IMG/VR virus record: IMGVR_UViG_3300006919_000118
Location: 1-41,464 of that record
Direction: 5' to 3' (one strand)
Length of the DNA: 41,464 nt
Origin: a virus
In this document: piece after piece, positions 1-41,464 of the stretch
Position numbering within the stretch: position 1 is the first letter of the stretch
How the letters are laid out: each line of letters opens with the position of its first letter
The notes under the pieces: generated by a model
Database searches by the model: none
What the model saw: the letters and a program-made list of their open reading frames with translations, nothing else
What the model was told of the DNA's origin: nothing
Position numbers and translations under genes: made by a program

Positions 1-43
1 GGCGCACATCGTCAGCATTGAAATCTGGTTCTCGCTCGTTCAT
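1..43 (-). CDS. Start of an unidentified leftward gene, cut by window edge
   Basis: Only the first 14 codons are present (MNEREPDFNADDVR). The ATG at 43-41 follows a purine-rich ribosome binding site (GAGGG, about 9 nt upstream) and comes 14 nt after the TAA of the gene at 58-228, so it continues the leftward operon. Too little is visible to suggest a function. Confidence 0.6.
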   Translation of the reverse strand, partial: MNEREPDFNADDVR

Positions 44-57
44 CAGAAAATCCCTCG

Positions 58-228
58 TTATTGTTCTCTAATCGCAGCCGCGATTTTGCGCGCTGTGTGT
101 TCTGCCGCTTCATCCCATTCGTCGTGACCGTGAGCGTGTTCACTGGCGATCTGTTCAGCAATATTCGCCGCTCTTTCCCGCTCTGCGTAGTGCGGCGTTG
201 TTTGCTCATGGCGTTTCCGTTTTGTCAT
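58..228 (-). CDS. Small charged hypothetical protein, 56 aa
   Basis: A 56-aa protein beginning MTKRKRHEQTTPHYAERERA and ending AAAIREQ. It is very rich in Glu, Ala, His and Arg and looks fully helical, with no membrane segment or recognisable domain. The start is chosen because a strong Shine-Dalgarno GGAGGG lies 8-9 nt upstream. A longer reading in another frame (12-209) has no such site and an unnatural Arg/Thr-rich composition. It is the penultimate leftward gene seen here. Function unknown. Confidence 0.7.
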   Translation of the reverse strand: MTKRKRHEQTTPHYAERERAANIAEQIASEHAHGHDEWDEAAEHTARKIAAAIREQ

Positions 229-250
229 CAGATTTATTCCCTCCGTTGCG

Positions 251-481
251 TTACTCGGTCGAATCAGGGTCGCGGCAAAACACGCCGTTCATTCGGAACC
301 ATCCGGGCAGATTGCCAATTGGTCCGATGTAGTCGCCGTCGCGTTCGTCGATCTCGAATTGACGCGCGGTGAGACAGGCGTCCTCTGTCCCCATGTCATA
401 TGTGCTGATGAAGGCCGTTGGCTGAACATCTGGGTAGTTTGGCCCCCATGTCAGGCCGATGATGACGAGTAGTGTTTTCAT
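251..481 (-). CDS. Small hypothetical protein with hydrophobic N-terminus, 76 aa
   Basis: The protein starts MKTLLVIIGLTWG, a short basic plus hydrophobic stretch that could be a signal peptide or membrane anchor, followed by a polar body with two cysteines (ACLTAR and VFCRDPD). The ATG is preceded by AAGGAGG at good spacing. It may be exported or inner-membrane anchored, which would fit a small host-interaction protein of the early arm, but no family is recognised. It is separated from the next leftward gene by 22 nt. Confidence 0.7.
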   Translation of the reverse strand: MKTLLVIIGLTWGPNYPDVQPTAFISTYDMGTEDACLTARQFEIDERDGDYIGPIGNLPGWFRMNGVFCRDPDSTE

Positions 482-494
482 GCTTGGTTCCTCC

Positions 495-680
495 TTAATG
501 CTGCTCGATCCCGAGCGCCTTCAACGCGCACTCGGTTTGAGTCTTGCCCTCGACTGCCGCATGGAGACGCCGGAGCGCCCGTTGCAGATAATCCTCGGTG
601 ATCGTCTCCGCGACGAACCAAAGCCCGTCGTCGTCGGCTTGCTCGTTCACTACGTCCATCGGGTTTTCCATGTCGGGCAT
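495..680 (-). CDS. Small acidic hypothetical protein, 61 aa
   Basis: The 61-aa protein begins MPDMENPMDVVNEQADDDG and has a helical second half (ITEDYLQRALRRLHAAVEG). A GAGAGG ribosome binding site lies just upstream of the ATG at 680. An alternative Arg-rich frame (478-690) is rejected because it lacks a site and has shadow-like composition. It sits 43 nt downstream of the Xre-like gene, with the plus-strand terminator hairpin in between. No domain recognised. Confidence 0.65.
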   Translation of the reverse strand: MPDMENPMDVVNEQADDDGLWFVAETITEDYLQRALRRLHAAVEGKTQTECALKALGIEQH

Positions 681-715
681 ATCCTCTCAATTGTGGTTTC
701 GGATGATCAGCGCCT

Positions 716-744
716 GACCCCGGCTATGCGCCGGGGTCTTTTTT
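716..744 (+). terminator. Strong rho-independent terminator in plus orientation
   Basis: A perfect 9-bp stem, GACCCCGGC / GCCGGGGTC, with a 5-nt loop (TATGC), is followed by six T residues on the plus strand. In minus orientation the stem is followed by AGGCGC, so it should act only on rightward transcripts. Its stem overlaps the last codons and stop of the leftward Xre-like gene, where the T run is the AAA AAA (Lys-Lys) codons. No rightward gene lies to its left in the window, so its likely role is to stop late transcripts arriving from across the genome junction. Confidence 0.8.
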
Positions 745-924
745 CACGATCTCCAGCTCGTAGCCGTAGGCATCGAGCACACGTTCGAGAACCTGCCACG
801 GTCTTGAGTAGCCACGCTCGTAGGCGCTGAGCGTGTGTACGCTGGTGTTGGCTCTCTCGGCGACGGCCTCCTGCGGGAGACGGGCCTCCTTCCTCAGTTC
901 TTTCAGGATGTCTTGTATCTGCAT
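724..924 (-). CDS. Xre-family helix-turn-helix regulator, 66 aa
   Basis: A compact Xre/Cro-type DNA-binding protein. Residues about 5-55 show the HTH pattern (LRKEARLPQEAVAERA then SVHTLSAYERGYSRP), followed by a short C-terminal helix ending VKKDPGA. It probably binds operator DNA as a dimer. Start: the ATG at 924 overlaps the TGA of the upstream gene (TGATG), indicating translational coupling; a longer upstream extension (to 996) is the neighbour read in the wrong frame. Inference: it is a candidate to bind the TCAGTnACTGA palindromes that sit against the three leftward promoters, since it is the only classical HTH regulator seen. Its distal position, transcribed from the same promoters, would make it a feedback regulator. 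It could instead act on a host promoter. Confidence 0.8.
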   Translation of the reverse strand: MQIQDILKELRKEARLPQEAVAERANTSVHTLSAYERGYSRPWQVLERVLDAYGYELEIVKKDPGA

Positions 925-1073
925 CAGGAGGCCGCCTTGTTCTGTCGGTCGATGTATTTGCGGACCTTCTCCTGATCCACACCGGGGGCGATCCACACAT
1001 AGATGCGCTTCCAGCCCCCCTCCTTACGGCGCTGCTCGTACTCCTTCTGCCGTTCAGCCGCAGTCTTCGCCAT
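924..1073 (-). CDS. Small basic protein, possibly DNA-binding, 49 aa
   Basis: MAKTAAERQKEYEQRRKEGG opens a highly charged helix, followed by a beta-like segment (WKRIYVWIAPG) and a helix (DQEKVRKYIDRQ). This order (basic helix, strand, helix) resembles small ribbon-helix-helix style phage proteins, but the match is by shape only. A strong AAGGAGGAGG lies upstream of the ATG. The ATG is inside the 3' end of the preceding gene (20-nt overlap) and the stop overlaps the start of the Xre gene, so the three are translated as a coupled set. Confidence 0.7.
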   Translation of the reverse strand: MAKTAAERQKEYEQRRKEGGWKRIYVWIAPGVDQEKVRKYIDRQNKAAS

Positions 1074-1350
1074 TGTCTAGTGCCTCCTCCTTGTCTAACG
1101 CCATAAGGGCGGTGCGGGCGTATCCCGCGATGTCGATCCAACTGTCGAGATGGTCTGGGTTGTGGGTGAGCCGCGCCATCTTGACGCAGATCATCTGTAG
1201 TGCGTGGCGCACCGCCGGGTGCTGGCACTGGTGGGTGTACCGGATCAGGTTCTGCGCCAACTCGAAGTCGAAGAGGGGGTGACCGTAGTCCTGCCCCCGC
1301 TCGATCGTGACTGTCTGGATGGCCCGGTCGAAGTCCTCGGCCCTAGACAT
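1054..1350 (-). CDS. DUF6378-like phage protein, 98 aa
   Basis: The sequence carries the hallmarks of the DUF6378 family of phage proteins: an N-terminal AEDFDRA, an ERGQDYGHP motif, and the C-terminal KMARL...PDHLDSWIDIAGYA segment. The family is widespread in phage early regions; its biochemical role is not established to my knowledge. Length is about usual. The start ATG at 1350 lies 8 nt inside the end of the previous gene and has a GAGGA site. Family assignment is from remembered motif similarity, not a search. Confidence 0.75.
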   Translation of the reverse strand: MSRAEDFDRAIQTVTIERGQDYGHPLFDFELAQNLIRYTHQCQHPAVRHALQMICVKMARLTHNPDHLDSWIDIAGYARTALMALDKEEALDNGEDCG

Positions 1351-1651
1351 TGTCGAAGTCCTCGATCATCTGGAACCAAACGTCGCGGAAGCCAGCGATG
1401 TCGCCGTTCCTGACGAGCGGCTCCAGCTTATCCTTGAACAAGTCGGCGATGTTGCAGACCGCGTCAATGGTGTCCTGACGGCTCTCGTTCTTCGCGGTCA
1501 CGGCCAGCTCGGCTTCGCGCACGGCCTCACGCGCCTTGTTGCGCTGGCCCTGCAACTCTTCGAGGACGGCCTCGATTGCTGGACCCTCGGCGAAGAGACG
1601 GTCCAGCAGGTCGTTGTCGCGGATGCTCTCACGGTTGTCGAATGTGTGCAT
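1343..1651 (-). CDS. Helical acidic hypothetical protein, 102 aa
   Basis: A mostly helical protein starting MHTFDNRESIRDNDLLDRLF, with a coiled-coil-like centre (VLEELQGQRNKAREAVREAE) and a C-terminal half ending VWFQMIEDFDNV. No catalytic motif is seen. The start at 1651 is preferred over one nine codons upstream because GAGGAGG sits 5 nt before it and the upstream gene ends at 1662. Function unknown. Confidence 0.7.
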   Translation of the reverse strand: MHTFDNRESIRDNDLLDRLFAEGPAIEAVLEELQGQRNKAREAVREAELAVTAKNESRQDTIDAVCNIADLFKDKLEPLVRNGDIAGFRDVWFQMIEDFDNV

Positions 1652-1661
1652 GTCTACCTCC

Positions 1662-2162
1662 TCAGACTTTCTTTGCACATTCCGGCCCGATGCCGGAAGC
1701 GATGGATTGCGGGTCCGTCAGCGGACGGTTGCAGCGGCAGCAAGCGCCCTCGTGCTGGACGGTCAGCTCGGACGGGATGGCGTCGTCGCCCCCATTGTGA
1801 GCCTGCGCCCGGTTCAGGTGCTCCAGCGCCCAGCGCAGGGCGCGGAAGGACGGCCAGTCGGCGGCCTCCTGCTTGTTGCGGTTGATGCGGAGCTGACCGG
1901 GGAACATCGAGTTGATGTGACCGATGCTCAGCTGGTCTTCCCACGCCGTGTTGCGGCCATCGGCCAGAACCTTGACGAACAGCGTCGGGTTGACGCCCTT
2001 GAACTCGAAGCCCTTGCTGTCCTTGCGGCCCTTGTCCTTCGGTTTCTGGACCTTGAACGTGAAGTGCTTACCCGTCCGGCTGGACGTGATGGTGAAGACG
2101 GCGTTGCCGCCCGTGATGAACTGCATGGCCTCGGTGGCGCTGGTGAAACCGTCGTGTTGCAT
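1662..2162 (-). CDS. DUF6011-type zinc-binding-like phage protein, 166 aa
   Basis: The C-terminus carries a CCRCNRPL...SIASGIGPECA pattern, typical of the DUF6011 domain. The three cysteines around CCRC and the distal one in PECA could coordinate zinc. The N-terminal 90 residues (TITSSRTGKHFTFKVQKP) look like a small beta domain often paired with it. The start at 2162 has a textbook AGGAGGT 5 nt upstream and lies about 25 nt downstream of a predicted promoter; the 73-codon upstream extension crosses that promoter and is rejected. It is the first gene of the distal early transcript. Probably a small nucleic-acid-associated protein, but no activity is known. Confidence 0.75.
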   Translation of the reverse strand: MQHDGFTSATEAMQFITGGNAVFTITSSRTGKHFTFKVQKPKDKGRKDSKGFEFKGVNPTLFVKVLADGRNTAWEDQLSIGHINSMFPGQLRINRNKQEAADWPSFRALRWALEHLNRAQAHNGGDDAIPSELTVQHEGACCRCNRPLTDPQSIASGIGPECAKKV

Positions 2163-2190
2163 AATGACCTCCTGTGTAACTGACGACCCT

Positions 2191-2219
2191 AATATAGGGC
2201 CGCCAGTCACTGACGTCAA
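2191..2219 (-). promoter_or_regulatory. Leftward sigma-70-like promoter P1 with operator
   Basis: Reading leftward: -35 TTGACG (2219-2214), 17-bp spacer, -10 TATATT (2196-2191). The 11 bp directly after the -35 (2213-2203) are TCAGTGACTGG, one mismatch from the TCAGTnACTGA palindrome shared by all three leftward promoters. A degraded second copy (TCAGTTAC, 2183-2176) lies just past the -10. The leader then contains ACACAGGAGGTCA, identical to that after the promoter at 8665-8692. It lies in the only gap between 1662-2162 and 2224-2817 and drives the distal small genes including the Xre regulator. Confidence 0.75.
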
Positions 2220-2223
2220 GCTA

Positions 2224-2817
2224 TTACTTACGGTTCGCAATAGCCCTCTTGAGGGTATGCTCCGCGCTATCCCGAGGCCACGCATTATCGAGAACGAACT
2301 CCAGCGACACTTCGGGCCGCTCGTTCGTGGCTCGCCACTCATTGATCGCCTTGAGGGTGGCCGTGTCGTCAACGCCGCCACTGTCCCAATCCCGAATGAT
2401 GGCCCCGGCGTTGCGGGGGGTAAGCAGCAGCATCACTGGGTCGGGGCCAACCTGTTCCTTGAGGGCCTCGATCTCCGCGTCCGCCTCTTCGAGCTGGTCA
2501 GTTAGATCAGCGACCTCCCGCTGCAGTTCCTCAATCGCATTGTCTTTGGCCTTGATCAGGGCCTCCAGCTTACGGACCCGGTCGCTCTCAAGTGCGCCTG
2601 CCGTCGTTGTGTTGGTGAGCTGCGACAGCCTCGGATTGTCGTAGCCGGGAGTGTATGCGAGGAAGCCGGTGAGCTTGTCGCCGACGTGCAGCTCCCGGAC
2701 GAGGCAGATGTTCGAGCCGATGTGGACGGAGGTGCCGTCCGGTAGTGCGCCCCATGCCATGCCCCGATCATCGAGGACGGAGGTGACGGTTACTTCGTGT
2801 GTGGTAGTCGTGTTCAT
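2224..2817 (-). CDS. OB-fold-like plus coiled-coil protein, 197 aa
   Basis: Residues about 8-60 (VTSVLDDRGMAWGALPDGTS, then a conserved-looking GDKLTGFL) have the strand pattern of a cold-shock/S1-like OB fold. Residues about 80-120 form a strong coiled coil (heptads in KLEALIKAKDNAIEELQREV and onward). The last 60 residues are polar. The start has AAAGGAA upstream and is 12 nt from the polymerase stop, so it is co-transcribed with polymerase. An oligomeric nucleic-acid-binding role is inferred from architecture only. Confidence 0.65.
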   Translation of the reverse strand: MNTTTTHEVTVTSVLDDRGMAWGALPDGTSVHIGSNICLVRELHVGDKLTGFLAYTPGYDNPRLSQLTNTTTAGALESDRVRKLEALIKAKDNAIEELQREVADLTDQLEEADAEIEALKEQVGPDPVMLLLTPRNAGAIIRDWDSGGVDDTATLKAINEWRATNERPEVSLEFVLDNAWPRDSAEHTLKRAIANRK

Positions 2818-2829
2818 AGCGAGGTTCCT

Positions 2830-4644
2830 TTAATCTAGTTTACCCCAGTTCGGACCCATGCCGCCCTCGACCAGCCCGTGCGTCGGGCCGCTGGGAAATA
2901 CGTCGAGGTATCCCGCCATCATGTCTTCTTCCATGAGGGACAGGCATCCCTTTGCGTCCTTGTTCGCCGCCTCGTCGATGATGGCGTCGTGGATGGTGGA
3001 CAGCATCTTGGTGTGCGTCTGCCTCCCGGCAGCCCGCTCGTCGTCTAGCGTCGCCTTGTGCCGGGCGATGGCCTTGGCCATGATCGACAGCGCGGCACGC
3101 TGGACAGGGTAGTTCGCGCACTTCGGCATCTCCGGGGTCTTGCCCATGTAGATCGTGCCTCCGTCGATGACGCGGATGTATCGGGTGCGCCTCGCCTCCG
3201 CCATCATCTTGTTGCGGTAGTCGAACGCGTTGGCGTAGCGGTTGGCCCAGAAGTCGATGTAGCCCTGAGCGTCGGCGACGCTGGTCCGCATGTTGACCGA
3301 CAACCCGGCGGCGGCGGACCCGTAAATGATACCGAACGACACGCCTTTGGCTTTCGAGCGAGCGGCCTTGCCCTCCGGCGTGGTCTTGTCGATCTTGTGG
3401 CCTGCGATTACAGCGGCGACCTCACTGTGGACGTCTCCGTAGACAACGTCCTCAAGGAGCTGGTCGTCCTTGGCAAGCAACGCCAGCACCCTGAGTTCGA
3501 TGCCGCTGTAATCCAGACTGACCAGCTTGTGATTGCGGGGAGCCACGAACGAGGTGCGGACGCTGGTCGCCTCGCCGAGCAGCTCGTTATCTCGCGGCAC
3601 CTGCTGCAGGTTCGGGCCTGAGCTGGAGAAGCGGCACGTCTTCGCGGCGGCGATGTTGAACCGGGCGCGGATGCGATTGTCCGGCGACGTCTTGGCCTTG
3701 ATGATGAGCGGCTCGCCGAAGGACGAGATGTACTTCTCGACCTTGTTGTAGTCGGCCAGCGTGTCGAGCAGGGTCGTCATCGGGTTCTCGCCGTTGGCCT
3801 GCTCGTAGCCTGCGGCCATCGCACGCAAGGCCTCGCCCGTGGTCTGGAGCTGACCCGACTTCTCGGTGCGCGGCCACTTCTTCAGCGTCTCGTCGTCAAG
3901 GATGCGGGCGAAGAAGTCGGACCACTGGTTCTTCGAGTTGATGTTGGCCACGTCCTCCTCCGGCACGATCTCGCGGATGGCCTTGACCTTGTCCTTGCTA
4001 ATCTTCTGCCAGTGCAGATCGAGCTTCCGGTGGCGCTCGATGTCGAGCAGGATCCCGGCCTCTTCCATCTCGATGATGGCAGGCACCATGTCGTCGAACA
4101 TGCGCCACGCGTCCATGTGCTGCAGGTCAGCTCGGCCCTCCCAGTGCTGATAGAGGTCCCACGTATCGACGGCATCGCGGAAGGCGTAGCGGAGCTGCTG
4201 AGGCGTGAGGACGGGAGCGTTCCAGTCTGACGCCTGCTCTGTCTTGTCCATTTCCCGGCTCAAGTCCCACGCCACCACCTGCTTGAGGGAGTAGCGCCCG
4301 CCGCCGAGGATCGAGCAGCGGAGGAAGGCGACATCCTTGCAGAGCGGGCGAACCCCGACGGCATAGAACCAACGCAGCTCGAAGCCGGAGTTGAAGACGA
4401 TCCACGTCTTACCGAGGAACATTGAGGCGACGGCCTTGAAGCCGCCCTTGATCTCATCGAAGTCGATGACGTAGCCGTGGGTGCCGTCGTATATCTGAGC
4501 CAGTCGCACGCGGCCCTCGTCCGGGCGCAGCGCCGTGGTCTCGAAGTCGAGCGATGCAATGGAGCCTATGGTCTTCAACGCGCCGACGAGGTCGAGCTTA
4601 GTTGACACCATCTTGTAGTTCTCGTAGTCTGTCGAGGCTTTCAT
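2830..4644 (-). CDS. polA: Family A DNA polymerase with 3'-5' exonuclease domain, 604 aa
   Basis: Replicative phage DNA polymerase. Exonuclease motifs: Exo I SLDFETTAL (D33, E35), Exo II around IVFNSGFELRW (residues 82-92), Exo III YAFRDAVD (Y153, D157). Polymerase motif A is SLDYSGIELR (D378), motif B R429-K433...F437-x3-Y441G, and motif C IHDAIIDEA (D553). Two details differ from the common form: motif C has HDA where most family A enzymes have HDE, and Exo II has Glu rather than Asp after FNSGF. There is no 5'-3' exonuclease domain, as usual for phage enzymes of this length. A CGGAGGTCA site precedes the ATG. A terminator-like hairpin lies between it and the upstream gene. Confidence 0.95.
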   Translation of the reverse strand: MKASTDYENYKMVSTKLDLVGALKTIGSIASLDFETTALRPDEGRVRLAQIYDGTHGYVIDFDEIKGGFKAVASMFLGKTWIVFNSGFELRWFYAVGVRPLCKDVAFLRCSILGGGRYSLKQVVAWDLSREMDKTEQASDWNAPVLTPQQLRYAFRDAVDTWDLYQHWEGRADLQHMDAWRMFDDMVPAIIEMEEAGILLDIERHRKLDLHWQKISKDKVKAIREIVPEEDVANINSKNQWSDFFARILDDETLKKWPRTEKSGQLQTTGEALRAMAAGYEQANGENPMTTLLDTLADYNKVEKYISSFGEPLIIKAKTSPDNRIRARFNIAAAKTCRFSSSGPNLQQVPRDNELLGEATSVRTSFVAPRNHKLVSLDYSGIELRVLALLAKDDQLLEDVVYGDVHSEVAAVIAGHKIDKTTPEGKAARSKAKGVSFGIIYGSAAAGLSVNMRTSVADAQGYIDFWANRYANAFDYRNKMMAEARRTRYIRVIDGGTIYMGKTPEMPKCANYPVQRAALSIMAKAIARHKATLDDERAAGRQTHTKMLSTIHDAIIDEAANKDAKGCLSLMEEDMMAGYLDVFPSGPTHGLVEGGMGPNWGKLD

Positions 4645-4684
4645 AGATTGACCTCCGTGATGGCACGTAGCCAGTGGTTATTGT

Positions 4685-4717
4685 GAAGAAACGCCCCCGC
4701 CCGCAAGGACGGGGGCG
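4685..4717 (-). terminator. Leftward terminator/attenuator before the polymerase gene
   Basis: Reading leftward, an 11-bp stem with one C-A mismatch (CGCCCCCGTCC / GGGCGGGGGCG) and a 4-nt loop (TTGC) is followed by TTTCTTC. It begins 8 nt after the stop of the gene at 4725-5426 and lies 40 nt before the polymerase start. No clear promoter follows it, so it probably attenuates rather than ends the transcript, lowering polymerase expression relative to the upstream protein. Confidence 0.75.
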
Positions 4718-4724
4718 CTTCTCA

Positions 4725-5426
4725 TTAAGCGGCCAACTTCTTGAGCTGTGCCTTCGTCGGCTCCTTCGCGGACAGGAGGTCCTCCTGCGAGAAGGTGCCA
4801 GCGAAGAACAGGCTGGCCTGATCGCGGGTGACCCACGTCTCCACGACGAACTTCGGCTTGTAGTTCGTCTGGCCTTGGGCCTCGAACTGCTCCTTGTCGA
4901 AGCGGATCACCGGGAGAGCAGGCTCACCCAACCGCGACCGCGTCTTGATCTCCTCAATCAAGTCGCTAATCGCGTTCTTCGCCGAGACGGTGTTCGAGCT
5001 GAACTTGACGTTCATCTCTTTGCCGTCGAGGCTCAGGCAACCGAAGCCGAGGAGGTCAGCCCAGCCATCGCCTGCCTTGGTGTTGTAAGGACCGTGATCC
5101 TCCAACTCGTGCTCCTCGACCTTCTTGCCGCCGAAGAACGACCACTCGTGACGACCCACAGGCTTGCCGCCTTTCCAGCAAACCCACCCGGCAAGCAGGG
5201 TCATCGGCTCCACGAGGAACGGATCCTCCGGGTCCATGTCCTGCTTGTCCTTGCCGAGAGCGTAGCGCCCCAGCTTGCCGGAGAAGGAGAGGTACTGGAC
5301 CCCGTCCCCGGTGTTGCCGTGGCTGTTGTGTTCCTCCTGACCTGCTTCGATGGCGTCAGCCAGCTCGGCGTCTGAGAGGGTGGGGACGTTCGCCTTCGCT
5401 ACGAAGGCTGCAAGTGCGTTACTCAT
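4725..5426 (-). CDS. Replication accessory protein, possible ssDNA-binding protein, 233 aa
   Basis: The protein starts MSNALAAFVAKANVPTLSDA and has a core with repeated hydrophobic strands (VQYLSFSGKLGRYALG, GWVCWKGGKP, a DHGPY motif, LLGFGCLSLDG). The C-terminus is charged (SAKEPTKAQLKKLAA). No catalytic residues are evident. Proteins of this look recur between polymerase and RecB/Cas4-like nuclease genes in phages, and the beta-rich body would suit a single-stranded DNA-binding or processivity role; this is inference. The attenuator immediately downstream would make it more abundant than polymerase, as expected for such a protein. An AAGGTGAT site precedes the ATG. Confidence 0.7.
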   Translation of the reverse strand: MSNALAAFVAKANVPTLSDAELADAIEAGQEEHNSHGNTGDGVQYLSFSGKLGRYALGKDKQDMDPEDPFLVEPMTLLAGWVCWKGGKPVGRHEWSFFGGKKVEEHELEDHGPYNTKAGDGWADLLGFGCLSLDGKEMNVKFSSNTVSAKNAISDLIEEIKTRSRLGEPALPVIRFDKEQFEAQGQTNYKPKFVVETWVTRDQASLFFAGTFSQEDLLSAKEPTKAQLKKLAA

Positions 5427-5441
5427 AACTGTATCACCTTT

Positions 5442-6416
5442 CTACTGGATACGTTTCAATGACAGGCGCTCCGACGGAGCACCCAACTTCGTGAAGGGAG
5501 ATAGATCAATGCCAGCGGCAGCAACCGCCTTCTTGTCTAGGGTCTCCCGGCCCTTCACCGCCTGCAACGTCACTTCGATGTTGCCGACGATAACCTTGCC
5601 CCGGCCTTGAAGGCCGAGCCTGATGTCTTCCTTGAGGCCGTCTAGGCGGGCAGCAGCTGCGTCCTGAGCCTCTTTGATGGCCATGTACTCTTGGGCCGCC
5701 GCGTCGAGGTTGGAGCCACGCCGGACGCGCTGGCGGCCAGTGGCGGCCTCCTCAGCGGTGACCCCGCAGGTTTCCTTGAACGGGCAATACTTACAGCCGC
5801 CGTTGCGCTTGCCTTCCCGGTCCAGACCATCGGCCGACTTAGTGCGGAACACCTTGGCTGCCTTCTTGGCGTAGACATCGAGGATGCTGTCGTCCGCCTC
5901 GATCACGAACTCGATGATGTCGTTGTAGTTCGAGGCGTCGATGTAGATCAAGCGGCCCTGCTTGAGCGGCACCGGATGATCGACATTGCGGATGGCCATC
6001 GCAATCTTAAACTGCGTGATGTGCTCCGACTTTGGCAGGTTGTTCCGGTTGGTGCGGGAGTCAATCGACTTGACCTCCAGTCCTTCCCAGTCACCGTCCT
6101 CGACCTTGATCTCGCCATCTGGCGTGGCGGACAGCAGTCCCTCCTGCATACTAATCTGGTTCTCCCCCGCACCCGCAAGCGCGACGTCATTGCGTGCGTC
6201 GAGGCAGCGGATCACGTACTCCTCAGCCATGTGGCCGCGCCACGCGTAGCCCCACTCCTGCTCCTCCTCCAGCTCAGGGGCGTGCTTCGCGTACCAAAGC
6301 TGCCGGATGCACTGGTCGGCCTCCGAGCTGTTGAGGTACTTCGTTCGGTCGAAGCCCCAGTCCTTGCGGCTGTCCATGATACGTTGGCCGCCGATGATGA
6401 GTTCTCTCATACTCAT
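5442..6416 (-). CDS. Cas4/RecB-like PD-(D/E)XK nuclease with Fe-S cysteines, 324 aa
   Basis: A Cas4-type exonuclease-like protein. Nuclease motifs: H62 (WRGHMAEE), D100 (SATPDGEI), E114-V-K116 (LEVKS), Q135 (QFKIAM). Four cysteines in the Cas4/AddB pattern, C36 early and C208, C211, C217 late (CKYCPFKETC), probably hold a 4Fe-4S cluster. The last 100 residues form a helical and strand tail. The predicted role is processing DNA ends during phage replication or recombination, with host DNA degradation also possible. The ATG at 6416 overlaps the stop of the previous gene (ATGA), which fixes the start against a 29-codon Arg-rich extension. Its neighbours are helicase upstream and polymerase downstream. 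Confidence 0.88.
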   Translation of the reverse strand: MSMRELIIGGQRIMDSRKDWGFDRTKYLNSSEADQCIRQLWYAKHAPELEEEQEWGYAWRGHMAEEYVIRCLDARNDVALAGAGENQISMQEGLLSATPDGEIKVEDGDWEGLEVKSIDSRTNRNNLPKSEHITQFKIAMAIRNVDHPVPLKQGRLIYIDASNYNDIIEFVIEADDSILDVYAKKAAKVFRTKSADGLDREGKRNGGCKYCPFKETCGVTAEEAATGRQRVRRGSNLDAAAQEYMAIKEAQDAAAARLDGLKEDIRLGLQGRGKVIVGNIEVTLQAVKGRETLDKKAVAAAGIDLSPFTKLGAPSERLSLKRIQ

Positions 6417-6637
6417 TGGATCGTCTCCCCCATGTCCTCTAGGTCGTCTTGCGTGGCGAATTGGTTGTGGGCGAGATCGACGACGTCGTCGGCCAGCTCG
6501 CACATGATGTGAATGAGCATCCCCATCTTCTCTTTATCTTCGAGGAGGTCGGTGTATTGCTCCTCGACGTAACCCACCGCCCCGTTCAGGTTCTCCAAGA
6601 AGGAGGCGAGGGCCGTCTGTGTTCCGGTCATCTTCAT
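6413..6637 (-). CDS. Small acidic helical protein, 74 aa
   Basis: The protein begins MKMTGTQTALASFLENLNGA and ends with an acidic tail (DDLEDMGETIQ). It has a hydrophobic centre (GMLIHIMCELADDVVDLA) that could be an amphipathic helix rather than a membrane span. The ATG at 6637 overlaps the TGA of the small membrane gene upstream, and its TGA overlaps the start of the Cas4-like gene. Coupled translation with a nuclease suggests a partner or modulator, but nothing in the sequence proves this. Confidence 0.65.
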   Translation of the reverse strand: MKMTGTQTALASFLENLNGAVGYVEEQYTDLLEDKEKMGMLIHIMCELADDVVDLAHNQFATQDDLEDMGETIQ

Positions 6638-6747
6638 TGCATTGCCTCGAATATCATTGTCCAAAACCAAACCTGAACCCCGGCGATCACAACGCACGCC
6701 ATGACCCAGAGAAAGCCGCGCATGATGCGGGTGATAAAATCGTTCAT
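6634..6747 (-). CDS. Single-pass membrane peptide, 37 aa
   Basis: A short peptide beginning MNDFITRIMRGFLWVMACVV, with one hydrophobic span at about residues 12-33. It is linked by ATGA overlaps to the helicase gene upstream and the 74-aa gene downstream, which supports real translation. It presumably inserts in the inner membrane. One of several such mini-proteins in this arm. Confidence 0.65.
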   Translation of the reverse strand: MNDFITRIMRGFLWVMACVVIAGVQVWFWTMIFEAMQ

Positions 6748-8093
6748 GCCGCGTCTCCCTGATCCATAGCGCGGGCGTGCTCCCGGCGCTTCGTTGCGCT
6801 GATGCGGGCCACGGCCTGCTCCAGCTTGTTGTCGCCCCGCAGGATGTCTACGTGGACGTGCTCGGTCTGCCCGATGCGGTGCAGGCGGGCGAAGAACTGA
6901 TCCATGACGGACGGCGACCAGTCCTCCTCGACCACGACGATCCGGTTGCCTCCGTGCTGGAGGTTCAGGCTCACGCCCATGGCTGCGATCTGTCCGACGA
7001 TGACCTGCAAGCTGCCGTTGTTGAACCAATCTTGGAACTGCTGCTTATGCGCGGCGCTGGTCCGGCCATCGAGCGATGCCACAGAGACGCCTTTGGCTTG
7101 CAGGCGCTCGACCAGCCCGTCGATGACCTCGGTGTGCCATGCGCCGACCAGCAGGCCACCGGCACCGCTCTCGACCCGCTCAATGATTTCGGCTGCGGCG
7201 GCGTCAACCTTAGCCAGCCCGATCATGCGGCGGATGGTGGCGAGGTGCTCGTCGTTCTTGCGGACGGCCTCCTCGGCCTGCTGCTGCGTCTTCATGGCAG
7301 CCAGCGCCTCCTTCAACTCGGGAGACATCTTGAGGTCGATGATCAGGCTGTTGGTGGTCAGCGGCGGCATGGCCTTCCAGACGTCCTTGAGTTCGCGGCG
7401 GACGGCGAGGCCACCTTTGAAGAGCCACTCGTTCAGCTCGTCGGTGTTGCGGTTGCCGACCGTGACGATGGTCGGGCGCTTCTGGAACGGTGAAAACTTA
7501 CGCTGCTGGGTGACGCAGAACCGCAGACGAAACTTGTCGAGGCTGACGCCGCCCAGCCGCTCCTTCATACCGGGGAGGTCAGCCCGGCAGAGGAATGTGA
7601 AAATGTCGTCGTTCCACCGCGTGATCGGCGTACCCGTCAGGCACCATGTGTGCCGGACGCTCTCGCACAGACCGCCGCGACCGATCATGGCCTTGGTGGT
7701 CTTCGCGGTGCTGGTCTTGATGGCGTGCGCCTCGTCCATAATCAGCGCCAGAGCGCGGGCCTGCTTGAACTCAGCGACGCGGGTCCGGGCGATGGCCCAT
7801 GACATGATCCATGCGTCGGCGTTGCGGTCGATCTGGGTCTTGCCCGTCTTCACGATCTGCGCGGTCTGTTCGGGGAAGAACTCCTCGAACTCGGCCTTCC
7901 ACATGTGCAGCGAGATCGGCGGGCCGACGATGATGGCGGCGTTGCTACCTTCGCAGCCGCCCTGACGGGCGAGGCGGAACGCCTCCAATGCGGTGAGGGT
8001 TTTGCCAGACCCCATGCCGGAGAAACATCCGGCGAAGGTGCGGCTGGCGAGGAACTGAGCGTCCTCGATCTGGTGCTGCAAGAGCTTTTTCAT
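6744..8093 (-). CDS. SNF2/DEAD-like superfamily 2 helicase, 449 aa
   Basis: A compact SF2 ATPase of the SNF2/Rad54-like type. Motif I is GMGSGKT (residues 26-32), motif II DEAH (120-123), motif III TGTP (153-156), and motif VI QFFARLHRIGQ (399-409). The R-x-x-RIGQ form is characteristic of SNF2 proteins. The protein is minimal, with no accessory domain. Phage SNF2-type helicases take part in replication or recombination, and this one is grouped with the nuclease and polymerase. The start is preceded by CGGAGGTCACT, the same sequence found before the first early gene at 10050. The stop overlaps the next gene (ATGA). Confidence 0.93.
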   Translation of the reverse strand: MKKLLQHQIEDAQFLASRTFAGCFSGMGSGKTLTALEAFRLARQGGCEGSNAAIIVGPPISLHMWKAEFEEFFPEQTAQIVKTGKTQIDRNADAWIMSWAIARTRVAEFKQARALALIMDEAHAIKTSTAKTTKAMIGRGGLCESVRHTWCLTGTPITRWNDDIFTFLCRADLPGMKERLGGVSLDKFRLRFCVTQQRKFSPFQKRPTIVTVGNRNTDELNEWLFKGGLAVRRELKDVWKAMPPLTTNSLIIDLKMSPELKEALAAMKTQQQAEEAVRKNDEHLATIRRMIGLAKVDAAAAEIIERVESGAGGLLVGAWHTEVIDGLVERLQAKGVSVASLDGRTSAAHKQQFQDWFNNGSLQVIVGQIAAMGVSLNLQHGGNRIVVVEEDWSPSVMDQFFARLHRIGQTEHVHVDILRGDNKLEQAVARISATKRREHARAMDQGDAA

Positions 8094-8120
8094 AGTGACC
8101 TCCGTTGCTTGGTCGGTAAC

Positions 8121-8294
8121 TTACGTGACGGGTTCGTCTTCGTCAAGGAGTTCTTCCGCATCAGTGCTCACGCAGAGCAGGCGGTATGCGATGCGGGGGT
8201 GGACGTTGTGCTCCCGCATCACGTTGTAGGCTTCCTCGACGGACATCAGCCCGTCCTCGATGTTCTCCCGAAGGGTTTGCGCGTATGGTCTCAT
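8121..8294 (-). CDS. Small acidic hypothetical protein, 57 aa
   Basis: The protein begins MRPYAQTLRENIEDGLMSVE and ends in an acidic tail (AEELLDEDEPVT). A GAGGAGG site lies 5 nt upstream of the ATG at 8294. It sits between the 109-aa gene (9-nt gap) and the helicase (27-nt gap). It appears helical; no family recognised. Confidence 0.7.
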   Translation of the reverse strand: MRPYAQTLRENIEDGLMSVEEAYNVMREHNVHPRIAYRLLCVSTDAEELLDEDEPVT

Positions 8295-8303
8295 GGTGCC
8301 TCC

Positions 8304-8633
8304 TCAGCAGTCGTAGAATGAAAGGTCGAAGCCGTAGTACGGCTCAGTGTACCAACCCGCCTCGTAGTTGCACACCTCGAACGCGGTGCCGATGGCCCAC
8401 TGGTAAGGGCCGCTCTCCCAGCTCACATGCCAGACCCGGCCGTAGCCCTGAGCCTCCCGCTGTTCCGGGTTTTTGATGAACACCTCCCCGGCGGGGCCTC
8501 CGCTCTCCTTGTTGAGCTTGACCAGCGCCGCGTAGAGCGCCTTGGCCGCAGCGGCCTTGGTCTTGTACTTCGACGGGTCGAAGTCGATCTGGATGTTGCC
8601 GAACTCTTCGGTAATCATTTTGGCGTTAGCCAT
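8304..8633 (-). CDS. Hypothetical protein, 109 aa
   Basis: The first half is Lys/Ala-rich and helical (PSKYKTKAAAAKALYAALVK) and the second is aromatic-rich (GRVWHVSWESGPYQWAIG, then WYTEPYYGFDLSFYDC). The Trp/Tyr content suggests a compact alpha-beta fold. It is the first gene after promoter P2 and has the AGGAGGTCA ribosome site shared with the gene after P1, so it is probably well expressed early. Function unknown. Confidence 0.7.
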   Translation of the reverse strand: MANAKMITEEFGNIQIDFDPSKYKTKAAAAKALYAALVKLNKESGGPAGEVFIKNPEQREAQGYGRVWHVSWESGPYQWAIGTAFEVCNYEAGWYTEPYYGFDLSFYDC

Positions 8634-8664
8634 GGTAGTGACCTCCTGTGTTGCTGACCCCCCG

Positions 8665-8692
8665 AATATGGGGCATCAGTGACTGATGTCAA
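8665..8692 (-). promoter_or_regulatory. Leftward sigma-70-like promoter P2 with perfect operator
   Basis: Reading leftward: -35 TTGACA (8692-8687), 16-bp spacer, -10 CATATT (8670-8665). The perfect palindrome TCAGTCACTGA (8686-8676) abuts the -35. A second degraded half-site (TCAGCAAC, 8657-8650) follows the -10, then ACACAGGAGGTCA as in P1. The -35 overlaps the stop codon of the small membrane gene at 8689-8784. Confidence 0.78.
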
Positions 8693-8784
8693 ACAAAAAA
8701 TGCGAGGGCGGTGAGAACCCCGTAGGAGACGGCGTGGACGTAGGCCACCCAGCGCCGCTCCTGCACCATGACGATCTCCTTCAT
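8689..8784 (-). CDS. Single-pass membrane peptide, 31 aa
   Basis: A 31-aa peptide starting MKEIVMVQERRWVAYVHAVS, with a C-terminal hydrophobic run ending TALAFFV. The ATG at 8784 overlaps the TGA of the preceding gene (ATGA) and the stop lies within the -35 region of promoter P2. The coupling argues that it is translated. Role unknown. Confidence 0.55.
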   Translation of the reverse strand: MKEIVMVQERRWVAYVHAVSYGVLTALAFFV

Positions 8785-8981
8785 GGCTTCACCCGCAGCA
8801 CGAACGTCAGATCCGAGCGAGGCTCCCCGAAGCGCCGGTCGAAGACCTCCGCCTTGTGGAACCCGGTCCAGAGGACGTACCGGGTGTACCCTCGGGGGCC
8901 ACCGACGAGCTGGCGTACCTTGGCCAGCACGTCGTCAGTGGTTTTGAATGTCAGCTCCTTCACCTTGGGTCGGGTGGTCAT
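8781..8981 (-). CDS. Small hypothetical protein, 66 aa
   Basis: MTTRPKVKELTFKTTDDVLA begins an alternating strand-helix pattern with a basic centre (LVGGPRGYTRYVLWTGF). A GGAGGAA site lies 6 nt upstream, and the start overlaps the previous stop (ATGA). It may be a small alpha-beta nucleic-acid-binding or inhibitor protein, but no family is recognised. Confidence 0.65.
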   Translation of the reverse strand: MTTRPKVKELTFKTTDDVLAKVRQLVGGPRGYTRYVLWTGFHKAEVFDRRFGEPRSDLTFVLRVKP

Positions 8982-9136
8982 GCTGCGTTCCTCCGGTTCA
9001 GGTAGGCCAGTGCGTCGGCCTTGGTTGCGAACTTCCCCGACATCGGGGTCTGGGCTGCGCCCCGGACGACGTACCAGCCGCCCAGCAGGCGGTTGTAGAC
9101 GACGCGGGGCATGATGTTGCGAATTGACTTGTGCAT
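8978..9136 (-). CDS. Small basic protein, 52 aa
   Basis: The peptide starts MHKSIRNIMPRVVYNRLLGG and ends ADALAYLNRRNAA. The order of strands around GGWYVVRG followed by SGKFATKADALAYL resembles small single-sheet DNA-binding modules of the AP2/integrase-arm type (strands then a helix), but at this length that is only suggestive. AGGAGGT precedes the ATG, and it is coupled by ATGA to the next gene. Confidence 0.65.
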   Translation of the reverse strand: MHKSIRNIMPRVVYNRLLGGWYVVRGAAQTPMSGKFATKADALAYLNRRNAA

Positions 9137-9144
9137 GTGACCTC

Positions 9145-9216
9145 CTAGAGAAAAGCGATTGCGGTGAGCACCGCGCCAGCGGCGAAGCAGATGAGGAACT
9201 CGATTGCGTACTTCAT
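9145..9216 (-). CDS. Membrane micro-peptide, 23 aa
   Basis: MKYAIEFLICFAAGAVLTAI followed by AFL: almost the whole peptide is one membrane span. An AAGGAGA site lies 6 nt upstream and the ATG overlaps the TGA of the gene at 9213-9407. It is too short for most gene callers, and its reality rests on the ribosome site and overlap. Confidence 0.5.
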   Translation of the reverse strand: MKYAIEFLICFAAGAVLTAIAFL

Positions 9217-9407
9217 GCGAAGTCTCCTTCCTGCTCGTAGACGGTGACACCCTCGGCATCGATGACCATGACGTAGCGGGTGCCTTCCCACGCCGCCTCC
9301 TCCTTCGCCTCGCCGATGGCGATGTCCTTGCTCTTGGCGATGTAGCTGTCGGACACCAGCTTGTTGGCGACGCTGTCGCGGGCGATGACAATTACTCGAT
9401 AGTCCAT
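9213..9407 (-). CDS. Small acidic hypothetical protein, 64 aa
   Basis: The protein starts MDYRVIVIARDSVANKLVSD, with a helix (IAIGEAKEEAAWEG) then a strand (RYVMVIDAEGVTVYE), a beta-alpha-beta outline. AGGAGGTCA is upstream, and its ATG abuts the stop of the cysteine-peptidase-like gene. It could be a partner of that protein; no family recognised. Confidence 0.68.
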   Translation of the reverse strand: MDYRVIVIARDSVANKLVSDSYIAKSKDIAIGEAKEEAAWEGTRYVMVIDAEGVTVYEQEGDFA

Positions 9408-9898
9408 TATTTGACCTCCTTCTTGGTGATGGTGACGATGTTGCGGACCATTTTGCCCCGACGCCACTTGGCGTCGTCGATGTGGTATCCGCCGTCCTGA
9501 TCGAAGACCCAGTTGTTGCGGACGACCTGAGCGTGGCCCGTGGTGACGACGATGTAGGTGACGTCCCGAGCGGTGTGCTTCTCGACCCACGTCTTCAACG
9601 TCATGCGCCGGGGAGGGCACTTCAAATCGACGTCGTAGCCCATGGCCCGTAAGGCACGCTCACGCAACCAGTCGTGGGTCCGGCCCCTCCACGAGGCGTT
9701 CTGGCGGTAGCCGTAGTAGTCCTCGTGGGCCTGAGCGTATGCCTCGGTGGCAGTGGCCAAGTTTTCGCCCGTGGCGATGGCCATTGCGACCAACCCGCAG
9801 TTGGGCCGGCCGGTCTGGTGATCTTCAGGCAAAGACAATCCAGCGGCGGCGACGTAGCCGCGCACCTTGTCGTAGGCAGGGTTAGACTGGAACTGCAT
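9407..9898 (-). CDS. Papain/C39-like cysteine peptidase fold protein, 163 aa
   Basis: The spacing and context of three residues resemble a cysteine peptidase triad: C34 in PNCGLVAMAIATG (Cys at the start of a helix), H122 in TTGHAQVVRNN (His in a strand), and D133 in NWVFDQDGG. This is the pattern of C39/papain-like peptidases and amidases. There is no signal peptide, so it would act in the host cytoplasm. It is the second gene of the early transcript, with AAGGAGGTCA before the ATG, a position typical of host-takeover proteins. It could cleave or deamidate a host protein, or be an inactive binder. The assignment is from motif reading only. Confidence 0.6.
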   Translation of the reverse strand: MQFQSNPAYDKVRGYVAAAGLSLPEDHQTGRPNCGLVAMAIATGENLATATEAYAQAHEDYYGYRQNASWRGRTHDWLRERALRAMGYDVDLKCPPRRMTLKTWVEKHTARDVTYIVVTTGHAQVVRNNWVFDQDGGYHIDDAKWRRGKMVRNIVTITKKEVK

Positions 9899-9909
9899 GA
9901 TTGACCTCC

Positions 9910-10050
9910 TTAGATGATGATTGCCAAAACACTGATCACGCCAGCAGCGAACCCGGACATCCGGGCGGCGATCTGGATCAAGCTGATCCGCCCGATCCCG
10001 GCAAAGCCTTCGTCGGCGAACCCGCCCTCGATCTTCATTAACTGTTGCAT
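9910..10050 (-). CDS. First early gene: small membrane-anchored protein, 46 aa
   Basis: MQQLMKIEGGFADEGFAGIG opens a glycine-rich N-terminus, followed by a C-terminal span rich in Ile, Val and Ala (GVISVLAIIII-like). It is the first gene after promoter P3 and carries CGGAGGTCACT before the ATG. A tail-anchored inner-membrane location is likely. Role unknown. Confidence 0.62.
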   Translation of the reverse strand: MQQLMKIEGGFADEGFAGIGRISLIQIAARMSGFAAGVISVLAIII

Positions 10051-10074
10051 AGTGACCTCCGTTAGTGCCTCACA

Positions 10075-10103
10075 ATAATGCCACAGTCAGTTACTGATGT
10101 AAA
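10075..10103 (-). promoter_or_regulatory. Leftward sigma-70-like promoter P3 with perfect operator
   Basis: Reading leftward: -35 TTTACA (10103-10098), 17-bp spacer, -10 CATTAT (10080-10075). The perfect palindrome TCAGTAACTGA (10097-10087) abuts the -35 just as in P1 and P2. It lies at the divergent junction between the two arms and would start the main early transcript. Confidence 0.75.
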
Positions 10104-10127
10104 CAGGAAAAGTTTCGGGCAATATCA

Positions 10128-10280
10128 ATGGGTTACCCATCATGGCGTAGTGGGCAAAAGTCCCTCGTTTCTTGGTGGGGCGCGAAGCCGTATAAAGAGG
10201 GGAGGCGGCACTATCTAGGCACGTTCTCCTCGGAAGCCGAAGCTAAAGAGGCTGTAGACAAGTTTTGGGCCGAGGCGTAA
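10128..10280 (+). CDS. AP2-like small DNA-binding protein, 50 aa
   Basis: The protein begins MGYPSWRSGQKSLVSWWGAK. The segment RRHYLGTFSSEAEAKEAVDK matches the core of AP2-type domains (a YLGTF strand followed by an alanine-rich helix), which bind DNA in phage homing endonucleases and as stand-alone phage proteins. It is the first rightward gene, next to the divergent promoter P3, so a local regulatory role is plausible. The ribosome site is weak (no purine run within 10 nt), which lowers confidence in the start. Confidence 0.55.
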   Translation: MGYPSWRSGQKSLVSWWGAKPYKEGRRHYLGTFSSEAEAKEAVDKFWAEA

Positions 10281-10364
10281 GCTACGCGCTCGACCCAAGA
10301 CTTTCAAGGTCGCGGGGTGTCCACTCCCCGACTATCGACAACACGAACCGACGAAGGAAACGAA

Positions 10365-12524
10365 ATGTCATCGACAAAAAAGTCTTACCTCATAGAGGCT
10401 GCTCTGTCCATTGTTGCGGACACCGGGTTTAAAGTTTTCCCCACCACCGACAAGAAGCCTGTATGGTCAAACGAGGACCTCGGCCTGAGCGCTGGCGAGG
10501 GGTCGTACAAGATCGCAACGACGGATGCGAGGCAGATCAAAAAACTATTCGAGCGGGGTGCGCAGGTCAGCGTGCCGATGCGCGTCAACGGCCTAGTGGC
10601 CATCGACGTCGACCTCTACAAGGGGGGCGAGGTCGAGCAGTGGCACGAGGCCAACCGCTATTGGCTCGAAGGCACGCGGACGCACCGCTCCGGCAACGGA
10701 GGGCTGCACTACATCTTCAAAGCCGACCCGGAGCTGCGCTTACCCGGCCAGCTCATGGAAGGCGTGGACGTCAAGTGGAACGGCTACATCGTGTGGCCGC
10801 CGCAGGATGGCTACGAGGTCATCGACGACGCTGACTACCGTGAGCTGCCAGAGGACGAGATGTCGGCGGCGATGCGGGCGAAGGGTGGGACAGGTAACCT
10901 TCGCGGTGCGGATGCCATGTACAACAGCGCGACGGATACGGAGCTGTACGGCGACATCATCAGCGGTGCCAGCTACCACCCGGCGATGCAGACGTTGACC
11001 ATGCGCTATGCCAACAGGAGGCAGCCAGCCGAGATCAGTTTGGAGCTGCTGCGTGAGGCTATGGACCTCGTCGCCATCAAGGATGATCGGTGGCACGACC
11101 GGTATTCTAAGATTGAGCCTCTCGTTACCAGTGCCATTGCGAAATTGGAAAACGAGCGGTCGGCGACAGACGAAGAAACCGCTGCCGTCATGCAAGGCAC
11201 GCCCCTAATGAAGATGGGCCTCGATAATTTTTCAAAGCCGACACTCGAAGAAATCAGGGCTGAGGTGTCGGCGGAGAAGACGCAGCAGCCCTCTGCACCC
11301 TCAACGCCCCCCGGCCTTGTCGGTGAGATCGCAGCCTACCACGACATGAAGTCTCGGCACGTCACCCCTCAGTATGGCGTGGTCGCTGGCCTTATTTCCG
11401 TCAGTGCGCTGCTCGGCAACCGCTACGTGGTGGACATGCCGAAGTACGACACGAACACCAACTTGTTTGTGGCGATGCTTGGCCCTACAGGCTCCGGCAA
11501 GGAGCTGCCGCGTACCATCGTGAGTGAGGTGCTCACCATTGGAGGGATGCAGGACACGGTGAAGGATGTTGTCTCCGAGCCTGCTTTTCACGCCGCCTTG
11601 AACCACGACGCTCGGATGACGTGGATGCCGGATGAGTTCGGCAAGCTGCTTCGCAACATCGGCCACAGCGCAGCGCACCACACGTCTGGTATGCTCAAGT
11701 TCGCCATGCAGGCTTACGGCATCCACAATGGCGGTATGATCCCAGCTAAGGTGTACTCGAACGCTAAGGATGCGAAGCCAGCCATCGTCAGTCCGTATGT
11801 GGTCGCGATGGCGACGACGACCCGGTCCAGTTTCGAGCAGGTCATGTCCGAAGACTTCATTGCGGACGGCTTTCTGAACAGACTGCTTATGGTTGAAGAA
11901 CCGCAGAGCGTTATGGGTAAGGTCAACGGTACGTCGAAGGCTAAGTTGAGCGATGATGTCCGAGCACGCATCGCCGCTCTGGCCGATAATGGTGCGCTGG
12001 AGACATCGAGGGCGGAGGGTAGGAGCCTCCCGCATCCCATGCCTATAGCGGTGTCCAGCGATGCGCTTGCATTGTTTGAGGCGTTCGATGATGAGACGAC
12101 GAGGGTGCTGGCCACGACCAATGACCCGGCCAAAAGGGAGCTGATGCCGCGTCTTCACGAGAACGCAATACGTGTAGCTGGCGTTTTGGCTTGCGGTGAT
12201 GGTGATCCGCTGTCGCCAGTGCTCGAAGAGGAGCACGCGGCTTGGGCTATCACCTTCGTGAGGAAGTCTCTGGCGGCCATGATCGAGTTCACTCTCGACA
12301 TGGGCGGCACCGAGTTCGACAAGGATCGACGCCGGGTTCTTGAGTTTATTCGTGAGCACGGCGAGATGGGGGTCACGGCCCGCGACATCACGCGGCGGTT
12401 CAAGCTACAGGCCCGCGATCGAGATGCCGTCATCGAGATGCTGGAGCACGGCGCATACATCGCAGAGGTCAACACCGCCTCCGGCATCACGAAGCAGAGG
12501 GTTATCCGTTATGTTGCCGTATAG
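10365..12524 (+). CDS. PrimPol-type primase fused to DUF3987-like helicase, 719 aa
   Basis: Bifunctional replication initiator. The N-terminal primase/polymerase domain (about 1-200) has the GFKVFPTTDKKP entry motif, the catalytic D81-V-D83 in VAIDVDLY, and H115 in a THRSGNGGLHYIF context. The central P-loop ATPase of DUF3987 type has Walker A GPTGSGKE (373-380) and Walker B-like MPDEFG (421-426). Residue 380 is Glu where Ser/Thr is usual. The C-terminal 100 residues form a winged-helix-like tail (VTARDITRRFKL). The start at 10365 has GAAGGAA 6 nt upstream; a GTG 48 nt earlier has none. The stop overlaps the first element of the repeat array, so the protein probably acts on the adjacent DNA. 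Confidence 0.88.
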   Translation: MSSTKKSYLIEAALSIVADTGFKVFPTTDKKPVWSNEDLGLSAGEGSYKIATTDARQIKKLFERGAQVSVPMRVNGLVAIDVDLYKGGEVEQWHEANRYWLEGTRTHRSGNGGLHYIFKADPELRLPGQLMEGVDVKWNGYIVWPPQDGYEVIDDADYRELPEDEMSAAMRAKGGTGNLRGADAMYNSATDTELYGDIISGASYHPAMQTLTMRYANRRQPAEISLELLREAMDLVAIKDDRWHDRYSKIEPLVTSAIAKLENERSATDEETAAVMQGTPLMKMGLDNFSKPTLEEIRAEVSAEKTQQPSAPSTPPGLVGEIAAYHDMKSRHVTPQYGVVAGLISVSALLGNRYVVDMPKYDTNTNLFVAMLGPTGSGKELPRTIVSEVLTIGGMQDTVKDVVSEPAFHAALNHDARMTWMPDEFGKLLRNIGHSAAHHTSGMLKFAMQAYGIHNGGMIPAKVYSNAKDAKPAIVSPYVVAMATTTRSSFEQVMSEDFIADGFLNRLLMVEEPQSVMGKVNGTSKAKLSDDVRARIAALADNGALETSRAEGRSLPHPMPIAVSSDALALFEAFDDETTRVLATTNDPAKRELMPRLHENAIRVAGVLACGDGDPLSPVLEEEHAAWAITFVRKSLAAMIEFTLDMGGTEFDKDRRRVLEFIREHGEMGVTARDITRRFKLQARDRDAVIEMLEHGAYIAEVNTASGITKQRVIRYVAV

Positions 12525-12767
12525 GTGTCACCGTTGTCACAAGGTGTCACCTACATCAGGTGACACCTTAAAGCCGCGCTCAGTAAGGGATAGAGGTAAG
12601 GTGTCACTAAATACATACCATACCCTCCCTACCTATATTTTTGAGCGAACGGGTGGGGGTGGGGGTAGACCCCCCGGTGACACGGTGACACCTTCCCTCA
12701 AACCCATAGCCAGTAAGGGATTAAGGTGTCACCTCCCTACTGGTGACACCTTGGTGACAGTGACACC
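12524..12767 (+). repeat. Iteron-like array of GGTGTCACC/GGTGACACC, candidate replication origin
   Basis: About ten copies of a 9-bp near-palindrome in both orientations begin at 12524, 12543, 12559, 12600, 12676, 12684, 12725, 12742, 12753 and 12759 (the last two overlap, and several have one end base changed). A second repeat, CAGTAAGGGAT, occurs at 12581 and 12711, each time just upstream of a GGTGTCAC copy. Between the two clusters lie an A/T-rich tract (12608-12645) and a G-rich run with a GGGGGTAGACCCCC hairpin. No gene with a ribosome site is found here. The position directly after the primase-helicase gene fits a replication origin with initiator sites; a regulatory array is the alternative. 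Confidence 0.8.
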
Positions 12768-12785
12768 TTTCGAGAGGAGATCGAC

Positions 12786-12965
12786 ATGACGTTTAGGGAG
12801 TTTTTGAAGCAGACCCATGATGAAATCGTCGCGGTTGGACAGGACCATGAGGGCGACGATGTTTTTTACACGAAGCTCGGTAGGATGGCGTACTTTAAAG
12901 GCGGCCCATACGGCCTTGTCGTTGTGGATATGCCCGTCGTGGAGATGCCGAAAAATGCCAAATAG
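12786..12965 (+). CDS. Small hypothetical protein, 59 aa
   Basis: The protein begins MTFREFLKQTHDEIVAVGQD and ends VEMPKNAK. It has a two-strand core (VFYTKLGRMAYFKGG, PYGLVVVDMP). GAGAGGAGA lies upstream of the ATG, and the stop falls 11 nt inside the nuclease gene. It lies immediately downstream of the repeat array and may be transcribed with the nuclease. Function unknown. Confidence 0.7.
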   Translation: MTFREFLKQTHDEIVAVGQDHEGDDVFYTKLGRMAYFKGGPYGLVVVDMPVVEMPKNAK

Positions 12966-13293
12966 GAACAAGCAACGAGGCTACGAATTGGAGCGGGAGA
13001 CGGTCCTGTTCTGGCGTGAGAAGAACGCCGAGGTGCAGCGAGTGTTCGGCAGTGGGGCGCATAGCCATGCGGGCGAGGAGTTCGACGGTGATGTGAAACT
13101 TGGGCCGTACACCATCGAGGCCAAGCGCAAGAAGAGCGGCTTCAAGTTTTTGTACGACGCGCTGGAGCAGGGCGAGTACGGAACGGACATGCTGGTCATC
13201 AGGCAGGATCGCAGCCGACGGCTCTACGTCCTCGAAGAGGAGACGCTCCTTGACCTGATGCGGAAAGCTGGATTACTCTCGACGCCAATTTGA
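12955..13293 (+). CDS. Hjc-like PD-(D/E)XK endonuclease, 112 aa
   Basis: The motif order fits archaeal-type Holliday junction resolvases and related small nucleases: E11/E13 in GYELERE, D46 in EFDGDVKL, and E55-A-K57 in TIEAKRKKSG. The length suits the family. It probably resolves branched replication intermediates before packaging, which fits its place next to the terminase genes. The start at 12955 is taken because the sequence from MPNRNKQRGYE onward is the conserved domain; an upstream 46-codon extension overlaps the previous gene out of frame. Confidence 0.8.
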   Translation: MPNRNKQRGYELERETVLFWREKNAEVQRVFGSGAHSHAGEEFDGDVKLGPYTIEAKRKKSGFKFLYDALEQGEYGTDMLVIRQDRSRRLYVLEEETLLDLMRKAGLLSTPI

Positions 13294-13646
13294 AAAACAA
13301 GTTGGATTTTTCAGTGACTGAGAAGAAGCAACGGGGCGGAGCACGCAAGGGCGCAGGTAGGCCGAAAGGCGTGCCGAATAAGATCACGACGGATCTGCGG
13401 CAGGCCGTCATCAACGCGTACGACAAGGCTGGCGGCGAGGAGTATCTCGCGGGGCTGGCGCGGGACGAGCCGAAGACGTTTGCCACACTGATGGCCAAGG
13501 TCATCCCCAGCGAGAACATCAATCGCAACTACGACATGTCCGCAATTCAGGGTCGCCTAAACGCGGCGAGGGAGCGGGCAGCCAATGCGAACAAGGCGAG
13601 GAGCAAAGATGCCAAGCAAGAAAAAACCATACGGCGGCGGGCGTAA
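13290..13646 (+). CDS. Probable small terminase subunit (DUF5681-like N-terminus), 118 aa
   Basis: The N-terminal GGARKGAGRPKGVPNKIT is the basic DNA-contacting motif seen in many phage small terminase subunits and DUF5681 proteins. It is followed by a helical body (LRQAVINAYDKAGGEEYLAG) and a basic C-terminus. The position just before the large terminase supports the role of recognising packaging DNA. Start uncertain: TTG at 13290 overlaps the nuclease stop, while GTG at 13314 (reading VTEKKQRGG) is equally plausible. The TCAGTGACTGA palindrome lies between and over them. Confidence 0.6.
   Translation: MKNKLDFSVTEKKQRGGARKGAGRPKGVPNKITTDLRQAVINAYDKAGGEEYLAGLARDEPKTFATLMAKVIPSENINRNYDMSAIQGRLNAARERAANANKARSKDAKQEKTIRRRA
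13311..13321. promoter_or_regulatory. Orphan copy of the early-promoter palindrome TCAGTGACTGA
   Basis: This is an exact match to the 11-bp operator-like palindrome found at the three leftward promoters, but no -35/-10 pair is evident on either strand here. It overlaps the alternative GTG start of the probable small terminase gene. A binding protein could repress late packaging genes from here. A chance match in 41 kb is possible (roughly 4 percent for the exact palindrome). Confidence 0.35.
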
Positions 13647-13653
13647 GAAGTGA
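13609..13653 (+). CDS. Basic micro-ORF, 14 aa
   Basis: The peptide is MPSKKKPYGGGRKK. It has GAGGAG about 7 nt upstream of its ATG, and its TGA overlaps the GTG start of the next gene (GTGA). It overlaps the 3' end of the small terminase gene in another frame. It may be a real tiny basic peptide or a leader that couples translation to the next gene. Confidence 0.35.
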   Translation: MPSKKKPYGGGRKK

Positions 13654-13838
13654 GGCCCGCTGATCACCACTGGAAGCGTCCGCCTCCCGGCCAGTCTGGG
13701 CTGTTGGTCTGCGACAAGTGCGGGCAGCGCAAGGTGCCTGACCTCGACAACCCGGACCACCCGGACCATGGCTGCACTGGCCGACCGCAGGACGCCATCG
13801 TGGTGAGCCATGACAGCGAATACGATCCAATCACTTGA
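13650..13838 (+). CDS. Small zinc-ribbon-like protein, 62 aa
   Basis: The protein reads from a GTG start, MRPADHHWKRPPPGQSGLLV, followed by CDKCGQRK and later HPDHGC. CDKC with the downstream His/Cys could bind zinc. It lies between the small and large terminase genes and overlaps the large subunit by 29 nt. The start relies on coupling to the 14-codon micro-ORF, since it lacks its own ribosome site. It may be a packaging accessory protein. Confidence 0.55.
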   Translation: MRPADHHWKRPPPGQSGLLVCDKCGQRKVPDLDNPDHPDHGCTGRPQDAIVVSHDSEYDPIT

Positions 13839-15294
13839 GGAGGAGCTGGCGGACTTCGTCGGCTCTTGCTACGACGACCCGCTGCTCTTCGTGCGCTCGG
13901 CGTTCCCATGGGGGACAGGCAGCCTCGCAGGTTTTGACGGGCCAGACGACTGGGCGGTCGAGTTCTTGACCAAGATCCGCGAAGAGGTCAAGGACCGCGC
14001 CTTCGACGGCGTCAACGCTGTCGCCCCGCTCTACTTCTCCACGGCATCAGGACACGGCATCGGCAAGTCTGCGATGGTCTCGTGGCTCATCCTGTGGATT
14101 ATGTCCACCCGACCGAATTGCAAAGGCACAGTGACTGCCAACACGGCGCAGCAGCTCCGCTCAAAGACGTGGGCCGAGCTGGCCAAGTGGTACAACCTCT
14201 GCCTCACGCAACATTGGTTCACGCTCAACGCTGGCTCGATGGGGTCGCTCAACCTCTACGCCAACGCAGCGCCGGAGACATGGCGCGTCGATGCTCAGAC
14301 GTGTGAGGAGCGCAACAGCGAGGCGTTCGCCGGGCAGCACGCAGCCACCTCGACCAGCTTCTACATCTTCGACGAGGCATCTGCCGTGCCTGACAAAATC
14401 TTCGAGGTCCGCGAGGGTGGCCTGTCGGACGGCGAGCCTATGGTCTTCGACTTCGGCAACCCGACGCGTAACACTGGCCGCTTCTTCGAGAACATGCAGG
14501 GCAGGCATCGCAACCAGTACGTCAAGACGTTCGTGGACAGCCGCGACGTCCGCATCACGAACAAGGAGTTGTTCAAGCAATGGGCTGAGACGTATGGCGA
14601 AGACAGCGACTTCTTCAAGGTCCGCGTCCGGGGCATCTTCCCAGACGCTGGTGCGCTCCAGTTCGTCAACGGTGCCAAGGTCAGAGACTGCGTCAACCGC
14701 GCCGTTGTGGTTCAACCTTTCGACCCGCTGGTTATCGGCGTCGATGTCGCACGGTTCGGCGACGACCAGAGCGTCATCTGCATCCGGCAAGGGCGAGACT
14801 GCGAAACGCATGAATGGTTCAAGTTCCAAGGGCTGGACACCATGCTCCTCGCGGCCAAGGTCGTCGAGGTAGCCAACAACCTCAAGGCTGACCAAATCTT
14901 CGTTGACGGCGGGGGCGTCGGTGGTGGCGTGGTGGATCGGTGCAGGCAATTGGGCCTCGATGTCTTCGAGGTCAACTTCGGCAACCAATCGACTGACAAG
15001 CTCTACGCCAACATGCGAGCGCAGTGTTGGGGCAACATGCGCGACGCCATCTACGACGGTGTGCGTCTGCCGGACGACCCTGAGCTGATCGCTGACCTCA
15101 CTGGCCTTGAGTACGGCTACAACCTCCGCAACCAGATACAGCTCGAAAAGAAGGAGGACGCCAAGAAGCGCGGCATCGCCAGCCCCGACCTTGCGGACGC
15201 CCTCGCCTTGACGTATGCCTACCCGGTAGCACCAACGCGCCCCGGCTACAAAGCCGAGGAGCAAACCCAGTCGGAGTACAACCCCTATGACTAA
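13810..15294 (+). CDS. terL: Terminase large subunit, 494 aa
   Basis: DNA-packaging ATPase and nuclease. Walker A is SGHGIGKS (80-87) and Walker B is YIFDEA (185-190, catalytic E189). The C-terminal RNase H-like nuclease carries three acidic positions: D312 (IGVDVARFGDD), D366 (FVDGGGVGGG) and D460/D463 (SPDLADALALTY). Length is typical. It would assemble on the portal at the procapsid vertex, pump DNA and cut the concatemer. The stop overlaps the next gene by 8 nt. Cos or headful mode cannot be read from the protein. Confidence 0.95.
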   Translation: MTANTIQSLEEELADFVGSCYDDPLLFVRSAFPWGTGSLAGFDGPDDWAVEFLTKIREEVKDRAFDGVNAVAPLYFSTASGHGIGKSAMVSWLILWIMSTRPNCKGTVTANTAQQLRSKTWAELAKWYNLCLTQHWFTLNAGSMGSLNLYANAAPETWRVDAQTCEERNSEAFAGQHAATSTSFYIFDEASAVPDKIFEVREGGLSDGEPMVFDFGNPTRNTGRFFENMQGRHRNQYVKTFVDSRDVRITNKELFKQWAETYGEDSDFFKVRVRGIFPDAGALQFVNGAKVRDCVNRAVVVQPFDPLVIGVDVARFGDDQSVICIRQGRDCETHEWFKFQGLDTMLLAAKVVEVANNLKADQIFVDGGGVGGGVVDRCRQLGLDVFEVNFGNQSTDKLYANMRAQCWGNMRDAIYDGVRLPDDPELIADLTGLEYGYNLRNQIQLEKKEDAKKRGIASPDLADALALTYAYPVAPTRPGYKAEEQTQSEYNPYD

Positions 15295-16549
15295 CCCGAC
15301 CTATCGCTACACCCCCGGCATCAACGACTGGAAGGCTGAACGGTATCGCTCGATGCAGTTGGTTGAGCAGACCAACGGCGACTTCGTCAACGTCAGCGAC
15401 GGCACACCAATGCCGATACGAGAGGTGCCGATCCCCAGCACAGGCAACACCAGCACGACACCGCTGGGCAGTGGTGCGACGTTCTCCGGAGAATGGGAGC
15501 AGAACCACGCATCCGAGGTTATGGTCTCGATGAAGACCGACAACCCCGGGACTCTGTACTTCGATTTCAGCAACGACGGCACGAACGCAGACAGCACGTT
15601 CCCGGTGCAGGGCTTCCGCGTTGCCGCCAATATCCACGAGTTTCACATTGCAGTGAAGGGGCCGCGATACTTCCGGGTCCGCTTGGTCAACGATACCGGG
15701 GCGCAGACGTATCTGCGGCTCTACACCTACTACGGCACGTTCCGCGCACCCAACAATCCGCTCAACCAGAGCATTGGCATCGACAGCGATGGCGCAAGCA
15801 CGCGCCCGACCAACTTCCAAGACGAAGTGAGGCTTGGTCGCCGCGCTGGCGTCAGTGGCTGGACGACGTTTGGGTATCGCACGGGCCTTACGCAGAGTTT
15901 GGGCGAAAGCACGATCTGGGCGGCAAGCGGGAACCACACAATCCTGACCAGCGCATCGACGTTCACGGTCACCTACAACAACGCGACCGACGGTGACGGC
16001 ACGTCAGGCGCGACCCAGATGGATTTCTATTACATTGACAGCGACGGTTTGCCTGCAATCACGCCGCACACGCTGGGGAGCAGCGGCAGCGATGTGACAT
16101 CGTTCAGCGGGTTGGGCATCAACCGCGTCGCGGTGTCGGCTAACGGGGGCGCAACGTACAATGTCAACGCCATCACGGTGACGGCTACGACAGGCGGAAC
16201 AATTCAAGCCATTGTCCCGGCCACGCAGTCGGTCACGCAGCAGTGCATTTTCTTCACCGGGTCGAACCACACTGCGCTGGTTGAAATGGTGAGAGCCAAC
16301 GTCATCACGGCAACGAAGTCTGCGACCATCCGCATCAATGGCTACGTCTACAACAGACAGCTCAACACGAGGTACGAAATCTATCGTGGGGCCATCTACC
16401 CGTCGGCAAAGCTAGACCTTGAGGTGAAAGACCCAATCAAGTTCCAACTGAACGCTACAGACGTGCTGTACTTCACCGCCCTGAGCGACAGCAACAACAC
16501 CGCAGAGATTAATATGCGGTTCAGCCTTAACCAGTATCAACTCACGTAA
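15287..16549 (+). CDS. Virion structural protein, beta-rich, 420 aa
   Basis: The composition (Ser, Thr, Asn, Gly, Tyr) and dense strand pattern point to a virion surface or head-decoration protein. The N-terminal 150 residues (GATFSGEWEQNHASEVMVSM, then TLYFDFSNDGT) look like a jelly-roll repeated in phage structural proteins. The C-terminal half (SLGESTIWAASGNHTILTSA onward) resembles a second beta domain. It lies between terminase and portal, an unusual place for a decoration or fibre protein. No enzyme motif. It could be a head fibre, a tail-associated adhesin or a cement protein. Confidence 0.65.
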   Translation: MTNPTYRYTPGINDWKAERYRSMQLVEQTNGDFVNVSDGTPMPIREVPIPSTGNTSTTPLGSGATFSGEWEQNHASEVMVSMKTDNPGTLYFDFSNDGTNADSTFPVQGFRVAANIHEFHIAVKGPRYFRVRLVNDTGAQTYLRLYTYYGTFRAPNNPLNQSIGIDSDGASTRPTNFQDEVRLGRRAGVSGWTTFGYRTGLTQSLGESTIWAASGNHTILTSASTFTVTYNNATDGDGTSGATQMDFYYIDSDGLPAITPHTLGSSGSDVTSFSGLGINRVAVSANGGATYNVNAITVTATTGGTIQAIVPATQSVTQQCIFFTGSNHTALVEMVRANVITATKSATIRINGYVYNRQLNTRYEIYRGAIYPSAKLDLEVKDPIKFQLNATDVLYFTALSDSNNTAEINMRFSLNQYQLT

Positions 16550-16589
16550 CCGACTAGACCGCCACAACATCTTGTGGTATACGCGCAAG

Positions 16590-17183
16590 ATGGACGGTAT
16601 CGTAATCTTCCGCGCTGAGAACACTCACCCCCTCGCTTGGCTTCTGCATAGGGGCCGTCGTCATGTCTGGTGCGCCGTCGAAAGCAGGGAAGGCTGGGTC
16701 GTTTACGACTTCTGCAACGGTCGCCCGGAGCTGTTCCACATAACCGACGAGACCGATCTACCCCTCTGGTACGAAGCGCAGGGCTACCAAGTCCTCCACG
16801 TACACATCACCGACCACATCCCGTTCAATCCCTTCATGCTCCGCAACTGCGTCTCCATGGTGAAGCACATCATGGGCATCAAGTCGTGGGCGTTGACCCC
16901 TCAGCAGCTCTACAAGCATCTGACCAAGGAACATGCCATGAAGTACGCACTCGTTCCCGGCGGTGGAGTGTTCTCCTCGCCTAAACCGCCCGCACCACCG
17001 CCCCCGCCACCCCCGCCTCCGGCTCCGCCGAAGAAGGTGGATCCGGCTGTGCGGCAGGCTCGCACCGACGAGAAGAAGCGTGCGAAGCAGGCGGCTGGTC
17101 AGGGAGGCACCGTGAAGACGGGCCTCGCAGCCCAGACCCCGGTTGGTGACGCGACCACCACAAAAACCCTATTAGGGCAGTGA
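16590..17183 (+). CDS. Papain/NlpC-like N-domain fused to proline-rich phage protein, 197 aa
   Basis: The first 115 residues read like a permuted papain-like fold: H25 in RRHVWCAVES, then C87 in RNCVSMVKHIMGIKSW, followed by LTPQQLYKHL. The remaining residues (MKYALVPGGG, SSPKPP, a nine-proline run, and KTLLGQ at the end) match a small proline-rich protein usually encoded alone between terminase and portal. AAGGA lies 7 nt before the ATG at 16938 (AACATGCCATG context), so the C-terminal part may also be made separately. The start is uncertain: a TTG at 16572 sits inside a small CCACAA-TTGTGG hairpin; ATG 16590 is preferred. Confidence 0.6.
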   Translation: MDGIVIFRAENTHPLAWLLHRGRRHVWCAVESREGWVVYDFCNGRPELFHITDETDLPLWYEAQGYQVLHVHITDHIPFNPFMLRNCVSMVKHIMGIKSWALTPQQLYKHLTKEHAMKYALVPGGGVFSSPKPPAPPPPPPPPPAPPKKVDPAVRQARTDEKKRAKQAAGQGGTVKTGLAAQTPVGDATTTKTLLGQ

Positions 17184-17184
17184 C

Positions 17185-17469
17185 ATGCCAGAGCTTGGCG
17201 GCAAACCAATGGGCGGCACCCTCATCGAGGGCGGCCAAGAGACCAAGAACTACCCGCGCCTTTACCTCATGGACAGCGATACGTCGGTGATCGGTGACCA
17301 CGAGGTCGGCGCGGAAGTCATGGGTACGGTCAAGGTCCGCATCTCCGAGGTGGGTAAGGCAGCCGACGGCTCCCGCTCCGCAAGCCTCGAAGTCATCGAG
17401 ATGTACCTCGAAGAGAAGGACAAGCCGACGGCAGCCGAGAAGATGTACCCAAGCGTGGTAGGTGACTGA
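17185..17469 (+). CDS. Small conserved phage head-region protein, 94 aa
   Basis: The protein starts MPELGGKPMGGTLIEGGQET and has a strand-rich centre (MGTVKVRISEVGKAADGSRS, then ASLEVIEMYLEE). It is closely packed between the proline-rich protein and the portal (TGATG overlap with the portal start). Small proteins at this position are common in podovirus head modules; a role in head assembly or portal function is inferred from position only. Confidence 0.65.
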   Translation: MPELGGKPMGGTLIEGGQETKNYPRLYLMDSDTSVIGDHEVGAEVMGTVKVRISEVGKAADGSRSASLEVIEMYLEEKDKPTAAEKMYPSVVGD

Positions 17470-18389
17470 TGGCCCTCCTCGCAACGCCTGAGAACCTGCA
17501 GAGCCTTGCGCTGCTCAAGGGCAAGCGAGGGCCGATCATTCGCCGCTACAAGAAGCTGGAGAACGACCGCAGCTCGTGGCGTTCGCATTGGATGGAGCTG
17601 ACCGACTACCTCAGCCCACGCCGTGGGCGCTTCCTCATCGAGGACAGCCAGAACACCCGTGGCCGCAAGCGCAACAACAAGATCATCGACAGCACAGGCA
17701 CGCAGGCGCTTCGCACGATGGCCGCCGGGATGATGTCTGGCATGACCAGCCCCGCCCGCCCGTGGCATCGCCGCAAGGTGGCCGACGACGACCTCATGGA
17801 TCGGGGCGACGTCCGCGAGTGGCTGGCTCAGGTCGAGATGGTCGAACGCGCAATCCTCAACCGCTCCAACTTCTACAACTCGATGCACTCGCTCTACGTC
17901 GAGCTGGGCAGCTACGGCACCGCGCCGATGTATCGCCAGCCGTCGTTCGACAGCGTGATCCGCTTCCGCAACTTCACCGCTGGCGAGTACGTCATCGCCG
18001 AGGATCACACAGGCACCGTCGATACGCTGGGCCGCTACTTCACCATGACCGTCAGCCAAGTCGTCGAGAAGTTCGTCGTTGATCCGAACGACCGAACCAA
18101 GATGAACTGGGACGGCGTGAGTGCCACGACCAAGAAACTCTGGGACGGCCAGCAGTACGACGAGCTGGTCCCCATCATCCACATGATCGAGCCTCGCCGG
18201 GCTGGGGACCGCGACTTCACCAAGCGCGACCAGCTCAACATGCCGTTCAAGTCTTGCTACATGGAGTACGCTGGCGACGGCGATAAACTTTTGTTTGAAG
18301 GCGGCTATCGTAAGTTCCCTGCTTACGTTCCTCGCTGGGACGTTCTTGCTGGGGATGTGTACGGTCGCTCTCCGGGATGGACGCGCTAG
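17469..18389 (+). CDS. Portal (head-tail connector) protein, N-terminal part, 306 aa
   Basis: N-terminal half of a T7/P22-like connector (head-tail connector family). Typical features: RRYKKLENDRSSWRSHWMEL followed by DYLSPRRGRF, then DSTGTQALRTMAAGMMSGMT, and a C-terminal DVYGRSPG. Relatives continue directly with MDALGD, but here the frame reaches TAG at 18387 after GWTR. The matching continuation starts at ATG 18377 in the -1 frame, where re-reading one A (GGA then ATG) restores the family sequence. So the portal is split, truncated or joined by frameshift, or one base is missing from the sequence. The dodecameric portal is essential, so a functional joined product is likely. Confidence 0.9.
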   Translation: MALLATPENLQSLALLKGKRGPIIRRYKKLENDRSSWRSHWMELTDYLSPRRGRFLIEDSQNTRGRKRNNKIIDSTGTQALRTMAAGMMSGMTSPARPWHRRKVADDDLMDRGDVREWLAQVEMVERAILNRSNFYNSMHSLYVELGSYGTAPMYRQPSFDSVIRFRNFTAGEYVIAEDHTGTVDTLGRYFTMTVSQVVEKFVVDPNDRTKMNWDGVSATTKKLWDGQQYDELVPIIHMIEPRRAGDRDFTKRDQLNMPFKSCYMEYAGDGDKLLFEGGYRKFPAYVPRWDVLAGDVYGRSPGWTR

Positions 18390-19204
18390 GCGACATCAAG
18401 CAGTTGCAGCACCAGCAGAAGCGGAAGGCTCAGGCCATCGACAAGCTGGTGAACCCGCCGATGGTTGCCCCGGTCAACATGCGGGGCAAGCCGACATCGA
18501 CGCTGCCCGGATCGAATACCTACGTTGACCCCACGCAAGGCACTCAGGGCTTCCAGCCCGCCTACCTTGTCCAGCCGCGCATCAACGAGATGATGATGGA
18601 CATCCAAGAGGTGCAGGACCGCATTCAGCGTGGCTTCTATGCTGACCTCTTCGCCATGATGATCAACTCCGACCGGAGGCAGATGACCGCCACCGAAGTC
18701 GTCGAGCGTCACGAAGAGAAGCTCGTGCTGCTGGGTCCTGTGCTGCAAAGGCTCAACGTCGAGTTGCTCGACCCTCTCCTCGAAGATGTGTTCGAGTTCG
18801 CGCTGGAGGCGGGTCTCCTCCCCGAGCCTCCGCAGGCGCTGGAAGGCGCTGAGCTGGACGTCGAATACATCAGCCTCATGGCACAGGCCCAGCAGGCTAC
18901 GGCAGCATCAGGCATCGAGCGGGCCATGGGCTTCGCTGGCAACCTCGTCTCGGTCTTCCCCGACATCGTGGACAACATCGACGCCGACGAGGCATACCGC
19001 CAGTACAGCGACATCCTCGGCGTCAGCCCGGACATCACCCGCGACGCGGAGACCGTCGAGGCCATGCGGCAGGCGAAGGCCGAAGAGGCTCAGCAGGCAC
19101 AGGCCATGGAGCAGGCTGGCATGATGGCGCAGAACGCCAAGGTGCTCAGCGAGACGGACACGCAGAACCCGAACGCGCTCACTGAGCTGTTGGGTGGTGT
19201 CTGA
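18377..19204 (+). CDS. Portal (head-tail connector) protein, C-terminal part, 275 aa
   Basis: Continuation of the portal in the -1 frame: MDALGDIKQLQHQQKRKAQA, then MMINSDRRQMTATEVVERHE, features of connector C-terminal halves (wing, stem and clip). The last 50 residues are Gln/Ala-rich with a coiled-coil look (AKAEEAQQAQAMEQAGMMAQ), as in crown regions. No ribosome site precedes ATG 18377, so independent translation is unlikely. Together the two parts give about 580 residues, normal for this family. The stop overlaps the next start (TGATG). Confidence 0.88.
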   Translation: MDALGDIKQLQHQQKRKAQAIDKLVNPPMVAPVNMRGKPTSTLPGSNTYVDPTQGTQGFQPAYLVQPRINEMMMDIQEVQDRIQRGFYADLFAMMINSDRRQMTATEVVERHEEKLVLLGPVLQRLNVELLDPLLEDVFEFALEAGLLPEPPQALEGAELDVEYISLMAQAQQATAASGIERAMGFAGNLVSVFPDIVDNIDADEAYRQYSDILGVSPDITRDAETVEAMRQAKAEEAQQAQAMEQAGMMAQNAKVLSETDTQNPNALTELLGGV

Positions 19205-19509
19205 TGGGCCGCAAGGTAATGACACAATCCGACGACGAGGCGCAGCTTCGTATCGTCGAAGATCAGGAGAAGGAACTCGAACGTGGACTTGAGGCTATCG
19301 TCAATAACAAGGCCGCTCGCTCGTGGCTGTATGATCGCCTCGATACGTTTGGGCATCCTGAAAGTTCAAGTCACGTACCGGGTTGTTCGGACAGCACGGC
19401 GTTCAATGAGGGCGCTCGGTCGGTGGCTAACGCATTGCTTCGAGAAATACGGGAACGGTTCCCGAACCAGTATCTGAAGATGCTGGAAGACAACATGTTC
19501 GACCAATAG
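19204..19509 (+). CDS. Bbp19-like phage protein, 101 aa
   Basis: The region ARSWLYDRLDTFGHPESSSH followed by NEGARSVANALLREIRERFP resembles the small Bbp19-type protein found between portal and scaffold in phage BPP-1 and many podoviruses. It is helical, acidic at the N-terminus and without enzyme motifs. A role in head assembly is suggested by conserved position only. It overlaps the portal stop by one base. Confidence 0.7.
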   Translation: MGRKVMTQSDDEAQLRIVEDQEKELERGLEAIVNNKAARSWLYDRLDTFGHPESSSHVPGCSDSTAFNEGARSVANALLREIRERFPNQYLKMLEDNMFDQ

Positions 19510-19518
19510 GAGGAGACT

Positions 19519-20208
19519 ATGGCCGAAGAAACCGAGATGACCGAAGACGAAGCCGTCGCTGCAGCCGAAGCTGCAGAGAACGGTGACAATCAGGTCACCA
19601 CCGAAGAGGTGGACGATACAACTGCCGAGGACGACACCTCTGGGCAGAAAGAGACCAAAACCCTGCTGTCGGATGACGAGGGTGAAGGATCGGATGACGT
19701 AGACCCGTCTAGCTACGAGTACACGCCAGCCGAGGGCAGCCAACTCAGCGAGGAAGCCCAAAACATGATCGACGCTTTTAAGGAGCAGGCAGCGGAGATG
19801 AAGCTCTCACCTGAGCAGTTTCAGGCTCTCGTTGACTACGACATCAAGCGCGGTCAGGAGGCGTTGGCCGAACAAGCCAATGCCTATCAGGAGCGCATCG
19901 CGCAATGGGGCGAACAGGTCAAGGCCGATAAGGAGCTGGGCGGGGACAATCTCGACAGCAATCTGGCCACGATCAAAAAAGTCGCCGACGCCTATGGGGA
20001 CAAGGACCTGATGAGCCTGATGAAGGCACCGTCAGCCGACAACCCCAACGGCCTCGGACTGGGCAACAACCCAGCCATGTTGCGTTTCCTTCACCGTGTT
20101 GGGAAATCACTGGCCGACAGTGAGATCATCGAGGGCGATGGCTTCAAAACCACCGACCGAGATGCGCTGCGGACCATGTATCCGACCATGTTCCAGAACG
20201 CCAGCTAA
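19519..20208 (+). CDS. Capsid assembly scaffolding protein, 229 aa
   Basis: The first 75 residues are extremely acidic and disordered (many Glu/Asp, GEGSDDVDPSSYEY). They are followed by a helical coiled region (MIDAFKEQAAEMKLSPEQFQ, then YQERIAQWGEQVKADKELGG) and a C-terminal part (DAYGDKDLMSLMKAP, GLGNNPAMLRFLHRVGKSL) shared with podovirus scaffolds. It would guide procapsid assembly and then leave. AGGAGGAG lies just before the ATG. It directly precedes the major capsid gene, as usual. Confidence 0.85.
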   Translation: MAEETEMTEDEAVAAAEAAENGDNQVTTEEVDDTTAEDDTSGQKETKTLLSDDEGEGSDDVDPSSYEYTPAEGSQLSEEAQNMIDAFKEQAAEMKLSPEQFQALVDYDIKRGQEALAEQANAYQERIAQWGEQVKADKELGGDNLDSNLATIKKVADAYGDKDLMSLMKAPSADNPNGLGLGNNPAMLRFLHRVGKSLADSEIIEGDGFKTTDRDALRTMYPTMFQNAS

Positions 20209-20220
20209 AGGAGATAAATT

Positions 20221-21222
20221 ATGGCTGTGCTTGGCACTGAAAACCCGACCCTCGCTGATTTGGCGAAGGTCACCGACCCGGACGGCTCGATTGCCGACGT
20301 GGTCGAAATCCTCAACCAGACCAACGAAATCCTTGAGGATATGACTTGGATGGAGGGGAACCTCACGACTGGTAACCGGACCTCGATCCGCACTGGTCTG
20401 CCTTCACCGACCTTCCGCAAAATGTACGGTTTCGTGCAGCCGACCAAAAGTCGTGCAACGCAGGTCACGGACAACTGCGGCATGATGGAAGACTACTCGC
20501 AGGTGGATAAAGCCCTCGTCGATATGGCGGGCAATCCGGCTGCTTTCCGTCTGCAGGAAGATCGCCCGCACATCGAGGGCATGAACCAGACGCTTGCGAC
20601 CAAGCTGTTCTACGGCGACGAAACCACCGCCCCGGAAGAGTTCACTGGTCTTGCACCGCGCTACAACAGCCTCTCGGCTGAGAACGGTGACAACATCATT
20701 GCAGGCGGCGGTTCCGGTTCGGACAACGCTTCGATCTGGCTGATCTGCTGGTCGCCGAACACCGTCCACGGCATCATCCCGAAGGGTTCCAAAGCTGGTA
20801 TCCAGCAGCGTGACCTCGGCGAAGTTACCGTTCAGGACACCGTCGGTACCTCCACTGGTCTGTATCAGGCGTATCGGACGCACTATCGTTGGGACGTGGG
20901 CCTCTCGGTTCGCGACTGGCGTTACATCGTCCGCATCGCCAACATCGACCGTTCGCTCCTCACCGTGGACATCTCCACCGGTGCGGACCTGAACGATCTG
21001 ATGCACCAAGCCGTGACGGAAATCCCGAACCCGGCGATGGGCCGCTGCGCTTGGTACATGGACAAGCAGGTCCTTTCGTTCCTGCGTCGTCAGACCGCGA
21101 ACGCCGTCAGCAACTCGACGCTGACGACTGACATGGTCGGCGGCACGATGCAGACCTCGTGGGGCGGATACCCGATCCGTCGCGTTGATGCGCTCCGTAC
21201 CAACGAAGCGACCATCAGCTAA
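20221..21222 (+). CDS. Major capsid protein (Bbp17/GP7-like), 333 aa
   Basis: Features of the podovirus HK97-fold capsid group: an N-terminal helix with ADVVEILNQTNEILEDMTWM, then MYGFVQPTKSRATQVTDNCG, a FYGDETTAPEEFTGLAPRYN loop, WGLSV-like RDWRYIVRIANIDRSLL, and a C-terminal GYPIRRVDAL. Length is about usual. It assembles the icosahedral shell on the scaffold. AAAGGAG before the ATG and T-richer codons than the neighbours suggest high expression. No delta domain or cleavage motif is evident. Confidence 0.9.
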   Translation: MAVLGTENPTLADLAKVTDPDGSIADVVEILNQTNEILEDMTWMEGNLTTGNRTSIRTGLPSPTFRKMYGFVQPTKSRATQVTDNCGMMEDYSQVDKALVDMAGNPAAFRLQEDRPHIEGMNQTLATKLFYGDETTAPEEFTGLAPRYNSLSAENGDNIIAGGGSGSDNASIWLICWSPNTVHGIIPKGSKAGIQQRDLGEVTVQDTVGTSTGLYQAYRTHYRWDVGLSVRDWRYIVRIANIDRSLLTVDISTGADLNDLMHQAVTEIPNPAMGRCAWYMDKQVLSFLRRQTANAVSNSTLTTDMVGGTMQTSWGGYPIRRVDALRTNEATIS

Positions 21223-21253
21223 CCGCAACGTCCAGACATAAGGAGAATATCTC

Positions 21254-21709
21254 ATGATTATGGACGACCTTCTGGAGTTTGCGGATGCAACCGCCCTCTC
21301 CACCTCCGGCACCGGCCTCGCCGCTGTCGGCGACGTCATCGACCTCGGTGCTACCCCGCACGACCTCGGCAATGGCCGTGGCTTGTACTTGGTTATCCAA
21401 GTCACCACTGCCGTTACCTCGGCGGGCGCGGCCACCGTCTCGTTCCAACTCGTTTCCGACGGCAGCAGCACGCTGGCTGCCGACGGCACCGAGAGCCTGC
21501 ACTACGCGTCGGCTGCCATTGGCAAGGCTTCGCTGACTGCTGGCTACGAGCTGGTCATCCCGGTTCCGCTCGAAGGCTCCATTGCCTACGAGCGTTACCT
21601 CGGTATTCAGCAGAACGTCGGCACCGCCGCACTGACTGCTGGTGCAATCAACGCCTTCCTGACCTTCGATCCGAAGGGCTGGAAGTCGCTCCCTGACGCC
21701 ACGAACTAA
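21254..21709 (+). CDS. Bbp16-like capsid cement/decoration protein, 151 aa
   Basis: The sequence pattern (MIMDDLLEFADATALSTSGT, then an NGRGLYLVIQVTTAVTSAGA strand pair and a C-terminal YERYLGIQQNVGTAALTAGA) matches the Bbp16-type cement protein that sits on the capsid next to the major capsid protein in BPP-1-like phages. It is all beta, with Ala/Thr/Gly-rich sheets. The ribosome site is AAGGAG. It is followed at once by a strong hairpin. Confidence 0.8.
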   Translation: MIMDDLLEFADATALSTSGTGLAAVGDVIDLGATPHDLGNGRGLYLVIQVTTAVTSAGAATVSFQLVSDGSSTLAADGTESLHYASAAIGKASLTAGYELVIPVPLEGSIAYERYLGIQQNVGTAALTAGAINAFLTFDPKGWKSLPDATN

Positions 21710-21727
21710 TTCGTGACGTGACCCCCA

Positions 21728-21760
21728 GACCCGGCGGCTTCATGGTGTCGCCGCCGGGTC
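21728..21760 (+). terminator. GC-rich hairpin after the head genes
   Basis: An 11-bp perfect stem, GACCCGGCGGC / GCCGCCGGGTC, with an 11-nt loop. It lacks a T run afterwards (GCCCCATCCC), so it may be an RNA-stabilising or partial terminator structure at the end of the capsid and cement messages rather than a full stop. It separates high-copy head genes from low-copy tail genes. Confidence 0.6.
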
Positions 21761-21787
21761 GCCCCATCCCTTAGAGGAGTTTTTGAG

Positions 21788-22063
21788 ATGGTTAAGGTAA
21801 AGTTTAAGCAGGCGTTCTACGGACCCGATCCCAAGAACCCGCAGAACTCGATCCAGTTTCTGCCGGAGGACAAGCTGCCCGAAGGCAACAACGGGGTCTA
21901 CGAGTTCCCTGACGACTACCCGCTGCCCACGCTGGACATCGAGATCGTCGAGGGCGAGAGTACGTTCAAGAAGCCAGCCGACAAGGCTCCGCTCCCTGTG
22001 ACCGAGATCAAGCCGTCGGCTCAAACCAAGGCAGCCAAGAAGAAGGCTGCCGCCAAGGAGTAA
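21788..22063 (+). CDS. Small structural-region protein with basic tail, 91 aa
   Basis: The protein starts MVKVKFKQAFYGPDPKNPQN, contains a VYEFPDDYPLPTLDIEIVEG segment, and ends in an Ala/Lys-rich tail (AQTKAAKKKAAAKE). This two-part form is common in small phage proteins between head and tail genes. The basic tail may contact DNA or an acidic partner. GAGGAG is upstream. No family recognised. Confidence 0.65.
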   Translation: MVKVKFKQAFYGPDPKNPQNSIQFLPEDKLPEGNNGVYEFPDDYPLPTLDIEIVEGESTFKKPADKAPLPVTEIKPSAQTKAAKKKAAAKE

Positions 22064-22069
22064 CGAGGC

Positions 22070-22663
22070 ATGGCGTCGCAGGTTCAAATTGCAAAGCTGG
22101 CGCTCCAGCACATCGGTGACAGGTACGACATCTCCGCAATTGACGAGGAGAGCGTCGAGGCTGAACAGGCCAACCTGATCTATGATGATACGCGCAAGGA
22201 ACTCCTGCGGCGCTTCCCTTGGGGCTTCGCCCTGACCTACCGCACCCCGGCGGCGCTGAGCGTCACGGTTCCAGCCAACTGGGACTATGCCTACCAATAT
22301 CCGTCGGGGGTGGTTAAGGTTCGGCACATAGAGAACCAAGCCAACCGGAACGACCCGATCACCGACTTCGAGGTCGCCCTACTCGACGACGACACGAAGG
22401 TGATCCTCACAGACGAGCAGGACCCCACACTGGCCTGCACGGCGGACATCGAAGACCCCACCCGCTTCGACCCTGAGTTCACGATGGCGTTCAGCTTCCT
22501 GCTCGCCGAGCGGATGGCGATGTCGCTGACAGGCAGCCTCGACATCAAGAGCGCCTTGGCTCAGGAAGTGTTGCGCTCTGTTAGCCAAGCGGCGGACACC
22601 GACAGTTCGGAGGGTCGTACCCGCGAGACGCCAGAGGCGTCGTGGATTGATGCGAGGAACTAA
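22070..22663 (+). CDS. Tail tubular protein A (T7 gp11-like adaptor), 197 aa
   Basis: The opening QVQIAKLALQHIGDRYDISA, then YDDTRKELLRRFPWGFALTY and a C-terminal MAFSFLLAERMAMSLTGSLD, is the pattern of T7 gp11-type adaptor (gatekeeper) proteins. It forms the ring between portal and nozzle in short-tailed phages. Length matches. It overlaps the nozzle gene by one base (TAATG), consistent with matched expression. Confidence 0.88.
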   Translation: MASQVQIAKLALQHIGDRYDISAIDEESVEAEQANLIYDDTRKELLRRFPWGFALTYRTPAALSVTVPANWDYAYQYPSGVVKVRHIENQANRNDPITDFEVALLDDDTKVILTDEQDPTLACTADIEDPTRFDPEFTMAFSFLLAERMAMSLTGSLDIKSALAQEVLRSVSQAADTDSSEGRTRETPEASWIDARN

Positions 22664-25455
22664 TGGCCAAGCTGATCCAGCCCAGCCTAGCAGGCGGCGA
22701 AGTCTCCGAAGCCGTAGGCGCACGGGTCGATCTCGCCAAGTATCAAAGCAGTCTCTCCAAGTGTGAGAACTTCTTTATCCAGACGTCGGGCGGTGCAGCC
22801 AACCGCCCCGGCCTCGAGTTCGTGGGTGAAGTCAAGGACAGTAGCGCAGACACCTACCTAGTCCCTTTCGAGTTCAACACCGAACAGACGTACATTCTTG
22901 AGTTCGGCAATCAGTACATGCGCGTCGCCGTCGATGGCGGCCTCGTCGTTGACAGCGGGTCGCAGTTCTCGATCTCAGGCGCGACGCAGGCGAACCCGTG
23001 CGTGGTGACGGCTACAGGCCACACGTTCAGCAACGGCGACGAGGTATTCATCTCTGGCGTCGTAGGCATGACCGAGCTGAACGGTCGGCAGTTCCTCGTG
23101 GCCAACGTGGCCGCCAACACCTTCGAACTGCAGGATAAGGGCGGCACCAACGTCAACTCGACGGGCTACACCGCCTATTCGAGCGGCGGCACCGCCAGCC
23201 TGATCTACGAGATTGCCACACCCTACGTGACGGCTGACCTCTCCGAGATCGACTACTTCCAGAGCGCGGACGTCATGACGCTGACCCACCCAGACTACGA
23301 GCCGCGTGAGCTGAGCCGCCTCGGCAACGATAACTGGACACTGAGCACGATCACGTTCCAGCCGGACCAGATCATGCCGACGGGCGTGCAGGTCAGCGTG
23401 GGGACCGTTGGCTCAGAGACCGACCGCTACATCGTCACGGCCACGAACCGCGACGACGGTGAGGAAAGCCTCGCCGGGTTGAACAACACGAGCGAGACCA
23501 TCACCGGAGCCACGCAGGCTGACCCGGTCGTCTTGACCATTACAGGACACCCCTACGCCACAGGCGATACCGTCTACATCCAAAGCGTCGGTGGTATGAC
23601 CGAGCTGAACGGTCGGCAGTTCGAGGTCACGAGCCTCACCGCCAACACCGTCAGCCTGCAGGACGTGAACGGGGACGACGTCGATGGCACAGGCTACGGG
23701 GCGTACACCTCCGGCGGCACCGTTAATCGGATGTTCGTCGAAGTCACCAACTCGGCGACCACGCGAAACAACACAATCTCATGGACAGCGGCGGCCAACG
23801 CGTCGAGCTACACGATCTATCGCCGGGACAACGGCCTCTACGGCTTCATCGGGAAGAGTGAGACCAGCTCGTTCAGTGATACCAACTTCGACCCGGATAC
23901 GACGGACACCCCGCCCCGCTCGCGCAACCCGTTCATCGGCACCAACAATTATCCGAGCACTGGCGGCTACTATCAGCAGCGCCGTATCTTCGGCAACTCG
24001 AACACCTACCCGCAGCGCAACTGGTTCACCAAGACGGCGGGCTTCAACAACTTCTCAGTCTCCAGCCCAGCGCGTGACGACGACAGCATCATCGCCACCA
24101 TCGCCGCCTTGCAGGTGAATGAGATCAGGCACTACATTCCGCTCAACGAGCTGATCGTGCTGACCTCTGGCGGTGAGTGGCTGATCAGCGGCATCGACGA
24201 CGTGATCACGCCTGACGGCATCCAGATCAAGCCGCAGTCCTACTACGGGGCCACGTCGCTCAAGCCTATTGTGGCGGGCGACATCGCCATCTTCATGCAG
24301 CCGGGCGAGGTTGTTCGTGATCTTGGCTACAAGTTCGAGACCGACGCCTACGCAGGTAACGATATTTCAATTCTGGCTCGCCATTTGTTCGATGATTACA
24401 CAATCGTTGGCTGGTCCTTCGCGCAGGCCCCTTACTCGATCCTCTGGGCTGTTCGCAACGACGGGTGCGTCATCGCTCAGACATACCTGCGTGAGCAGGA
24501 GATTTACGCGTGGCACCGCCACACCACGCTCGGCGACTTCAAGGACGTAGCCAGCGTGCGCGAGGGCAACGTGGACGCCACCTACTTCATCGTCGAGCGC
24601 AAGGTCGGCGGGCGTACCGTCAAGTACATCGAGCGGATGCACGAGCGCGATTACAACGACGACGTTCAGGACGCCTTCTTCGTGGATAGTGGCGTGACGC
24701 TGGACAGCCCGCTTACGATCACGGGCTTCACCAACGCGGATCCCGTCGTGGTGACCACGAGCGCGGCCCATGGCTTCAGCAACGGCGACACCGTGGACAT
24801 CTCCGGGCTGTTCGTCGAGAACGCCACCGCGAACAAGGGCTACTCGCTCGACACCGACATCAACGGTCTGGGCTACACCGTGGCCAACGTGACCAGCACG
24901 ACGTTCGAGCTGCAGAACAACGGCGTTGACGTGGACGGCACGAGCTTCGGCGTCTACTACAAAGGTGGGCAGGTCCGCAAAGCGGTGACCACGGTCCCGA
25001 ACCTTTGGCACCTCGAAGGCCGCACCGACGTCAGCGTATTGGCCGACGGCTTCGTCTTGAAGAACCAGACGGTCAGCAACGGCACCATCACCCTGACGGA
25101 GGCGGCCAGCCGGATCCACGCGGGGCTGCCGTACACCTGCGAGATCGAGACCCTGCGATTGGACGCACCCGGCGGGGAAACGATCCAAGGCAGGGCCAAA
25201 AAGATCGCCCGCCTCACGGTTCGGCTCGACCGATCTCTGGGCTTTTGGTCTGGCGTCTCGCGTAATAAGATGCGCGAAGCCAAGTTCGGGGTGCCTGCCT
25301 TGTTGGGTCAGGCCCCCGATCTGTATACCGGAGACAAAGACGTGACGCTGCCGCCGGATTGGAACAAGGACGGGAAGTACATCGTGCAGCAGCGTGACCC
25401 GCTGCCGCTGACGATCCTCGGCCTGATCCCCGACGCCACCGTGGGGGGCAACTGA
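22663..25455 (+). CDS. Tail tubular protein B (nozzle) with three FCCH-like repeats, 930 aa
   Basis: T7 gp12-type nozzle protein: the N-terminus MAKLIQPSLAGGEVSEAVGA, an FFIQTSGGAANRPGLEFVGE motif, and a conserved core (NEIRHYIPLNELIVLTSGGE, then DVASVREGNVDATYFIVERK). Three insertions of an FCCH-like beta module (as in ubiquitin-activating E1 and phage tail proteins) lie at about residues 103-180, 280-357 and 684-772, each with a VVxTxxGHxFxxGD-type start. A fibronectin III-like stretch follows the second (TISWTAAANASSYTIYRRDN). The repeats enlarge the nozzle surface and may help receptor or fibre binding. Copies 1 and 2 share a 27-base identical block. Confidence 0.88.
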   Translation: MAKLIQPSLAGGEVSEAVGARVDLAKYQSSLSKCENFFIQTSGGAANRPGLEFVGEVKDSSADTYLVPFEFNTEQTYILEFGNQYMRVAVDGGLVVDSGSQFSISGATQANPCVVTATGHTFSNGDEVFISGVVGMTELNGRQFLVANVAANTFELQDKGGTNVNSTGYTAYSSGGTASLIYEIATPYVTADLSEIDYFQSADVMTLTHPDYEPRELSRLGNDNWTLSTITFQPDQIMPTGVQVSVGTVGSETDRYIVTATNRDDGEESLAGLNNTSETITGATQADPVVLTITGHPYATGDTVYIQSVGGMTELNGRQFEVTSLTANTVSLQDVNGDDVDGTGYGAYTSGGTVNRMFVEVTNSATTRNNTISWTAAANASSYTIYRRDNGLYGFIGKSETSSFSDTNFDPDTTDTPPRSRNPFIGTNNYPSTGGYYQQRRIFGNSNTYPQRNWFTKTAGFNNFSVSSPARDDDSIIATIAALQVNEIRHYIPLNELIVLTSGGEWLISGIDDVITPDGIQIKPQSYYGATSLKPIVAGDIAIFMQPGEVVRDLGYKFETDAYAGNDISILARHLFDDYTIVGWSFAQAPYSILWAVRNDGCVIAQTYLREQEIYAWHRHTTLGDFKDVASVREGNVDATYFIVERKVGGRTVKYIERMHERDYNDDVQDAFFVDSGVTLDSPLTITGFTNADPVVVTTSAAHGFSNGDTVDISGLFVENATANKGYSLDTDINGLGYTVANVTSTTFELQNNGVDVDGTSFGVYYKGGQVRKAVTTVPNLWHLEGRTDVSVLADGFVLKNQTVSNGTITLTEAASRIHAGLPYTCEIETLRLDAPGGETIQGRAKKIARLTVRLDRSLGFWSGVSRNKMREAKFGVPALLGQAPDLYTGDKDVTLPPDWNKDGKYIVQQRDPLPLTILGLIPDATVGGN

Positions 25456-25904
25456 TGCAGTACCAGACAGAAACCTTCGATGCGGTCATCACCGAAATCC
25501 AGCCGCTCCTCCAGAAGCACTGGGAGGACGTCGCGCTCAATCAGGACAAGGTGAAACTGAACCCCAACTGGAGGGCGTACCAGTTCCTTGAGCGCGAGGG
25601 CGCGTTGCACATCACCACGGCTCGCAACAAGGGTAGGCTCGTGGGGTACGTCATCTACCTCCTGAGCAACTGGCTGCACTACAAGGAAGAGGTTTTAGCT
25701 GACGGCGACATTTTCTGGCTTGATCCCGACTACCGCAAAGGCATGACAGGCGTTCGCCTTCTCAAAGAGGCTGAGCAGTCCCTGATCGCACGCGGGGTCA
25801 CCGCCATCAGCAATAAGGTCAAGCTGCACAAAGACGTCGGCAGGGTATTCGAGCGCCTAGGCTACACGCCGATTGAGCGCGTCTATATGAAGAGGGTGGG
25901 CTAA
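25455..25904 (+). CDS. GNAT-type acetyltransferase, 149 aa
   Basis: The fold pattern of phage GNAT proteins is visible: a strand with RNKGRLVGYVIYLLSNWLHY (cofactor-side sheet), FWLDPDYRKGMTGVRLLKEA (the acetyl-CoA binding loop and helix, R-K-G-M-T-G), and a C-terminal VFERLGYTPIERVYMKR. It probably transfers an acetyl group to a host or virion protein. It is embedded in the tail operon with one-base overlaps on both sides, so it is made with structural proteins; genes of this type recur at this position in podoviruses. Substrate unknown. Confidence 0.8.
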   Translation: MQYQTETFDAVITEIQPLLQKHWEDVALNQDKVKLNPNWRAYQFLEREGALHITTARNKGRLVGYVIYLLSNWLHYKEEVLADGDIFWLDPDYRKGMTGVRLLKEAEQSLIARGVTAISNKVKLHKDVGRVFERLGYTPIERVYMKRVG

Positions 25905-26419
25905 TGGCAGTTGCAACTGCAGTCGCCAGCATCGCCAGCACCGCTGTCGGCGCTTTGGGCGCTTATCAGCAGTCCAAGGCTGCCGAGGCACAGGCTGAAT
26001 ATCAGGCAGGCATCGCTCGCAATAATGCGATCATCGCGGAGCAGAACGCCACCCGCATCGAGCAGGAGAAGGGCGTCGCCGAGGACGAGCAGCGGGAACG
26101 CATTGCTCGGACCAAGGGGTCAGCGAAGGCGGCTCTGGCTGCCAACGGCCTGCTCGTGGACGACACCGATGACAGCACCGCGCAGATGATCATGCAGGAC
26201 ATCGCCGCTGAGGGGGAATACGACATCCTAAGATTGCGCGATAAGTACGACGCAGAGGCCCGTACAGCGCGTTTGCAAGGAGACCAGTACGATGCCCAAG
26301 CAGGGCTGTTCCAGCTACAGGCGGACGCCCAGAAGCCCCTGATGGCGGCTACAGGCACGCTCCTCGAAGGGGCCAGTAGCGTCTACGGGTCTGGTAAGAC
26401 CGCTGGTTGGTGGAGTTAG
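25904..26419 (+). CDS. Internal virion protein, T7 gp14-like, 171 aa
   Basis: It starts MAVATAVASIASTAVGALGA, an Ala/Gly-rich hydrophobic segment that can insert in membranes. A long helical, Gln/Ala/Glu-rich coiled region (QSKAAEAQAEYQAGIARNNA onward) follows. This form matches gp14-type ejection proteins, which pass from the capsid core into the host outer membrane to extend the tail. The next gene starts two bases after its stop. Confidence 0.8.
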   Translation: MAVATAVASIASTAVGALGAYQQSKAAEAQAEYQAGIARNNAIIAEQNATRIEQEKGVAEDEQRERIARTKGSAKAALAANGLLVDDTDDSTAQMIMQDIAAEGEYDILRLRDKYDAEARTARLQGDQYDAQAGLFQLQADAQKPLMAATGTLLEGASSVYGSGKTAGWWS

Positions 26420-26421
26420 AT

Positions 26422-28224
26422 ATGGCACGAGTTCCAACAGTAGGCGAGCGCGGTCAGGCGGTCGGCACCGTCCAGCAGGCTGAGGCGCGTAATCAGTTCC
26501 AGTCGATGCAGACGAACGCCGACATGTTCGGCGCTGCTCAGGGCCGCTCGCTGCAGCAGGCCAGCGCGGGCCTTAATGGCATCGCTGCCGCCTTCAAGCA
26601 GAAGGCCGAGGACGACGACAACCTCGTGATCCTTGAGAACGATAACGCGGCGGACGCTTTTAAGCGGGATTTGATGCACAACGCCGAGACGGGCCTTCTG
26701 ACCCGTCAGGGCAAGAACGCCGTGGGTATGTCCGAGGAAGCCGCCCGGCGGTTCGACGAGTACGCTGCGTCCCTCCCACAGCCGAAGACCCAAGAGGGGC
26801 GGCTCGCGCAGCAGGAGAAGCTGCTCAAGATGAAAGCCGTGATGCTCAACACGGCGTCTACGCATGAGCGCACGCAGGTTGAGGCATACAAGACAGAACA
26901 GATCGAGACGTCGCTGGGCAATCACCAGCAGGAGATGGGAACGGCCTACTCGGACCCGGTCGCTCTGGCGAACGCGGAAAAGGGTATCCGGGCGGAGGCG
27001 GAGACACTGGCCGCCCGACGGGGTATGAGCGACGAGGCCAAAGAGGAGTTCGTTGAGGCCAGCGTTAGTAAGGGCTACGCCGACGCCATTGACGCCGCGC
27101 TGGCGAACGAGGACTACGCCACTGCGGAGCGCCTGCTCGACGAGAACAGCGGTAAGATGCAACCCGAAGACCGGGACGCCGCCAAGGAGGCTGTGGCCAC
27201 AGGCACAGTCCTTGGGTACGCCCAGAAGGAAGCCGACCGTATCATGAGCCAACGCGGCTTGAGTGGCCCGGAGCGCCTCGCATTGGCACGGCAAGAACCC
27301 GACCCAAAACGCCGGGAAGAGTTGGTGGCGATGGTCAAAACCCGCGTCGCTGAAGAGGCGGCCTTCGAGGATAAGGCGCGGCAAGATCGCTTCGACGCCG
27401 CCTCTAACGCCGCACGGAACGGCCAGCCGGTCTCTGAGCCGATGCGCCGGGGCTTGACCGCACGGCAGAACGCTTACATCGACGACGTCGCCGAGGAGCA
27501 GGCGCTACGCGCAGCAAACCCAAACTACACGCGCCCCACGCAGGAGGCGGCTCTCGAAGAGATCAACGCCCAGCAGGGGGCTGATCCTACGTGGCTGCAG
27601 ACGATGCCGTTCGCCGACCTGCGTGATGGTTACAAGATGCGCCTTAATCCGACAGACTGGCGTAACCTCCAGAGTGATTGGCTGGAGGCACAGAACGACA
27701 AACGCGCTGCCGCTCAGGCCATCGCCGACGCCAAGGAAGAGGCCGCAGACTATTCAGGCTTCGAGCCAAACACGCGCATCAGGGAAATCCTGCAAGCTGT
27801 CGGCGCAAGCGAGGAGGAGGTGGCCCCGAAACATGAGAGGTTCACTGCCTTCCGCTCTGAGTTCGATGCTAGGATCGCTTCCTTGGCCGGGGCGGGTATC
27901 AAGATCACTCCTATTGTGGAACAGGATGTCCTCAAACAGATGGCAGCGGAGAGGATCAACATCGACGATGAGGCAGTCTTTGCTTTCCGGGCTGACCCCG
28001 ACCAGCGCAGAGAATACGCCCGTGAAATCTTTAACGGACGCCGCAACTTTCGAGAGGCCGACAGACTGGTGCAGGACTTCGATAACATCCGCAACGAGTT
28101 GGCCATCATGGGGATGCCCATGACTTCAATCCGAGAAGCCTACAAAGCCCTTGTCAGGAATGGTACTACTCAGCCCACCCTAGACGAGATCATGGAAACC
28201 ATCCGATATAATGCGGGGTCTTGA
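26422..28224 (+). CDS. Internal virion protein, T7 gp15-like, 600 aa
   Basis: MARVPTVGERGQAVGTVQQA begins a long, almost fully helical, Ala/Glu/Arg-rich protein. A typical segment is NAETGLLTRQGKNAVGMSEE, a motif common in the gp15-like core/ejection proteins of podoviruses. No membrane span or enzyme motif is evident. It would form the periplasmic conduit with the giant protein that follows. The ATG at 26422 is preferred over a GTG at 26407 because GGTGGAG lies 6 nt upstream. The stop overlaps the next start (TGATG). Confidence 0.8.
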   Translation: MARVPTVGERGQAVGTVQQAEARNQFQSMQTNADMFGAAQGRSLQQASAGLNGIAAAFKQKAEDDDNLVILENDNAADAFKRDLMHNAETGLLTRQGKNAVGMSEEAARRFDEYAASLPQPKTQEGRLAQQEKLLKMKAVMLNTASTHERTQVEAYKTEQIETSLGNHQQEMGTAYSDPVALANAEKGIRAEAETLAARRGMSDEAKEEFVEASVSKGYADAIDAALANEDYATAERLLDENSGKMQPEDRDAAKEAVATGTVLGYAQKEADRIMSQRGLSGPERLALARQEPDPKRREELVAMVKTRVAEEAAFEDKARQDRFDAASNAARNGQPVSEPMRRGLTARQNAYIDDVAEEQALRAANPNYTRPTQEAALEEINAQQGADPTWLQTMPFADLRDGYKMRLNPTDWRNLQSDWLEAQNDKRAAAQAIADAKEEAADYSGFEPNTRIREILQAVGASEEEVAPKHERFTAFRSEFDARIASLAGAGIKITPIVEQDVLKQMAAERINIDDEAVFAFRADPDQRREYAREIFNGRRNFREADRLVQDFDNIRNELAIMGMPMTSIREAYKALVRNGTTQPTLDEIMETIRYNAGS

Positions 28225-31200
28225 TGGAGTTTAAAGTACCTTCGACGATCACCCGTGACGAAGATCGTCGAGATCCGCTAACTCAGCAGACCACACCCGC
28301 GCCTCGTCGCGGGCCGCGCCTTGTACCGCAGGCGGACGCAACCGTGTCTGACTTCAAAGTGCCAGAGTGGATACGCACGGACGCGCAGATTGAGCAGGTC
28401 AAGCTCGACGACGCTATGGCGCACAACCCGACGCAGTATGCGGACGACAAACGCCGTGCGCGGACTACTGGCTTGCCCCTGTCCATTGTTCAAGAGAATG
28501 AGCCGCTCCAGCAAAAGCTGGCTGGGGCCAACCTGCGCCGTAAATTGCGAGACACTGACTTCGCCGCTCGCTGGTTTGGGCAAGGCGATAACGCCCGCCT
28601 GACCCATGACGTGGTGGACGAGCTAGTTGAGGCAGACGGCACCGCCGCAGCCGTGGCTCGTCCCGACTACAATGACGAGGAGCAAAGCTGGGTGGAGGCC
28701 ACGTCGCTGGCCATCGGAGAGCGGGCTATCCGGCTAGGCGGGTTGGTCACCCAGTTTGGCGCGACACTTGACGAGGAGATGTTCGGCAGTACCCTCAAGG
28801 ACGTTGCTATGGAGCTGGAGGCGGCGCTGCCTCTCGGTTATATCCAGATGGGCGACGAGCAGGGAGTGCCGCCCGACGCGCTGTTGCTAATGGAGCTGAA
28901 TGGCACCAAGTTCTACCACGTCCCGTCTAGCGCAGACCGGCAAGAGAAGTACGCGGCCAGCACGGACAACCCGCTGGCCGATGTAGGGGCCGCGCTGTCA
29001 GAGTTTGAGATCGGCGACCAAATCGACGAGCGGGCAATGGAGCAGGTGTGGAACGACAACCCACTGGCCATTATCCCGTGGGCTACCCAGCAGGGACTGG
29101 CATCGGCAGCGGACATACTGGGCGTGGTTCTCTCTCTGCCGATCTATGCGGCAGCCCGCGCCACCGAGATGGGTAACGAGCGCGGCAGCTTCGAGGGCAG
29201 GGACCGCGCCGCCATGACCGACATCATCGAGGCCGCTCCGACAGCTATCGCGTCGGCGGCGCTTGAGCGGTTTGCTGGTAAGAAAATCCTCGGCATTAGC
29301 GATGACCTTGCCGCTCCGACGATCCTCGGTATCCTCGGCGCTGCCGGTAAGGGCGCAGCAATCGAGGCGGCTACCGAGGCGGGGCAGGAGACCATCGAAT
29401 ACTTCGGCACCCGCATTGGCACCATCGAAGACGTGTCAGCCAAGGAGGCGACGGAGATCGCGTTTCAGGCTGCCGTTGTTGGCGGCATCTTCGGCGGCGA
29501 CGTCCGGTTGGTGACGGCTACAGCTCAGGCTGGCTTGGAGGCCCGCCGTTCCAAGACGCGCACCGAGGCAGTCCGCAACATGAACGCGGCCAACCCTAGC
29601 CTACGAGCACGAGACCCAGAGACCTTCGCAAACTTCCAGTCTGAGGCGCTCCGCGCCCAAGGGGTCGAGGACGTCCGCGTTAGTGCAGACGGCATCAACA
29701 TCCTGATGCAGGAAGTCGGGGGACGAGAAGAGGCAATTCGTCAAGGGTATGTCACCGGGGCGTCCGCGACAGAAAGTGAGCTTGGCGGCAACGGCGTGCA
29801 GCTTTCTCTGGAGAAGTTCTGGTCATTGCCGCAGGAGACAATCGAGAAGCTGGCTCCGCATGTGGCTTTCAATGCTGCGGAGCTTACAGAGGCTGAGGCT
29901 GTGGATGTGGCCGAGGTACTCGCAGAACAAAATAAGGCAGACTTTCAGGCCGCCGTTGACACCATGCGTGAGACGGTCACCGAAGACGACGCCGTTTTCC
30001 AACAGGTTTATGACCAGCTCATTTCCGAAGGTACTGCTTTTAGCGGTGACCCAAACGCAGCCACCGCAGCAGCGGAGCAGATGGCCGCCGCCTTCCGCGT
30101 CTTGGCTGAGCGATCCGGTAAGTCTGTTGAGGAGCTTGCGGGCAAGTTTCTGCCGACTATCCGTAAGGAGACCCGTATTCCTATTGGACCTGCTACTTTC
30201 GAGCAGGCCACGCAGGGCTTCGTCGATGACGCTCCCGCCGAGCTACAGGCTGCCGCTCAAGCGCGCATGGCGGGGGAGATTACGCAGGCCGAATACGACG
30301 CGCAGGTCAACGCGTTTAAACCCATCCTGCCGTATGAGAGTGTCCCGACCCCGGCCAGCGAAGACAAGATGCGGGCCGCCCTGACAAAGGGCCAGCAGGG
30401 GCGCGTGGGAAAAGGGATCGAGTGGCTGGGTAAACTCGTTGGCCTCCGGCTCGACATCCCGGCGTACACTCGTCACGACACTTGGGTGCCGACAATGCAC
30501 GACCCGGCGGGCAAGCCGGTCGCGCACGAGGCCGCCGCAAAGATTACAGGCGCGACCTTCACACAACCCGGCGAGAGCGCCGAGCGCAAGGCAGCGAAGG
30601 TCGGCGCTGAGGGGGTCAGCAAGTCTCCCTTCGCCCAGATCAACGGCACCCTCCAGTCGGTGGACCCGGACACCCTAGTCGCCGAGATGGAGGCCGCGCT
30701 CAACGATCCGGCATGGACGCAGGTCGGCTACGATCCGCGCCGTCACACATTCTTCTACGACCGCAAGACCCAGCGCCCGGTGCTCAGCGCCGACGAAGTC
30801 ATTCAGGTCGGCCCTCTGGTGTTGGCCAAGAACGCTCAGTTTGGCAGCGGCGCTGACTTCCTGTTCCAGACTGCCGAGGCCCCCATGACGGAGCGCAAGC
30901 AGAACCCGCAGGTCGCTGACGGAAACAAGCACGGCCTGATGCCCTACCTGCGCGACTGGTCCGAGGCAGAGCCGCGCCGCGCCAAGAAACAGGCCGTCGT
31001 CCAGAAGTCGAATAACAAGAACGCCCGCAGTGAGCTGGACAAGGTGGACGAGGTTCTCGCTATGAACCCGGACGCGCACACCAGCGTGCGGGCGTGGAAG
31101 CAGATGATGGCGGATGCCTATGGCGAACAGGACGTGCCCATCGCTCCGTATCGTTTCATTGAGGAGATCAACAGTAATGGTGTGGTACAGAACCTGAGCC

Positions 31201-34200
31201 GACTGTCCGAGGGCCAGATCGCCGACGCCGACCACGGCTTCGAGAACGCCCGCGATTTCCGCGAAGCGTACACGTCTGGCAAGCTGGGCGTCGAGACCAC
31301 AGGCAAGCTGTTTCTCTGGTCTTTCCTGTCTCGTGGCGTCAGTCCATATACGCAGGAAAGCCTGTTCATTGACGCCTTCCCCGGCATCGACAAGTGGATG
31401 GCGCAGGCAGCGGCAGGCGAGTTCGACGTCAAGGGGTACACCGAGTGGGCCAAGTCCGTAGCGCCGAAGGGTAGTGGGCAGCCGGGAGCCGGGGCCACGC
31501 ACAACCTCAACGCCTTCGGGAAGGACTTCCTCGTCAAGATGTCACAAGATGTCGGAGATGGGCGCTCGAAGTTGCAATATCTGCACGACCTCATGTCCGA
31601 TCCGGCCACCACAGGGAAGCAGGTCCGCCGAGAGTTCGCCGCCATCGGAGAAGGCGTGGGTATCGACAACAAGGTGGTGTCGTTCACTCTTCTCGTGGCC
31701 GGGTACAATGATGTCATGGTCCTTGACCGCGTGCAGTTCCGCCAACTCTTCAACGACGGGCGCTACGACGGGGTCAATTTGTATGACGGCTTCAAACAAG
31801 AAGGGGCCGTGGTCACCGGCTCCGGCTTCGCTAAACAGGGGGACGGCGTCCGAGGCATCCTGATCTACGAGGCCATCGAACGCGCCATCGAGGCGCGGAT
31901 CGACGACATCTATCGCCAGCTCGGGCGAGAAGGGCAAGGAAGTGTTGGGCGCTACCACTGGGAAACGTGGGTGGCGGATAGCCAGCAGGAGGCCAGCCAC
32001 GGCAGCCTTGCTGCTATCCTGCCCGACGCGCTGGGCGCAGCGAACGCCATCAACGAGGTATCCGCCAAGCAGGGTGAATACGGCAACTACGCCTATGGCG
32101 CTCGGTACGGCGTCACAGGAGACGGCATAAGTCACTTTACATACTCGACCCCGTCTGGTAAGGTATGGATATTCACGGTCCCGCAGTTTGTTGAGTTCCA
32201 GCAGGAGATCAAGAAACCGAAGAACGGGGTCGTCCCCAAGAAATTCAAGGTAACGGAGGCAGGCAATGCCCCTTGGTACAACCAAGAACAAATTGATACC
32301 GAAGCCCTCGACCGCGTCGCCGCCTCCCTCGCAGAAGGAGAGGCAGGAGACCGAACGGGAACTGTTCGCCGGAATGGCAAAGACGAAGACCTTTCCGCTG
32401 GATCTCCAGCCGATCAAGCCAAACTCCTCTTCCAGCTAGAAGCGCCGTCTCTCCGCGCCCTCTTTGAGGCAGGGGCCGACTTTGACCGGCTCCTGAGCCA
32501 CCCCGATGTAGTGGCTGCATTGGAGCAAATGTACTCGATCCCGATCACTAGTGAGCGGGATGGGTACATGTCCGAACCGTGGAAGCGCGGACGGCTTTAC
32601 AACAACGGCATTGTTGGCTTCGACGCCGTCGTGGAGCGTATGGTCGAGAACACGGCTGGACATACCAACGAAGTCCTACAAGGCAATGAAGTCCACATCG
32701 TGCTCGGCCCCCCGGCGTCAGGCAAATCCAGCGCGATTGCGGAGCCGTTGGCTGAGGCTATCGGCGCTCGGGTTGTCGATAGTGACGACGCCAAGAAACT
32801 GATCCCCGAGTTCCAAGGGGGTGTCGGGGCCAACGCTGTGCATGAGGAAAGCTCCGCTATTACCGAAGAGGCGCTGCGCCGTCTCCTGCCTACACAGGAC
32901 AACCTAGTTCTGCCTCTCGTCGGGGCCAACCTCGAAAGTATGCGGAAGCGGGTCAAGGCCCTCAAGGCAGCGGGCAAGACGGTGTACGTTCACAATATGG
33001 GGCTGAGCCTAGACGAAGCGCACCGCCGCAACATCGGGCGCTTTATATTCAGCGGAAGGTTGGTTCCGCCGCAGTACCTAGAAGGTGTTGGCGTCAAGCC
33101 GTCAGCGACTTATACTGCACTGTTAGAAGAAGGAGACGCAGATGGCTACGCAGACTACAACAACGAAGTCCCCATCGGCCAGCAGCCGGTCCTCAACGCT
33201 CAAGAAGGCGTTGAAGTCGCTGCCAGCTATGCCGAAGAAGCTGGCGTTGACCGAGGACGCGACGGAGATGGCGCTCGACCGGGCGCTGTCGAGCAAAGGC
33301 TAGAGCAACAGGCACGCGGGTCTATCGACTTCCGCGACATGCAGGACATCGTAATCCGCCTCTATGAGGCGGAGAACCTGTCCACGTTCCTGCATGAGAG
33401 CGGCCACCTGTACCTTGAGATGCTTGGCACTCTGGCCTCTGAGCCAGACGCCGCTCCGCAGCTACAGGAAGATTTCCAGACTATCCTTGATTGGTTTGGC
33501 GTCGATAGCCGAGAGCAGATTGGCGTCGATCAACACGAGAAGTTCGCCGAGACTTTCGAGGAGTACCTCCGAGAGGGCAAGGCTCCTAGCCCCGCGCTGG
33601 AGCGTGCCTTCCGTAAGTTCATGGCGTGGCTCACCACGATCTACAAACGCGCCACCAGTATCGGCAAGCGGCGTGAGCTGACACCAGAGATCAGGGACGT
33701 CCTCGACCGCCTGCTGGCGACGGACGCAGAGATCGAGAACGCACGCGTCATGGCCAACCTCGTTCCGGCCTTCAAGGACTTCGAAGCCAGCGGCATGACC
33801 GAGGAGGAGTACACCGCCTACGCTGAAAGCTATCAGAACGCGCAGCAGGCGGCGCAGGCTGAGTTGATCCAAGAGACGTATGCCGAGGTCCGCCGTGAGC
33901 AGCAGAAGTGGTGGAACGAGGAGCGTGCGAAGGAGGAGGAGCTTGCTCTCCAGCGCCTAGATGCCGACCCCGTATGGCAGGCGCGGTATTCCCTCCAGAC
34001 CGGAAACCTACCGTCCGGCGCTCCTCGTGCCGACGAGCGCCCGCATGTGAAGCTCAACAGCAAAGCAGTCGGAGACCGCAGCCTTCCGGGGGGAACTCGG
34101 ATTATCAGCAAGACTGGCTCAGAGCCGGAAGCGGTAGCGCAGGACTTTGGGTTCGATAGCGCAGACCATCTACTGACTGAGCTGGAGAACATGCCCAAGG

Positions 34201-37004
34201 ACGTTAACGGCAAGTTCCACACCGCCCAGTCGTTCGCCGCAGAGCAGGCGCAAAAGATCATGCTGGATCGCTACGGCGATCTAACCGATCCAGCCCGTCT
34301 CGCTGACGAGGCTATGATTAAGGTTCACTCGCAGCAGCAGTCTCAGGTTCTGGGGCGTGAGCTGGAGCATCTCGCTCGCTTGTCTAATTCTAGCCGCCGG
34401 GTGAACAACAAAATCCTCAAGGCTGCTGCTCGCCGCATGATTGATGAGAAGACGATTGCCGAGATCGAAAGCCCGACCAAGTTCCTGAACGCCGAGCGCC
34501 GTGCCGCGATCAAGGCCGCCGAGGCTATTGCCAAAGGCGACCCTCAGACAGCCTTCAAGTACAAGACACAGCAGATCCTGAACTTCCACTTGTACCGGGA
34601 AGCCCGCGACGCCCGCGCCAAGGCCGACAAGATGACGGCCCAGCTTCGGAAGTACCAAACGCGAAAGCTAGACCCGAATAAGGTCCACCCCACGTTCATC
34701 AAAAAGCTCAAGGAGCTAGTGGCCGACATAGACTTCCGGGGGCCGCTGGCCGGAGAGCGCATTGCTCGCCTATCCACTGAGACGTTGCAGGCGTGGGCAG
34801 AGGAGCAGACCAAGGAGTTCGGTGCGTCGTTCCATATCGCCCCAAATCTCGAAGACGCGTTGACCAAGCCCAACGTCCGCTCGATGAAGCTGTCCGAGCT
34901 GGAGGGGCTGCACGATACGGCGAAGTCGATCTACACCCAAGGACGCCGGTATTCACAGGCCGAGCAGGCACAGTTCAAGAGCCTCGCGCAGAACATGGAG
35001 GTCAGCGTTGACGCCAACGCCATGTCGTCCACAGAGGATAACATTGACCCCGATTGGTGGGACGGCATCAAGGGCTATGGCCGACAGTTCATGGCGTCCA
35101 TGCGTACCATCTCCAGCCTAGCCATCGAGCTGGACGGCGGGGATCGCGGTATTGTATGGCGTGAAATATACCAGCGCGTGAAGCAGGCAGATGACCGATA
35201 CAATGATCGGGCGATGCGGGCGGGCCGAGAGATCAATGACATCTTCAACGAGTACACCCTCGAAGAGAAGATGCGCTTCTATCGCAAGGAGTTTATCCCC
35301 GAGCTAGGCCGTTCGCTGTCCCTAAATGCACGGCTGGCCGTAGCCCTGAACATGGGCAATGCAGGCAACGTGGAGGCTCTACGCAATACCTTCACCGACG
35401 CCCAGATCCGCGCAATCGGGGAGAGCCTCACCTCCAAGGACTGGGACATCGTCGAGAAGCTGTGGAAGCACATCGACGGCTACTGGCCCGAGCTGTCGGC
35501 GCTGGAAGAAAAGACCACCGGCGTCAAGCCAGCGAAGGTGTCTCCGTCTCCCTTCACGATCAAGACCGCAGAGGGTAACACTCGCACCATCGCTGGCGGG
35601 TACTACCCGCTGGTCGGTGACCCGAAACAGGGGCCGAAGAACAAGGCCGACTTTGTCGAGGCCAACTCAATCAACGGATTTATGAACGGGGGCCGCGCCA
35701 AGGCGAACACGAAACACGGTTCGACCATTGAGCGGCAAGGCTTCGGAAAGGCCAAGAAGGTGTGGCTCGATGTCGCCGTCCTCTTTAACCATGTCGATGG
35801 GGTGATCAAAGACGTCGAGATGCGTGAGGCCGTCATGGATGCCCACCGCATTATCTCCAGCGACGAGTTCGCTGGGGCCGTGCGCCGAGCCAAGGGAGGC
35901 GACCCCGCCTACCACGAAGTCTTCCAAGACTGGCTCAAGCAGACGGTACAGGGCGCACCAATAGCCACAGATTGGATGGAGAAGGGCGTCAACTATTTCA
36001 GGACCGGAGCGTCTATCGCCGAGATGGGCCTCAGCCTGCGAACAATCCTCCAGCAGCCGCTCGGCCTCGCCTCTTCAATGGCGCTGGTAGGCGAGAAATA
36101 TATGACCATCGGCACCGGGAAGTTTTTGCAGGACCGGGGGCAGGCGGTGCGCGAAGTCATGGAAATGAGCAGCTTCATGCGGAACCGGGCGGCCACGTTC
36201 AACCGCGATGTTCGAGACGCACAAGGCCAGCTCGGCCTTACCGGCCTCAAGACACCAGTTATCAACTTCTCGTTTAAGGGTATCCAGATGCTCGATATGG
36301 CGGTCTCGGTGCCGACGTGGCTGGGTGCATACCAACAGGCCATCGACAACGGGTCCAAGCCGCAGGACGCAGTGGACATCGCAGACGACGCCGTTAGCCG
36401 GTCTCAGGGCACCGGGATGCCGCGTGACTTATCCAGCATCCAAGGGGGAGGGGTGTGGAAGCGGCTATTCACGATGTTCTATTCGTATTTCAACGCGTAC
36501 CACAACCTGCAATCCAACCTGTACAAAGACGCCCGCAGGGAAATGTCAGCGGAGGGGTGGCTGCGCTTTGGTCGTCAGCAGCTATGGGTCACCGTGCTAC
36601 CAGCGATGGTCACGGCGGCCTTCTTCGGACCCGGCATGGCGGAAGACGAGGACGACTGGCAGGATTACCTCCGTTATTATGGGGGAGCGACCTTGGCCAA
36701 CGGATTTTCCGGGTTGATCTTTTTGCGTGACGTGGCCAACGCCATCAACACGGGCTTCGGCTATCAGATCACCCCGGCGCAGAACGCTCTGGGATCACTC
36801 GCTAACCTCGCCAAACAGCTCGGCCAAGGAGAGGCGGACGCGGCTCTGGTTCGCAGTATCCTGCTCGCCATTGGCTACCTCGGCCATGTTCCGGGTATGC
36901 GTACCGTGGCACGCGGAACCGGCTACGTATGGGAAGAGGGGGCGGATGAACTCGACACATTCGACGGCTGGTGGCAGCTTCTTGTTACCGGACCCAAGGA
37001 CTAG
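28224..37004 (+). CDS. Giant polyvalent internal virion/ejection protein, 2926 aa
   Basis: Probably packaged in the capsid and injected with DNA. In order: an N-terminal FKVP-type motif, repeated near residue 43; hydrophobic spans at about 284-315; an effector-linker-like motif at 835-876 (GYDPRRHTFFYD, then VIQVGPLVLAKN); a large unassigned block to about 1370; a zeta-toxin kinase domain with P-loop GPPASGKS (1495-1502) and a VDSDDAKKLIPEF segment; a zinc metallopeptidase-like HESGH motif (1724-1728) followed by LYLEM; a charged helical region; and a C-terminal gp16-like part from about 2290 with hydrophobic segments near 2789 and 2818. No transglycosylase or RNA polymerase motif is visible. 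Such multi-domain phage proteins are called polyvalent proteins; the enzyme domains are thought to protect incoming DNA or disable host functions. Confidence 0.85.
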   Translation: MEFKVPSTITRDEDRRDPLTQQTTPAPRRGPRLVPQADATVSDFKVPEWIRTDAQIEQVKLDDAMAHNPTQYADDKRRARTTGLPLSIVQENEPLQQKLAGANLRRKLRDTDFAARWFGQGDNARLTHDVVDELVEADGTAAAVARPDYNDEEQSWVEATSLAIGERAIRLGGLVTQFGATLDEEMFGSTLKDVAMELEAALPLGYIQMGDEQGVPPDALLLMELNGTKFYHVPSSADRQEKYAASTDNPLADVGAALSEFEIGDQIDERAMEQVWNDNPLAIIPWATQQGLASAADILGVVLSLPIYAAARATEMGNERGSFEGRDRAAMTDIIEAAPTAIASAALERFAGKKILGISDDLAAPTILGILGAAGKGAAIEAATEAGQETIEYFGTRIGTIEDVSAKEATEIAFQAAVVGGIFGGDVRLVTATAQAGLEARRSKTRTEAVRNMNAANPSLRARDPETFANFQSEALRAQGVEDVRVSADGINILMQEVGGREEAIRQGYVTGASATESELGGNGVQLSLEKFWSLPQETIEKLAPHVAFNAAELTEAEAVDVAEVLAEQNKADFQAAVDTMRETVTEDDAVFQQVYDQLISEGTAFSGDPNAATAAAEQMAAAFRVLAERSGKSVEELAGKFLPTIRKETRIPIGPATFEQATQGFVDDAPAELQAAAQARMAGEITQAEYDAQVNAFKPILPYESVPTPASEDKMRAALTKGQQGRVGKGIEWLGKLVGLRLDIPAYTRHDTWVPTMHDPAGKPVAHEAAAKITGATFTQPGESAERKAAKVGAEGVSKSPFAQINGTLQSVDPDTLVAEMEAALNDPAWTQVGYDPRRHTFFYDRKTQRPVLSADEVIQVGPLVLAKNAQFGSGADFLFQTAEAPMTERKQNPQVADGNKHGLMPYLRDWSEAEPRRAKKQAVVQKSNNKNARSELDKVDEVLAMNPDAHTSVRAWKQMMADAYGEQDVPIAPYRFIEEINSNGVVQNLSRLSEGQIADADHGFENARDFREAYTSGKLGVETTGKLFLWSFLSRGVSPYTQESLFIDAFPGIDKWMAQAAAGEFDVKGYTEWAKSVAPKGSGQPGAGATHNLNAFGKDFLVKMSQDVGDGRSKLQYLHDLMSDPATTGKQVRREFAAIGEGVGIDNKVVSFTLLVAGYNDVMVLDRVQFRQLFNDGRYDGVNLYDGFKQEGAVVTGSGFAKQGDGVRGILIYEAIERAIEARIDDIYRQLGREGQGSVGRYHWETWVADSQQEASHGSLAAILPDALGAANAINEVSAKQGEYGNYAYGARYGVTGDGISHFTYSTPSGKVWIFTVPQFVEFQQEIKKPKNGVVPKKFKVTEAGNAPWYNQEQIDTEALDRVAASLAEGEAGDRTGTVRRNGKDEDLSAGSPADQAKLLFQLEAPSLRALFEAGADFDRLLSHPDVVAALEQMYSIPITSERDGYMSEPWKRGRLYNNGIVGFDAVVERMVENTAGHTNEVLQGNEVHIVLGPPASGKSSAIAEPLAEAIGARVVDSDDAKKLIPEFQGGVGANAVHEESSAITEEALRRLLPTQDNLVLPLVGANLESMRKRVKALKAAGKTVYVHNMGLSLDEAHRRNIGRFIFSGRLVPPQYLEGVGVKPSATYTALLEEGDADGYADYNNEVPIGQQPVLNAQEGVEVAASYAEEAGVDRGRDGDGARPGAVEQRLEQQARGSIDFRDMQDIVIRLYEAENLSTFLHESGHLYLEMLGTLASEPDAAPQLQEDFQTILDWFGVDSREQIGVDQHEKFAETFEEYLREGKAPSPALERAFRKFMAWLTTIYKRATSIGKRRELTPEIRDVLDRLLATDAEIENARVMANLVPAFKDFEASGMTEEEYTAYAESYQNAQQAAQAELIQETYAEVRREQQKWWNEERAKEEELALQRLDADPVWQARYSLQTGNLPSGAPRADERPHVKLNSKAVGDRSLPGGTRIISKTGSEPEAVAQDFGFDSADHLLTELENMPKDVNGKFHTAQSFAAEQAQKIMLDRYGDLTDPARLADEAMIKVHSQQQSQVLGRELEHLARLSNSSRRVNNKILKAAARRMIDEKTIAEIESPTKFLNAERRAAIKAAEAIAKGDPQTAFKYKTQQILNFHLYREARDARAKADKMTAQLRKYQTRKLDPNKVHPTFIKKLKELVADIDFRGPLAGERIARLSTETLQAWAEEQTKEFGASFHIAPNLEDALTKPNVRSMKLSELEGLHDTAKSIYTQGRRYSQAEQAQFKSLAQNMEVSVDANAMSSTEDNIDPDWWDGIKGYGRQFMASMRTISSLAIELDGGDRGIVWREIYQRVKQADDRYNDRAMRAGREINDIFNEYTLEEKMRFYRKEFIPELGRSLSLNARLAVALNMGNAGNVEALRNTFTDAQIRAIGESLTSKDWDIVEKLWKHIDGYWPELSALEEKTTGVKPAKVSPSPFTIKTAEGNTRTIAGGYYPLVGDPKQGPKNKADFVEANSINGFMNGGRAKANTKHGSTIERQGFGKAKKVWLDVAVLFNHVDGVIKDVEMREAVMDAHRIISSDEFAGAVRRAKGGDPAYHEVFQDWLKQTVQGAPIATDWMEKGVNYFRTGASIAEMGLSLRTILQQPLGLASSMALVGEKYMTIGTGKFLQDRGQAVREVMEMSSFMRNRAATFNRDVRDAQGQLGLTGLKTPVINFSFKGIQMLDMAVSVPTWLGAYQQAIDNGSKPQDAVDIADDAVSRSQGTGMPRDLSSIQGGGVWKRLFTMFYSYFNAYHNLQSNLYKDARREMSAEGWLRFGRQQLWVTVLPAMVTAAFFGPGMAEDEDDWQDYLRYYGGATLANGFSGLIFLRDVANAINTGFGYQITPAQNALGSLANLAKQLGQGEADAALVRSILLAIGYLGHVPGMRTVARGTGYVWEEGADELDTFDGWWQLLVTGPKD

Positions 37005-37053
37005 CGCGGAAAGGCCTTTTGGTGTATACGACTGAGAACGCAGGAGAAGCGGC

Positions 37054-38688
37054 ATGACGGTCCCTAATCAGGACGGGCGTACTGGCCCATACAACGGGAA
37101 TGGCAGCACTACGGTGTTTGCCTATGACTTCCTGATCCTCGACGAAAGTCATATCGTCGTGACGCTTACCAGCTCGGCTGGCGTCGAGACGACGCAGACG
37201 ATCACAACGCACTACACCGTCTCCGGCGTGGGTAATTCCAGCGGCGGTAACGTCACTATGCTGACGGCCCCGGCTTCTGGTGAGACGCTGACCCTGACCC
37301 GCGATGTGCCGAAGACCCAGCTCACCGACTACCAGAACCGAGGTAGCTTCCAGCCCAACACCGTTGAGACCGCCCTCGACAAAGTCACCCAGATCACGCA
37401 GGACATCGACGAGGTTCTGGCGCGGACGCCTAAGTTTCCGGTCAGCTCCACCGAGACCGATGTCGAGTTCCCGGCCACCTTGACCGCCGACGCCGTCATC
37501 AAAGTGAACACGGCTGGAGACGGCTTCGAGAACGGCCCGACTACCACACAGATCAGCAACGCCGAGACCAATGCTACCAACGCTGCGGCCAGCGCAACAT
37601 TAGCGCAGGACTGGGCCAGCAAGACAGACGGTATTGTAGCTAGTACAGACTACTCCTCCAAGGCGTGGGCCATTGGCGGCACTGGCGTAGACGGCGCTGC
37701 AAGCGGTGGCGCGGCCAAGAATTGGGCCACTAAGACCGATGGTACTGTGGATGACACAGAGTATGCAGCTAAGGCATGGGCTATCGGTGGTACGGGTGTT
37801 ACGGATACTGCATCAGCGGGTGCTGCTAAAGAATGGGCGACTGCGGCAGAAGATGATCTGGTTGACGGGTCTGAATACTCTGCCAAGCACTATTCTGCTA
37901 AGGCGTCTGCACAGGCTACAGCGGCACAGGCATCAGCTACGGCAGCAGCGGCGGCAGCGGCATCAAACCTTGTCTCTAAGGTCTCTGAGAAGGCTACAGA
38001 CTACACCATCGTAGCGGATACGGATGACGGCACCTTCTTCATTGCGGACAGCTCAGGCGGTAATGTTGACTTCGACCTCCCCTCCATTGCCACGGCTGTC
38101 GAGGGTGAGCGTTATGTCTTCTTCCGGTCCTCTGCTTCCAACTCCGTCACCCTAACCCGGAACGGTTCAGACACAATTAACGGCGTTGCCGGTACGTACA
38201 CCATGAACGCAGTCGCCTCTGACTGTATCCTCGTTGTGGCTGATGACGCATCCCCGGACAACTGGGTTGTCGTCCCTTGGGCGCAGGTGTCCGCTGACGG
38301 CACCACCATCACCAAGACAGGATCCACCATCTCCATTGCGGACAATGGTGTCACCCCTGAAAAGGCACAGGGCGAGATCAACGCGCAGACCGGCACGACC
38401 TACACCCTCGTCCTGACCGACGATCTCAAGACCGTGACGATGACCAATGCCTCGGCCAACACCCTGACGATCCCGGCCAACAGTTCTGTGGCCTTCCCTA
38501 CAGGCGCGAGGCTGGATGTGTGGATGCTTGGCGCGGGAACTACCACGATCACTGGTGATACAGGCGTGACGGTGAATGGTGTCTCTGCCGGGTCTGGTGC
38601 AATCGAGGCACAGTACAATGCCGTGTCGCTCCTCAAGACTGCAACGGATACTTGGGTGGTAGCGGGTGCCATCGGGACGGTAGCCTGA
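37054..38688 (+). CDS. Tail fibre protein with T7-like N-terminus, 544 aa
   Basis: Residues 1-130 have the T7 gp17-like tail-attachment pattern (GPYNGNGSTTVFAYDFLILD, then DYQNRGSFQPNTVETALDKV). Residues about 165-310 form an alanine-rich collagen/coil-like shaft with a 37-residue repeat containing KAWAIGGTGV twice. The C-terminal part is beta-rich (TNASANTLTIPANSSVAFPT). It would be a trimeric fibre attached to the connector. GGAG precedes the ATG. The C-terminal domain resembles a carrier for further adhesins, and the next gene, overlapping by one base, supplies a likely receptor-binding tip. Confidence 0.88.
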   Translation: MTVPNQDGRTGPYNGNGSTTVFAYDFLILDESHIVVTLTSSAGVETTQTITTHYTVSGVGNSSGGNVTMLTAPASGETLTLTRDVPKTQLTDYQNRGSFQPNTVETALDKVTQITQDIDEVLARTPKFPVSSTETDVEFPATLTADAVIKVNTAGDGFENGPTTTQISNAETNATNAAASATLAQDWASKTDGIVASTDYSSKAWAIGGTGVDGAASGGAAKNWATKTDGTVDDTEYAAKAWAIGGTGVTDTASAGAAKEWATAAEDDLVDGSEYSAKHYSAKASAQATAAQASATAAAAAAASNLVSKVSEKATDYTIVADTDDGTFFIADSSGGNVDFDLPSIATAVEGERYVFFRSSASNSVTLTRNGSDTINGVAGTYTMNAVASDCILVVADDASPDNWVVVPWAQVSADGTTITKTGSTISIADNGVTPEKAQGEINAQTGTTYTLVLTDDLKTVTMTNASANTLTIPANSSVAFPTGARLDVWMLGAGTTTITGDTGVTVNGVSAGSGAIEAQYNAVSLLKTATDTWVVAGAIGTVA

Positions 38689-40913
38689 TGTTTCACGTTG
38701 CTCCTGCTGGTGCACTCGGCGCGGGCGAAGGCTACGTCGCTGAGAACGCCGGGCTGTTTGACGGGGCCGGATACGGCTCTCGGACACTGAGTGGCACCCC
38801 GACAGATCAAGACGTATTCACGGTCCGTATCATCACAAAGCGGGGTGAACTTGGTGCGGTTAACTACCTGTTTTCCGCTGGTCCCGGCTCGACGACTACT
38901 GAGGACTTCATCGGCTTCGACGCGAGTGACCGGATTTTTGTCCGCTTCGCTGGTACGACCCGGATGGTCACGACTGCCGTCTTCCGGGACCCGACAGCCC
39001 ACATGGAGATTGTGCTTGCCTGTGACTACGGCGCAAGCGGCTCGGACAAGGCCAAACTGTACGTCAACGGTGTCGAAATCACGGCGTTCTCCACGGACAC
39101 GCGATCCTCGATTACAACGACCAATCAGAAGTTCAACACCAACACGCCGCACCACATTGGCGCAAGCGCACCAAGCCCGGGAACCTCAGAGTACGAGGGC
39201 TACATCAGCGAAGTGTCGATGGTGGACGGGACGCAACTCACACCTTCCTCGTTTGGCGAGACCGACAACTATGGCAACTGGTTGCCCAAGAACCTCTCTG
39301 GCCTGACGTTCGGCACCAACGGCTTCTGGATCAAAGACCCCTCGACCGGCACTGACAGTTCCGGTAATGGGAACGACTTCTCGGTCACTGGAACCATCAC
39401 GCAGGTGTCCGACACGCCGACCGACAGCGTGAGCAAGGGCGTCGGCAACTTCGCTACGTGGAACCCGTTGCACTACGGTTCGCGTACCTCGTCCGTCACG
39501 TTCTCCAACGGCAACCGGACGATCAGCAATTCCGGCGCTTCCGCCGATAGCATGGTCTTGGCTACGCTGGCGATTGACGCCTCGCTCGATACCTACTTCG
39601 AGGTCGAGACGGCGAGTGGTGCGAGCCTTCCGGCCTATGTGGGCATCTGCAAGCTGACCGACCTTTCGTTCGACAAGAGCGCCAACCCTTACACGAACGG
39701 GACGCTGACGAACTACGGCTATCGGTCCTCGTCTGGTAATCTCTTGACGGACAGCGTGGGTGAGGCCGGCACCGCCTACGGCGCGTCATGGACTGACGGC
39801 GACCGGATCGGCGTTCGTCTCAACGCGGGAACCCTGACCTTCTACAAGGATGGGGTCTCCCAAGGAACCGCTGCGACCGGCATCACCGGCCTTTGGTTCC
39901 CTATGTTCATCGGCGGCGGCGGCACATGGAACGCGACCGGCTACTTCGCGGACGACGTTATCACGAACATGCCGAGCGGGTCGAAGTCCCTCGCCACGCA
40001 GAACCTTCCCGAGAGTACGGCGAAACGCTCCGATGTATTTGTCGATGCTTACGACACGGAAACCAATATCGAAAGCACTCTGGCGGCTGCACGATCTGCA
40101 TGGACCGGCGCCTATGTTGACTTTTACTTCAACCTCGATGGCACAGAAGACAACATTACACAGTTCAGTCACGATGGTTCAAATGAACACGCCTTCGGCA
40201 CAGGCAGTCATGCGCATCAAGCCCGATCAACTCTGAGTGGGGCAAATAACTGGGGGGCGTTTTCATTCCAGCATGACGGCACGAATGTCGTGATCGGAGC
40301 GGTCTCCCACACCAACGGTGCAGATACGACTGTCACGACAAACCACGGCAACGCGAATTGTGTTGTGATGTTGTTCGAGCGTTCAACGACACCGATCCCG
40401 TATTTTCATCCGGCGTTCACATCCGGCGATCTTTGTTATCTAAGTGTAGCGAGCGGAGAGACGCTGGACAGCGCCATCAAGAATGTTGGCGCAAACTCTT
40501 TCGACATTGACACAGGCGAAGCTAGCGGGACGTATGACTACATTGTTCTCGTCGATGGTCTGATCATCAACATTCGTCAGCACGAGGGCAACAACAACGC
40601 CGATGGTTCTGTCATTCACACAACAGGCACCCCCCGGCTCTTGATCACCGAGGATTATGACAGCGTACAGAACACCACTCTAGTTGGGTTGGGCATCTTT
40701 AATCAGACTTACAATTCTGTCGATGACTACTATCGCCTTGATCTTGATAGTGCTGATGTTGCGACGGCTGATATGGCAGATTTCAACGCGCATTGCATAA
40801 AGTGCAGAAACACCAACGGCAAGATTAATGGTGCTGCGAGTTTTGCTGACATCGTGATTTGTGATCCTCCACCGAAGGGGCGGGGCCAGTCGCGAGGTGT
40901 CCCCCATGCTTAG
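38688..40913 (+). CDS. LamG/SPRY-like receptor-binding protein, 741 aa
   Basis: It starts MFHVAPAGALGAGEGYVAEN. Residues about 25-200 resemble a concanavalin/LamG jelly roll (VFTVRIITKRGELGAVNYLF, then LYVNGVEITAF and ISEVSMVDGTQLTPSSFGE). Residues about 280-430 match a SPRY-type domain (YFEVETASG, AYVGICK, WTDGDRIGVRLNAGTLTFYK). The C-terminal 300 residues are a beta domain (GTGSHAHQARSTLSG). Such lectin-like modules bind surface glycans. The start at 38688 overlaps the fibre stop (TGATG), so fibre and tip are translated together. No depolymerase catalytic pattern is evident. Confidence 0.8.
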   Translation: MFHVAPAGALGAGEGYVAENAGLFDGAGYGSRTLSGTPTDQDVFTVRIITKRGELGAVNYLFSAGPGSTTTEDFIGFDASDRIFVRFAGTTRMVTTAVFRDPTAHMEIVLACDYGASGSDKAKLYVNGVEITAFSTDTRSSITTTNQKFNTNTPHHIGASAPSPGTSEYEGYISEVSMVDGTQLTPSSFGETDNYGNWLPKNLSGLTFGTNGFWIKDPSTGTDSSGNGNDFSVTGTITQVSDTPTDSVSKGVGNFATWNPLHYGSRTSSVTFSNGNRTISNSGASADSMVLATLAIDASLDTYFEVETASGASLPAYVGICKLTDLSFDKSANPYTNGTLTNYGYRSSSGNLLTDSVGEAGTAYGASWTDGDRIGVRLNAGTLTFYKDGVSQGTAATGITGLWFPMFIGGGGTWNATGYFADDVITNMPSGSKSLATQNLPESTAKRSDVFVDAYDTETNIESTLAAARSAWTGAYVDFYFNLDGTEDNITQFSHDGSNEHAFGTGSHAHQARSTLSGANNWGAFSFQHDGTNVVIGAVSHTNGADTTVTTNHGNANCVVMLFERSTTPIPYFHPAFTSGDLCYLSVASGETLDSAIKNVGANSFDIDTGEASGTYDYIVLVDGLIINIRQHEGNNNADGSVIHTTGTPRLLITEDYDSVQNTTLVGLGIFNQTYNSVDDYYRLDLDSADVATADMADFNAHCIKCRNTNGKINGAASFADIVICDPPPKGRGQSRGVPHA

Positions 40914-41367
40914 TGTCTGGCTCCTTATCGCCTTCACTGGCGGCATCCTCCGCGTTATCGACGGGCGCGGACAAGAGTGGGTGCCGATCCGTGGCGCGTA
41001 CCGTTCGGCTATCCTGTTCGCGTGGGGCGTCCTCGCAGCGTTCTACGCCTTCGATCTTCATTGGCTGACCCTGTGGGTTGGCGGCATGGCCGGATGGGCG
41101 CTGGTTAAAGGCTTCCCGGACGGTGCGTGGCAGAGTTGGAAGGTGATGTGGCTGCACTACTCCGCTCCCTGCGTCCTTGCTATTGCGCCGGTCGTCTTCC
41201 TTGGCCTTGAAGCTAATACGTGGCCCCTGTGGTTCGCGCTAACCCTCGCCGTCGCCGTCTACTACTGGTTCAAGAACGTCCACTGGCCGAAGCGTGGCGG
41301 TTGGTGGTCCTACGCAACTGAGTTCCTTGCTGGAGCCGCAGTGTACGGAGGCATTGCATTGATATGA
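40906..41367 (+). CDS. Multi-pass membrane protein, holin candidate, 153 aa
   Basis: It starts MLSVWLLIAFTGGILRVIDG and has about four to five hydrophobic spans (FAWGVLAAFYAFDL, LTLWVGGMAGWALV, CVLAIAPVVFLGL, FALTLAVAVYYWF, ATEFLAGAAVYGGIALI) separated by short Trp-rich loops. The position after the adhesin genes and before the genome end is where lysis genes often lie, so a holin or holin-like role is plausible; no family is recognised. The ATG overlaps the previous stop and its TGA overlaps the next start (ATGA). Confidence 0.65.
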   Translation: MLSVWLLIAFTGGILRVIDGRGQEWVPIRGAYRSAILFAWGVLAAFYAFDLHWLTLWVGGMAGWALVKGFPDGAWQSWKVMWLHYSAPCVLAIAPVVFLGLEANTWPLWFALTLAVAVYYWFKNVHWPKRGGWWSYATEFLAGAAVYGGIALI

Positions 41368-41464
41368 GTATTTTCAATGAAATCCAACGACAGGCCCATG
41401 ACATGCAGGAACAAACTGTAGGCAAGGTTGCTGTTACCATTGGCAGCGGCGGAACGCTTTACCA
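41364..41464 (+). CDS. Start of a further rightward gene, cut by window edge
   Basis: The first 33 codons begin MSIFNEIQRQAHDMQEQTVG and continue KVAVTIGSGGTLY. The ATG overlaps the TGA of the membrane protein gene (ATGA). An amphipathic N-terminal helix followed by a Gly-rich segment is seen in some small phage holins, but the part present is too short to decide. Confidence 0.6.
   Translation, partial: MSIFNEIQRQAHDMQEQTVGKVAVTIGSGGTLY

Follow-up and report, generated by a model that had tools for sequence, protein, structure and literature searches.

How does a phage that carries a PrimPol-type primase-helicase mark the place where its replication begins? Such enzymes occur in many phages, and the locus examined here raises this question directly. 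It lies in a complete virus record of 41,464 bases (60% GC), the whole of which we call the window, and a first-pass annotation of this DNA had proposed that a dense array of repeats behind the primase-helicase gene is an initiator-bound origin, possibly served by the PrimPol protein.

Composition of the array and its neighbourhood

The array spans 244 bp and contains the word GGTGWCACC six times exactly and three times with one mismatch, together with two half sites, in keeping with the ten or so elements first reported. In the whole window, 0.40 exact copies were expected and eight were observed, six of them in the array, against a maximum of three in 100 shuffles. The other two, at 9243 and 38347, agree with the earlier statement that the word is rare elsewhere. 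Furthermore, a mismatch-tolerant scan found nine copies in the array and at most three in block-shuffled sequence. Many copies of a short word are thus packed into a small region far above chance, as in iteron origins. The features of the locus are as follows.

2830-4644: family A DNA polymerase
10317-12524, + strand: Prim-Pol and DUF3987 primase-helicase (Pfam PF09250, 1.8e-15; PF13148, 5.9e-15; phrog_3022, 2.6e-70)
12291-12521, + strand: primase C-terminus, predicted winged-helix domain and suggested reader of the iterons (AlphaFold2 pLDDT 84; winged-helix matches in the PDB, Z up to 11.0)
12524-12767, no strand: two-orientation iteron array, candidate replication origin (nine GGTGWCACC copies with at most one mismatch and two half sites)
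12524-12532, + strand: iteron GGTGTCACC, overlapping the primase stop codon by one base
12535-12540, + strand: half site TGTCAC
12543-12551, + strand: iteron GGTGTCACC, which with its flanks pairs with the copy at 12559 as a perfect 12-bp inverted repeat around a 5-nt loop
12559-12567, - strand: iteron GGTGACACC
12581-12591, + strand: second element CAGTAAGGGAT, copy 1
12600-12608, + strand: iteron with one mismatch, GGTGTCACT
12602-12641, no strand: A/T-rich tract (35% GC 40-mer), likely unwinding element
12623-12675, no strand: C-rich, G-run and C6 stretch, hairpin-capable by its sequence, with counterparts in relatives
12676-12684, - strand: iteron with one mismatch, GGTGACACG
12684-12692, - strand: iteron GGTGACACC
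12711-12721, + strand: second element CAGTAAGGGAT, copy 2
12725-12733, + strand: iteron GGTGTCACC
12742-12750, - strand: iteron GGTGACACC
12754-12759, - strand: half site GTGACA
12759-12767, - strand: iteron with one mismatch, AGTGACACC
12786-12965, rightward: 59-codon ORF behind the array
12955-13293, + strand: Holliday-junction-resolvase-like gene behind the array (phrog_244, 1.3e-10; weak PDDEXK_15 match under the Pfam cut-off)
13810-15294, + strand: terminase large subunit, TerL (phrog_2, 3.6e-43; DNA similarity to phage terminases)

The first iteron meets the primase stop codon (TAG at 12522-12524) as originally described. Copies were found on both strands, as claimed, with the caveat that GGTGWCACC is palindromic except for its middle A/T, so that the orientation of each iteron is defined by this base and by the AA/TT flank.

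The core of the array was also as first described. Only 0.04% of the 40-mers of the genome are as A/T-rich as the tract at 12602-12641, which lies within the repeats where an iteron origin has its A/T-rich unwinding element, and the neighbouring hairpin is built from two G5 runs and one C6 run. The second element, CAGTAAGGGAT, occurs exactly twice in the whole window. Its two copies lie 17 and 12 bp ahead of the next AAGGTGTCAC; measured from the previous GTGACACCTT, the distances are 21 and 26 bp. This corrects the claim that their spacing to an iteron is equal; both copies are instead flanked by a pair of iterons the same 41 bp apart.

The array appears to be gene-free. A 149-codon ORF (12340-12789) is open across it in a frame other than that of the primase, and 41% of this ORF lies inside the primase gene. 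A search of 9800-14000 found no Rfam family, the window contains no tRNA, and a scan that covered the sigma-70 type of promoter revealed neither promoter-like nor terminator-like sites in the array.

The primase gene would more likely start at the ATG at 10365, behind AAGGAA, than at the GTG at 10317. Its last 77 residues were predicted by AlphaFold2 to form a winged helix (pLDDT 84), and the PDB structures matched by this C-terminus were mostly winged-helix domains. The full-length model has a mean pLDDT of 62.6 and is poor except in the helicase and C-terminal parts. The array adjoins the gene of this candidate initiator, its putative reader, and the modelled winged helix is the likely domain for iteron recognition.

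Elsewhere in the window, the palindromic word CAGTNACTG occurs with a TGATGT flank at 8675 and 10088, just upstream of leftward gene starts, and in plain form at 2204, 13312 and 14129; these words are possibly operator or promoter elements. A small ORF of about 50 codons (10128-10280), with no Pfam match, lies upstream of the primase, and a 2927-codon ORF (28221-37004) matches phrog_9880 (function unknown) over residues 1697-2919.

Arrays in relatives and in viruses with unrelated initiators

Near copies of the array were found in only two virus contigs (L005 and L006), which are 100% identical to the window over 9730 and 7800 bases and thus represent the same virus, with no within-lineage variation to use. 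Diverged PrimPol-DUF3987 loci (about 20-25% identity) were gathered by a profile scan. An exact-8-mer scan had suggested that no comparable array exists elsewhere, a result that was overturned by a mismatch-tolerant scan: in diverged phages, the non-coding DNA that follows the primase harbours comparable two-orientation arrays, whose iterons differ between clades. In several of them, the left copies point in one direction and the right copies in the opposite one, with a C-run/G-run inverted repeat and an A/T tract between them.

The closest layout was observed in L255, where GCGCCGACA occurs seven times and, as in the window, the primase stop codon shares one base with the first copy. GCCGACA words occupy the same position behind the primase in L249, L256 and L257, and the only clear PrimPol case among the GCGCCGACA triples in virus contigs was L255's own contig. 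Arrays after the primase are made of GTATAACGG in Xanthomonas phage Pfeifenkraut, of GAGTTTAAT in L314 and of TCGAATTGA in L260, while marine phages, including CRP-901/902, carry iterons of the ATTTATTGC and ATTTATGGC types, at distances from the primase of up to about 4 kb. In BPP-1, which has a Prim-Pol-D5 primase, two GCCTCGTTT converge with two AAACGAGGC between the primase and the bbp27 endonuclease/terS genes. The window and its relatives share a gene order in which the primase is followed by the array and then by a resolvase or terminase gene. The latter is RusA in L249, L257 and L282 and the terminase small subunit in L255; L256 has a weak match to RusA there. We also observed two-orientation non-coding arrays ahead of the primase rather than behind it in two PrimPol relatives, L010 (1457-1750) and L251 (2170-2457).

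To count such arrays, primases were grouped at 80% core identity into 30 clusters, each counted once, and an array was defined as a two-orientation, non-coding set of at least five copies. Arrays lay behind the primase in 7 of the 30 clusters, one of them represented by a low-complexity A/T-rich case (L303), in front of it in two and inside it in none. Without the non-coding filter, arrays of at least five copies were found downstream in 10 of 26 clusters and upstream in 8 of 23, against 2 of 26 in shuffled sequence, and as the filter was picked after these counts were known, the downstream/upstream contrast is suggestive. About two thirds of the clusters had no array by this definition, which overlooks arrays visible by eye in L249, L256, L257, L260 and L013. 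By this comparison with relatives, which the first-pass annotation had proposed, an array behind the primase is recurrent, with other iterons, but not universal.

Descriptions of such arrays were not found in the open-licence papers searched. The paper on CRP-901/902 contains neither the word "iteron" nor "origin of replication", although the arrays are plain in the sequence, and a search on GGTGWCACC gave only unrelated papers among the matches listed.

Across these loci, iteron similarity correlated with primase similarity equally well for the core and for the C-terminus (r 0.84 for both). Partial correlations failed to separate the winged helix from the helicase core; iteron similarity tracks the whole primase, so that covariation does not single out the winged helix as reader.

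Unexpectedly, arrays of GGTGWCACC were also found in viruses whose initiators are unrelated. In a scan of virus contigs for three copies with gaps of at most 30 bases, 116 stretches were found, compared to 10 for a single composition-matched control palindrome. In 76 loci, 72 of which are virus contigs, the array lies across members of a single gene family, of which all four that were tested match HTH_36. Many contigs of this sort (L021, L023, L029 and similar) show spacings of 30, 31 and 17 bp. A second large group resembles repeats in coding sequence. Mixed-orientation arrays also lie behind VapE/D5 primase-helicases in four loci, at a distance from the gene end of about 40-180 bp in L027, L058 and L063 and of about 1.6 kb in L127; L058 also carries, at 1962-4553, a terminase gene with intein-splicing and LAGLIDADG domains. 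A family profile search (E up to 5) revealed no HTH_36-like protein among the ORFs of the window, and no homology between the PrimPol winged helix and HTH_36-family proteins was detected when their profiles were compared (probability 7.8%), the fold type being the same. We tentatively raise the possibility, without favouring it, that GGTGWCACC is an origin word common to the unrelated HTH_36, VapE/D5 and PrimPol-DUF3987 systems, through either converged winged helices or one reader. If true, a single word serving unrelated initiators would be unexpected.

A probable origin and the alternatives

We consider it probable that the array is the replication origin and that the PrimPol-DUF3987 protein binds it through its winged helix, judging from the layout and by analogy with P4 alpha and pRN1. 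This reading is favoured because the array is beyond chance, has an A/T-rich core with G-runs, shares its anatomy with diverged phages and lies beside a gene for a protein with a predicted winged helix, because sigma-70 promoter-like and terminator-like sites are absent from it, and because the origin region of pRN1 was mapped 3' of an AEP-SF3-winged-helix gene (PMC4234260). Comparison with diverged phages of the same primase type thereby lends support to the initial proposal. Counted against it were the absence of a GC-skew turn at 12.5 kb, a sign that the first-pass annotation had suggested looking for, the majority of primase clusters without an array by our definition, the weak downstream/upstream contrast when the non-coding filter is removed and the distance of the marine arrays from their primases.

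In the mechanism that we infer, several copies of the PrimPol-DUF3987 protein would bind the iterons, each by the winged helix at its C-terminus, and gather around the core, where the A/T-rich tract and the C/G-run hairpin would melt. The helicase part would then open the DNA, the Prim-Pol part would make the first primers, and the family A DNA polymerase would extend them. An array of a defined word beside a PrimPol gene, with analogues in distant relatives, provides a concrete candidate binding site, and such arrays may offer a route to predicting origins from sequence.

It is conceivable, though unlikely, that the origin is read by another protein, either a host factor or a different DNA-binding protein of the phage, and that the primase is recruited later. 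The same word accompanies other initiators, being found within HTH_36-family genes and downstream of VapE/D5 primase-helicases, so PrimPol is not necessarily the reader, and iteron-primase covariation does not pick out the winged helix. However, the primase and the array adjoin, no HTH_36-like protein was found among the ORFs of the window, and the window contains no DnaA boxes (TTATNCACA).

We find it quite unlikely that the array is a pRN1-like stem-loop origin, in which a long extruded hairpin is recognised and the repeats matter as inverted sequence. The folding energy of the array DNA (z = -7.8), its two 50-nt arms (76% complementary, with a 77-nt centre), the perfect 12-bp inverted repeat with its 5-nt loop and the dependence of pRN1 on a 100-bp stem-loop downstream of its replication gene (PMC4234260) all speak for such a structure. 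Strong folding potential of this kind also follows from inverted iterons. Yet one large hairpin explains neither the neighbouring same-orientation copies (12524/12543 and 12676/12684) nor the repeated 41-bp iteron spacing. Furthermore, relatives keep the iteron word among direct copies too.

Slightly less credible, and in our view improbable, is that the array controls transcription of the rightward genes, as an operator or other control region, instead of being an origin. The array does lie upstream of a rightward gene run that starts at 12786 with a good ribosome-binding site, but the sigma-70 scan found no promoter-like or terminator-like site in it, and an operator would not usually be so dense, contain an A/T tract and a G-run and recur behind primases with different words. 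Finally, a cluster of primase start sites, with Prim-Pol priming at GTG on both strands of each iteron, is very improbable: the GTG+CAC density of the array is the maximum of the window (22 vs a mean of 7.4 per 244 bp), and NrS-1 polymerase (PMC8718748) and pRN1 ORF904 (PMC4234260) start at GTG, but the 8-nt NrS-1 motif TTTGGTTA is absent, and the iterons of nine other arrays contain no GTG or CAC, so that GTG priming is not a general function of such arrays.

Comparison with known replication systems

Phage NrS-1 resembles the window in having a phage Prim-Pol and a helicase. In the available text of PMC8718748 and PMC7102993, Prim-Pol and a ring helicase replicate the NrS-1 genome, TTTGGTTA is recognised and an iteron array is not described. 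Unlike NrS-1, the window lacks this motif.

In lambda, the iterons lie inside the O gene. Origins of the lambda O type are similar in combining iterons with a phage initiator, which is putative in the window, and GGTGWCACC is found inside HTH_36-family genes in 72 virus loci. In contrast, the array of the window lies between genes, and the profile search revealed no HTH_36-like protein, which sets it apart from the O type.

In the crenarchaeal plasmid pRN1, the origin region was mapped experimentally 3' of the AEP-SF3-winged-helix gene ORF904; the motifs bound by ORF904 there were described as not yet identified, and the authors state that a 100-bp stem-loop is used and that there are no iterons (PMC4234260). 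As in pRN1, the candidate origin region of the window lies just 3' of a primase-helicase gene, and the window protein combines an AEP primase domain with a predicted C-terminal winged helix. Unlike pRN1, the window has an iteron array and a helicase domain of the DUF3987 type.

The P4 iteron core is GTGAACAG, which is absent from the window. As summarised in PMC4234260, P4 alpha is a primase-helicase whose winged helix binds origin repeats. The window shares with it a winged-helix primase-helicase, as predicted, and repeats at the candidate origin, for which the same protein is the putative binder, but P4 has a Toprim primase whereas the window has a Prim-Pol (PF09250). The array would work like an iteron origin, and it is not of the P4 kind, since both the primase type and the iteron differ.
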